From Owenia fusiformis (taxonomy: Eukaryota; Annelida; Polychaeta; Sabellida; Oweniidae): 64,000 nucleotides of DNA. The translations under genes and the position numbers were made by a program. Numbering within the stretch: position 1 is the stretch's first letter; every line of letters begins with the position of its first letter. The notes beneath the pieces are model-generated. The model ran no database searches and had not been told where the DNA came from. It saw only the letters and a list, made by a program, of their open reading frames with translations. Of the stretch, positions 1 to 64,000 are shown one piece after another. The stretch covers positions 33,671,375 through 33,735,374 of the forward strand of contig CAIIXF020000005.1 of NCBI GenBank assembly GCA_903813345.2, in the 5' to 3' direction.

Positions 1-1655
1 TATTGGAATTGATCCAGTCAGTTCCTAGTGCTCAACGCCTCCGGAATGTACATCGGGGTCCACGCCTCGTAGGTCTGTGAGACCTCTTTTTCTCCAAGCG
101 CAGTGTTATTAGCCTACCCCGTGATTGATGTGGTCTACTCTTTAGTAGCGCATTGAGATTGCCATTCCATATGAGATACCCAATGTCAATGTATTTAATG
201 TTGGCAATTCTGACGATATCACGAAATACAAATCGAAATAAATACAGACATCATTTGATTGATTTCAAATCAAATCTAAATTCACGATCTTGCATCAATA
301 AAAAGCATCAATCGACTTCGATCACGCAAATGTGAGTATAATTGGTCGAGAAAATGAATAAGTCAACAGGCAATATGCAATTTGTGTGTCTATAATTGCT
401 CAACGCTCCCCCAGGTTCGCACTTAGTATTATTTGGGAATTGTCTCTCTTCATTAGCACAGCGCACGATTGATCCTTGGTCGTAAATGTATCGATCAGCG
501 CAATCGTCTGGGGAACAGATTCCTAGAATATTTACCTATTAGACTATATTAGGCTTATATATTACTTATATTTTACTAGAAACACGTCAATCAGGGGCAT
601 TTTGTGTTGATTCGACATGTTTGTTGTGCCAGGGTATGTGGCCAGGCCAGGGGAAAAGCTTTTCACGTATTAACTTCGTGTACTCGGGGCCCGGGACTCG
701 GGGACACCATACGCAAAGGGGATCCTAAGTTGCACCAGGCCTCCAGAACTCGTACCTTCTCCTAAGTAGAAGGATGGAGCACTGCGCTCGGAAGTTGCCA
801 AGTTGTCACAAATTGGTCGATTGATTTAATTCTCTAACAAGATTTGAAGAAATTTTAATGCATGTTTACTGACATGATGTGCTTTTAAATAACAAAGATA
901 CCCAAGTGCGCTTTATTACGTAAATGTAACATATTTTTAACTGTGCTTGTATGGGGATCGATCGAAATAATGTTTAATGCATTTTTAGAAATCCCTCATG
1001 TTAGAAATCCCTCATGTTATCTGGTTATGATACAGAATTTGTGGAGTAACGTGTAATAGATAAGGTCCCATCTGGGATGAGCATTCTCAACCTTAATTTG
1101 AAGCATATTCCTTTGATAGTGATATCATTATAACTTTAAATAAAGATCAGGGGGTTGCTACACATTTTTGCACTTTGAATCTTAAATAGCTTCACCATTG
1201 TTCATATTTAATGAGATATCAAGACTAATATATTTCAGTTGGTTCAGATGTTGATTCTACATTGATAGCCTCCAAGAGTCTTTACCTCCGATTCTGCCTT
1301 TGACATACAATGAATGCACATCGTTTTACAAACAATGGGAATGAGCAGAGAAAATGCCATTGATTTTGAACATGTATGCGCAAGTATCAAAATTGAAAAC
1401 TCCTATTAATATCAAAAATACAATAACAGATACGTAGCGAATGGAGTTATTTAACAGATCATGATATATTACGTAGCCGGATTACGCAATGACTGATTGA
1501 ATTGAGTGATTTATTAAATGCTTGCATGGTTCTTGAAAATCATAGTGATTTATCATTTTAAACAAGGGTCTAAAAGCCAGAATTTGAATGCATGTGATGT
1601 AGCTGGGATTTAAATATATTACTTTATAATTAACCATTTTATTATTAGTTGCACT
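1..1655. other. No gene recognised
   Basis: AT-rich with one GC-richer patch (620-790). No convincing ORF or splice-bounded exon. The patch contains CAGGCCTCCAGAACTCGTACC, close in inverse to a site at 5711-5731. Confidence 0.5.
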
Positions 1656-1904
1656 GGCGGATCTGGGGGGGGGGGGGGGGCAGAAAAAAGAATTGGGTCC
1701 AAAAAATCTTGAGCCGGCCTCAAAAGTGGGGCTTTTTGGTTATTACTGGGCCGTATGAGGCCTTATTTTTTAGTTTTAGGTCAAAATGTGAAGAAAATGG
1801 GCCTCAAAATTTCAAAGATTGGGCCCACATTTTGGTTTTGTTTTTGTTTTTTTCTCACACCTGAAATTTGCCCCCCCCCCCCTTGCTGGTTCCCAGATCC
1901 GCCC
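1656..1904 (+). mobile_element. MITE with GGCGGATCTGGG termini, copy 1
   Basis: Ends are GGCGGATCTGGGG plus a G-run, and a C-run plus CCCAGATCCGCC: terminal inverted repeats of about 12 bp. The inside (GGCCTTATTTTTTAGTTTTAGG, broken into AAAATGGGCCTCAAAATTTC) matches the copy at 18370. No ORF. Confidence 0.8.
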
Positions 1905-2163
1905 CTAAGTTGGAAAAGCCCTTAGTACAGCTTGAAACAGAGTTTGGAAGGATTTGTTCAATTATAACATGACGCCAATTTTAGATGTCGCTCAAGTAGA
2001 CCATATGTGAAACTATTACTGTCATCTTTTTAGTCAAGCTACAACTAAAATGGACGATTTTAAGTCAGCATCTAACAGTACAACTACACTGCCGATAACT
2101 CCAAGGTCATCCTATATCGAAGATAACCTGACATTAGATAATTGCAGATATGATGTCACCATA

Positions 2164-2220
2164 TTATCGCATCCTACGACCCCTTTAGATTGTATCTAAA
2201 GTGGTCGGTAGGATACGATA
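2164..2220. repeat. Hairpin, ~27-bp arms and 2-bp loop
   Basis: TATCGCATCCTACGACC...TTTAGAT faces TATCTAAAGTGG...GGATACGATA: a nearly perfect palindrome. Confidence 0.75.
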
Positions 2221-2462
2221 AGTCACCATATACTTATACATGTAATGTTGGATCGAAAACCTGTTTGCGAAAAACAGACCTAATCTAATAGCAGAGCTAA
2301 TGTTCTTCCAATTATGATAGAGGGAGTTCATTTTTTCATTTGTATATTATAAATAATATAGTCTTGCAATGTATGAGAAAGATCTCCATATTCATTTTTA
2401 TGCCATTCTATTGTTCATAGTCATGTCTCATTATTTGCAACTTCTCCATCAGAACAATCACA

Positions 2463-3735
2463 TGGTTGACAACTTGGCAAACATAGGGCAGATTGGCATA
2501 CATAGCACAACCTGGCATACTTAGGACAAATTGGCAGACAGAAGACAACTTGGCATACAAATGACAACTTGGCATACATAGGATAATTCGAAATACTTTG
2601 GACAACTTAGCACATATGGGACCACTTGGCATATTTAGAACAACTTGGCATACTTATGACAACTTGGCATACTAGGGACAACTTGGCATAGATAGGACAA
2701 CTTGGCATAGATAGGACAACTTGCCAAACATAAGACAATTTGGCATATTTAGGGCAATATGACAACTTAGCGCACTAGGTAGCCTTGCCCAAGTCGGTAT
2801 TTTTTACTTATCTGATCTTGAATAAAATCAAGATATGTAAAAGAGACTGTCTTGGGCAAGGCTACATACTAGGGACGACTTGGTATATTCAGGACAACAT
2901 GACACCCAAGACAGATTGGCATACACAGGACTCATTTGCATACTTAGGACAACTTACGTCAGCTTGGCAAATATATGACAACTTGACACATAAGAATAAC
3001 TTGGCATATATAAGGCAACTTGGCATACCTAGGACAACTTGGCATATTTAGGATAATTGGCGTACATATGACAACATGGGATACTAAAGACAACGTTGCA
3101 TAAAATCATATGGTAACTTGACAATACCTAGGACAACTTGGGACACATGGGACAACTTGGCATATTAAGGCCAGAGTGCACTTTGGAATATTTTTGCAAT
3201 TTTTAAATATAAACCACCGAATTTTCTAGTTATTCAAACATTTTGAAGAATTATAACCCTCAATTAATAGTCTAGGTACACTAATGCATTTTTTGTGCAA
3301 GAATGAAAGATGTAGATGATGTGTGGAATGAGTTATGTTTATCTAAAATGAAAATAGCACATGGTCATGCAATTTCATCAAGGTGCACCCTGACATTAAA
3401 AACAACCTATATGTATGCCAACTTGGCATACACATGTCAACCTGACGTACTGAGGAAAACTTGGCATATGTAGGGCAACTTGGCATAACTAGGACAACTT
3501 GGCACAGATTGGACAACTTGGCATACTTAGGATAAGTTGGCGTACACATGAAACTTGGCATACCAGGGACAACATAGTATACAAAGGGTAACTTGACATA
3601 CTTACGACAACTTCGCCAAATGGCATACTTAAGAAAACTTTGCATTGGAAAACTTGCCATAAATAGGGCATCTTGACATACTGAAGACAACTTTATATAA
3701 TGCACCTTGTCATCCATAGGGCAACTTGGAATAGA
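2463..3735 (+). repeat. Degenerate 20-bp minisatellite (ACAACTTGGCATAC)
   Basis: Consensus about GGACAACTTGGCATACATAG. It is dense at 2463-2770, 2870-3165 and 3413-3735 and split by unrelated segments. Many substitutions indicate an old array. Short open frames on both strands (CQVVLSMPSC-like peptides) are repeat artefacts. Confidence 0.9.
2774..2871. repeat. Short inverted repeat around a break in the 20-bp array
   Basis: TAGGTAGCCTTGCCCAAG (about 2775-2792) is mirrored by CTTGGGCAAGGCTACATA (2853-2870), bounding a non-repeat segment inside the minisatellite. Confidence 0.6.
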
Positions 3736-3800
3736 ACTGCCAATATACCTTTCCAATAAATCCTGCCCTCTTTTGTTACAATGAAGGAACAAAAATATAT

Positions 3801-3932
3801 TGACTAGATTCATAAGCTCATTCATTGTAGGTAGCAATGAAAAGAGGATACTATTGCTCATTTTGGAAAAGTTTGAAAAATTGTGATTTTAGAAATTGCT
3901 ACCTACAATCTATGAAATTATGAATCTAGTCA
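3801..3932. repeat. Inverted repeat (hairpin), ~38-bp arms
   Basis: TGACTAGATTCATAA...TGTAGGTAGCAAT at 3801-3838 is mirrored at 3893-3932. It directly follows the 20-bp minisatellite. Confidence 0.7.
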
Positions 3933-3934
3933 TT

Positions 3935-6900
3935 ATATCTTAAAATTCTTTTGCATTGTAAAATAAGATTTATTGAAGTTGTCTCTTACGCTCTCTTTAT
4001 TCTACGACTAATAACTCTTGGTTTTTTGTATAGCCAAGAACACAAAGTAAATAAATAAATCAACAATGAACTTTCTAATTTTACACAAGATATAATCATA
4101 CATATTTTATTAAGGCAAATATATCATATGTGATAGATCAGATACAAATAGCGACTGTACATGTTTACAAAAATATATAGTGATTTTAAAAGTATTACCA
4201 AATATATTGCAAGTTACAAGTATATGTAACTTAAGGTCACAATCATTTTTACAATATTGCATTTCTAGAAAATTATTTACAACAGAAGTCATGTAGTAGA
4301 TATGGATTACAGAGGAACTCCCCTTCGTATAATATAATTGGAATACAGTATATTTTCTTATTTTTCAATGATAATAGAACTAAATATATCAAATATAACA
4401 GCAAATATGTAATAAAATCTATGAATTTAGATAAAAAAAATGTAGTCTAATGCACGGCTGCAAGTATTATATTTATTCTCCATATAAAGGTATGACAAAT
4501 TAGCAAATTCTTGAAGATGTGCATTAGGCTAACTACTAATATACAATAAACTCTATATCTACTTTAAAAATAGAAACTCTAATGACTCGTAAAAGCCATA
4601 AAACCAAATATCTATTTTCTAACGGAAATGAAGTCATTCAATTGAAAGCATAGCATCCACCAATTGTTAATTTGCCAGATAATTTAGACAGTGAAGTCAT
4701 TAATACAGTAACTGTCTACTTCCATGGATACTACAGTACTAAGTTATTTTTTAATATCAGAACATTTTCATTGTCTTGCATCAACTCTCTTTATTAATTC
4801 AAAGAATATACCTTCTCTAGCCTAACACTAGCTGGTTGGAATTCCATAGTAGTGATTCCTGGGGGTGGGGGGGAATATACAAGACTAGTGCAAGCAGTAC
4901 ATGTATGGGATGTAATACCTAGTTAGATTGGTACTTTGTCACTATGTACTAGTCTTTAGTCTTTTTGTAACCCATCCTCTCACCCACACAAACAAAGACT
5001 TACATAAACAGTAGAGTGAGTGTTTGGAGGGGGGGGGGGGGTGTCGAGGTTCTAGGGTCAAGCATAACCACATACTTCTAAGATGGCAACGTATTCTTAA
5101 CACTGAACTGCATCACACACGTGATACACCTGCAATTTGTTATAATATAGCAGAGCCAAGATATAATATAGTATACAGCTCAGTTGAACTGGAAGTTATA
5201 ATTATCTAATGTAAACTTCTTTGAGAACACACTACAACTGTTTTATAGCTGCTAGGGCCTTGAAAGTTAATGAAAGACTACGCTGTTGTTCACCAGAAAT
5301 CATTTCTCAAGACAATTCTTAACATGATAATCACATTACAGGTCGGTGAATGGTTTTAAGAAAATTGCCAAAGAATAGAATGGCAAGCAAAAATCAATTG
5401 CTGAGCACATTCACTTTAAATGTTGCAAGCAAATATGACACATTTAATTTTTAAGCAAATACCAGCAGAGATTGTCCTGATTCAAATTTCAAACGTAATA
5501 CAGCCTTATTAAAATATATGAGTCAGAGAAGGAAATAGCCCAGAATCCAGAGAGATTCATCTTTATATGGAGCTAGGTTTATCTATGAATTATGCTATTT
5601 CCCTCTCTCAATATGAGTGCAAGGGGAAGGTTCAACAAAATACACGCTATCTCTCATCTTCTGAACCAAAGCTCCAGAAACCATCCACTAAGTATCTTCC
5701 TTCTTCCAGAAGAACTCGGTACAAGTTCTGGAGGCCTGTGTTTGGAGGATGACTATCTTTCTGTCTTTCAATATCTCTACACAAAATACACCCATACAAC
5801 ATATTCCTTTTAAAAATTCCCTCAATAAATTCTCCAATTAATAATTTAGTTAGTCAATATACCCTTGATAAAAATATTTATGAATAAATGCTTGAATAAA
5901 TAATTTAGCGGCGGATGTAATTTAAGAGTCTGTTATAATGTCAAAGTATAGTAGCACAACATAATTGTCATGGTACAAGCAATATAATCTATGTATGTTT
6001 TCATATTAGTCATATTTTCTCTATCAATCAGTTTTCTTGCTTTAAACAATTCCTAAAAACCAATAGACTCAAACCTCACATTCTGCAACACATTTTAAAC
6101 TGTGATAATTACTCATTGAGATGATTGTCACCATGGCAACGTAACAGAGAATTACATAAGCTTAACAGTTGTTTCATTTTGATAATTACATCTCCTCAAG
6201 TCTTCTCTGATTGAGAAAGGTGTGAACTTGGTGTGAAATACAATTCAAGGTGGAGTCAAAACAGTAATATTACTCAAAACTTATAATGAACAACATTTGT
6301 GGAATGGGTGACATTGTAATGCCATAGATTTTTCTCCACAGGTTTGCCAATTAATTTTCAATGGACCTGTTTTTATTTTTAAAGACATCAATATCTGACC
6401 CCTTTGTCAGCGCAATTCCACATAAAATATCAATACAATACCTATATGGCTTTGCAGTTAAGATCATACACCATTCAAAGTGGCACAGTGTCTTTTTAAT
6501 AAAGATTTCCGCTCCACATTAACCAACTTATAAAACAAGCAACATAGAAATCTGATATTATGTATATCTGCAACATATTGAGAAAGAGTATATGTGGGCA
6601 GATTATAAAACAGATACCTGTATCTATAACTCACCAGTGAACGTATATTGCAAAAACATATTATTACACATACAACTTTGTATAAATATAAAATTAGTAA
6701 ATATATTGACATGTCAGGACTCAGTACTGTTTGGTGCACAAATTGTGCATATTAAATAACCAATTATTTTATGAGATTGGAGGAAAGATATTTACTGGAT
6801 GGGTTTGGAATAGAATAAGATTGTTCTTCAATTATGATAATCATTTCAAATTACCACTTGTTGCCAAACTCAAATATTACGTTATGAAATGAAACAACAT

Positions 6901-7082
6901 TCCTGAATTCATTCACTCTTACTTTGAGGACCAGTAGAGTCTTTTTTGGGATTAACGGAATCTTTTTTACAATTGGAAGGGGCACTTCTGGGACTGGTAG
7001 ACTTTGGGTTATCTTGCCTAGAGATTCTCTTTGGTTCTACCAAGGGGGATACCTGTATAGTGTTACTACGCTGGTCGGCTAG
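3935..7082. other. No gene recognised; likely ELK 3-prime UTR and downstream DNA
   Basis: AT-rich, short frames only. The part nearest 7082 is probably ELK 3-prime UTR (minus strand). G-runs occur at 4861-4872 and about 5028-5041. Nothing else stands out. Confidence 0.45.
6372..6377 (-). terminator. ELK: Possible ELK poly(A) signal
   Basis: AATAAA on the minus strand, about 700 bp past the ELK stop. It is one clear hexamer downstream of the stop; others occur further out, so the true 3-prime end is uncertain. Confidence 0.25.
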
Positions 7083-9073
7083 TCACTGTTGCACAGGTAT
7101 AGATTTAGTAGGCGAAGTGACAAACACGGGTGAGTTCAAACTCTCAAGGTTTGTGAAGGTCGGAACACCAGTCGCCATGGGAGAAAATGCAACATGATTG
7201 GACAGATAGTTGCCAGGGAATTGGAATTGTTGTGCAGTAGTGTTGTTGATGCTGATGCGGGGACTTAGGGTGATGAGAGGGCTGAGTGAACTCCAGAAGT
7301 GGAGGGGCATGATTGGTGTGCGCTGGTGGGTCAAGGGAGAAGGGCTTGTTAGCAGGATTGGTGTGGATAATGAGGGAAATTTGGGACTGGGCACTGGTAA
7401 CGTGGACATAGCAAATCCTGGAGGTGCAAGTGTGTTAATCTTAGGACTAGGAAGTGGGCCAGACCCAATATTTGAGATTGGAATAGGGATTGGCTTAGGT
7501 TTGCTTGTAGTACTTGTGATTGTTGTGCTAGTGCCCTGGGATAATGGATTAGATAGAGGACTAGGGGTAGGTTGCATTTGCTGGGGGTGAGGACTATGTT
7601 GTCTTTGTTGGGGATAAGGACTATGTCTATGATTTGGGCGGGGACTGTGTCTTTGAGAGGGAGCTGGACTATGTTGCCTTTGTGGGGGAGCAGGACTGTG
7701 TTGCCTTTGTGGGGGAGCAGGACTATGTTGCCTTTGTGGGGGAGCAGGGCTATGTTGCCTTTGTGGGGGAGCAGGGCTATGTTGCCTTTGTGAGGGAGCA
7801 GGACTATGTTGCCTTTGTGGGGGAGCAGGACTATGTTGTCTTTGTGGGGGAGCAGGACTATATTGCCTTTGTGGGGGAGCAGGACTATGTTGCCTTTGTG
7901 GGGGAGCAGGACTATGTTCCCTTTGTGGGGGAGCAGGACTATGTTGCCTTTGCGGGGGAGCAGGACTATGTTGCCTTTGCGGGGGAGCAGGACTATGTTG
8001 CATTTGTGGGGGAGCAGGACTATGTTGCATTAGTGGGGGAGCAGGACTATGTTGCATTTGTGGGGGAGCAGGACTATGTTGTCTTTGTGGGGGAGCAGGG
8101 TTATGTAACTTGTGTTGGAGAGCAGGACTATGTTGTCCCTGTGAGAGAGAAGGACTTTGTTGCATTTGACTAGCTTGGGAAACATAATTCAATCTATTTA
8201 TCTCTTGCACTTGTTGTATCTCATGTTTGGGACTAGCAGATTGTACCAAGTCTATAGTAACATTGGGTATACCAGTATGTGGAGGAGCTAACTGTGAACT
8301 AGCACCATTGCGTAACAGAGTAAACCCAGTCGACTCTGTCAACATTTGCTGAGATGTTTCAAATTGAGGCTGTTCAAGTTGAGACATGAATGTTCCATCA
8401 GACATAAGTATTCTTGGAATTGAGTCATCTGGCATTGGCTCCAGCTTGAATGTATGATTAAATATAGGGGGCACTGTCATATTGTCTTGATTTGGCTGCT
8501 GTACAGGAGCAGCAGTCCATTTTGGCTCGACTTTTGGCATGAGTGCTTGAGCTTGGGATATAAGCTGTTCTGATTGAGTGTGTTTCACCTGAGTGGAAGT
8601 CTTAGGTAGAGTCCAATGTGATGTCATGCTCTCTGGAATGCCACTAGAATTGCATGTCTTTGCAGGTGGGATTCCTTTCACTTGATATGGCTTAAACGAC
8701 AAGAAGCCAGGCACAGGAGCTGTAGCAGCCTGAAGATTTCTCTGTTCCTGCTGGATGCTCTCCATCTTCTGTTTGAAAGGGATTTTATTCTCAGTTTTGA
8801 TCACTTCGGGGAATGATACAAACCGATACACAAATTTTTGGCCCATCACTTTCTTAATGATATTTTTGTCATAGTAGTAACGAAGAGCTCGACTCAGTTT
8901 ATCATAGTTCATGTTGTTTTTGTTTTTACGGAGGCCCCACTGCTTGGCTACCTCTTCAGCATTGATCAACTTAAATTCACCCTCATTAAGCGTCCATTGG
9001 ATGATGTCATCATGCTGGTTGCTTAGCAACAGTTCAAGTAAAAACTGCCACAGTGTTATGTTAGCATCCATAC
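7083..9073 (-). CDS. ELK: ELK-type (ternary complex factor) ETS transcription factor, last coding exon
   Basis: This exon encodes 662 residues from the MDAN methionine to the stop. Residues 4-87 form an ETS DNA-binding domain ([10 protein letters not shown] start, recognition-helix region [16 protein letters not shown] with Arg61 and Arg64, then GQKFVYRF). The N-terminal position of the ETS domain is typical of ELK1/3/4. Residues 592-598 read FWSSLSP, matching the ERK phospho-acceptor region of ELK1, and 616-619 read FQFP, an ERK DEF docking motif. Known family members bind GGAA sites with SRF and activate immediate-early genes after MAPK phosphorylation. Residues 303-500 are a Ser-Pro/Gln-rich tract with 16 HSPAPPQRQ nonamers, absent from vertebrate ELKs. 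A clear SRF-binding B box was not found. The acceptor is at 9074-9075, giving GT before ATG, in phase with the exon at 11154-11263. The protein is longer than human ELK1 (about 430 residues). Confidence 0.94.
7655..8135. repeat. 27-bp coding minisatellite in ELK
   Basis: Tandem 27-bp units encode HSPAPPQRQ on the minus strand, 16 copies (residues 332-474) with point variants (PLM, PQM, PSQ, YSP, PQRE). Because 27 is a multiple of three, copy-number change keeps the frame. Each unit adds one Ser-Pro site and an SPAPP motif. Long antisense open frames here are a consequence of the repeat. Confidence 0.93.
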
Positions 9074-11153
9074 CTGAAATAAATCAGAAATATTTTTTAA
9101 AACTCCCGCTGATGTTTCTAAAAAAGCTTGTCTCTATAAACATGAAAAGGGGATCAAGTTTTTGAGGTAAAACAAGCTCATAAAATTTCATTATTCCAAA
9201 TTTGGCCTGAAAAATCATTGTATCACATTCTTATACTGGTGAACAGACACTTTTTTGCAATGTACATCTATAACACACTATCATAAATATAAATGATTTG
9301 TCAGATATCAAAATAGTTCAAATGTGATAATTGGAAATAAAGAAATATTAAAATAATTTCCCACTTATATATATATATATATACTAGTTTATTAAATACT
9401 TGATATGCAGCAATTATTTTGGCAAAAAATCTTAGTTATTATGTATGCAGGACTCTAGCGAGAATAATGTTGCAGGAAAACCACAATACAAAATGAGGAA
9501 ATGTTTATCATATGATTTCCTCAGTGTAAGAGTCTAATCCATTAAGCTCTGAATACGAAAAATAAACAAATATCTAAATCGATCCTGATAAGGCCTAAAT
9601 GACCCAAAAAGTAGCTGTCATTGCATTTAATCATTGAACGCTACTTTTGGTAGCTGGATTTCAATCGACCATATTCCAAGTATCCTGATTGGTTAAAGGC
9701 TTGATTAAGGGATGTTTTGAATTCAAAGAGTATAGCTGAAGTTCTCTTTTAAAGAACCAAAACAAACGATTGGAAAGGGTAATCACAAGACAGCCATATG
9801 ATCTAATAACATACTTGTCCAGGCAAAAGTCTGGCAAATTAATCCAATAGCACATGCTCAAGATAAAAGATATATAACATACAGGGTGAGCCAAAAAAGG
9901 TAACCCAGACAAATATTAATAACTCAGTCATCCAGCATGGGTTTTAAGTCATATTTTGCATAACTGAACCTTGTTAATGTTCGTTCTTTCTACCAAGTTT
10001 CATCAGTTTATTCTCAATCGTCATGTTTGGGGGTATTTCAAAATAATGTCTACATTAACAACACTAGAAGCATCAGAGAGTTAAAACAAGAGATTAGAAG
10101 GAAAATGAGGGCCATTACACAAGCATCTGTGAGCTGTAGTACGGATGACTTCATCCAATGCATTGAAGTTTGCCTCCACAGATGAGACTGGTATTTTGAG
10201 CATGTTTTGTAAAATGGCCATTTAACTGTGACCGTTTGTATAAGACCAATTAAACTTGGTAGAATGGGAGAACATTTAACAATGTTTAAATGTGACCTTA
10301 AACCCATGCTGAATGACTGAGTTATTAACATTTGTTTGGGTTATCTTTTTTGGCTTCCATTTTCAGAAACAAGGAAAGCAAGTGTGGGCTGAGCTAATCT
10401 AACAAAGGACAGAATTTCCTTCATATCTTTGTAAGGTGATTAAATAATGTTGCGTTGCAATTACAATGTCTCATCAACAACAATCTTGGGTCTCTTTCTT
10501 ATATTCACTGAAAAGTTGTGGCAGGTGGTGTGTGAGAATAAAACTTAACGTTATCCTCTCTAAATAGCAAAACTACCCTCAGTCAAATCTGACCCCTGAC
10601 CAGAAGTAATACCCCAAACTAAAAAAAAATAATATCCCAAACTAAAAATACTCTTTGACTTCTATAATCTTTGATGCTGATATTTAGGGAGTTTGAACAT
10701 ATAACGAATGTCATCTTCTTAGATAAGTGTATTCCAGGTTCAATATTTCTAATCTAGAGAGTAACAAAAGGTAAAGCTCTTGGAGAGGGTAGCAGGCTGC
10801 ATATTGATAACACTAGACTGAAATTGACAGGATGTTTTGGGATTGACACTGACTTCAAACCTTTGACAGAATGAAACTGGCTTCTGATACTTAACTGTCA
10901 TATTATCACCCACTTATATTCTTTATTCTGCAGAAACATGTTCTTGTCATGTCAGCAATTGTAAACATATTGAGAATGCCATTTAAAAACCTGAACAACA
11001 TTTTGGTACTTTGGGTCATAACTTACAAATCCTTGGAAACCATTGTCTACTTTTAGCTAAATGAAAATGTATTAAAAAGATTTATGAAACTGGTAGAGTG
11101 TCCTTATATGGAAATCTCCAAATAACATATAGCTATAGTTAAAAACGACTAAC
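9074..11153 (-). other. ELK: ELK intron
   Basis: Non-coding between the MDGS exon and the ETS exon; contains an AT microsatellite (9367-9382) and mariner remnant 1. Confidence 0.6.
9882..10358 (+). mobile_element. Mariner-like remnant 1 (ELK last intron)
   Basis: The left end is TA + CAGGGTGAGCCAAAAAAGG; the right end mirrors it (TTTTTTGGCTTCC) but is eroded. An internal frame reads VYINNTRSIRELKQEIRRKM then FIQCIEVCLHR, stop, FEHVL: a decayed Tc1/mariner transposase C-terminus. Confidence 0.78.
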
Positions 11154-11263
11154 CTCTGGTGCGTATAGTCATAGTTGTTGTGATGTATGGCTTGTCTGTA
11201 GCAACATCAGAAGTGTCTGACATGGGTGAGGGAACAGAACCATCCATCTTCCTTAGTTGGACC
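11154..11263 (-). CDS. ELK: ELK upstream coding exon (N-terminal extension)
   Basis: A 110-bp exon is bounded by a TTTCAG acceptor and an AGAG|GTTAGT donor (minus strand). Its ATG at 11245-11247 begins MDGSVPSPMSDTSDVATDK. The reading frame runs through the splice (AGA G|GT ATG) into MDAN of the next exon, adding 32 residues before the ETS domain. An in-frame TAA in the preceding exon (11885-11941) makes MDGS the first available ATG. Known ELK proteins start at the methionine just before the ETS domain, so translation could still begin at MDAN and leave this exon as 5-prime UTR. The open frame and clean splice sites favour a real exon; coding use is less certain. Confidence 0.62.
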
Positions 11264-11884
11264 CTGAAACGCACATGAAAAACTTGATAACAAAATCTTA
11301 TTGAGAGGGGAATATAACAATCAGATGCGGTCCTTCCGGGGTCTAACTTCATTCTTCTGTACCTAAGCAAATAAAGAGCCCAGGTAAAGATAAAGCATAC
11401 AAAAGCCGATTGAGAGGGAGAGGCTTGCATCTATGAGATGCAGAGAAGAGATACAATAGGGGCCTCTAGAGGTTAACATTCAAAATGTGTAACAACTACA
11501 CATTTAAATAAAAATTGTTAAAATCACTATAAGCCTTCAAACTTTTATGAAACCTGTGTAAGTGGAACTTAGGAGGTCTCTCATTTATAGAGGTTCATAA
11601 ATAAATATTAAGTCAGTTGGTCTTTGGGACTCCGAAAACTGTTTCACTAATAGAGGTTTTCCACTTACAGGCACAGTAAATCCTTTGTAAGTGGAACTCC
11701 CTTGGTTTTGCTAATAAGTGTTCCACTTAGTTGTTTCACTAAAACCAGAAATATTATAGTAGAGTTGTTCCACATGACAGATTTTGCTGTTTATTGTTAA
11801 TCTCAGTACAGTAAACAATGTTCTGAAATATTCTGATGAAATGAATGATTTTGATAAAAACTCATACTGAAAACTTTTACTTAC

Positions 11885-11941
11885 CGATTACTCTTGGTCA
11901 CAAGATCTGGCTGTTTTTACTCTTTGGTATAGATAAGGGAT
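11885..11941 (-). other. ELK: Probable non-coding 5-prime exon of ELK
   Basis: A 57-bp segment is flanked on the minus strand by ATTTTTCAG (acceptor) and by CG|GTAAGTAAAA, a strong donor. Joined to the next exon it contains an in-frame TAA before MDGS, so it would be 5-prime UTR. Support is from splice signals only. Confidence 0.42.
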
Positions 11942-14900
11942 CTGAAAAATAAATATCATCATTAATTGTGGTAAAAAAGGAATATATTCTGGAATATTCC
12001 CAACAATCTTACACTCAATACTAGACATCTAAATATTTGATGCATAAATATTTACAATAATACAGAGCTTTTTATTTTTCATAACAAGGGCGTACTATTC
12101 ACATGTCTCATATATAACTAAAGGGATCAAACCGACACCAGTCTGCACTCTGAACACACTTTAATCTTTATTACTATTGGATACACTAAAATACATTTCA
12201 CAATGTTAATTAACAAACAAATGCAGCAGGATGTGAACTAATATGAATAGATATTAAATTGTATGCTTGGTAAGGGATGGTTTCCAATTATCAACAGTTA
12301 CGGAATAACAAAGTTAGTTTTGTTAATGGAGGAGGAGGTAAATGATGGTTTCGTTAGTGAATAGTGTTGACTTTTTAAATATTCAAGTGAAAGATAAATC
12401 AACGTTTTTAAATTTTGTTAGAAGAGGGGGTTCAAACCATAATGAAATTAGTTTTTTCTTGACTGTTGATAATTTGACACCATCCCTTTAAGTAAACCAC
12501 ACATTGTAATATCAAACTTGTTTTCAGATGAGTTCAATACAATTGTAACAATTAAAATAGCATGCTGTATTTGTTTTAGCAAATGCAGCGGACAACACCC
12601 TGCGCATATATGAAAAATATATTCAACTCATGAGGACATGATGCAATTAAACAAGTCCATAGAAGATGCGACGAAAGTTGATGATGTGGACAATTGGTGG
12701 TCAAAGAACCTAGCTTAGAGTTAACTGAGAACAACCATTAGATTGGGGCACAGACCTTAATTTGTCTACTGTTAGAACAATGAAAAAAAATAATAAAATG
12801 AGAGTTCATCATTATCATAATTATCACATAAGTTAGAATGATAATTTGTTTTAGTGATTTGTGTTTTTAAGCATAATACTAATTATATAGCTTAGAAGTC
12901 AATGCCATGTGGTATGGAGTCAAAAGCTTGAATGGCTGAATGAGAATGCAATTTAGTTTTTTAGAGTCAGATCGTAACTGCTCTAAAATCTAAGAACAAT
13001 GGCAGGTCTGGAAATTTATAAAAGAGACATATCTTTGAAAATAAGACCCAATGACATAAAATGCCAACATATAATACCATAAGAGAAAACTAATGCAACG
13101 TATAACCTTACCCAAAGCAGCATATGCCCTAACCCAATGCAACGTATAACCTAACCCAAAGCAGCATATGCCCTAACCCAATGCAACGTATAACCTAACC
13201 CAAAGCAGCATATGCCCTAACCCAATGCAACGTATAACCTTACCCAAAGCAGCATATGCCCTAACCCAATGCAACGTATAACCTAACCCAAAGCAGCATA
13301 TGCCCTAACCCAATGCAACGTATAACCTAACCCAAAGCAGCATATGCCCTAACCCAATGCAACGTATAACCTAACCCAAAGCAGCATATGCCCTAACCCA
13401 ATGCAACGTATAACCTAACCCAAAGCAGCATATGCCCTAACCCAATGCAACGTATAACCTTACCCAAAGCAGCATATGCCCTAACCCAATGCAACGTATA
13501 ACCTAACCCAAAGCAGCATATGCCCTAACCCAATGCAACGTATAACCTAACCCAAAGCAGCATATGCCCTAACCCAATGCAACGTATAACCTTACCCAAA
13601 GCAGCATATGCCCTAACCCAATGCAACGTATAACCTAACCCAAAGCAGCATATGCCCTAACCCAATGCAACGTATAACCTTACCCAAAGCAGCATATGCC
13701 CTAACCCAATGCAACGTATAACCTAACCCAAAGCAGCATATGCCCTAACCCAATGCAACGTATAACCTTACCCAAAGCAGCATATGCCCTAACCCAATGC
13801 AACGTATAACCTTACCTAAAGCAGCATATGCCCTAACCCAATGCAACGTATAACCTTACCCAAAGCAGCATATGCCCTAACCCAATGCAACGTATAACCT
13901 TACCCAAAGCAGCATATGCCCTAACCCAATGCAATGTAACAAACTCACAACTGCACATGACAGAACATGATAATCAATAGACTAGATGCGAATAGAAATA
14001 ATCTTGATTTACGTCATTAAATATTCAGTCAAAGTGATGTCATATTTGAAATCTACATGTAAAAGTACATCTAGAAAAATCATTCGAAAATTGTTTATCA
14101 ACTTTGAAAATTTTATTTTATTTGAAAATGTGACTTCTAGCTCGGGTTGATTGCTCATAGACCCCATGTTACAAAATCACAAAAAGTGAAATATCTTTTC
14201 TTGTATTGGACAGATAACATTTTCTTTTACTGGACATATTTTAATTTGCATAACTAGATACATAAGGGTTATACAAAAATTGAACCACTAAAACAGATGT
14301 AATTTAAGTTAAATGGAACTTTCTACTATACCCGCCATGTTATCTGACCCGAACGAGCCACCTGGTGGCAAAACTGGTAACTACCTACTCGCATTTGCGT
14401 TATTGATAACTATTATTCTATAGAATCTTTAAATGTGAACTTAACTGATCCCACTGAATATAATGTAAAGAGAATGAGTTTTGTTTTATGAGAATTTGAT
14501 CTTGAAAGAAAACATTTCTTGAAATACTAAGAAGTAACTTAATCCCAAGAAAAACACAAATATCCCTTACAAACATAATCACATCATTTGTTTCACTGTA
14601 ACAAAGGCCTATTGTTTTGAAGATTTTAATAATTTTGATTCCTTCAAAAGGTTTATGACGTGATGACTTGACTTGAAACATCATACATACTTGGGCTCAA
14701 CTATGTGATATAAGTATGTATGCATATTTAAGGGCTATTAAGTATGTATGCAAGTTAATGCACCAATATCCCTAAATTGACAAATAAATGTCTTAAGGGC
14801 AAACAAATGACAGACTTGCAAAAAACATTTTAAGGTCACATGGTTTGAATTCCTTTCTAACAGTTCTTACATGAAGAGATGACTTCATAAATGACTACAC

Positions 14901-16349
14901 TAAACATCTTTTTCAACATATTGTGAATCTGAAATCTGAATGTTTGAGTGAGAGGGGATCACAAAACTGAACATAGAAGGTACAAACAATTGTTAATAGC
15001 TCCTTCAGACTTAACAAAAAGATAATATAAATGAGCGGAAATGATGTGTAATATGTACACCAATGGGCTGATAAACTCTTACAATGTGGTAAACATGTTA
15101 CAATGATAAGGCAGTCTAAGCCAAATTACCGATTAAATATTGGTAGGCAATAGTTCCTATCTAGGTTACAATACACTTCTGAAGAGCAACCAATCTATTC
15201 AAGTATTTTTACACTTCCTGTTTTCAGAGTAAGTGGGGCTTTGGAGCAAGCAAAGAACAGGCATTCGATATGGAGTTCAGTGGTAAATATTGAAAATTCT
15301 CTTCTAGATACAGCTCCCTTGGCCTATGGATTTAAAGTTGATTACAAAAAGTATAGTGTTAACTAAACTGTACTGTATACCAGCTCACTTGAAAAGTGCT
15401 AAGAATGGTAAAATATAACTATACTATCATGAATAACTGCATGATTTTAAAAGAATGTTTGAACCCCCTGACCCCCCCCCCCCCCACTATGAAGCTGCTA
15501 TTCTCTATTCTGAAGATATAACCCAGGTATGCGAGTGAAGCCTTATAGTGAGATTTAACATAAAGGTAACAATAAGATGAGCTAATTAATCTGATAGCAA
15601 GACAGTAGTCATGGGACAATAGGTTATTGTCCCGTGGTTATTGTAATGGACAATGTTGTCCATATTAATGTAATTTAAGTACATAATTACAAGATTCTGT
15701 CCTGTGCTGCTCTTTCTCAGTTACCGGTACCTATATAGATGACATTCGCTCAGTGATAGTCTTACTCGCTTTGTGACTTTCAATTGTCTTTATTTAAACT
15801 CAGTTCCAGAGGTAATATTTTACCATAGTCCTGGCACGGGATAAACCGCTACTTCTTTTTGTTTTAAATATGAGTCGTGGCCCTGAAGTTTTTGATGGCA
15901 TAATGCCTATTTAAGTAGGATATACCTTTAATGGATTCTGATGCTCATAGCATCTCTCTCACTTCCACTTTCATGCATCAATGACAGAGATGGAGAAGGT
16001 GTGGCTTACCACAACGACTTTAGGGAGGGTACATGTACATGTAGTTCTACAAGTAGAACTCAATGTACAGCCTTCTTTATTATTCTGATCTTTCTTTCGT
16101 ACATTGCTAGAGCCATAAGACAAGTCAGATAAGACATGAGGCCCCAGGCTAGGTCTAATTGAAGTTGTTTTGGTTTATAGGAAGGGAAGTATTCTTTTTC
16201 TCATTACAATCTAGGGATTTAGACTGACACATTCACAGGGGACACATTAGTTTGGTTAGTACTTAGTTATGGTTGCCTGTTGCAAGATCCTAGTGTAAAT
16301 TGACAATTATTGTGTTTCTCTTTTATACATAATGATCAAAATTACTTAC
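11942..16349 (-). other. ELK: ELK 5-prime intron
   Basis: Holds the 44-bp minisatellite and a C-run (15473-15485); otherwise AT-rich with no exon signal that I could support. Confidence 0.4.
13092..13935 (+). repeat. 44-bp minisatellite in the ELK first intron
   Basis: Nineteen nearly identical units (AATGCAACGTATAACC, TAACCCAAAGCAGC, ATATGCCCTAACCC). Two unit types alternate irregularly: CCTAACCC and CCTTACCC. Every unit holds CCCTAACCC, and many hold a second CCTAACCC, similar to the TTAGGG telomere motif. No coding frame. Confidence 0.97.
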
Positions 16350-16655
16350 CAAGATGATATCATCAAGTTATTTTCATCATGTAACTGTTGAGTGGGCGGC
16401 AAACTTGTGATTATTGAAATTTTTTTCACGCTCAGTGTTTCGACTGTAATTCCTGTTTCCGTGGGACAAATTATGTGTCTTCCGGTTTAAGTTGTGTCCT
16501 AGCAATCAATTTGTGCAATCCACATGCATCAATAACTAAATTGCTTAGAATGCGAAGATATGAGTCATTTTTGTCCACCTTTCGAGAATTTGTGTCTTCA
16601 ACTTGAAATCCGGAAGTAGGAATACCCAACTGCTGACGTCATTATTCAGTCAAGA
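16350..16655 (-). other. ELK: Candidate first non-coding exon of ELK
   Basis: A strong donor (CTTG|GTAAGTAAT, minus strand) lies at 16349. Upstream on the minus strand a TATA-like CTATATAAGG and a CCAAT box precede it, so transcription could start near 16650. No ORF is evident. The 5-prime boundary is an estimate. A second GTAAGT donor at about 16730-16735 could mark an alternative first exon. Confidence 0.33.
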
Positions 16656-16772
16656 GGTGCAAACTAACGTCATCGCTCCTTATATAGAAAATCAATTAGG
16701 ATATAGCCAATCAAAGTTAAAGATTTTATACTTACCACTATAATTGATTAGGGTCACTTCCCTTATTTGGAA
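16605..16772 (-). promoter_or_regulatory. ELK: Candidate ELK promoter: CRE, ETS, CArG, TATA and CCAAT motifs
   Basis: The stretch contains an ETS-type CGGAAG (about 16611-16616), a perfect CRE TGACGTCA (16634-16641), a half CRE CGTCA (16668-16672), CCTTATATAG (16678-16687; on the minus strand CTATATAAGG, usable as a TATA box or an imperfect CArG box), a CCAAT box (16707-16711) and a perfect CArG box CCTTATTTGG (16761-16770) directly abutting a TTCC ETS core. Their clustering upstream of the ELK 5-prime exons suggests a promoter; function is inferred. Confidence 0.45.
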
Positions 16773-19700
16773 CATGAGTATTTACTCTTTGACTGAAGAA
16801 TTTATGAATGAAATAAATGTCTAAAACACTGAATGGCAATTTGCAATGGTGACATCTATAATTTAATTCTAGGACTTTTTAAAATGTCTCATTGAAAGAT
16901 TCTGCAACAAGGTGATTCTATAGGATACTTTTAAAGCAGTTCTTATTTGAAAGATGGCGCGCAAGAGATAAATCAAACTGGGGGGGGGGGATTTTAAGTT
17001 TCCAAAATCATTAGTATCCTGATAGTCAATGTGTCAAATGATAGTATCAGATTGATATCTATACTTATACTCTGTCAAACTAAAGTGAGGGTAAGGAGAT
17101 CAGTATAATTCTGAAATCTAATATTATTTCCAGACAAAAAGATAAGACTCCGACTGGGGTAGTCTGTATAGTCAGCCTGTATTACAGTAAGTACAACATA
17201 AATAAGTAAACGGAGAAAAACGTTGGGATCATACTCGTTTCTATTGAAAGCCCATGGTAAAGTAGATCAGTATTAAGGTGCAACTTTGAGCCCACGCTTG
17301 ACATCCTCCGATCACAGGGCTTCAAAATCCAGAATAACTTCTTTCTTTTAAGAAGGAGGTACGGATTCTTGACACCTGCTTAGGAGGATGACGCTTGAAG
17401 TTATCAAACTTGTTTTTTATTATGTCACCATCAAAAAGTTGTGACATGTTATCATGGTCTCCGTTTTTTGTGACGGCGGTTGGCGCTCGGCGTCTGTAAT
17501 AAATTCTTACAACTTCCAATAACTTAACAAATACTGTTTAGACTGAACTTCAAGCCTTCTCGGTCAAAAGGTTTTTTCAAATTGACCAAATATTTTCTCA
17601 TTTTTTCCATATCTGACTTTAGATTTCAGATTTAAGCAAATAGGTGGTAACATTTTTTTATGTTATGCCTTCTTTCTTTTGGACTCGGACTAGTAATGAC
17701 ATGATAACCCATTCATTTTTCATTCATTTTTTGTTTATCAATTCTGATTTTCTTGATGTTAAACCATTCTGGCTGTAATCTTTCTTGCTGGTCACAGCAT
17801 ACTCCCAAAATGCTCTAATTATCGATCATTACAATATAGTGTAAGCTCTCGATACGTTAATTTGCCCTACAGACTGCTTATATGGTTCCAATATATGGGA
17901 TATCACTAAAGCCAAATATAACCTTGAAACTAGGGGTAAGCATTCGCACCCCCTATTGTCTGTTAACTCATTGAAATGCCAGTAAAGATATCCTTATGTC
18001 ATTTTGATCCCAAAAATTGATATCTGTGAATCCTGTAAAATTACATTTTTAAAATATTGTTGAAATCCATGCATTCCGAAAAGTTAAATAAAAATGATAT
18101 TGACGTTTTTAATCCCATCTGAGACCATCAGTTATACTAACACGGGGTGCGATCGAAAGATTTTTCCACCATGAAGGAGCATGGTATTTTTCATAGAATA
18201 CTAAGAAAACTTCACAAATTAATTTTGAACTAATAGTTTTCGTTATTTAAAGAAGAATACCTACATATGGGTAATCCGTATACTTCCATTGAACTGTGGA
18301 AGTCCAATAACGCTAGGAGTAAAAGCTATTGAAAAGGCGCCAGTGTCATACGGAGTGTCATACTCCACTGGCGGATCTGGGGGGGGGGCAGGGGTCCGGC
18401 TTCCCTTGGGTGAGCCCAGAAAAAAATTGGCCCCATACGAAATTTTGAGCCACAAAACGCCTTAAGGCCCATAAAGTGGGCCTTTTTGGTCATAAATGGG
18501 CCTTCTAAGGCCTTATTTTTAAATTTCAGGCCAAGTTTTGAAGAAAATGGGCCTCAAAAATTTCAAAATTTGAGCCCACTTTTTTGGTTTAAGAGGCCCA
18601 ACATTTTTTTTCGCTCAAGCGCGGAAGTTTTTTCTCAGATCAGAAGTTTGCCCCCCCCCCCCCTTGTTGATTCCCAGATCCGCCCATGTACTCTTATACA
18701 ATTTCTTTTTTAAGTTACACAAATATAATACAAATATCTGCAGATAGAATTATTAATGTTAGCCAGTACGTACCCAGCACGCAAAGTCTAGTGAAGCTTT
18801 CTTTTAAGAAGCGACGTCGAACGAATACAAATGGTACGACCATAGGCTGTCAATAGAAAGTCCATGGTACCCGGCCATGGTACTATACATAGGCCTAATT
18901 GACACTGATTGAAAAATTTAGGAAAATCAGAGGTGTTGGAAATGAAGACATGTACAGTTTATATTCACAGCCCTATAAATAGTTCATTTACTTACAGGTT
19001 TTGTAAATAAAAATTTCAACAAAGAGAGTCATTTTAAGTAGCCTAGTCTAGGTGTGGGTCATACCGGTTTCCAAATGTATGAAGCAGAGTGTACATCTCC
19101 AATATCAAAATGTTCGAAGCCTGCTCAGTTGTAAACTTGGAAAGTCGAAAATGATATACCTTAGAGCATTGGTGAGCAGTAATCACATATACCAAATTAG
19201 TATGTCCATTCCGCGATAAAGAAAGGCCAAGAAAAGAAAAAAGATATTGAGAAGAAAAATGAGTTCAGTTTTGTATCTATCTTGTATCTATTGCTGATAA
19301 AACCATATCGAGTTAATCATAAGATTTGGAGACCAGACGAGAGCAGTAGAACTTTATATCTGTTTCACAGAATAATTGATAAAGTGTAATCGAGTAGATC
19401 GAGGAATCCACAGAGAGAGAAAGTAAACTGGGGGAATATGAGCTAAAGGAACATCTGCAGGGCAAAATAACATGTACAAGTTTAAATTAGACGGTTTCTG
19501 AAATGTACCCTTGAAGTTACAATTTTTGAACTAATGCTACCAAAAGATTTTTCTGTTGGTAATTTTACTGGTCTACACTCGTATGCAGGTTCTAGATCGT
19601 ATAAACCGACGAAGACCAAAATAAGAGGATTTTTGTTGATGCAGCATAGTGTTCTTAGCGTTAGTTGCAGCGTCGTCACATATCTATATCAAAATGATAT

Positions 19701-20430
19701 AACTTACAATGGACGAAAATTATCTTAATTAAATCATACTTTTCATGTACAATTCATGTAATCAGTATTGAAGATGTGCTTAGTACTCAATCGGAATCAC
19801 GAGACAAAATCGATTGGAACGATTGTAATACTTCAAGAGTATTCCACACATCACGGACCATTCACAAGTATAGACGGAGTAGAATGAAGGACGTGTGAAG
19901 TACCCCAAGGAGCACCACTTAATTTCCAAATTACTCAGGCTTATGTTTAATTCAACACGGTTTGTGTTTAAATTAAAGTTGACTCAACATACACAAAATG
20001 GATAAAACATATGGTTAGCCTTGAAAAAGTAACAGGAAACTGAAAAAGTAAATAAAGGCACTTGGAATTTGTTTTTGCACCAATCAGATTTTTAGTGATT
20101 GACGAAATGTAAAATTGTTGTACAGAACACTAAATACAAGTACTATAAAGTCTCCAGCTAACGGCATCTCGGAAATATTGAAATGAATTTATTAATGTAA
20201 TTGAAGAATAATATGCATCGCAGAGAGACCAGAGAGACGCCTTCAGAACTGGAAATGATCAGTACAGTTTTGAGAAAACATTAGTTACAGTATAGGAACA
20301 AACTCCAGATATTTTTATCATATTTAATAAATTAACAAAAGTTTGACGTACGTTTGACGCAGTAAAGCTATCAGTCTGACATCAAAGATTTTGGCAATTG
20401 TTTTCATATGTGTAATATGCCATTGGCAAC
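16773..20430. other. Intergenic region between divergent ELK and CPED1 genes
   Basis: Contains a G-run (16981-16990), one MITE (18370-18684) and short unsupported frames. The CPED1 promoter and 5-prime UTR should lie near its right end, but no clear TATA box was identified. Confidence 0.45.
18370..18684 (+). mobile_element. MITE with GGCGGATCTGGG termini, copy 2
   Basis: Same termini and interior (AAGGCCTTATTTTTAAA, GAAAATGGGCCTC) as the copy at 1656, same orientation, about 315 bp. Confidence 0.82.
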
Positions 20431-20760
20431 ATGAGGCACATAAGAACATGGATTTTTGTAGTTGCGTCCTTCACAAAAGTACGCAAATTATTTGTAGCAG
20501 TATGGATAATTGGTACAATAGCAATGCTTGGATCATTCATGAAATCTCCCGGTACCTTCTTATCTAGCAGTGTTTTGACAGAGCGAGAAGAGATAGAGCA
20601 TGTCGAAAGAAATTCGGCTTATCGTCAGCAGGATACCTATCCTGTTTATCAACAAGAGTCTAATGAGGGTACTAATCAAGAACAAAAGCTTAATGAGGGC
20701 ACTAATAAAGAACAGGTGACTACAGATGAACAACGACGATTAAGAATTTACATAGAGCAG
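20431..20760 (+). CDS. CPED1: CPED1 exon 1: cytoplasmic tail, signal-anchor, stem
   Basis: Encodes 110 residues: a basic N-terminus, a hydrophobic segment (residues 20-37, KLFVAVWIIGTIAMLGSF) and a Gln/Glu-rich stem containing a short internal repeat (NEGTNQEQ / NEGTNKEQ). Ends CAG|GTACGTG, phase 0. This is the usual layout of a Golgi type II protein. The ATG at 20431 is the first of the open frame. Confidence 0.82.
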
Positions 20761-23700
20761 GTACGTGCGGTCAATTTACCCCCCCCCCAACTTTGCCTCA
20801 CTGTTACCAATCTCAACCCATTTTTGGCAGTTTGCTGGAATGGTTCATGTCTATTTTATCGAAGTATTCACTGACCATAGTGAATCTGCAATCACTACGT
20901 ACTTTTCACAGTTTAAAGTGTAAAGCGCTTCTAGGTATAACACATCATAAATCTAGTCCGTTCAAGGTTGGCTCTGCTCAATGTTGCAATGAAAGGTACT
21001 AGATGCATCCATCGCACGACCCATACCATCATGATAAACCATGACATCTCATTTCTTCTCAGCCCTGAGTATCAGAATGGACCCATATACCAGCAATCAG
21101 AAAGTTTCTCTTCGGGAAAAGTTAGCCATTTGCGGAAAATCTGTTTAATTGTATTCGCAAGTGGTTTATCATTTTCTTGGTTTAGGCTCATACACTAGAC
21201 TTCTTTTATCATGTTGTCATTTGTGTACATATTAACTCAAACTTTAAACTGAAACCAATTTTTGTCGACGGTCACAATCGGGGCCGACAAAAGCTTTTAT
21301 AGTTCCGATCAGAAGCGCAAAGTTTATCAAAAGTATTCTCACAAGTTGGACCGCTATCAGTTTCTAAGTTGTTTTGTTGAGTTAGGTGTAACATCAAACC
21401 TAATTGACCCATAAAGAGAGAGTTTTATCATCAAAGCACAGAGGTTGGTTTCCATCATCAATTCGCCTTTTATTTCTTTTAGAACTGAATCGGTCCAGGA
21501 AATTGAAACCAACTGCCAGCGGGTCTGCAAACAAGGCAATCATTCATTGCATTTTTTGATAGATGTTACAAAACTTACATTGTTGCCATTGTCTATGTTA
21601 TGTTGACACCAATCAGTTGATTAATGACTATGAAATATACTTGTGTTGAGGAAAGTAAGTTGTAGGATGACAGGCCCTTAGCCAGCTTTTGCCAAGGGAG
21701 GGGTTCACCTTTTAAAAAATTCCAGGGGGTACACTTTTGACAATTTTGGCCCAAAAATAAGTGCTCAGGATGGTGAGAAACTGCATGATTTTGAAATATT
21801 TTTTGGCAATGGGGGTTCCTCGACCCCTCCCCCCGAACACCCTGACTAACTTACGGGTATGGATGAAGAATCAAAGATGAAAGTGAAAGGAGATAAATGC
21901 CAGTTCCTCATGCTCGTGCCAACTCGTGCCATGATTCCTCCAAATGTGCTTTATTGGTCGGATTGCCCCGTTACTCTTATCGCCCAATGGCAGATCAATT
22001 TGTTTAGCAAGGGGTCATATTCCGACATTCAATAGCAAGAAATCGCAAAAATCAATTCCATGAGTAAAACAATACTGTTATTTCCTTCTCAATACCTAGC
22101 TAAAGTCTTTAGGTTATCACACGAAGTCGTATTTACCATAGCTACATTTCTGGTAACTTTCATCACCATGACAACAACACAGAATGAATGTTGGACTTGC
22201 CAGTTGGCACATGTTCTTTCTTTGTTTTGTTATTTGGAAAATGTAAGATACGTTTTTGAAGACAAAAGAAAAAGTTACAAAGGGCAAAAAGTATATTAAT
22301 CATTTATTTAGACTTTCTCGTACACTGTACTTGTATCAAACTTTCAACCATCAGTTGCAGCATTCGGAAATTTCATTTGTGCTTATCTTCCTGGCGTGGA
22401 ATATGAAAGTCTTCAACCTGCTAAGCTTTCACTTTACCAATAACTTCTTTTCCACTTGTTAAGGTGTCAAGTCAATAGTGTTTTCACGGGTTCTGCTTTT
22501 TTTCTTAATATGTTTTCCTTGTTCATGTGTTTCCACGAGTGAGTACCCCGCCTGGTAACTCTCAAGATTATTTCTTAAAATAACAGAAAATCCCCCAGAA
22601 ATAGAACAGTTTGCCTATTTATTTCAGATTTCCATACTTTCTGACGCAGTTTACTATCCTTTTTAGCAATCACAAGAAATTGATAATGTATATAGCAGAT
22701 AATGCATTAAGTCTATTGAGCTTTTCGCTTCTAAGTTTCATTTCTCAATCGTCGAGGGGTTATCGAGTAAATGGAATTTAGATCAAACATTCTGATAAAC
22801 ATCAATTGGAATGAAATTTTGGAGAAAAGTAGTCGAATGTTTTATGATATCGATTTAGCTTCATTTCTCCGGCAATTAGATAGACGCAGTGGGAAATCTT
22901 ACTGATGTTATCTGTAAGAGAACTATATATTATAATGCTATTATAGTCTCGCTGGATTATAACTGGATTTTCAAAAGTCATTATATTGTTTCATTTGTTC
23001 CCCAAGACAATAAAACAATAGAAACGGCAACTATAAATGCCTTAAAATCTTGGCCACCATGTCAATTCATACGAATTTGTTTGTAGCAAAAAAAATCAGT
23101 GGATCGACATAAACAAATTTAAAGTTGTGAAATCGTTATTAGTTACCATTGTCTCACTGAATATGGGGCTTCAGCATCACCAATCATCTCTTAGCGCTAA
23201 TTAAGTTTGCGGCCCTGCTATCTTAATTGACCGCCAAACCAAATAACAAGAATTAATTGTATTACAAATGTGTATTTTCATCTTTCAACCAAATGAGAAT
23301 AGGATTTTCTCGTTGGTTAGGAACTACATCGTTTATTTATCAACAAATCTTTTATGGAAACAAATGGTTCTCGAAGTAGAATGGATGTTAAAGTGCCACT
23401 TGAAACCGTCAAACAAAATGTCCAAGAATGAGCTAAAAAAAGTCCATAAAACATAATAATCATGTCATTACAGTAAATAATAAATATGTACCTTTTCACC
23501 AGAAAGAAAAGACTTGGTCTAAATTTGAAATTGTTCATTCAAACCCTCCGTATCGAAACAGCAAAAAGCAAAAACTTGGTAACTTGACGATTATTTAGCC
23601 TATGAAAACCGACAGGATTGTCCAATTAACATGACTTGATTTTCCATTTTCAATTTACTAAGGCACTTTTATTGAAGGAATTTCTAAATTACCAAGAAAT

Positions 23701-26700
23701 AAAATATGTCCATTACAATATTAATATTGCAATGGAGTAAATGTCTCTGTGAATCAATGACCCGCGCATTTATTTGGAGGAAATTCAAACATTAAGGCTG
23801 TTAAGAGTAGATTGGCGTAGTGGTAGACTCACCCCTCTTGGCACAATTAGAAAATTATAACGTATCGACCAAATAAAGCATTTGATAAGCACAAATTGGT
23901 CTTGAAGAATGTTATTTATAAATACCAATTTTCATTTTCCATTTATTGTCCGTAGTATTTGGATAATACAAGAAACCATTTCAGACTCCAGAATCAAACC
24001 ACTTATGGGTTTACGTAATATATAGTAGGCCTACTATTACACGACAAATATTCTATTACAATTCCGTTGAAATAATTACTATATCCATGTTGCATGGTAT
24101 AACCTTATATTGATCATTAATTTACAACTAATTCAATGGATTGAAAAACGAATGTCAATTGGCATCCCTCATCTCATATGTCATCCAATAGAAAAACAGC
24201 TGTATTGACTTGCATGCAATTTCCTCCCATACGTTTTTAGTGAAATTGTGGACGTGTAATATTATGACCCATTGGGATTGCGGGAATGTCGTCCCCCTCT
24301 CAATTATCTTTTCAGGGACCTAATTAAAATCCTATTTTTTTATAATTTTATGCTCAATCAGAGATGTTAATTCTACGAAGGGGAAAACGCATCCATTGAG
24401 GACCATGATTCTACACGCACACGTATTTGTAAGTTAAAACGTGTAGCTTGTTTAACATCCCTTTTGGATGTTTTGTTCAACAGACGTATATATAATTACT
24501 GTTAGTAAGCCCGTTGGTGCCTCAGATGCTGTGCAATATATAGTATGTACAGGAACAGAATAGGGTGAATGGTCAGTATTTTGGTTCTGGAGGATGTTGA
24601 TAAGAGAAGGCTAATTACATACAGCAGGTCTCCATGTTTAAACCATATTTCGTAACCTATTCGTACACTGGTTTCTGCCCATCATCACTTAGCCGTTCGC
24701 CATACTAGTTCTAATATCCACTCTAGATTATGAGCTTCTTCCCTCGTCTGATAATAGATATGGCTTGGATTATCACTATTCATATTCCTATTTATTTCCA
24801 TGGTATTTTAATGTATTAATTGAAAACTGGGACAATATGATGTACTGGGACAATCCGATAAACAGAATATGGCGAACGGCTTAGTGATGATGGGCAGAAA
24901 CCAGTCTACAAAAAATCTTGGTCCCAAATTTTGAAAATGTAATGTCCATATTTTGAAAATTTAGCAAAAAATGAAAAACAAGGCCCGAAAAGGCCAAGTA
25001 ATGCCCAAAAGGCCCACTTATTGAGACCCCAAAAATTGGGAATATGATGCACTGGCATGGGACAATATGATATAATCGGACAATATGATGTAGTTGGACA
25101 TAGAGGTTGTTTACTGGGAGGGATTTAACATGGGGTTTATTCCAAGGGACAATATGGTATTTCCCGAGGCCCCGATAATGTGCTGGGACAATATTGTGCA
25201 CTTGAGCACTATGGTGCAATGGGACAATATAATGTACTGGGAGAATTGAGTATTTGTTAAGTATTCAAGCTGGAGAATCGAGTATTTGTAAAGTATTCAA
25301 GCTCGAGAATTGAGTATTTGTAAAATATTCAAGCTGGAGAATGTATTCAAGCTTGGAATTGAGTATTTGTGAAGTATTCAAGCTACAGAATTAATTATTT
25401 GTAAAGTATTCAAGCTGGAGAATTAAGTATTTGTAAAGTATTCAAGCTTGGAATTGAGTGTTTGTGAAGTATTGAAGCTGGAGAATTATTGAATTATTGA
25501 GTATTTATAAAGTATTCAAGCTGGAGAATTGAGTGATCGTGAAGTATTGAAGCTGGAGAATTATTGAATTATTGAGTATTTATAAAGTATTCAAGCTGGA
25601 GAATTGAGTGATCGTGAAGTATTTAAGTTGAAGAATAAAGTATTTGTTAAGTATTCAGTTGGAGAATCACTGAGTATTTGTGAAGTATTCAAGCTGGAGA
25701 ATTGAGTATTTTTAAAGTATTCAAGCTGGAGAATTGAGTATTTGTAAAGTATTCAAGCTGGAGAATTGAGTATTTGTGAAGTATTCAAGCTAGAGAATTG
25801 AGTGTTTGTAAAGTATTCAAGCTGGAGAATCACTGAGTATTTGTGAAGTATTCAAGCTGGAGAATTGAGTATTTGTAAAGTATTCAAGCTGGAGAATTGA
25901 GTATTTGTGAAGTATTCAAGCTAGAGAATTGAGTGTTTGTAAAGTATTCAAGCTGGAGAATCACTGAGTATTTGTGAAGTATTCAAGCTGGAGAATTAAG
26001 TATTTTTAAAGTATTCAAGCTGGAGAATTGAGTATTTGTAAAGTATTCAAGCTGGAGAATTGAGTGTTTGTAAAGTATTCAAGCTGGAGAATCACTGAGT
26101 ATTTGTGAAGTATTCAAGCTGGAGAATTGAGTATTTTTAAAGTATTCAAGCTGGAGAATTGAGTATTTGTAAAGTATTCAAGCTGGAGAATCACTGAGTA
26201 TTTGTGAAGTATTCAAGCTGGAGAATCAATGAGTATTTGTGAAGTATTCAAGCTGGAGAATTGAGTATTTTTTAAGTATTCAAGCTGGAGAATTGAGTAT
26301 TTGTAAAGTATTCAAGCTGGAGAATCACTGAGTATTTGTGAAGTATTCAAGCTGGAGAATCAGTGAGTATTTGTGAAGTATTCAAGCTGGAGAATTGAGT
26401 ATTTTTTAAGTATTCAAGCTGGAGAATTGAGTATTTGTAAAGTATTCAAGCTGGAGAATTGAGTATTTGTGAAGTATTCAAGCTAGAGAATTGAGTGTTT
26501 GTAAAGTATTCAAGCTGGAGAATCACTGAGTATTTGTGAAGTATTCAAGCTAGAGAATTGAGCATTTGTAAAGTATTCAAGCTGGAGAATCACTGAGTAT
26601 TTGTGAAGTATTCAAGCTGGAGAATCACTGAGTATTTGTGAAGTATTCAAGCTGGAGAATCACTGAGTATTTGTGAAGTATTCAAGCTGGAGAATTGAGT

Positions 26701-29700
26701 ATTTTTAAAGTATTCAAGCTGGAGAATTGAGTATTTGTAAAGTATTCAAGCTGGAGAATTGAGTATTTGTGAAGTATTCAAGCTAGAGAATTGAGTGTTT
26801 GTAAAGTATTCAAGCTGGAGAATCACTGAGTATTTGTGAAGTATTCAAGCTAGAGAATTGAGCATTTGTAAAGTATTCAAGCTGGAGAATCACTGAGTAT
26901 TTGTGAAGTATTCAAGCTGGTGAATCACTGAGTATTTGTGAAGTATTCAAGCTGGAGAATCACTGAGTATTTGTGAAGTATTCAAGCTGGAGAATTGAGT
27001 ATTTTTAAAGTATTCAAGCTGGAGAATTGAGTATTTGTAAAGTATTCAAGCTGGAGAATTGAGTATTTGTGAAGTATTCAAGCTAGAGAATTGAGTGTTT
27101 GTAAAGTATTCAAGCTGGAGAATTGAGTACTTGTTAAGTATTCAAGCTAGCGAATTGAGTATTTGTGAAGTATTCCAAGTTGGAGATTTAAGTATTTGTA
27201 AAGTATTCAAGTTTGATAATTATTGATTACTTGTAAAGTATTCAAGTTAGAGAATGAAGTATTAAGTATGTGTGAAGTATGCAGTATGAATATTTGTGAA
27301 GTATTCCAGCTGGAGAATTGTGTATGGTAAAGTATTCAAGAATGGAATTGCAATTGAGTATTTAAGACAGAGAATCGTAAATTATACAATATCAAATTGA
27401 GAATATTTGTGAAGCATTCGTGATGGTATTTGCATCGTCTAAGTATGTGAAAGACCTAACCTTACCTTACCTTACCTAACCTTACCTTAGGGTCTCAACA
27501 ACCGAAGTGCTGGCATCTTTGTTTATCATTGTTAGATGATGACCGACTACAGTAACCACCTGTTGCTCACAGTTACTCTCGAATCTATCAAAGATGCGAG
27601 ATGATAGACCAACGTGTTCGAACGAGATACTCAATTCTCAAGCTTGAATACTTCACAAGTACTCAATTCCCAAACTTGAATACTTCACAAGTACTCAATT
27701 CTCCAGCTTGAATACTTCACAAATACTCAATTCTCTAACTTGAATACTTCACAAATACTTAATTCTCCAACTTAGATATCGATATATTTAAAAGCAATGA
27801 AGCGTTAATAAGTGTTTCATCGCAGAGTATCTCCATATCCATTTTGCCGCACCTGAAATATTCGCTGCCACCATCAAAGATAACACGAGTGTCATTATTG
27901 TCAACTTCATTGCGACCATCTTGACTAATGATTTTCTATTCTGGAGGTTTATTCTGGGGTACAGATTTTATTATTCGGTCGTGCTTTTGGCATATTCTAT
28001 GATATCATATCATCTATATTAGCTAATTAAAACGGCTTGTAAATTAGATATTTCATTGGATGAAAAAGCCAGAGATTCAACGTTCGTCAACATTCAACAC
28101 GCCATGCATAATTGTACATACAAATGCAAAATATTAGCATTGGAATGTTGGCAATGAAATCCGAGAGTCTACCCAGTGTGAACATCTCCTCACATCACCT
28201 GTCTGTGGTTCGACATGTGGAGCAAACAGCAACTGCCAAACCAGTATTTATGATGTTATGAATGAGTTGAAACTTCAAGGGAGTCATATAAAATCTATCA
28301 GTTTACAAATTGGATGTTAGACGAAGGATGGTAGTTTAACTATAGGTAACATAAACACAAACTTGCCCAGTGATGTTTGAAGTTATTTATTATTTGAGTA
28401 AATACTGAGCAGTTGGATCCTTTTTGAGGATTTGTTACATGTCTGATTGAACCAACTCAGTCATTTTCAGATTTTAAGAATTTAGACTCAAAGTTTCAGA
28501 CTGAAAATTTGTCTACAGACAATTGCTCCAATAAATTGAGTTATGGCTTCACAAAATGGCTTCAGAAAATCTCATTCTTTACCCTGGGAACCCGGAGACT
28601 GACTCTCTGCAAAGCTATCTTAATTTGAGAGGAGCAAAGTCATATGTAAAGGGTAGAAGAATAGTATACTCGGATAGATTTCAATGGTAATATACAGGGC
28701 GGTCCAAAATTAAAACCCTCATATATATTCTCCTTTAATGGGTATGTGAAGTTATGGACCAAATGTCATAAAAATTGAATAATTTTGAAGATGTGTACAT
28801 AAAATTGTTGAACAACGCATTTAACGACTGTGACCTGTAGTCACAGATGTTATTGTTTGATATCAATTATGTACAATATTTATCTAAGTATCCAAAACGA
28901 ACGAATAACATCCTTTTAATCAGTGTTCCATTTTTTCAGGTTGAGGCTCGGTACCTCGCCTCTTTACGTGCCAGGCGCAATCTTGTGTTGGTTAGAGGGA
29001 ATGACAAGGTGATAGACCGGGACTTACCGCTCTATAAAGATGCGCTGCTCAAACGTGGGTACGGCGTTGAGGTAGAGACTACCACGGGGATTCCATGGAA
29101 AGGATACAATACTTCAGGTACTAGCTTACACCAATGCTTCATTTAAGGTAAAGGGCTTATTTATCCCTCAATTCAGAAAGAACGTAAAATACCATTGGAC
29201 CAAGAATGGATTACTTTGGTTTTTGATAGCCCTATCCTCAGGTATAGATTTACATCCGGATGGGAATGGAAAGAAATTTATACATTATGATTAGTATAGG
29301 AGAATGCTCCTAGTTACCAATAGAAACTGTAAATCCAAGTAAACCAGTAACAATCCTAAATTCTTAAGTTTCTAATGGTATTTTGAGCGAACAGGAACAA
29401 TAAACAATGTGACTGAGGAATGGGAACATAATATACCTGAAAGTTACTTCATTTAGACAGGCACTTAAAAGCGAACACTATATGCTTGTTAGCCTATATT
29501 GCCGAGTAACCTTGATTTTAGTGCAATGCCACTCTGATCTGTATCTGTGTATTGTACATCCACAAAGGGCAACATTAAGAAAATGATCATTCTTGAAACT
29601 ACATAATTTGGGCATAGTGTTTAGGTGTCGAGAAACCTTCGCCATATTTTCCTTTATCATTTGTACATATTTACCATAATTCCATATTTAGATAAACCCG

Positions 29701-32700
29701 AAAAGAAGGAAGATTGGTTGTCAGTTATATGTATGAGCTTTACTGATGGCGAAACTGACTGTATGCAACGGGAAAACTATACAGACATGACCCCAGGACA
29801 GACAATCAACCGCATTCCTGGAATAAGAAAATCCCTATGGAGAAAAGATGGTCTCTGTAGAACAATGAACGCAGTTAGACACATTCCAGGTATTTCCAAG
29901 TTATTCTAGGTTATTGTGCTCTAAATCATAACGTATGTGCTTGCCTCCACCCTTTGTATTATAATATGGCTTTCCGGTTGTTTTGCATAATATTTATAAC
30001 TCTGTGATGTTTCACATGTCACTTGCAATCGTGTTTGTGAGTGTCTGGTGTATTTCATGATCACGGTTCTTGTTGGTACAATCACTGTGCTCACTGTAAT
30101 CCACCAAGAAGGAACGACTAAACAAAATCGAATTTTAATGTTGCCTTACAACATTTTAGTGTCCATTTTTGGTCACCACATTTAAATAATTATTTTGGCT
30201 CATCATCCGCATTTTAGTAATTATTTTGGCTGATCATTGGCTATATTTAACTGTTCATTTTGGCGAAGCAGATTTCAATGTTTCATCTCAGTTGAACCCT
30301 AGAATGAAGAAAAGAAATTCATTCTAGTTTGTAACCTACTTTACATCAATCAAACAGGTACACCCTGACATCACTGCTACCCACCTAATTACACAGACGT
30401 ATCGTCGGTGTATCATGGCGGAACTTCCTCCGGGACTAGGTTTCGATAAGATTTTTTTATTTCCCGATTTACACCTACTTATAAGTCACGTTGTGGATAA
30501 TAATTTGGCTCGAAGTTAAGGAAGATAGTGTAGTTTGAGAATGTGTCGATGGTTTTAGGTTTTATATGTTAACAAAGACACAATTCACGTATTTAGTCCC
30601 TCGCTTTTCTTACACTGACGAACGACCAATATCAGTGTAATATTGGCAATATTAATGCCGATCGTCATATCGGGAAATAAAAAAATCTTACCGAAACCTA
30701 GTCCCGGAGGAAGTTCCGCCATGATACACCGACGATACGTCTGTGTAATTAGGTGGGTAGCAGTGTGACATGGTACTTTTACTGCAGATTTGTGTTCCAT
30801 TTCTCATACTTCTACTGCATTCTCACTGCCATCTATCAATTAATAAATGTTTTATTTCTTAAACGACATAAACGTTTTTTGTTTCAGTACTAAGAGATAG
30901 TAACCTATCACCCTTGTGTTATAACCTACCTGAACAGCAAGAATCATTCCAGTCAATATCAAGGCACACACCTATCTCACCATGGATCATCAAATCTGTT
31001 CTACCCGCGGGGAGTATACATCTCTTGTCTCCAACTAGACAACCACTTCTCCGCACATATAAGTAAGTATACATTTCTTGCCTCCAACTAGACAACCACT
31101 TCTCCACACATATAAGTAAGTATACATCGCTTACCTCCAACTAGACAACCACATCTCCGCGACATATAAGTAAGCATACATCTCTTGTCTCCAACTAGAC
31201 AACCACATCTCCGCACATATAAGTAAGTATACATCTCTTGTCTCCAACTAGACAACCACTTCTCCGCACATATAAGTAAGTATACATCTCTTGTCTCCAA
31301 CTAGACAACCACTTCTCCACACATATAAGTAAGTATACATCTCTTGTCTCCAACTAGACAACCACTTCTCCACACATATAAGTAAGTATACATCTCTTGT
31401 CTCCAACTATACAACCACATCTCCGCACATATAAGTAAGTATACATCTCTTGTCTCCAACTAGACAACCACTTCTCCACACATATAAGTAAGTATACATC
31501 TCTTGTCTCCAACTAGACAACCACATCTCCGCGACATATAAGTAAGTATACATTTATTGCCTCCAACTAGACAACCACTTCTCTGCACATAAAAGTAAGT
31601 ATACATCTCTTACCTCCAACTAGACAACCACATCTCCGCGACATATAAGTAAGCATACATCTCTTGTCTCCAACTAGACAACCACATCTCCGCACATATA
31701 AGTAAGTATACATCTCTTGTCTCCAACTAGACAACCATTTCTCCGCACATATAAGTAAGTATACATCTGTTGTCTCCAACTAGACAACCACATCTCCGCA
31801 CATATAAGTAAGTATACATCTCTTGTCTCCAACTAGACAACCACTTCTCCACACATATAAGTAAGTATACATCTCTTGTCTCCAACTAGACAACCACTTC
31901 TCCACACATATAAGTAAGTATACATCTCTTGTCTCCAACTAGACAACCACATCTCCGCGACATATAAGTAAGTATACATCTCTTACCTCCAACTAGACAA
32001 CCACATCTCCGCACATATAAGTAAGTATACATCTCTTACCTCCAACTAGACAACCACATCTCCGCACATATAAGTAAATATACATCTCTTACCTCCAACT
32101 AGACAACCACATCTCCGCACATATAAGTAAGTATACATCTCTTGTCTCCAACTAGACAACCACTTCTCTGCGACATATAAGTAAGTATACATCTCTTGTC
32201 TCCAACTAGACAACCACATCTCTGCACATATAAGTAAGTATACATCTCTTGTCTCCAACTAGACAACCACTTCTCCACACATATAAGTAAGTATACATCT
32301 CTTGTCTCCAACTAGACAACCACTTCTTCACACATATAAGTAAGTATACATCTCTTGTCTCCAACTAGACAACCACATCTCCGTACATATAAGTAAGTAT
32401 ACATCTCTTGTCTCCAACTAGACAACCACATCTCCGCGACATATAAGTAAGCATACATCTCTTGTCTCCAACTAGACAACCACATCTCCGCACATATAAG
32501 TAAGTATACATTTATTGCCTCCAACTAGACAACCACTTCTCTGCACATAAAAGTAAGTATACATCTGTTGTCTCCAACTAGACAACCACATCTCCGCACA
32601 TATAAGTAAGTATACATCTCTTGTCTCCAACTATACAACCACATCTCCGCACATATAAGTAAGTATACATCTCTTGTCTCCAACTAGACAACCACTTCTC

Positions 32701-35700
32701 CACACATATAAGTAAGTATACATCTCTTGTCTCCAACTAGACAACCACATCTCCGCGACATATAAGTAAGTATACATTTATTGCCTCCAACTAGACAACC
32801 ACTTCTCTGCACATAAAAGTAAGTATACATCTCTTACCTCCAACTAGACAACCACATCTCCGCGACATATAAGTAAGCATACATCTCTTGTCTCCAACTA
32901 GACAACCACATCTCCGCACATATAAGTAAGTATACATCTCTTGTCTCCAACTAGACAACCATTTCTCCGCACATATAAGTAAGTATACATCTGTTGTCTC
33001 CAACTAGACAACCACATCTCCGCACATATAAGTAAGTATACATCTCTTGTCTCCAACTAGACAACCACTTCTCCACACATATAAGTAAGTATACATCTCT
33101 TGTCTCCAACTAGACAACCACTTCTCCACACATATAAGTAAGTATACATCTCTTGTCTCCAACTAGACAACCACATCTCCGCGACATATAAGTAAGTATA
33201 CATCTCTTACCTCCAACTAGACAACCACATCTCCGCACATATAAGTAAGTATACATCTCTTACCTCCAACTAGACAACCACATCTCCGCACATATAAGTA
33301 AATATACATCTCTTACCTCCAACTAGACAACCACATCTCCGCACATATAAGTAAGTATACATCTCTTGTCTCCAACTAGACAACCACTTCTCTGCGACAT
33401 ATAAGTAAGTATACATCTCTTGTCTCCAACTAGACAACCACATCTCTGCACATATAAGTAAGTATACATCTCTTGTCTCCAACTAGACAACCACTTCTCC
33501 ACACATATAAGTAAGTATACATCTCTTGTCTCCAACTAGACAACCACTTCTTCACACATATAAGTAAGTATACATCTCTTGTCTCCAACTAGACAACCAC
33601 ATCTCCGTACATATAAGTAAGTATACATCTCTTGTCTCCAACTAGACAACCACATCTCCGCGACATATAAGTAAGCATACATCTCTTGTCTCCAACTAGA
33701 CAACCACATCTCCGCACATATAAGTAAGTATACATCTCTTGTCTCCAACTAGACAACCACATCTCCGCACATATAAGTAAGTATACATCTCTTGTCCCCA
33801 ACTAGACAACCAATTCTCCACACATATAAGTAAGTATACATCTCTTGTCTCCAACTAGACAACCACATCTCCGCACATATAAGTAAGTATACATCTCTTG
33901 TCTCCAACTAGACAACCACTTCTCCACACATATAAGTAAGTATACATCTCTTGTCTCCAACTAGACAACCACATCTCCGCACATATAAGTAAGTATACAT
34001 CTCTTGTCTCCAACTAGACAACCACATCTCCGCACATATAAGTAAGTATACATATCTTGTCTCCAACTAGACAACCACTTCTCCGCACATATAAGTAAGT
34101 ATACATCTCTTGTCTCCAACTAGACAACCACTTCTCCACACATATAAGTAAGTATACATCTCTTGTCTCCAACTAGACAACCACATCTCCGCACATATAA
34201 GTAAGTATACATCTCTTGTCTCCAACTAGACAACCACTTTTCCGCACATATAAGTAAGTATACATCTCTTGTCTCCAACTAGACAACCACATCTCTGCAC
34301 ATATAAGTAAGTATACATCTCTTACCTCCAACTAGACAACCACATCTCCGCACATATAAGTAAATATACATCTCTTGCCTCCAATTAGACAACCACATCT
34401 TCGCACATATAAGCAAGTATACATATCTCTTTTGAAATTATTATTAAATGTTATTAGAAGTGGTTAATAAGTCCAAAGTGGGCTGGGTTGTTTGATATTA
34501 ACATTGTACTTTGTATGACTTTATTTTGTATGACCTGAGACTAAGTTAGTCTCAGGTATGACTTACCACTATAAATAAAAAGAAAAGAAATAATGTATAG
34601 ATGTCATCTTATAGTAACTACTACGTGAATATCAAATTATTAGATCGGTGACACTCAAAACATTAACTCCCACAGAGTGATTTTAAGTTCGCTAGGGTCT
34701 ATTCTTAATTACATCCAGTTTTGGCCAGTTTCAACAGGTTGGGCGTTGTTAAGTTATACTAATCATTCTTGTTAATTCGAAAAAATAGTACATGCCTTTT
34801 ACATTGTCCATCGTCTTTGCGGTGGTCTAATGTTTTAGGTTCACTCTAGGTTCTAACGGACCTTTCAAATATGGACTACTTTTGTCAATTCTTCACGGCG
34901 GTAAAGCAGACCTGATGATACAATGAGCTTGCTCGGCGGTATCATGACTGTGTAACGGGGCTTGGTGTATAAGCGAACTCGGCGGTAGGTTCAAACAACG
35001 CGGATCCTCAAAGCATGTGCTCATGGTACCATCGTGGCTTAACACTCGAGTTTCTTGCAGGTATTCAAAGACGCAACCATCTGTTGTACAGCAGTACATC
35101 AGTAACCCCCTCCTGGTCAAAGGTCTGCCATTTAGCATGAGGGCATTCGTACTCGTTACGTCATTCTCCCCTCTCAGGGCATACATCCATTCCGAAGGCC
35201 TTGTGCAGTTCAGGTACAGCTACGAGCGAAACTTTAAAAAGGTAAGGGGATTAAACATTGTCAATAATGATGAGATCATTTGGTGATTTGTCTTTCAATA
35301 GACCGAGTTACTATGGACCAGGGTCGTGGACTAACACGATTACTAATATAGTGCTATTACAACTTTATTAGCTTCAAGTTCTAAAAAATATTTTCGCAAC
35401 AAACTGTTATCTTTGAAAGGCAGTGATAACAGCATAAATTTCATTCAGTGTATCATAAAGCCATGTGTCCCCTCTTTCCAATGGTATTCCAATTGGTATT
35501 GACATTGGGTCATGGTTGGGTGAAAATCATTTATTTTGCAAAGTGGGCTAAAATTAGATTGGGACAGAGTTATAGACATCGCAAACGTAAACGTCAGTGC
35601 AGGGGGCAATGTGCTATTGGAAGAAACAATAAATAAAACCAATGATGACTGTATCCTTTTCATTCAATGCATCACAAAGCCACATTTCCCCTCTTTGCAA

Positions 35701-38700
35701 CGGTTGGCCAAATAATCATTGCTTTCGCTCAGTGGGACAAAATCAGCTTGAGACCAAGTTTTAAGCATTGCTAAAGTCAGTGCACGAGGCATAGGTGCTA
35801 TTGGAAGGTGTGGCAGGTGTGGCATGGACAGTTTTAAGTGTTCAGACTCTTACAAGATTACATCCTATATTCCTCCACATGGCCAACACTTCTTTGCACA
35901 TACAGATGCGCCCATCTCTCCATGTCATGCATGACTCAACTCTGAGTAATCTTTGGGGCAGAGAACAGCAGCCCGTTGGCGATTCTTTCTCGAAGTGTTA
36001 CAATATCTGATGGAGGAATGGTGAACACTCTGCTCCTGGGATAGCTCCAAAAGAAAAAGTCACGACAATTCAAATCAGGGGAACTTCCATTAGCCTAGTA
36101 CTTAGCCCTTGCTTTGACTTTTGCAATATCTGAAACTTGGTCCAGAGCTGACTTTGGCTCAATGTGCATAAGTAATGATTTCTCGCCAAACGATGAGCAC
36201 ATGTGAATGATTGACGTACCATTGCAAAGAGGAAGGACAGGGCTTTATGGTACATTGAATGAAATTGACGTAGTCACCACTGGTTTTGTGATTTTACGAG
36301 ATAACTGTTTGTTGCGTTTTTTGATACGCCCTGTATATACATGTATATTATTGGAACAGATTCCTGGTAAAACTTGGAGTTTTAGCCAGTTGAGAAGATA
36401 CGCCATGAGCAAGTTTAACATGGAGACTGCACGTGTAATGTGGCGCAATATGGAAAGTGTCATCATACAGACCCTCCTAGCAGCAGAACTTACTGTTGTG
36501 CAGCATTATGAACACTTTGGAACAGCTGATCAACCATACGAGTAAGTTTTCTACATTTCTCATTTTGCTTTATCTTATTATCACCCTCTCCCGCATGATT
36601 GCCAGTGAATATTTGTTAATAATATTATAGTTAAAAACTTTTACAAAAACAAGACGGATTGTGCCTGACAGCATTAACACTCTTCGACGGTTCCTACTCT
36701 CAAACAAGTTCAAACACTGATCTAGGGTCTGAAATGGTTATCACATCCTTCACACAATTATCGATTCACGAATGTCATTCATGGGCATTTACCCAGTCAT
36801 TCTGATTTATCAGAGTCTCTCTTTATAGTAAATAACTTTTACAAAAACAAGTCGGATTGTGCCTGACAACATTAACACTCTTCGACGGTTCCTACTCTCA
36901 AACAAGTTCAAACACTGATCTAAGGTCTGAAATGGTTATCACATCCTTCACACAATTATCGATTCACGAATGTCATTCATGGGCATTTACCCAGTCATTC
37001 TTATTTATCAGTCTCTCTTTATCTAAAGCTTGTGTCGGGTGTCTAGTATATCACAAGGAGTAGAAGAGACTGTTGATCCCACAATGCCCTACAGTTTAAT
37101 TACCTCCATTGTTTCAGTTGCAGCCACTGCTTTCAACTGCTTGGTATTGATCTGATATTCAACTCGTCTTTTCACCCCTCTGTTGTTGAGGTAGGTTAAC
37201 CTATATTTATTTACTTTTAAGGACCCAGGACGAATATAATAGCATAAGGATTGTGTGTTTTTATATAAGAAAAGGAAAAGGACCTAATTATTCAGTTTCT
37301 TGTTATAACGGACATAACCCTTTTAGTTATCTCATAAAATAAAGACCCTCCACGCTAGGAATGATTCATGTAGTTACATTAATCTTATAAAAATCAAGGT
37401 AAATGGTCAGCCACACATGCAAGAAGGTGTTGTGGACGTGGGGTTGGACAATAATGATGCAAAACGTAATGCAGTAGAAGATCTCGTTTCCCTTGTATTC
37501 TCAACAACGCCTGTCGCCAGTGATGTCACAAAAGCACTATTAGCAGTTGCGCCTGAACAAAAAATCGTTGAAGTAAGTCTTCTTGTTTGGGCTTCTTTTG
37601 GTAACTATCTTTTGAACGTCACTTCCGAAATATGCCAAACGTAGGATGTCATCTTTATAGAAATAAAACCTATAAGTCTTTTTTTGTAATAAGCTGACAG
37701 CACATATTTGTATTTATCTACAGGAGTTTGGTTGTGGTCCTAATCCTGAACTGTGTCTCACAAATAAAGATATCCTAAGGCTTCTACATTCCAGAAGGGA
37801 AGTGATCAACAAAGGCAACTTTCAATTGGTAAGCTTACATACTCTTTCGGCTGTCGGCTACCGGACTAACTTACTATTTTATGACCTACTCGTTTGAATA
37901 TGAATGGAATAGTGGGAGGTATTATTCATATTTAAATGAGTTGCCCATAAAATACTGGGTTAAGCCGGAAGCCCAAAGTTGCATTTGCGAATACAATTAG
38001 CTTAAACAATTCCATTAGCTGTAATAGCACAGAAGGCAAACATAGGAAAACAATTAAACCTGTAATTTATAGCATTTATAAACCACATACATGCACATAA
38101 ATCGTGAACGAAACCACGAATGGGGAGGCTATAAGAAACATGTGTTCAACAAATAGAGGTCAATGGTAATGGTCAATGGAAATTCTATGGCACATTTTAC
38201 ATTGTTCTCTTTCACATTTTACTCAGCTTTATCCAACACCAGGAGGCAACAAATACAGCATACTGATGCAACAACTACATGACTTCAACCAGAAGCTGGC
38301 AGGAAGTTCTCCACATGACAACAGCCATGGCACATATACTATCCATGCATTCATGAGCAAGCTGGCAACGTACTACAGCAATATAGACTCAACTGAGGAT
38401 GTGTATTCTGATGAATCAACAGAAGCCGTGTAATTATATTTATTTCAGATTTTGAGCAATGTTAAGAAGTTAAATTACTTAAAACAATACATATTTTGTA
38501 AAAAAAAACAATATATGTATATCTGGTATAAATAGTAAACTGATTTGTATATCACACTCGAAAACAAAATAATAACCATTATTGTTAAACGGTTAATATG
38601 TATTTTTTCTTTTCTTCTCAGATTTTGGTACGTAAATGGGTGAAATGATAAAACAAATATTGAATTCTGTTTTCGTGCAATACCTGTATATATTTCTTCG

Positions 38701-41700
38701 GGCTGCGTGGAATACATCCCCCGGAAATGTTTGTATAGACTTCAATTACAAAAAGGCGTATTTATTAATCAATACTAATAATTGTTAATTGTTTATATTA
38801 TAATTATTCATAATATTAATCAACATATTTTTGGGTTTTAGAGAGTTTTCAAATGAACAACCGCCTGAAACATTAGTAGAAAATATATTCATCAACAAAA
38901 CACAGTCGAAAGGTAAGATTATAATACAAATCATAAAATGCTTGTATAAAATGTAAATGTACAGGGTGACCGGAAAAAAAGGAGACCATTGAAGTAATCA
39001 ATTTCTCCTAAACTAGACAAGTGCCATCAATGAAATTTTGCATACACTGGAACAGTTATATGGAAATTTGTTACTGAAGGTTTCAATACAAGCATTCAAC
39101 TGGTTCAGGAGCTATGATCATTTACATAACATGCTCCAAATAGGCACAATTGAGACCAACGCAGAGTTGGATTCATATGGCAAACTACCCTTACATGTTC
39201 TGCCCTCTATGGCATTATTATGGCATTACATATAGCAGTGATTGCCTTCTTTAGGTCAACAATAGTCTGAGGATTGTTTTGGTATAGATTGTCTTTCAAA
39301 TATCCATACAAAAAGAAATCAGCAGGATTCAAGTCTAGGCTGTAATGGCAATGAAGGGTTATCTGACATGTGGTTCATCATCCTGTTGCCAAAGTGCTGA
39401 TTTACCAAATCTTAAGAGTCACTTTAGGTATTGGGCATAGTGCCATGTTACTAAAACCACTATATGGCACAATTAAATCCCATATGAAAAGTAAGGGCTG
39501 CCCAAAACCTCCTTAGGATGATACTGTAACTGAGTGGGACCACTGAGTCAGAAGCCATAGGTCAGATAAGCTTCGTCTCCATACACCTCAAATTTGAATC
39601 CACCTGATTTCTTTTTGTGGGGCAATTTGAAAGACAATGTGTACCAAAACAATCCTGAGACAATTGCTGACCTAAAGGTGGCAATAAATGCTAAATGTAA
39701 TGCCATAACAAGGTCGGAATATGTAAGGGTATTTGCCAAATGTATCCAGCTCTGCGTTGGTCTCAATTGCGCCTATTTGGAGCATGTTATGTAAATGATC
39801 ATAGCTCCTGAACCAGTTGACTGCTTGTATTGACACTTTCAGGAACAAATTTCCATAGAACTGTCCTGATGTATGCAAAATTTCATTGATGTCACTAGTC
39901 TATTTTAGGAGATATTGCCTATTTCAATGGTCTCCTTTTTTTCCGGTCACCCTGTATTTCAGTATTAAGAAAATCCATACAATAATTTTAAAGGTATCTA
40001 AGTGAAAATTGCATATTAGGATAACTTATTATTTTCAGACAAATATGTAAGGCATCACTGTGAAGAAGATCTAACATCTCTGTCTCTACTAAGCGGCATA
40101 TTCACCGAGCCTGCAATCGCTCTCAATTTCTCCCCTACCGTCTACATCTACGATATAGAGGTCGCTTATGATGTTCAAGTTGTTAAAATATGGGCATTCG
40201 CTATGAATTGTCATTGTGAGGCGAGGACGGATAGCAAAATTGGACCAACAAGGTATGTACTGACATTGGTTTTTGAGGGAATGATACATTCTCAAAATTC
40301 ATTTCGTTCGTTGCATACCTTCATTACGTCAGTAAAGGAGGTACGGATTGCACTGAACGAAAGGCTCGGGGATTGGGAATGATACAACAGCGTTATATGG
40401 GCTATTAGTCTTTTTCTTTGATCAAAACTTCAGAGCAAATGGCAGCATTATAAAAATACAAGACCAACCATTCAAAGTATTTTAACTGTAAACATAAATA
40501 TAAAAGCATTAGCTGATTCACTCGCACATGGGCTTTCAACAGCAGTCTCTTGACCGGTGTGAAAGAAATTATGGTCCCCCGTGGATTATGGTTCCCCTTC
40601 TTAACGGCCCTGATTGTGTGTAAGATAATAAGGAAAATGGCCACCATTGCATATAAATCAATGGAGAGTAGGACCATAAATTAATAGGACCTCCTTCCCT
40701 TTTACACCTGGCCTCTTGAAAACCCATGACTCGTACGCGTATAACGAGAAAACAGCGAAATAATAGAGAGGTTAAGCTACACGTATAAATGCAAACCGTG
40801 AACCTGAACGCGTAAGTCCACGCTCAAGTACACGTTTAAGAAAATTTTCTGTTAAGCTACACGTCTGAAACCATGTCAGTGGGCGTGGAGCTATATTCAT
40901 GTGGTGCCTGTGACTGAGGGTCATGTTTCTATGGTGTAATGGATAGCACTTCGGACTCGTGAACGTTAGGCCTGGGTTCGAATCTAGTCGCATCAAAACA
41001 TTTTGTTTTTTATTTTTGCTTTATTTCATATTCAACCACAATTAAATGATCTAGTGCGCCCTCCATTATAATCTCCCCATGAACAAAATAAAGTCATCTG
41101 ATTTTTCAAAATGAATATTCTGCTTTTATTATTGATATGTACACTAGTATCTTGTTGACCTATATTCAGCACTGTATTGATGAATGGGCCACTTATTAGG
41201 GCCAATATTCAACCATAAAGTGTACAGGGGTAGAGATGCCACACCAGGAAGTCTGTGTGTCCGTCAAAATCCATTTGCATCCTACACATCCCTACATCTT
41301 ATCCAGTATAATCTTTGGATTTACAAAGTTGTATGGGATTTCATAAGTGTAAAAGTTGCTTTTGAAGCATTTTTCTTTAGCCATTTTGTAGGAAAAAATG
41401 ATGAAAAAATGTACAATCTTTTAATTTAAAGTATGACCTGAATCGATTGATCGATACTTTATATTTGTACATCTGATGTGATATACCATTTGTGTCATAT
41501 TAATTGTGACATTATTTAATTTGCAATCAATTCAGGCCATTCAGTCATTCAGATTCAGGCAAATCAAATGTAGTGATAAGGCAATCGTAGGCCCTGGTTG
41601 TCATTTCATTTCGTTTAGTATACATATTGTACCAAGCCCCGGGAATCAAATTAGCCCTGCCTATTTATATTGTACGGAATGAACAAACGATCACATTTGA

Positions 41701-44700
41701 AGTTGTCATTTAATCTCTAAAATGTATTCTTTATTTCCAATAAAGGATTTGGGGTTTACCGATATAACAAGCAATAGTGTTTGTATCAAATATGGGCCCC
41801 CGGGCCATACTAAAACATAGCTAAAATCAATCACGTAATGAGCGACGTGTAATCACTCATCTACACGTAAAAACCTGTAACTTTCACGCTCACCTGTAGA
41901 AAGTAGACTAATCTGACGTCATTTTCCTGCGCGCGCATAGAAGTACACGTTCATGCTTTGTTGAATACGCGTCTGTAAATTGCACGAATATGATAATCTC
42001 ATGTAAAAACCTGTAAAATTCACTCTGGCCCACAGGAAATAAACAAATCTGACGTCATTTATCTGCGCGCGCATTGAAGTTCACGTTCAAGTTTTGTCAA
42101 ATACGTGTAGCTTAACCTCTCTAGTAAAAGATCTTTTAACTTGTAGTCCTACCAACTACACACTCGGTCTTGGAACGAGCACCATTGCACTCTTTGTAGT
42201 AGATGTAAGCCACACAAATCCATGGATAGTGAATCGTTATTTAATAAATATACATCGTCGGGCCAGGGGACATCATCTAGGAATGTTCCAAGCAAACGAC
42301 GAGCACGTGGTATGTCAGCTAAGGCACACGTGTGATTTAATGACATCCAACCTTGATTCGTGTGGGTTGCAACCAACAGAGCACCTCTCGTGGAGGTCTT
42401 CATTTGAGAATTATGGGACCATGCCCTTGTGTGAGTCGGGAAATGTACCAGGTTGGTAAAAGATACTTTTATAAATCTGTGTTTGTACCATTGGTATCAT
42501 TTCAGGATATCAGGTTCTTCCCCTTAGATGAAAGACTTTTGAAATGTTTCTGAGAATTTCAAATATGTGTTTGAATCATGTTACCATATAAGTACAATAA
42601 TGTATTTCATTCATGTAAGTGCCATAATGCCACGATCGGCATGCAACGAACATCTCCAACTTCCAAAGTGCGATATTTTGATTTTTTATCTTTATGAATA
42701 CTGATTATACACAGGTGGCTGGCTGGTGCCGTGTCGTGAAGACTGTAGTGACGACAACAACTGTTATTGGGGAGAGGCAAGATGGCAACCGGATGGTTGT
42801 AGTTATGAAATACTCAACGAACATCAAACACAAAGCTGTCTTGATGGAAAAAAGGTAATAAATGGTATACTAGTTATGTTAAACCTACATACACTCCCCT
42901 CCATAAGTTTGGCAACCTTTTTTCTCCATTGAACTACGTGTTAAAGCCTCTTTACGTTTGAATTTTTATTTACTTAACCGGCGATGAAATAACTTATAAT
43001 ATTAATGGAAACGTAACTTGACTTTATTTCCAATATCTCCAAATTTTCTCAATTTTTTTCCTCAATTACAATAGGTCGAAATGGAGGGTTCGGGGCAAAT
43101 CTGAAATTAGGATATCTTTTCAGTAAAAGATTCAGCAAAAAATATTTTTATATAGAAAATTGAATTGTCTAACTTTTTTGAACACTAAGTGTTTAGTTTA
43201 TTTGATGAATATTAAAGTTACAGCGCTTCAAAGTCATTTTTGAAAAGAATTTTTCGCCTCCTGTGTTATTTCAATGGGAGAGGTTTTTTGAAAAACAATT
43301 TTGACTTTAAAGCCCTGTGACAACCATCGAGTTCAGTCCCGATATTTAAACTTTTCTAAGAGTTGTCATTCACGTTTGACTTCACTAGATGGTGTCAGTA
43401 AGTCTTAAGTATCAATCTAAATCATCGTAACAATTAGGTCTTTCTGTTTTATATGGTTTTAAGGTACTTTACTAGCGAGTTTGGGGCTCGGAGGTAGTAA
43501 TATTTCTGCCAATAGATGGCGTTTATTTGTTATAGCGACAAACAGCCTTGAGCCGGCCAATCAAAACGCTGATTTCGGAACACGAAGTTGCTGCGTGATT
43601 AAGCGAGGTGAACTCATATTTCTCTTGGACTTGGAACGCCGAGTCGAACTTTCTAATTGTGTTTTAACTTGGTTTTATTTTGGATATTCTTGGTTTATTT
43701 CATTCAAAAACGGGATTTATATTGTTGTGGATTATCGTCAACAATGTTGAGATACATCCAGCGGTGAGTTAAGCTTTATTTTTGGTAGATAATTGAAGTT
43801 TTAAGTCTCAGAATCTGGGAAGACATTTTCGCCATTTTCAGACAGTGCCTGTCGAGAAATCCTCGAACTTTTGGTTCAAGTCGCAGCTTATTATGTGGCC
43901 ATCTGCGATTCATTTCTAGTTTGTTTTCTTAGTTGCAATGTTAACTTTATGTGTCGGTAAAGCCGCACACTTTAATTAATTATTGTTCGTGTATTTTGAT
44001 CTTGAAAACTTTGGCAAAAGGCTGAAGATTCGCACATGTTAATGATGCAAGAATTTTGCATACTTTTCTGTAGATTTTAGTTGAACATCGGGTATCGTTT
44101 AAGTACTATTTGTGAATTGTATCTTTGTTCAGGATTTGACAAGGATGCATGTAGATATTTGGTGCTTATTGTTCGTGTTTTCTGTTAATAGATTGAGTCA
44201 TTTACGTGATTCCCGGGGATACACGTGGAATGCACGTGATTCGCCATTGTTATGAAAAGTTGTGAGCATTCTCAAACTTTTCCGTCAATATATCTGTGTT
44301 AGTTTTACTTTAGTTATGTGTTAGTTAGATTGTTCCTTAGGTCACAGAAGACTGTGACATTGGACATTTTGTGTCTATGCATAAGCCAACATGTGAATTA
44401 CATGTATTTGTTAGTTATTTTGGACCACTGTATAGTGTAGTGATGCTACATGAAAAAGGCGTTTGATGCATTGGCTCAGAACATGAGTATGCATTGTAAC
44501 TGATCATGCAGAATTGTAGTGATAGTTACTCAGATTTAGTGTTAGTGTACATATCTTAGTATATAGTTCTCTGTTTTGTGATTTGCTAGTATTCTGTGCA
44601 TAAATTCTGAGGTTAATAGAGTGACAGTAATTGTTATTTCACTTTGAGGATCTTGCATTTTTATTTGGACATAAGCTCAAATGGCAGAAGTCTGCTTTAG

Positions 44701-47700
44701 GTTTTCATATAGAGCCAAACGTATGGTTTTCATTGTTCACAGTTAACAGGCCTTGATTGTTAGTTCTTAGTATTCTGTATAAAGTGCTTCATTAGTGCCG
44801 TTAGGAATACGCGGAATGCCGCTACTCTTGCAAATACCATCTCCTATCATATTTCACGATTATTCTAGATTTAACTTTTCATATACAGTTAGATAAATAC
44901 CCACTTTTGTTCAAAAGATCAATAAATAAGTTTTGTTTTACATTTATAGAAATGTACATGCTTTTCTTATGTTCAATTATGGGCTGAGCATAGTGAGATG
45001 CTGCCATCTATTTTTATGTCATTCAGATGACATATAGTTCAAGTGCTGCCATCTTTTGAACTTTGTAAGAGATGATTTAATCCAACCACTGCAGAAGGCT
45101 GCTGTGGACAAGGCTATGACACAATAGTAACTTGATCGTTACAAGTGAACCCTAGAATATTTTTATTGTGGTGATCTGACAATTTAATTACCGCTCGTTA
45201 AACCGCCAACACCAAGTCGGGTCATTACAGCCCTATAACTTTGTTGAACCTGAAGAAACATCGTCGCATGAGAATAACTTTGTACTATCTCACATTTTTA
45301 CGGAACTGAGAAATCAAGGTTTGAAAGTTTAGAGGTCTGTATCTTACTTAGTATTGCTATGTGAAACTTGATTTTTTGTATGTCACCTGGTCTCACCCTA
45401 GAGATATCTTATATGAAATATCATACCTTGAAACAATTTACAAGATCCTTTTTTAAAAATATGGAAATGGAGTTGATACAATTTCCCACCGGAATAACAG
45501 CTTATTTCTAATTTCAAATTGTCATATCTGATATTAACTGTTTCAACCAATCAACTCTCTAAGAATTGGTCATGTGACTTGCAAAACTTATAACAAAAAT
45601 TATAACAATCTTATATTAAAACAAAGTATGCCAATATGCATGTTATTGTATCTAGAATGAAAAATAATGTTTTGCTTTGTAAAAAAGTCTTCAAAAACCA
45701 AAGAATATTATTTAATAAAATAAAGAAAATTCAATTTATAAAACTTTAAAATCAATTTCTCAAATAAGTACAATTATTTCTTAATTTTGGAATCTCAGGA
45801 CACCCTTCAAAAAGAATTTATTGCCTTTGAAACTAAGGAAGAAGTACAATGCATTGAAACCAATGATGCCAATACGGTCCCCCACATATTTCCCTCGGTA
45901 TAAACCCTGTAGCCTAAACCTCCCAGCACATTACAATGTAGCCCCTAAGGGCCGGTCCGCTGGTCATTACCAGGTTATTTTTGATACAGACCAGTTGAAT
46001 TTTTCACTGGGTATAGGAGAATAACATTGCAACTGGTCCGTAATTCCATTTTGACCAGCAGGTTTCAGATCCTTAGGGCCTAAGGCATAACCAATTTTTA
46101 TTACAAGCACATGGAAGAAATTTGAAAATAGAAAAATAAATTCTAATTCATTTTAGATTAATGAAAGTGATGAAACCTCGATTTAGGTTTTTTTTTTTTA
46201 TTAAGAAATATTTATTGCTTCATAAAAATATCATAATATAAATCCCTTCAGTCGCCTCGATTTAGGTAATCACATTTTGTTCATTGGGATGCAGCTATCA
46301 TTATCCATTCATTTTCTGTTGTTTGCTACTCTGTGGAGTACAATTGGGAATTGAAGCAATTGTAGAAGTGGAGACTAAGAGTGGCTCTTTGTAAAGAAAT
46401 TGAACCAATTTGTTACTTTTCCAAAATAAAATGTAGATGATCTAAAAACAATGATCCCAAAAATGCAAAAGAAAGGACAAATCTGAAAAACATACTTGTA
46501 ATAAAATAACTAAAAAGATCCCAGATGTTCAGTGAAAAGCGCAAAGTAAATCATAGATGAAGAGAAAATAAAATAAGTGTTTTAAGGGACTATACTAACA
46601 TAAAGATAACTCCTTATTGATATAGTGTATGGTCAGTAAAAGTTAAAGCTAGTTTAAATAGATTTAGCTTTTTTCCACAAACTATAAAATATAATTTTGA
46701 AAGAGATTTCAATAGTATACAGACAGTGATTGCCTTTGAGCAATGTAGTGCAAAATATGACAGTTACTATTTGTTTTGATTACTATATCTAGTATATAAC
46801 CTATTATTATGTACTCTATTTGAAGAAACAAATAAGCAGTCTTTCATTTTCAACATTTAATGATGACAGCTTCGTATATGCATTTCTATTGCATTTGGCC
46901 ATTCAAACCCCTATAAGACCTGGTAGCAGGGAAGATAAAGGGTACTTTTGACTGATCACATGACCTAATTAACTGGTCATTTGTACTTTTCATCTTCCCT
47001 GGTAGCGAGGATTTAGTTTTTCGAGGAAATTAATAATTCTATTTCATATCATGTGGCCATGAATAATCCAATGAGCATCCATAATACAAAGAGTAATTGA
47101 GGGCATATAATTTGAATATGCATGGGATTACACATACTGTATCATTTTATTTTTTTGATCTACTTGAAATAGCTCTAAAACTAAAACATGAAAGGCCAGG
47201 TATGCAAACTGGCATGGTATTGTGTTACAAAACATTATTTCATTCTAGATACAATAACATGCATATTGGCATACTTCGTTTTAATATAAGATTGTTATAA
47301 CTCCAAGTTTTGTAAGTCACATGACCAATTCTTAGACAGTTGATTGGTTGAAACAGTTGATATCAGATATGACAATTTGAAATTAGAAATAAGCTGTTTG
47401 TCTGGAGATGGTACAATTTCACACTGAATTCTAGCTTAATGAGAGGGAATTGAGATGGGGCATGTATCTGAGATGAAAGCCTGTGTTTCAAATAGTAAAA
47501 TTCCATGTCTATCTCAATTTTTTTGAAAATGGCAGTTAGTACAAAGTTATTCTAACGCGACGACATATCAATTTTTTGTTAAATAAAGTTAGCAAATTCA
47601 ATTACCTGCCTAACTCGTATTTTTTGCAAGGACTCGGATGGATGGATATTCTGTCATATGACTTGCGGCAAACCTACCATTTCCCATTGGTTAACATGGA

Positions 47701-50700
47701 AATGTCGATTTTCAAAAATTCATCAAATTCATCATCAATTTTCGACCTACTGTAATTGAGGAAAACAATTGAGAAAATTTGGAGGTATTGGAATTAAAGT
47801 CAAATTACGTTTCCATCAATAGTATAAGTATTTTCATCGCAGGTTAAGTAAATAAAAATTCAAAGGTAAAGAGGCTTTAACACGTAGTTAAATGGGGGAA
47901 AAAAGGTTGCCAAACTTATGGAGGGGAGTGTAGTCACAGCGCCATGCATTCATAAGTTAAATGAACCTCAATTGCTAAATGTACAGTCTGTTACACTGCT
48001 TCAAAGGCAAGCAGTTGAAGCTGAAAAATAAGAAATCTAAAGACTATTGTGCCATAAAATGTAGAAAAATGTCTTCATATTGCACACAAATAACATTTGT
48101 AAATTTCAGATTATTTAGTGTTTAGTGCAATAAGCCTGTACCCTCTTGTAATTTGAGGTCTATCCGCCATGTTATTTTTTCAATAGTAGTTTGTTATTTA
48201 TGCTTATTTATACAGGGTGATCACTAAGTTCTGGGAATTTATCTGTCATTTAATTATTTTTCAACCAATTTACTTGAAATTTTCAAGGTAAATGGGGAAT
48301 GTAATTTTGGGGTGGATAAAACAGTCTCATTGTCATCTGATGTCACAATGGATAATTATTGTTACTATAGCAACATGATAAATGGCGTAGCGGGTCAAGT
48401 AAAATAAAAATGAATTCAAATTTTGCTTGATCCAAAAGTATGGTTAATAAATACTTATTTGGTGGACATATTTCTGTGATTTTTTATATTTTCAAATACT
48501 TCTAACTTAAGTTTCTAAAGTAACATCTTTATTGTTATATAAGAGTGTACTTTGCTCTATTTTTGTATCATTCATCAGCATCTCAAAGTAACAATCATGA
48601 CCAAAAATAGCGGGGAGTTATCTTCCATTATGACTATGCTCCTTCCCATTACTCAAGCTGCCCATACTACTCTTGAAGAATTGGGGTTCACACAACTTAT
48701 TACTGCCCCATATTCATCAGGCAATATTCCCCAGATGAAGCACCATTAGGCTTCACTACATTTTGGGGTGCTAAAGCATCATATGAGAGGTCATAAGTTT
48801 GATTCCAATAAGGAACTGATTTCAACGGCTTGTGCAAATCTTCAAGGGATGCCAAAGGGAGGACTGGAACACATCTTTATGGACTAAGTTTGTCAACAAC
48901 GCATATGCGTCCAGGGTAATCGAAACAATCATAAATGAAATGGTCCTCTCAGCAATGAAGAATACTTCTGAATAAATGACTTCAAGAGTACTGTTCTGCC
49001 TCTAGTACAAGTAGTTTGAAGCAACTATCTAGGCAAAATGAATATGTTTTGGCAGGAGATTTTCAAATTAACATCAGTCAAAATTTGCTGACCCGCGAAC
49101 CACTTTTACTTTTTTTGTAATTACAATAAAATAAATTGTAGATGTGATATGTATATGAAACATTGCTTGACAATTCAGAATTATACAATGTACACCTGCT
49201 GAAAATTTTAACTCAAATGGTTGAGAAATCTTGAAATGGCAGACCAATTCCCAGAACTTAATGATCACCCTGTATTCCCTATACTCTCTAACATACCCAT
49301 CCTTTACATTGTGTACTAAATAAAAAAAGTAAATAACTGTCCATGAGTTCATCTTTCTTATACAGGTGTTATTTCTTGGTGACTCTACCAACAGAGGTAT
49401 CATGCATTACATGATGGAAGCTGTCAATGGGACTCTCACTCAGATTGATAAGTCCCACGGTATAGTAGTATACAACAACCTCAACTTTGGGCGCACTAGT
49501 ATGGCATTTGCTTATTACCCGCAGTTCTGGCAGCCTGATGCAAATAAAAGAAGTTTAGCTGATACTCTTACAAAGCTCGTCCAAATGTAAGTACTAGTAC
49601 ATGTAGCTCGTTGAAAACTCAGGCAGTTTAGCACTACTTTGAGCACATTTCAAGTGATTTTGGGCCAAAATTGTCATATTTGTACCCCTGGATTTTTTAA
49701 GCTTCCCCCATCATTGGCAAAAGCTAGCTACGGACGTGGAACTCAAATATATAAATTCGAATATCTGGGACAAAAACAATACATTCATTCCCAAATGTTG
49801 ATCTACACGCAAGTAACACTACAGGAGCCTTGGATTCATAGGTTTTCAATGAAGTCCTTGAAGTATATTAAAACATTCAGTTAAAATACATATACACTTG
49901 AAGGAAAATGAAACAATTAACACCAAGTTCGGTTTTGTAAAGTTTCACTTTCATAACATACTTTTGTAACATTACATTCCGGAAGTAGTTCTCCTAATAC
50001 TGTATACGTAATTTGCATTCATTTGTTATATTTTTTAGGGCTGGCCCATTGAACAACAACAGTAATACTGTATTGGTAGTTGGTGGCGTGAGTTGGCTGA
50101 TGACAAAACATTTTCCTCTTATTATTTCCGCGCTCAACAGGATTGACTTACAGGGAATTAAGCTGGTCATAAAGAGCATGGGCACAACTAATATAGAGAA
50201 GGTATTCACAAAAATGTCGTACTTCATTGTTTTCATAACTACAAAAGGCTGTTAATGAGAGAATGTTTTTCAAACGTGCATAGTATATAAAAATATAATG
50301 AAATATAACAGAATGAAATGCTTTATCATGTCATGTCATTTATAAAAAGAATCTGGGTGGGGGATACAATTTTTGTGCATTCGATTATATTGTTTTGGAT
50401 ATTGTTTATCACCATTTTGAATATTGTTGCTATTATGACTGGTTGGCAAATAGCCATTTCCTTACTAGTTATACCACCGAACGAAGTTCCAGAGGGATAT
50501 AGAGAGGCCGTCCGTTCGTTCGTCTGTCTCTCTGTCTGTCTGGGGAATAACTCAGAAACTGGTTTGCGGATTGGTTCAAATTGTATTTGGCTTATGCCTT
50601 GTGGGTGGAGGGCCTCTGCTCGAGAAGATATTTTCAATATGCCAACTCAATTTAAAATGCCCGCCAGTTTTCTTTAAAAAAATAATCATTGATAACTCAA

Positions 50701-52029
50701 ATACTTCTTGTTTGGTTCAAATTGTATATTCTGATGCCTTGAGACAAAGGAACTTCGGTCAAGAAAATATTTTCAAGATCGCCGCTGAATTTTAAAATGG
50801 CCGCCATTTTCATAAAAATGTAATCCTTGATAACTCAAAAACTAGTGAACAGATTTGGTTCAAATTCTATATGCTGATGCCAAGTAACATTGGACCTCTA
50901 CTCGAGAGTCGAGAGGGAAGTTTCAAGATTGCAGTTGAATTTTGAAATGGCCGCCATTTTTCGTAAAAGAACGTAATCTTTGATAACTCAAATAACAGTT
51001 GACGGATTTGGTTAAAATTTATATGCTGATGCTTAAAGACAAAGGGGCTCTGAAATTTCCAAGGTAGCATCAGAATTCCAAAATGGCTGCCATCTTTTAT
51101 TAAAATAACATAACCTTGATAACGTAAATACCAGTGAGTGGATTTAGTTCATATCTTATATGCTGATACCTAGGGACAAAGAAGCTCTGTTCAAGAAGTT
51201 TCAAAGATTGCCAATATGTTTTTGTTCGGTGGGATTTGCTACTCCGTGGATTTGATATTTTCTAGTTTGTTTTGTAATAATTTACTGTTCCTTTTTAAGT
51301 TGTTCTTATACGCATTCTATTTTTATTATGCTTTGTTTAGTTAGATGTTGTTGCCATTATGACTGGTTGCGTACACAGTCATTTCCTTACCAATTTGTTC
51401 TCTAATTCTAGTGTTTCCTTTTAAAGTTGTTTTTATGTCGCATCTTATTTTTATCCTGCTTTGTTTTATTATGCTTTTTAGATGGATGTTTCAGAAGCCA
51501 TACAACATAATGCTGAGCTTACTAGATGTGCTCAATTGTATGGTTTGGAGGTCATACAAACCTTTCCAATGGTATTGTCACGATACAAGGACTTTCTTCA
51601 GGGCAAATGTGCTTGCCATTTTCACAAGGTAATACTATTTTACCAGTTTTTAGTTTCCTTTCAGGACCGGACTAACGTAAACTTTCCTGACAATTGGCAC
51701 ATCGTCCGAGATCCCGGTCGCCACAACATTTTCCTAGTGTTGAACTTATATGCTATACATATAGTTATAGGCTATTTTAATAGTAGTCTGGAATTAGGGA
51801 AAAAATTAGAATTATCTAAGTCCACTTACATAAACTTTATATATTTCAGATTAAAGAAATTCATTCCGACAAACAGGTGGTCCAAGATTCAAGTTCTAAT
51901 AAATTCCAACATCTCGTGCGTGGACAGACATCGTTAAATGACCACGTGACGTATCACGTGGATGGAGATGTTAACGCCGCCTATTCAAATATACTTTTAA
52001 ATATGCTGTGTCAGCATAAACATTCATAA
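20431..52029 (+). CDS. CPED1: CPED1-like: type II membrane protein with ATP-grasp (TTL-like), cadherin-like and PC-esterase domains
   Basis: Eighteen coding exons join with matching phases: 20431-20760, 28940-29117, 29692-29889, 30888-31062, 35061-35241, 36360-36541, 37118-37190, 37399-37572, 37724-37828, 38227-38429, 38842-38912, 40039-40252, 42147-42451, 42715-42854, 49366-49586, 50039-50201, 51482-51628, 51850-52029. The product is 1079 residues (human CPED1 about 1026). Residues 20-37 are a signal-anchor. About 265-500 resemble a tubulin tyrosine ligase ATP-grasp: WIIK at 268-271, QQYISNPLL in exon 5, LLGID (422-426) and E439-x-N441. About 625-740 resemble a cadherin-like beta sandwich (LTSLSLLSG, NYTLGLGT). 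The PC-esterase starts at FLGDSTNRG, with predicted catalytic Ser850. A luminal (Golgi/ER) location is inferred. The biochemical substrate is unknown; the PC-esterase family acts on acyl groups of glycans or polysaccharides. Confidence 0.93.
24664..24906. mobile_element. Fold-back element with 40-bp arms
   Basis: TACACTGGTTTCTGCCCATC...GTTCGCCATAC at 24664-24705 is matched in reverse complement at 24867-24906 with about three mismatches; spacer about 160 bp. The sequence next to the right arm resembles the reverse complement of the GGCGGATCTGGG MITE interior. Confidence 0.7.
24830..25245 (+). repeat. Scattered GGGACAATATGATGTACT repeats
   Basis: About ten degenerate copies of an 18-20 bp motif (GGACAATATGATGTA, TGGGACAATATGGTAT) interrupted by MITE-like sequence. 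They directly precede the 32-bp array. Confidence 0.7.
25231..27355 (+). repeat. 32/35-bp minisatellite in CPED1 intron 1
   Basis: Units read GAGAATTGAGTATTTG then TGAAGTATTCAAGCTG (32 bp) or carry GAGAATCACTGAG (35 bp). From 26401 the array is ordered as a 300-bp higher-order repeat (26401, 26701, 27001). The edges (25231-25680, 27120-27355) are degenerate, as expected for old array margins. Confidence 0.95.
27455..27490 (+). repeat. CCTTA/CCTAA short tandem repeat
   Basis: AACCTTACCTTACC followed by TTACCTAACCTTACC, a 5-6 bp simple repeat lying between the direct and inverted minisatellite blocks. Confidence 0.7.
27628..27775 (-). repeat. Inverted copies of the 32-bp minisatellite
   Basis: About four and a half units (ACTTCACAAGTACTCAATTC, then TCCAGCTTGAAT) are the reverse complement of the main array, 270 bp beyond its end, so the two blocks could pair. 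Confidence 0.88.
28695..28850 (+). mobile_element. Possible solitary mariner-like left end
   Basis: TA + CAGGGCGGTCCAAAATTAAAA resembles a mariner terminus, but no matching right end was found. It lies 90 bp upstream of CPED1 exon 2. Extent uncertain. Confidence 0.35.
28940..29117 (+). CDS. CPED1: CPED1 exon 2
   Basis: Acceptor TTTTTTCAG, donor TTCAG|GTACT; phases 0 to 1. Encodes VEARYLASLRARRNLVLV and onward to about residue 169, the N-terminal part of the ligase-like region. Confidence 0.85.
29692..29889 (+). CDS. CPED1: CPED1 exon 3
   Basis: Acceptor CATATTTAG, donor CCAG|GTATTT; phase 1 on both sides. Encodes residues about 171-235 including INRIPGIRKSLWRKDGLC, a basic and aromatic stretch typical of TTL-like N-terminal regions. 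Confidence 0.86.
30357..30775. mobile_element. Fold-back element with ~100-bp near-identical arms (CPED1 intron 3)
   Basis: The left arm (30375-30469, ACTGCTACCCACCTAATTAC onward to TTTCCCGAT) is matched in inverse at 30667-30765 with about one mismatch; spacer about 200 bp. It lies about 110 bp upstream of CPED1 exon 4. Confidence 0.85.
30888..31062 (+). CDS. CPED1: CPED1 exon 4 (ATP-grasp WIIK motif; 3-prime end is the founder of a minisatellite)
   Basis: Acceptor GTTTCAG; donor TATAA|GTAAGTAT at 31063, phase 2, giving TYK across the junction with exon 5. Encodes PWIIKSVLPAG, matching the WIxKP ATP-binding motif of TTL proteins. Its last 50 bases plus GTA are repeated about 64 times downstream. 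Reading past the donor gives an immediate in-frame TAA, so only this first donor keeps the frame. Confidence 0.88.
31013..34425 (+). repeat. 53-bp minisatellite built from the CPED1 exon 4 / intron 4 junction
   Basis: About 64 tandem copies. The unit starts AGTATACATCTCTTGTC, continues CCAACTAGACAACCAC and ends CACATATAAGTA, so each copy carries the exon-4 tail and the donor AA|GTAAGTAT. The first copy (31013-31065) is the exon end itself. Variant units are 54 bp (GCGACATAT) or carry CATCTCC/CTTCTCC, CTTGTCT/CTTACCT and CATCTCT/CATTTAT changes. The minus-strand 70-residue frames inside it are repeat artefacts. Confidence 0.97.
31567..34014 (+). repeat. 1224-bp higher-order repeat inside the 53-bp array
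   Basis: The block starting near 31567 recurs at 32791 with the same order of variant monomers (matching landmarks at 32046/33270, 32099/33323 and 32312/33536). 1224 bp equals 23 monomers, five of them 54 bp long. End points are approximate. Confidence 0.85.
34426..35060 (+). other. CPED1: Unique end of CPED1 intron 4
   Basis: Non-repetitive sequence between the 53-bp array and exon 5; a short palindrome (GACCTGAGACTAAGTTAGTCTCAGG) is at about 34529-34553. No exon seen. Confidence 0.5.
35061..35241 (+). CDS. CPED1: CPED1 exon 5
   Basis: Acceptor TTTCTTGCAG, donor AAAAAG|GTAAGG; phases 2 to 0. Encodes VVQQYISNPLLVKG and MRAFVLVTS, the central ATP-grasp strands of TTL-like enzymes. The usual KFDxR motif reads PFSMR: the Arg is kept, Lys and Asp are not. 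Confidence 0.92.
35378..36333 (-). mobile_element. Mariner-like remnant 2 (CPED1 intron 5)
   Basis: The right end is CGTATCAAAAAACGC-type TIR ending GCCCTG + TA; the left end carries the eroded inverse (TTTTCGCAACAAACTGTTATC). The minus strand encodes DLNCRDFFFWSY and VFTIPPSDIVTLRERI, a DDE transposase C-terminal signature, then stops. Within it, about 210 bp near 35440 is repeated at 35656. Confidence 0.75.
36360..36541 (+). CDS. CPED1: CPED1 exon 6
   Basis: Acceptor TTGGAACAG (weak pyrimidine tract; a transposon terminus lies 26 bp upstream), donor ACGA|GTAAGT; phases 0 to 2. Encodes IPGKTWSFSQLRRY and a VIIQTLLAAE helix, typical of the TTL C-terminal half. Confidence 0.88.
36632..37027 (+). 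repeat. 198-bp tandem duplication in CPED1 intron 6
   Basis: Two adjacent copies (from 36637 and 36835) differ at only a few sites (AAGACGG/AAGTCGG, GATCTAGGG/GATCTAAGG), so the duplication is recent. No coding potential was recognised. Confidence 0.9.
37118..37190 (+). CDS. CPED1: CPED1 exon 7
   Basis: Acceptor TTGTTTCAG, donor GTTGAG|GTAGGT. Encodes CSHCFQLLGIDLIFNSSF and PSVVE, equivalent to the CFELLGxD...PWLLEVN metal/ATP site of TTL; Asp426 and Glu439 are conserved. Confidence 0.88.
37399..37572 (+). CDS. CPED1: CPED1 exon 8
   Basis: Acceptor ATCAAG, donor GTTGAA|GTAAGT, phase 0 both sides. Starts VNGQP, completing the E-x-N motif, then DAKRNAVEDLVSLVF, which resembles the last helix of the TTL fold. 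Confidence 0.86.
37724..37828 (+). CDS. CPED1: CPED1 exon 9
   Basis: Acceptor ATCTACAG, donor CAATTG|GTAAGC, phase 0. Encodes EFGCGPNPELCLTNKDILRL and onward (35 residues); two Cys suggest a luminal disulphide. Confidence 0.84.
38227..38429 (+). CDS. CPED1: CPED1 exon 10
   Basis: Acceptor TTTACTCAG; donor GCCGT|GTAATT chosen because it gives phase 2, matching the next exon. Encodes LYPTPGGNKYSILMQQL through an acidic stretch. An alternative donor two bases upstream (GCC|GTGTAA) would break the frame. Confidence 0.78.
38842..38912 (+). CDS. CPED1: CPED1 exon 11
   Basis: Acceptor GGGTTTTAG, donor CGAAAG|GTAAGA, phases 2 to 1. Encodes EFSNEQPPETLVENIF, an acidic linker before the cadherin-like domain. 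Confidence 0.76.
38962..39954. mobile_element. Mariner-like fold-back element (CPED1 intron 11)
   Basis: Perfect-style termini CAGGGTGACCGGAAAAAA and the inverse, flanked by TA. The arms (about 400 bp each) are inverted copies. Each carries the same transposase C-terminus: minus strand LNPADFFLYGYLKDNLYQNN and plus strand NPPDFFLWGNLKDNVYQNN. There is no N-terminal transposase region. Confidence 0.85.
40039..40252 (+). CDS. CPED1: CPED1 exon 12: cadherin-like beta sandwich
   Basis: Acceptor TTATTTTCAG, donor ACAAG|GTATGT, phases 1 to 2. Encodes DLTSLSLLSGIF, FSPTVYIYDIEVAYDVQ and VKIWAFA, the alternating pattern of cadherin-like repeats. Confidence 0.9.
40554..40711 (+). mobile_element. CCGGTGTGAAAG MITE, copy 1
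   Basis: CCGGTGTGAAAGAAATTATGG at the left; AGGACCTCC...TTTTACACC at the right. Shares AATCAATGGAGAGTAGGACC with the copy at 62155; eroded right end (ACACCTGG). Confidence 0.78.
40768..42122. mobile_element. TIR element AGAGAGGTTAAGCTACACGT (CPED1 intron 12)
   Basis: 20-bp perfect terminal inverted repeats; 1355 bp. The right part holds two copies of a ~120-bp CpG-rich motif (ATCTGACGTCATTT, CTGCGCGCGCAT). It also contains a tRNA-like sequence. No transposase frame. The right end lies 24 bp from CPED1 exon 13. Confidence 0.75.
40928..41003 (+). pseudogene. tRNA-derived sequence (Gln-like), degenerate
   Basis: ATGGTGTAATGGATAGCAC (A-box-like) and GGTTCGAATCT (B box) are spaced as in a tRNA and resemble tRNA-Gln D-arm sequence. 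The acceptor, anticodon and T stems pair poorly, so it is a pseudogene or SINE head rather than a working tRNA. It lies inside the 40768-42122 element. Confidence 0.4.
42147..42451 (+). CDS. CPED1: CPED1 exon 13: end of cadherin-like domain and Cys-rich linker
   Basis: Acceptor TAACTTGTAG (a TIR element ends 24 bp upstream), donor CCAG|GTTGGT, phases 2 to 1. Encodes NYTLGLGTSTIALFVVD and VNRYLINIHR, the sandwich C-terminus, then a linker with four or more Cys including CGLQPTEH. Confidence 0.9.
42715..42854 (+). CDS. CPED1: CPED1 exon 14
   Basis: Acceptor TTATACACAG, donor AAAAAG|GTAATA, phases 1 to 0. Encodes GWLVPCREDCSDDNNCYWG and WQPDGCSYEIL: the Cys/Trp-rich lead-in to PC-esterase domains. 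Confidence 0.9.
43316..45229 (+). mobile_element. Probable solo LTR nested in the long-TIR element
   Basis: A 1914-bp insertion starts TGTGACAACC, ends GTCATTACA and is flanked by GCCC on both sides (43312-43315, 45230-45233). The uninterrupted sequence (AAAGCCCTATAAC) exists in the related element at 52594-53463. TG...CA ends and a 4-bp duplication fit an LTR; a CCAAT-containing CpG-rich zone lies near 43540. No gag/pol sequence was seen. Confidence 0.6.
46176..46267 (-). mobile_element. 66-bp retro-inserted transcript tail with 13-bp target duplication
   Basis: CCTCGATTTAGGT occurs at 46176-46188 and 46255-46267. Between them lies a segment whose reverse complement contains CAATAAATATTTC and ends in an A-rich tail, as expected for a truncated polyadenylated RNA inserted by LINE machinery. 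Confidence 0.7.
48213..49272 (+). mobile_element. Mariner-like remnant 3 (CPED1 intron 14)
   Basis: Termini CAGGGTGATCACTAAGTTC and inverse, flanked by TA, 1060 bp. The interior encodes VIFHYDYAPSHYSS (equivalent to the HxDNAPAH block) and ELGFTQLITAPYSSG, with stops and a lost third Asp: a dead transposase. Confidence 0.82.
49366..49586 (+). CDS. CPED1: CPED1 exon 15: PC-esterase GDS block
   Basis: Acceptor CTTATACAG, donor CAAAT|GTAAGT, phases 0 to 2. Encodes VLFLGDSTNRGIMHYMMEAV, with the catalytic Ser (850) in the GDS block I of PC-esterases, and MAFAYYPQFW. Confidence 0.95.
50039..50201 (+). CDS. CPED1: CPED1 exon 16
   Basis: Acceptor ATTTTTTAG, donor GAGAAG|GTATTC, phases 2 to 0. Encodes NTVLVVGGVSWLMTKHF and LVIKSMGTTNIEK, the core strand of the esterase with a VVGGVSW block II-like motif. 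Confidence 0.9.
50520..51210 (+). repeat. Degenerate ~140-bp tandem repeat with YY1-like cores
   Basis: Four to five decayed units in CPED1 intron 16 share TTGATAACTCAAA, GGTTCAAATT, GCTGATGCC and AAAATGGCCGCCATTTT. A CCGTCCGTTCG/TCTGTCTG simple repeat precedes them. Confidence 0.75.
51482..51628 (+). CDS. CPED1: CPED1 exon 17
   Basis: Acceptor TGCTTTTTAG, donor CACAAG|GTAATA, phase 0. Encodes VIQTFPMVLSRYKDF and GKCACHFHK, close to the CPED1 C-terminal CHCHFH pattern. Confidence 0.9.
51850..52029 (+). CDS. CPED1: CPED1 exon 18 (last)
   Basis: Acceptor ATATTTCAG; ends at TAA 52027-52029. Encodes DHVTYHVDGDVNAAYSNILL, resembling the CPED1 C-terminus; the His near YHV is a candidate for the Asp/His part of the catalytic triad. 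Confidence 0.9.
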   Translation: MKEIHSDKQVVQDSSSNKFQHLVRGQTSLNDHVTYHVDGDVNAAYSNILLNMLCQHKHS

Positions 52030-52144
52030 CTAATCAAAATGATTATTATTAATGTGGAGCTCAGTCATTTAAAACCTAGAAAGTAATTTATCATGAGATA
52101 TCGTATATGATATCTAAATTCCAAATTAGGAATCAGGGTACCGA

Positions 52145-52150
52145 AATAAA
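52145..52150 (+). terminator. CPED1: CPED1 poly(A) signal
   Basis: AATAAA 116 bp after the stop codon; the only clear hexamer close to the end of the gene. Confidence 0.55.
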
Positions 52151-52593
52151 TATACGAATTATAAACTGTTATTTTCAACTGTGTATTAAAAGTGTCAAAA
52201 CAGAGTATCAATATAACTACAGGGTAGTGTATAGTGAGAAGAAGAAAGTGTCGTCCTTAAAAAAGTGACCACCTTGCCGGGCCTGTTCTAGGGGTATACC
52301 TGAGCAATATGTTACGTCATAGTGGCGGGCAAATAATGCATGCATACTAATAATGTCATTTCTGCGGGCAATATTGCCCTTCGAAATGATCTTATTGTAT
52401 AGTACTCTGCTATTGTTATGTTGGTAGTTTTAATGACACCATCAGGGGAGTGGTTCGTTGACATTTACTGTTGATAATAATGTATAATCATGCAAGACGC
52501 CATATTAATCTCAATTAAGGAGTACATTGCAATGTTGTTGAACTGATTTAAAATTGCTTTGGTATATCCTATAAAATAAGGTGACTAAACATA

Positions 52594-53463
52594 CACTCCC
52601 CTCCATAAGTTTGGCAACCTTTTTTCCTCATTGAACTACGTGTTAAAGCCTCTTTACCTTTGAATTTTTATTTACTTAACCTGCGATGAAAATACTTATT
52701 GATTGAAACGTAATTTGACGTTAATTCCAATACCTCCAAATTTTCTCAATTTTTTTTCTCAATTACAATAGGTCGAAAATTGATGATAAATTTGATGAAT
52801 TTTTGAAAATCGACATTCCCATGTTAACTAATGGGAAATGGTAGGTTTGCCGCAAGTCATATGACAGAATATCCATCCATCCGAGTCCTTGCAAAAAATA
52901 CGAGTTAGGCAGGCAATTGAATTTGCTAACTTTATTTAACAAAAAATTGATATGCTTCTTCAGGTTCAACAAAGTTATAGGGCTTTAAAGTCAAAATTGT
53001 TTTTCAAAAAAACTCTCCCATTGAAATAACACAGGAGGCGAAAAATTATTTTCAAAAATGACTTTGGAGCACTGTAACTTTTATATTCATCAAATAAACT
53101 AAACACTTAGTGTTTTAAAAAGTTAGACAATTCAATTTTCTATATAAAAATAATTTTTGCTGAATCTTTTACTGAAAAGATATCCTGATTTCTGATTTGC
53201 CCCGAACCCTCCATTTCCCATTGGATTACATGGGAATGACGATTTTCAAAAATTCATCAAATTTATCATCAATTTTTGACCTATTGTAATTGAGGAAAAA
53301 AATTGAGAAAATTTGGAGGTATTGGAAATAAGGTCAAGTTACGTTTCCATCAATATTATAAGTTATTTCATCGCCGGTGAATTAAATAAAAATTCAAAGA
53401 TAAGGAGGCTTTAACACGTAGTTCAATGGGGAAAAAAGGTTGTCAAACTTATGGAGGGGAGTG
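52594..53463. mobile_element. Deletion derivative of the long-TIR element
   Basis: 870 bp, same CACTCCCCTCC termini and TA flanks as 42892-47930. Its left part equals the right end of that element up to TTGATATG and its right part equals the left arm, so an internal stretch of about 2.3 kb is missing. It carries the LTR empty site near 52975. Confidence 0.85.
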
Positions 53464-54340
53464 TACATGGCATAAAGATCGACATACAAAAACATGCATC
53501 GTTTTGAAATCTCGCGAAAACAGAATTGCAAATCCCAACGAACAAATTATTCATGAATCTGAAATAATGTCACAACATATTTCAGTATAATATAGCCATA
53601 CTTAAGAATTCTGGCATGAGATGGCCTTTTGGATAAAATAAAATATCTTAAACCCAAGTATATAGCATGTACTTTGAAAATATCTCAAATTACCGTAAAT
53701 TCCGCAAAGGATGGCGCATTTGAATTTTCTGAGGTGTGAAAAGACTTATAACGATACAATATTTAATATATTCTCTCAACCACATTTCATTTGAATGAAA
53801 TAAAGTGATACTTCAGAGAGATCTGGAAATAATTAAAACTTTCTGTTTTCTCTACCGCTGTACACGAACCTATTACTTTGGTCTGAAATGAAATAATTGG
53901 ATTTCCGAAAAAATCATCATTAGGCAGTAAGGTGGTCATTTTGGATTTTACGAAGCAAGAATATTGAGGCAATAGAAGCAATTAACTCCTTTCATTTGAG
54001 TATAATAAAGTCTTTAGAGAGATCAAAAATACAAACATTTCCATTTTCTTGACCCCCGCACATGCAGGCTGAAGAAACGGAATGTATGTGAAATTTATAT
54101 ACAATATTGGTTTTAAGGAAATGTTATTTTCGAATATCAATGGCTCAATCCTCTATTCAATTATAAGATACAATAAAAAAATCAATTCACATTTTATTAT
54201 AATCAACACCAAGTCACTCGGGGGTAATTCGTGGGCGTATACTTTTCAGATGTTTCCACATGTATCGAGAGATTTTTATAAATACTAGCAATAGCAACAC
54301 TATGATGATGCTCCAACAACATCCTAAATGCAGACGTATA

Positions 54341-55264
54341 CCAGGTCGTTCAATAAGTTCGTGGAAAAATGCTCTCATTTCAAAGGGGTTTAATATTTAT
54401 TTATGGAATTTTCACACAACATACAAAAATTATTTGGTAATTTATTGGTAAAGTATCAGCATCTTCTATATGATAAGTCAAAAAAAGCTAATATGCATGG
54501 TATCTTAAATTTGGGGTAGGCGGGGCACTTTTTACATTATAAATTTATCAATTACATAAATCTTGCAATGCTTGCAAAGAAAGCTTATTCCCCTACTACA
54601 TGTACATCCAATCAAAGTTCTAATAAACAGGTAAACTTAATATATATAAGATTGCTCATGACATCATCAAACAATGTCACACATGAGAGATTCCAAGATG
54701 ACTAAAATTCCATGAAGAGGTGAAGCTTTCACAGATCACCGTTTCTGTGTCCCTGGAGGGCACACCAAACAAGAAATGATGCATCAGATTAGGAAAGTAT
54801 GGAAAAGATGGTCATGGTAAAGATTTCATGATGAGACAGTCCAAGAACTTACAACTGTCATCCGAATGGCTCTTCAAACAAGTTTCCGAGAGGCTCCAGA
54901 GCATAGTAGCACCAGTAGGTTGAAGAATGCTAGCGACTGTGCATTAACACAAGGGAGAGTACTTTGAACTCCTCATGGGACAATACATGTGATTTTTTGT
55001 GTATGTGTATGCATAAAGAGCAGATAAAAAAATGCATGTGATTCACTTGTAACTTTGCCTCCTATTCTGTATTCTTTCTATTGAATAGCGTGACGTAAGT
55101 CAAGTTACCATAGTAACCATGATTTTTGACCAATTAAAGTAGAGATACTGGTATTTTACAAATCAGTAACCAGATATTTTTTGAATGCTATGTGAAAATT
55201 TCATGAAAATATATGAAAAGCTTTGAAACGAGAGCATTTTCCTTGGACTTATTGAACGACCTGG
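54341..55264 (+). mobile_element. Tc1/mariner-like remnant 4
   Basis: Termini CCAGGTCGTTCAATAAGTTC and inverse (ATTGAACGACCTGG). Near the right end a frame ends GEYFELLMGQYM, stop, after a frameshift from SRLKNASDCALTQG, as in transposase C-termini. Confidence 0.78.
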
Positions 55265-55711
55265 AATATGTATGTATTCAAAATCATGTGAGATTTTCAG
55301 AGGAAGGGGAACGTTTCTTTCACATTTTCATAAACATTTACTTACAGTATTGTCCACACCAAAGACTTGGCAGCAATATGATGAACTAAATTGAACACAT
55401 GTTTCTCTTAAACCAGTCGTAAAAAAATTCTGAAAAATACACATTTTTCAATTTAATGGCCATCTTTTAAAAAGAAACAATTTAATTTGAAAAAAATATA
55501 TATACTTTTCAATATGATAGTTTTAGAAAACACATCAGACACTTCTTCTGTTCTTGGTACCATGTGTACGATATGGAACGAAATGAAACTTTTATTCGAA
55601 CCTCGTTGGAACAAAATGACATATACACAACGTTTTGGGTCTCTCAATACATGTATTGTAATTATACAAAGGAAAGTTGGGAAATGAAAGGTATACTTTA
55701 ATTCTTATCTA

Positions 55712-56274
55712 CAGGGTGGTCAAAAAACGGAAACCCTGTCGCCATTTTCCTCACATCTTTGTCATTTCTGGAAATTACTCCCTGATATTTGGCATATTTG
55801 TACATCATTCAATTTCCTATACCGGCCTACCATGATTTCATGAACATCAAATTGATAGTTACAGCACTTTAAAGAACATGCCTCAGTGGCCACTATTGCG
55901 CTTTCGGCAAACCTGCACCCAACATCCAAAATGCCCCTACCTAACTTCAACCTGTGGTGATACACCAAAAAGAGTATCAGACGTGTATGAGACAGGACAA
56001 CTGCAGACCTCAAAAAGGAGATCATCCATGTCATTCAGGCCGACCTGCTGAAAAAATGTAGTCAGATCATTGGCAACCTGTTCAGATTTGCCAATAGCGC
56101 GATGGTGGCCACACTGCCCGGGCATCTTGTTCAAAGTGCTGTACCATTGTGACTATCAATCTGATGGTCATGAAATATTATTAGCTGTACAAATGTTACA
56201 AATATCAGAGAGTAATTACCTAAAATGACAAAGATAGGAGAAAAATGCAGGATTTCCATTTTTTTACCACCCTG
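55712..56274 (+). mobile_element. Mariner-like remnant 5
   Basis: Termini CAGGGTGGTCAAAAAAC and inverse (TTTTTACCACCCTG), flanked by TA, 563 bp. A frame with SDVYETGQLQTSKRR suggests a transposase C-terminus, interrupted by stops. Confidence 0.75.
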
Positions 56275-57049
56275 TATTTTGGGGTTTTCATTAATTTTTT
56301 TCGATACTTTTTAAAATGAACCCACCTTTGATTTGTATAACTGTGATATTGAAAAATTTTGTTCCAACAAGGCTCGGATAGATATTCTCTTTCATTCTCA
56401 GGAATTTGAAGAAAAGAACAAAAAACAATTGCACTAAAAATGTTCACAAAAACTGTACATCCCTATACATGTAGATCTGATTCTGCCTTTACACATTTGG
56501 AAAAATTACACGGGGCACTATATCATTTATAACTGGAGTCAGTTGACACTAGTATGTCGTGCTTCAACTGAATTTAATTTATTATTTTGTTTATACTCAC
56601 ATTAAAACAATCGATCTAAATACGATTAATCAAACTGTCCTTTTAAACGACACGGGAGCTCAAAGAAACCTGTCGAATAATCCACTATTTAAAGAGACAA
56701 AAAGTCTGTTAGGCGCTTAGTCATTTATCATGACAGGGGATTAGCACCGGAGATTACTACAAGAATGACACCGCCTCGCTCGATATCCATTTTCTTAAGA
56801 AAATATATTTATTAGATCACAGATTATTCATTAAAGCCCCTAGTCTTCGAATCCCTCTTTGATCCGCAAATCCCTCAAGACATATCGTGGGATATTTGGA
56901 TCATGTCACATTTGCAGGACTATGAAATAGCTGCATTATGTCAATACTTGTGTGGACATTGGCCAGTCGGTAAACCAGGGGCGGCGAAGTAGTACATGGG
57001 AGACCTAAGAATATTTCTAAAATTTAAAAGACAACAGTGATAGAATATC
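56275..57049. other. No gene recognised
   Basis: Sequence upstream of the tentative secreted-protein gene; holds GGGGATTAGCACCGG near 56738, whose inverse (CCGGTGCTAATC) recurs near 60813 and, as CGGTGCTAATC, near 61711. A promoter is plausible, not shown. Confidence 0.35.
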
Positions 57050-59488
57050 ATGGAGAAAACGTACGTGGTAATGGTTTGCCTCGTAGCAATTGTTATACAG
57101 GTTAGTACCTTATTTCAGATTTTTGGTCTTCGTGAAACTTGTTATACATGTTGGACATGGTTTGTGGTTTTTGTTTGTATTTCCAACGTTCCACTTGTAT
57201 GCTGAAAAGTATGAAAATGACTTTAATATTTATGAATATTTTTTAAGTTGGGGATTGTTTTAATCAAATATATACAACCTCCTAGAGGTACTCCAAATTA
57301 AACCCAAATTATACCACCCTATTCCATTCAGAAGAATGTCTTATATCGTCCTCCTCTGAAACGAAAACATTCATTTTTGTGACATTTTATTTCTCAAAGC
57401 TAGAGATGAAAATCTAATTCAATTTACAAATAATAAGCGAACAATGTGAACTAGCCATATCAGTGTCAAAGTATGGCAATCAAGCCAAATAGATCTGCAG
57501 ATAGAAGTTTGATATAGTTCATCGATATTCCTCAGAGCGAAGCTAGATTTCAAGAAGTGAGGTATGTGGAAGCCCAACTGTTCTGGGCTACACAAGTATT
57601 CTGACTCTTGACAAACTGTCCTGAAAACAAGTGTTCCTAGTTCACTTATTTTATCTGATCTGAAAATTCACAAGAGAGGATGCCAAAAATAATTTTGCGG
57701 GAAATAGATGTTGGCCCCAAATTGTTGTCCCTTTTTGAAAATTTGAACCGAATTTTTGAAAGTCAAAATCGAAGCCCATTTTTTCAAAAGGCCAATTTTT
57801 CCAAAGAGAGGCATATTCCTGAATTTGAGACCTAGCCTAAATATATTCATATATTCTATCGAAATGTTTATTGTTCAAGAGTGTTATGGTGCAAAAGTCG
57901 AACATCCGTGGATCTGACCACTCCTCAACGGATACGCTGTTAGTTATATAAATAAACAGAAGGCTGTTCGTGCACGATGCAGACACAAATGTGTCATTAT
58001 AAGTGGTTCCATTGACTTAATTTCAACAATCATCTTCGGAAGAAACATAAAATTGAATTGAAAATTGTATACCATACGACAGGAGTGTATAAAATGAGTA
58101 AACCCAGAATACTTGGGTCAAGTCAGAGTACTTCGGCAAGTGTCGGAATAAGTACTTAAGTAGCCCAGAACACTTGGAGCTTCACAGACGTACGTAAACG
58201 GTTGTCAATCATGGTATTACATACGGTCAGTAAACTGTAAATACAGTTTCATCATAACAACACGTTTTTAATAAAACATGTGGCGCTAAAAACAATTATT
58301 AACATGAATGAAGAAAATAGCTTTCTGATCATAACACTATAAGCACTTTAGCGGGCACTTTAGTTCACCGAGTGTAAAATCGTTCCGATTAACTCAGTTC
58401 AGTGCATCACTGCGAGCCCAAAAAAGGACTCGGATCCCCGAAATTTATCCACTCCCCTCCATCAAATATTAATTTAATTTGATTATTTTTTGTATAACGC
58501 ATGGAAACTAAGTGGGCAATGTCATTAGTGTTGTGATAATAACGTCCCTTATACCTATTTATTACACGTAGTGTAGACCATTGTTGCATGATTTATAGCA
58601 AAAACATTGAATTTTGCACGCTAGTGTGGATGCCCTCTTTTTAATAGATCTCATATCTTAGAAGCGTATCAGTTCAAAAAAATACTAGAAGACCTAACAT
58701 ATTTTGTCATGCACTGCGCCTATTCATTTGGAAAATCAGTTGTAAATTTTCTCTTGAAAAAATAAAACTTCCAAATTTGTTGAGTTTTCTTGCAGTAATC
58801 GCCTACTCCCCCTTCCATCCATTTTGTGTGATCACCGGGCGTGTATCAAGTTTCAGTAAGAGTTTACAAAAACCTTTTTAGAGTCGAGCAAAAGTTCAAG
58901 ACTTTTTGGACTTTGGACGACCCTCGTATATAACTCCTTTAAACTATACGGAGCTGTATGTACATTACAGGTGGTGCGCCCTGCTCTCTCTGGAGGAGCT
59001 GGTGTAGAGGCGCGTGGTGAAACAATGATGGAGGCGCTGAAACACAGAGTACGACGCAACAGTGGTTCCACGACAACAACTACCCCTCCTCCACCTATAG
59101 TAAAAAGCATTTTTAGATTTATCCATATCTATATATCACAAATCCATATCATTTATCCATATCCATATCCATATATCATATTTCCATATCTATAAATCAA
59201 ACGTTCATATCTATATATCAAATATAATGTACATATCTTTATGCCATATATCCATGTCTACTGGTACATGTCATACCATCGTTTGAAACAAACCTCCTCA
59301 TCTGTTACTTCTCGTTAGCACAGTGTGACAGAAATAATTGTTCGCTGAGATTGGTGTCCCCTTTCCAAGGAGGATTGGCTACCAGAGTGCAACATCGATA
59401 TTCTGTCCCATATATATGGGCATGTCGTGATACCAAATTCGAATTTCAAACAGCTGCCATTTTATTCACTTCAACATTTGAATCGTGA
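57050..59488 (+). CDS. Tentative three-exon gene for a small secreted protein with a furin-like site
   Basis: Not recognised. Exon 1 (57050-57100) encodes 17 residues, MEKTYVVMVCLVAIVIQ, ending CAG|GTTAGT, like a signal peptide core. Exon 2 (58971-59099; acceptor TACATTACAG, donor ATA|GTAAAA) encodes 43 residues with ALKHRVRR, a possible furin site, then TTTTTPPPP. Exon 3 (from 59324, acceptor TAGCACAG) continues in phase with CDRNNCSLRL and VPYIWACRD to a TGA at 59486-59488. Total 114 residues, three Cys in the last exon. All splices are phase 0. The odd Cys count suggests that the last exon may splice further on or form an intermolecular bond. Exon 3 is the least certain. A secreted, proteolytically processed role is inferred. 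Confidence 0.42.
59110..59260 (+). repeat. ATCCATATCTATATATC low-complexity repeat
   Basis: Degenerate 6-24 bp AT-rich repeats directly after exon 2 of the tentative secreted-protein gene. Confidence 0.75.
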
Positions 59489-59892
59489 ATTTTGGTCTTA
59501 TTTCCTATCGAAAAATTTACATGTTTTAGATATGACAGATCCGTTAATATCACTTGTGACATATTCTGTTTCAATTTCAATTACAAACAGTATCTCACGA
59601 TAGTCCATCCAAGTGACCCTATAGCCTTAACTAGAGAGCTGAGTGGGATATAGACTATAGTTCTTTATTTGGAATATTCAAGATTTCTAGAGACAGACTA
59701 GACAAGATTTGCACAAGAGATTTACATAGCGTGTTTAGCCTCATCTTAGCACTAAACAAATAATTGAAATTGCGTAAAAAGGTAGAAGATAGTAGCCAAC
59801 AAAATGCATTGAGTGATTATTAGCACGAGCATTTATGTCAAATAATTGACCAAATAATAACATTATTGTGAATGTAATAAGTACGTATGAGA

Positions 59893-60645
59893 TATTAGGG
59901 AGGTTAAGATTAGCGTAAAAATATACGTGTACCTATCCCTATCCGTATGTTTGTTACGGATACGTATAGGTAATGCGTATTGCAAAATGAGTTTAAGATT
60001 AACGTAAAAGGCTACGAAACCGTATGCTACAATTTATGATAAAATTAACTCCTCATATTAGAATAAAAACCATACGATGGCTTATATAGCATATACCAGT
60101 ACATGTCACCTCCAAAAATTGTTATATACTTACTTCAGCGAGTGTGTGGTGTAGCTACTGTAGTTAGGAGGGGGTGATGCTTGAGGGTCCGCTAATGGGG
60201 CAGTGACTTAAGCCGAAATGTTAAATTTCTAGCATGATCTAGCAATGAGAGTGGCCAAATAGTAAAGTTAAACAATTAAAACCACGATATAATGGCTGAT
60301 TTCATACATTTACAATAAGCAAAACTGATGAAGAATTATTTTGTAAATTCAACAATTGCATGCATCATCACATGGCATCGTTTATCGCACTTAATTTCTA
60401 TGCAGATCGAATGAGAAATGTTTGGTGTTACTATTTTAAAGTTTAATAGATGATATTTGATCTAGAAATGACACAATTAGTTTGATAAAAACATACGTTT
60501 TCGAATTACCTATCTTCGGCCATTTATAGGTAATTACGTATCGTAAACCTTGTAACTTAGGTAAAATACCGCTTAGTGTAATAACAAACTACGTATAGGT
60601 ATAGGTAAATGGGTTATTTACGCTTATCTTAAACTCCCTATTATG
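59893..60645. mobile_element. TIR element with GGGAGGTTAAGATTAGCG termini
   Basis: The left end AGGGAGGTTAAGATTAGCG is mirrored at 60645 by the inverse (CGCTTATCTTAAACTCCCT). The interior has inverted TACGTATAGGTA motifs. Termini resemble those of the 40768 element (AGAGGTTAAGCTACACG). Direct repeats of about 120 bp flank it (59790-59892, 60680-60790). Confidence 0.65.
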
Positions 60646-60867
60646 TCAACTAGAAACGGTATTTTTGTAATCAGTAGGCAATAAAAGTACGAGTGATTAT
60701 TAGTATGGGCATCTATATGTCAAATAATAGACCAAAAATTGTTAATATTGTGAATTCGAAGTATTGTAAACTACGTATGAAATATTACCAACGCGTGTTG
60801 GTGCTAATCCCGGTGCTAATCATCGTGAGAGGGATGCTAATTGCAACATGTTGATCATTCTTGCCCC

Positions 60868-61665
60868 CTATCACACCAAACTAGTTCTTACCCGTTCTTG
60901 CCAGTCCTACGAAAACGTCGTAAAACGGGCTCAATCTGGCTGTGGTCGGGAAATATATCTAAAATAATTAGCTTCTTCGTTCTTAAACAGTCTTCAATAC
61001 GTCCATCTCGTTTGCAGTTCGTTCAGGTCGCACCACGTCGGTGTGCAACGTCGTAGAACGCGTCCCTTAGTCTAGAAGGTCAACATGACCTGATTACAGA
61101 ACGGTATGGTCGCCATCGAATTTTGAATCGATTCAAAATTCTAAAATCACATTCCCGTCTGAGAACGTTCATAAAGTTCGTAAATAGACCTTAGAAAGTT
61201 GCAGCTACGTTCATTCCGTTCACACACAGTTTCAAACCAGTTTTGAAGAACGCAGTGGCAACTTGTTTGGTGTGATAGCTATATTTTTGCTAACTCGTTC
61301 ACGAGCAGTGTTAAATACGTTCTTAATCAGTTTAAACCCGTTTGCAATTAGTTCTACCTCGTTCTCAACACGTCCTCAGACAGTTCAACTCGTTGTTAAA
61401 ACGTCCCTAGTAGGATTGAAGTACGACGGTTCCGTTCGTAGTACGTCCAGCTCGTCGTTAGAACGTTGTCACTCGTTTTAATTGTAGAACGTGACGACCA
61501 CGAGAACATTTTGAGCATTGTCTAAGTTCTATAGGACCTACCCGTTCGAGTACGTTCGATGAAGCTTGTAAATAGATCCCAAACGGTTCTTAGTAGGTCC
61601 AGTCCGTTCGTACACAGTTGAAGCCCGTTTTCGAGAACGTAGTGAGAACTAGTTTGGTGTGATAG
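60868..61665. mobile_element. TATCACACCAAAC element, possibly two joined copies
   Basis: Ends are TATCACACCAAACTAGTTC and the inverse AGAACTAGTTTGGTGTGATA. An internal third end (TTGTTTGGTGTGATAG, about 61263-61278) suggests one copy of about 410 bp followed by a second partial copy. The interior is rich in GTTCGT/ACGTTC words. Confidence 0.65.
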
Positions 61666-62154
61666 TAGGGTAAGAGATAAAATTCAAAAATGGACCTCGG
61701 TGCCCCGGCTCGGTGCTAATCTTTTAAAGAAGGCATCTTGATTCACAAGATTTCAAATGTTCCAACAGCAGTCCATCTATTCTCGACTTGTCAAGTTGTG
61801 GATGAATCAATACAACGCTAACGTGAAAGGCTCCTCAATAAAATTGTTACAGAATGGGAATGTCGTAGTTTGGTTCAAAAGGAGGGAGTGGCAAGAAGTT
61901 CTCTAGTCTGGCAGTAAGACCCCTTTCTTCAACTGATTTTAACATTAGGTTATTCTCCAATTTTAAACTGACTTCAACAAAAGGTAATAATGTCTTCGAA
62001 TTCGATATTATGCCACCTCAATTCTAAAACATGTACCAGTAATAAGCTGGAATAAAGAAGAATCGCTATATACTAATTAGCATGTAGTTAGCACAAAGAA
62101 CAATTCATTATTTTTGCTGACTTTTTGAAGTCGTGCGACCATGACCGGTGTGAA

Positions 62155-62350
62155 AGAAATTATGGTCTCCTGGGGATTATGGTCCCCTTTCTAAACGGCC
62201 CTTATTGGGCCTGATTGTACAAAATGTCAAAATTATATTGTTTCCCCTTATATACATATAAGATAATAAGGGAAAGGGTTGTATTTAGATCACCATATAA
62301 ATCAATGGAGAGTAGGACCATAATTTGAGAGGACCTCCCTTTTACACCGG
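62155..62350 (+). mobile_element. CCGGTGTGAAAG MITE, copy 2
   Basis: Complete termini CCGGTGTGAAAG and CTTTTACACCGG, about 196 bp, same orientation as copy 1. Confidence 0.82.
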
Positions 62351-63065
62351 AACAGTTTTGACGTACCACCGTACAAAGGTTATTCTGGCGCCAAATCTAA
62401 AAGTTGTTGTCGCAAACTACTTGCGACAATCTCGGGCCGCGGGCGACAATATGGGTCTAGCGTAGGATTGTAGGCTTTTTCAACATTCTTTGAGAAATAT
62501 TTCTACATCAATGAAGTTGTAAATTAGTTACTACTTTTATCGATTTTTAATCTTGAATCATCAAACTTTGATTCAATTGTGCGCATAATCTTATCGGCGT
62601 TAGGGTCATCATTCTTTCATTGGCATCATCAAACTAAGTTCATATTTGAATTATGTTTTAGAAATATATAATTTTGTTAAAAACTCCCGATTTTTTAACG
62701 GGACATAACCCATCAGGTTTTCTACTAGTAAACTAACGTTTAAACCTCAGCCACATTGTCTTTGTAAAAAAACTCCCGATTGTTTAACGAGACATATAGA
62801 TTTTTTGTTTAAAACTCCTGTTAAAACACTGTATGGTATAGTTGATGTTACTTATATTGTTACCATCCAAAAGATTGCCATTAAATTGAGGAAATTGTAA
62901 AATTTTTAGGATTTATTTATGACTGGTTTAAGAGAAACGTGTGTTCAAAAAGTTCTCCATATATAACATTGATACCACTCCTTTCGTGTGAACGTCTAAA
63001 CAAAGACTATAGAATTGTATGCCTCGACATATTATAACAAAATAATTTATCATTTTATATGCGAA

Positions 63066-63071
63066 TTTATT
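63066..63071 (-). terminator. Poly(A) signal of the RASD-like gene
   Basis: AATAAA on the minus strand about 60 bp past the stop codon. Confidence 0.5.
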
Positions 63072-63129
63072 AATATGTACACTATTAACATTTTTACATA
63101 TTCTTAATATACATGTATTTAACTTATCT

Positions 63130-63834
63130 TTACGAAATTGTACAACTTGTGTTAGCTTTTGATTTTCTTAAATTTGAAGAAGTATAATTTATAAAAGTCA
63201 ATGGCACTGATTTTCGTCTCTCTCCTGGAGCAACTGTTGCAGGGCTATCTGTACATTGTGCATTTTCTCGGAGGTAATGTTCTTTGGTGATTTCACTGAA
63301 TAAGGTGGTGATATTGATATCATCTTTAGCAGATGTCAGAATAAAGTCGTCACATTCCCAATCTACTGTTGCCACAATTTCAGCAGTAATTGGACAGACC
63401 TCTCTCTCACGTTCAGGGACGTCGGATTTATTCGCGACAACGACAATATATGTGGGTTTGTCTCCCCGTTCTTCGAGGATTTCCTGTCTCAGTCTGTCAA
63501 CTTCCTCGAATGATTTGCTGTCATCCAGGGAAAAGACAAGAATAAAAGCGTGGCTGATGGTCATTGAAACCCTCATCATCGCTGGGAACTGGTAGCTCCC
63601 AGTCGTATCGACAATCTCCATCAACTGAACGTTGTTTTTGCTGATTTTGTACTGTTTCTGATGAAAATCCTCCACGGTCGCTTTGTGTTTCTCGTTAAAC
63701 GTGTCATTCATGAAGCGGTTTACGATGCACGTTTTGCCAACCGCTGCTGCTCCCATTATCGCAATCCTGAGAGGTCTGGATTTGACTCTGGAACTGCCAC
63801 CGTTCCTCTTGGTACTCGAGCTTCTTCCGTTCAT
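63130..63834 (-). CDS. RASD-like (Dexras/Rhes-type) Ras-family GTPase, single exon
   Basis: A 234-residue intronless ORF. G1 P-loop GAAAVGKT (28-35), switch I ATVEDFH with Thr53, G3 DTTG (76-79), G4 NKSD (135-138), G5 SAK (168-170) and a C-terminal CAAX box CTIS (231-234), predicted farnesylated. The TVEDFH...QFPAM and FILVFSLD..SFEEV..LRQEIL segments match the RASD1/RASD2 pattern better than classical Ras, and RASD1 ends in a similar CVIS. The residue after DTTG is Ser rather than Gln61 of Ras, as in RASD proteins, implying low intrinsic GTP hydrolysis. The N-terminal 20 residues are Ser/Arg-rich. Proposed role: small GTPase signalling at membranes. It could instead belong to another RASD/RASL subgroup; a tree is needed. 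Confidence 0.9.
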   Translation of the reverse strand: MNGRSSSTKRNGGSSRVKSRPLRIAIMGAAAVGKTCIVNRFMNDTFNEKHKATVEDFHQKQYKISKNNVQLMEIVDTTGSYQFPAMMRVSMTISHAFILVFSLDDSKSFEEVDRLRQEILEERGDKPTYIVVVANKSDVPEREREVCPITAEIVATVDWECDDFILTSAKDDINITTLFSEITKEHYLRENAQCTDSPATVAPGERRKSVPLTFINYTSSNLRKSKANTSCTIS

Positions 63835-63956
63835 GATCGATCTTCGTCAGAAATGTATATAATATATATATGTGTATATATTGGCAGAAAGTTCTTGTTT
63901 GGTTTTTAGTTCTTCAAAGTCGAGCTGTTGTCTGATAAGATTGCTTATTTTGCTCA

Positions 63957-63964
63957 TTTTATAG
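63957..63964 (-). promoter_or_regulatory. TATA box of the RASD-like gene
   Basis: CTATAAAA on the minus strand, 123 bp upstream of the ATG, followed by a GC-mixed stretch without ATG where a start site would be expected. Confidence 0.5.
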
Positions 63965-64000
63965 GGCTTTTCAAGACAAGGTGATAATTGTCGAATGACA

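Follow-up and report, generated by a model that had tools for sequence, protein, structure and literature searches.

A mirage-like minisatellite at the end of a putative CPED1 exon in the annelid Owenia fusiformis

Tandem repeats that cross an exon-intron boundary, with units that often carry splice signals, are described in amphioxus as mirages and are known there at Adh3, the globin genes BflGb6 and BflGb9, TnC and PGBD5 (PMC3087553, PMC3902484). Mirages occur at both 5' and 3' boundaries, have homogenised units and leave regular splicing undisturbed (PMC3087553, PMC3902484), and length instability belongs to their description (PMC3087553). Human genes supply further cases. The CBS 31-bp VNTR, c.1444_1467+7(16_21), holds by its name 24 exon and 7 intron bases; it is polymorphic in people, with 16-21 copies whose units differ by substitutions (PMC2630376). 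In IFI6 (6-16, G1P3), minisatellite repeat units serve as splice donors (PMC4526556), and in human segmental duplications internal tandem repeats at exon-intron boundaries have led to novel introns in recent paralogues (PMC2812944). Several of these papers contradict an earlier note on the present DNA, which knew of no described case of such a donor array (PMC2630376, PMC4526556, PMC3087553, PMC3902484). The kind of repeat reported here has been described already, in lancelets and in two human genes, and an annelid case is now added. The IFI6 minisatellite was reportedly the subject of a study by Turri et al. in 1995, and its units are said to be read in frame.

The annelid array lies in a window of 64,000 nucleotides from Owenia fusiformis, within which all positions below are counted on the + strand. 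Tandem Repeats Finder, run on the window, places a tandem array of period 53 at 31013..34428, with 64.2 copies, 94% matches and a score of 5935; lag-53 identity is 0.81, against at most 0.31 across 200 shuffles. A second Tandem Repeats Finder row describes the identical array at a period of 479. The array extends into the intron and parses into 64 units plus a partial copy, with 22 distinct unit types and spacings of 53 bases in 52 of 63 cases and 54 in the other 11. Copy 1 (31013..31065) consists of the final 50 exon bases (31013-31062) and GTA, and has the same sequence as copy 5. This bears out the earlier note's central claims, namely that an exon tail and its donor were amplified about 64-fold and that the exon itself, whose tail is spanned by a match to the Pfam family TTL, supplies the first copy. 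By mean distance the exon copy ranks sixth of 64, among the more central units, as expected if it is the source.

At its far end (34363..34428) the array closes with a decayed last unit, whose donor is GCAAGT, and the partial copy AGTATACAT, after which unique intron begins. The 9-base repeat at both ends, put forward as microhomology, is thus real; that it seeded the first duplication can only be supposed, since any tandem array with a terminal partial copy looks alike. Within the array, 31373..32511 (units 8-28) and 32597..33735 (units 31-51) form an exact 1139-base duplication, 21 units being identical at a shift of 23, which, in the one haplotype and one assembly covered, points to probably recent array growth. 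Genome-wide searches covered an assembly of 498.3 Mb in 525 contigs, and found no other site for the 53-bp unit by a method that can miss repeats. A dispersed satellite captured by the exon was rejected, the unit being found by this method at the array only and the tail lying inside a conserved coding match.

The exons around the array are those of an apparently intact gene. In our model (a slash marks the exon boundary), exon 2 (28940..29117; acceptor CATTTTTTCAG, donor CAG/GTACTAGC) has an open frame and ends in phase 1, and exon 3 (29692..29889; acceptor CATATTTAG, donor CAG/GTATTTCC) runs from phase 1 to phase 1. Exon 4, with the amplified tail (30888..31062; acceptor TTTGTTTCAG, donor TAA/GTAAGTAT), enters in phase 1 and leaves in phase 2, which fits exon 5 (35061..35241; acceptor GTTTCTTGCAG, donor AAG/GTAAGGGG), where the codon AA/G is completed. 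Against the spliced exons, the TTL profile matches at E 1.5e-18 over residues 94-234, starting in exon 3, including the amplified tail and running on into exon 5. PDB matches of the spliced exons are to TTLL6 and TTLL7, the TTLL6 alignment being weak within the tail itself. Searches for a second genomic copy of the exons found none; outside the locus, matches were confined to the exon 5 portion, at no more than 50% identity. The labels 'CPED1' and 'exon 4' are plausible as predictions; outside the TTL part, the CPED1 identity rests on weak matches. One of these, to the cadherin-like family PF12733, was found by profile search at 40110..40235 (G000:C5:33711484-33711609), below the cut-off (20.7 bits against 24.2), and would be compatible with the name. 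Another is an open frame at 49333..49590 with a sub-threshold profile match (13.2 bits against 27) to NXPE4_C, which we take to be a PC-esterase-type domain.

An exact AAGTAAGTAT donor occurs in 55 of the 64 copies and nowhere else on the + strand of the window. That every copy keeps a donor was thus slightly overstated, because the remaining nine read GTAAGC (five), GTAAAT (three) and, in the last copy, GCAAGT; GT itself is present in 63 of 64 units. The related claim of equal-strength donors, checked as computed U1 pairing energy, holds for 55 donors, the first included, and not for the other nine. A frame test of all 64 singled out the exon-proximal GTAAGT (31063..31068) as the sole donor that keeps an open frame into exon 5 (0 of 63 for donors 2 to 64), reading past it meeting TAA at once, as the earlier note had said. 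Selection to keep the donors was considered and rejected, donor columns being as variable as others: 3 of 8 columns vary in the donor against 16 of 45 elsewhere, and variant cells among distinct units number 4/176 against 44/990 (p 0.22). The dilemma that the note drew, whereby the locus must rank donors by position or else tolerate or use mis-splicing, is a fair one, and what is reported of lancelet mirages would favour ranking by position (PMC3087553).

Like a mirage, the array crosses from exon into intron and counts the genuine exon end among its copies, and its units carry duplicated splice signals, 55 of 64 donors being identical. It differs in comprising some 64 copies in an annelid, whereas mirages were described in cephalochordates, and in being known from sequence alone, whereas the outcome of splicing was examined in lancelets. 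With CBS it shares units that join exon tail and intron start (here 50 exon bases and GTA), so that the donor itself is amplified; the CBS unit is, however, 31 bp in 16-21 copies, as against 53 bp and 64 copies in one assembly. With IFI6 it shares an exon-end tandem repeat that supplies multiple donors, but downstream units are used in IFI6, giving three mRNAs, and the downstream donors in Owenia break the frame; in-frame isoforms of the IFI6 type are accordingly not predicted from any of the 63 through exon 5. The repeats of human segmental duplications (PMC2812944) likewise form variable tandem arrays where exon meets intron, but the Owenia intron is an ordinary one and not novel.

We regard it as probable that the locus is an exon-boundary minisatellite of the mirage kind, a neutral expansion tolerated through use of the exon-proximal donor. 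A tandem duplication, as the anatomy shows, took in the final 50 coding bases and the start of the intron, and growth to 64 copies may have proceeded by unequal exchange or slippage. Under exon definition, the acceptor of the exon would pair with the nearest, exon-proximal donor; the gene would thereby keep working, and the other 63 copies would therefore be spliced out as intron, the array itself presumably having no needed function. Similar architecture recurs at conserved genes of the genome, among the matches listed, in favour of this reading. Against it, donors 2 to 64 mostly equal the first in computed U1 pairing, use of the first donor is a prediction from frame and sequence, and when donors are duplicated in vitro the downstream, intron-proximal site is often preferred.

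Those same equal donors (55 of 64) could instead let the array tune expression, downstream donors leading to TAA and degradation and copy number setting gene output. The absence of an open frame from any of the 63 downstream donors would suit such a role, and the CBS VNTR is, going by the title of a study, reportedly associated with reduced activity; IFI6 does use downstream repeat units as donors (PMC4526556). We nevertheless think tuning improbable: the donors are no more conserved than the rest of the unit, lancelet mirages are reported without disturbance of splicing (PMC3087553, PMC3902484), and arrays of like kind at unrelated genes fit tolerance better than regulation. Far less credit still is due to an origin within the intron, from which the exon would later have captured a donor and derived its tail. 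The identity of the exon copy with unit 5 makes sequence flow possible in either direction, but the TTL match crosses the tail, albeit with a weak TTLL6 alignment inside it, and tails amplified at other genes are conserved protein, as at a DECR1 match (E 7.9e-11) that continues up to the exon end. It is equally hard to credit an assembly artefact, collapsed or expanded, or a dead gene copy for which splicing would be irrelevant. The exact 1139-base duplication could stem from mis-assembly, in which case the array might really hold more or fewer than 64 copies, yet neither upstream nor downstream of the array is there damage to exons, phases or TTL match, and the search for a second copy of the exons found none, off-locus matches being confined to the exon 5 portion at 50% identity or below.

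The CPED1-like locus is not singular in its own genome. Among the matches listed there are at least 36 other donor-array clusters, and 35 were read: 21 of the 22 found at periods 22-52 among the matches listed of 728 (12 picked at the outset and nine more to cover the listing, the simple repeat at C3:18547940 being left out) and all 14 new clusters at periods 53-83 among those listed of 1330. Ten of the 35 lie against an exon end that database matches support, although three of these exons (L010, L016, L017) score below Pfam's curated cut-offs; in eight of the ten, copy 1 is made up of 16 or more bases from the end of the exon. Apparent exon ends were seen by eye only or with sub-threshold matches at L013, L015, L019, L021, L022, L026, L027, L036, L037, L040, L042, L045, L046, L047 and L049. 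Pfam scans gave no support to the by-eye exons, L042 matching ribosomal S25 below threshold only, and PDB searches turned up nothing convincing for short translations of five exons. No coding exon was seen in reading L014, L020, L023, L024, L025, L041 and L044; L038, whose sequence stops short of the 5' end of its array, L039 and L043 were counted in neither class. Five arrays (L009, L010, L011, L012, L018) have a period of 52 bp. Genome-wide, the donor pattern gave 728 matches against 926 for a reversed control at periods 22-52, and 1330 against 1124 at periods 53-83. The idea that donor arrays are special to this genome by number was rejected on these counts; arrays so close in number to the control need only a repeat-rich genome and no special cause, and, with a donor motif in the search pattern, some of their proximity to exons comes from the search itself.

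Exon-boundary minisatellites are thus extended from lancelets and human genes to an annelid, and the locus suggests that minisatellite turnover can reach the coding letters with which an exon closes. Identical competing donors beside a real exon end, which splicing laboratories have to construct, occur naturally at this locus: of its 64 donors, 55 are identical. We offer only tentatively, as rather less than an even prospect, the broader reading of a natural experiment, in which many genes bear arrays of their own boundaries, donors following the exon and acceptors preceding it, all of them tolerated through exon definition invariably joining the innermost acceptor and donor, whatever the number of identical rivals further out. 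If true, mirages would represent recurrent intron growth in several animal phyla and not a lancelet oddity.

Conserved genes with arrays on both sides of exons provide further natural cases. Acceptor-side arrays are also present. Two of them, at Nup93 (E 5.5e-16) and an oxidase-like gene (E 1.3e-4), have the head of the exon as their final copy. About 28 acceptor clusters occur among the matches listed, and 13 were read; as these were chosen by eye, their yield is not a rate. An intact protein must, on the predicted frames, demand the innermost site at both donor and acceptor arrays. A lancelet as host was rejected: searches for GFP, whose control also stayed silent so that its absence carries no weight, and for COX1 found nothing, whereas Eryth_link_C gave a cluster of matches. 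On C6, six matches to Eryth_link_C, presumably an annelid family, fall within about 22 kb, four of them marked over the cut-off and one only together with its neighbours.

The array that the earlier note had described beside an exon is real and was well characterized there: Tandem Repeats Finder reports a 53-bp unit in 64.2 copies with 94% matches (31013-34428), parsing yields 64 units spaced by 53 (52 times) or 54 bases (11 times), and identity at a lag of 53 reaches 0.81, whereas none of 200 shuffles exceeded 0.31. The first unit, comprising 50 exon bases (31013-31062) and GTA, is identical to the fifth, while the units as a whole fall into 22 distinct types with a mean pairwise difference of 5.8%. 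A 1139-base block (31373-32511) recurs without a single difference at 32597-33735, implying either recent growth of the array or misassembly at this point. A genome search of a type that can miss repeats returned 28 matches to the unit, all within the array, and none elsewhere.

In the gene model, the exon with the amplified tail (30888-31062) is entered in phase 1 behind the acceptor TTTGTTTCAG and left in phase 2 at TAA|GTAAGTAT; the next exon (35061-35241), preceded by TTTCTTGCAG, completes the split codon. Four joined exons encode 244 residues, of which 94-234 match the Pfam tubulin-tyrosine ligase family, TTL (E 1.5e-18; 67.5 bits, cut-off 20.1), and in the PDB they match the tubulin polyglutamylases TTLL6 and TTLL7. 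Since the TTL match spans the residues encoded by copy 1, we take the tail as putatively original coding sequence. This reading draws on frame, phases and the continuity of the match rather than on identities inside the tail, which is gapped and poorly conserved in the printed TTLL6 alignments. Two sub-threshold matches downstream in the window, one cadherin-like (20.7 bits against 24.2) and one to NXPE4_C (13.2 against 27), would fit the name CPED1 proposed in the earlier note, given what we presume to be the domain make-up of that gene. Just 5' of the exon, near-identical short frames (ITQTYRRCIMAELPPGLGF) lie on opposite strands (30328-30519 and 30585-30803), resembling a fold-back element.

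The donor AAGTAAGTAT is present in 55 of the 64 units, with a computed U1 duplex energy of -7.5 kcal/mol, the same as that of the first donor. The weaker donors comprise five at -4.5, three at -4.0 and one GC donor at -3.3 kcal/mol; of six U1 loci opened, four showed the U1 5' end used for pairing. Among the matches listed, 34 U1 snRNA genes stand in tandem at G000:C9:23745153-23771556, spaced mostly by 750 bases. When each donor was joined in turn to the next coding exon, the frame stayed open for one of 64, donor 1, as had been claimed from the sequence. Variable columns make up 3 of 8 in the donor and 16 of 45 in the rest of the unit; the donor is thus not better conserved than the remainder and, judged by sequence, shows no sign of being kept for use.

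The view that no such array had been described does not hold, and the exon-tail array belongs to an already known kind of repeat. In amphioxus, globin genes are described whose exon-intron boundaries are duplicated in tandem in the manner of minisatellites, and the same source names the earlier Adh3 "mirages", with units of 10-72 bp (PMC3087553); TnC and PGBD5 are further amphioxus cases (PMC3902484). The human CBS VNTR is written c.1444_1467+7(16_21) (PMC2630376), which we read as 24 exon and 7 intron bases in 16-21 copies. In 844ins68, a duplicated intron 7/exon 8 junction, the more distal site is spliced and the upstream exon segment removed (PMC2630376); on our reading, this is the innermost site. 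Two downstream repeat units serve as donors in IFI6 (PMC4526556, citing Turri et al. 1995), and in human paralogues novel introns may arise from variable repeats that sit at an exon-intron boundary (PMC2812944). Among the titles, abstract openings and passages searched for precedents, we found no annelid exon-boundary minisatellite; the passages seen on earthworm metallothionein place minisatellites in introns and do not state that they span an exon end (PMC12783039). Still of interest are the size of the array, its apparent annelid host and the recurrence of such arrays within a single genome, at the donor as well as the acceptor side of exons.

That recurrence emerged from genome searches for three strong donors, with the pattern read backwards as control. 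Periods of 22-52 gave 728 matches against 926 reversed, and periods of 53-83 gave 1330 against 1124; minisatellites are common in this genome, and donor arrays are nothing special by number. Among the matches listed, we surveyed 36 clusters (22 from a first listing, 21 of them read, and 14 from a second, all read), and in 10 of the 36 a database-supported exon ends at the array's first donor. The Pfam matches are Muted (L009, 5.9e-15), NIF (L011, 4.9e-6), CUB (L018, 2.3e-8), Not1 (L028, 2e-43), HSP70 (L048, 2.3e-6) and, under curated cut-offs, ELP3_N (L010, 2.2e-5), UDPG_MGDP_dh_N (L016, 0.0033) and ORC6_2nd (L017, 4.6e-5); DECR1 (L012, 7.9e-11) and ATP11C (L029, about 2e-5) match in PDB and lack a Pfam match. 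In two of the ten, L016 and L017, the exon ends instead at a donor just ahead of the matched cluster. Copy 1 includes at least 16 exon bases in eight of the ten; at L017 and L028 the array merely adjoins the exon. The remaining clusters were exonic by eye or sub-threshold only (15), without an exon by eye (7) or undecided (3). Five exon-anchored arrays in unrelated genes (L009, L010, L011, L012 and L018) have a period of exactly 52 bases, perhaps by chance; reversed-pattern arrays mostly have, by eye, shorter periods.

The corresponding acceptor pattern gave 156 matches against 124 reversed. Thirteen right flanks, chosen by eye from about 28 listed clusters, were read; two of these show a database-supported exon whose head forms the last copy: Nup93/Nic96 (L060, 5.5e-16) and an aryl-alcohol-oxidase-like protein (L056, 1.3e-4 in PDB, without a Pfam match). 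Exons with weak matches follow the arrays at L050 (0.0062) and L062 (0.0097), and the other nine flanks lack database support. These four acceptor arrays are the mirror image of the 53-bp donor array. Intact proteins would need the first donor in donor arrays and the last acceptor in acceptor arrays, an innermost pair such as exon definition would choose; with both sides represented in one genome, this rule of splice-site choice is testable with RNA data.

Other repeats in the window include a 32-bp minisatellite of about 54 copies (25240-27340), a shorter array nearby resembling its reverse complement (27627-27773) and a 44-bp array of 19.2 copies with 98% matches (13092-13938). A 27-bp coding repeat (7571-8168; 9-residue units like QHSPAPPQR) lies inside a 666-residue minus-strand frame (7083-9083) that by eye resembles an ETS-domain protein, and a further minus-strand frame (63130-63846) resembles a small Ras-like GTPase by eye. 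The reading of the genome as that of an annelid comes from Eryth_link_C, which we take to be the annelid erythrocruorin linker family: it has six matches within about 22 kb on C6, of which four are flagged as passing the cut-off, one of the four only together with its neighbours.
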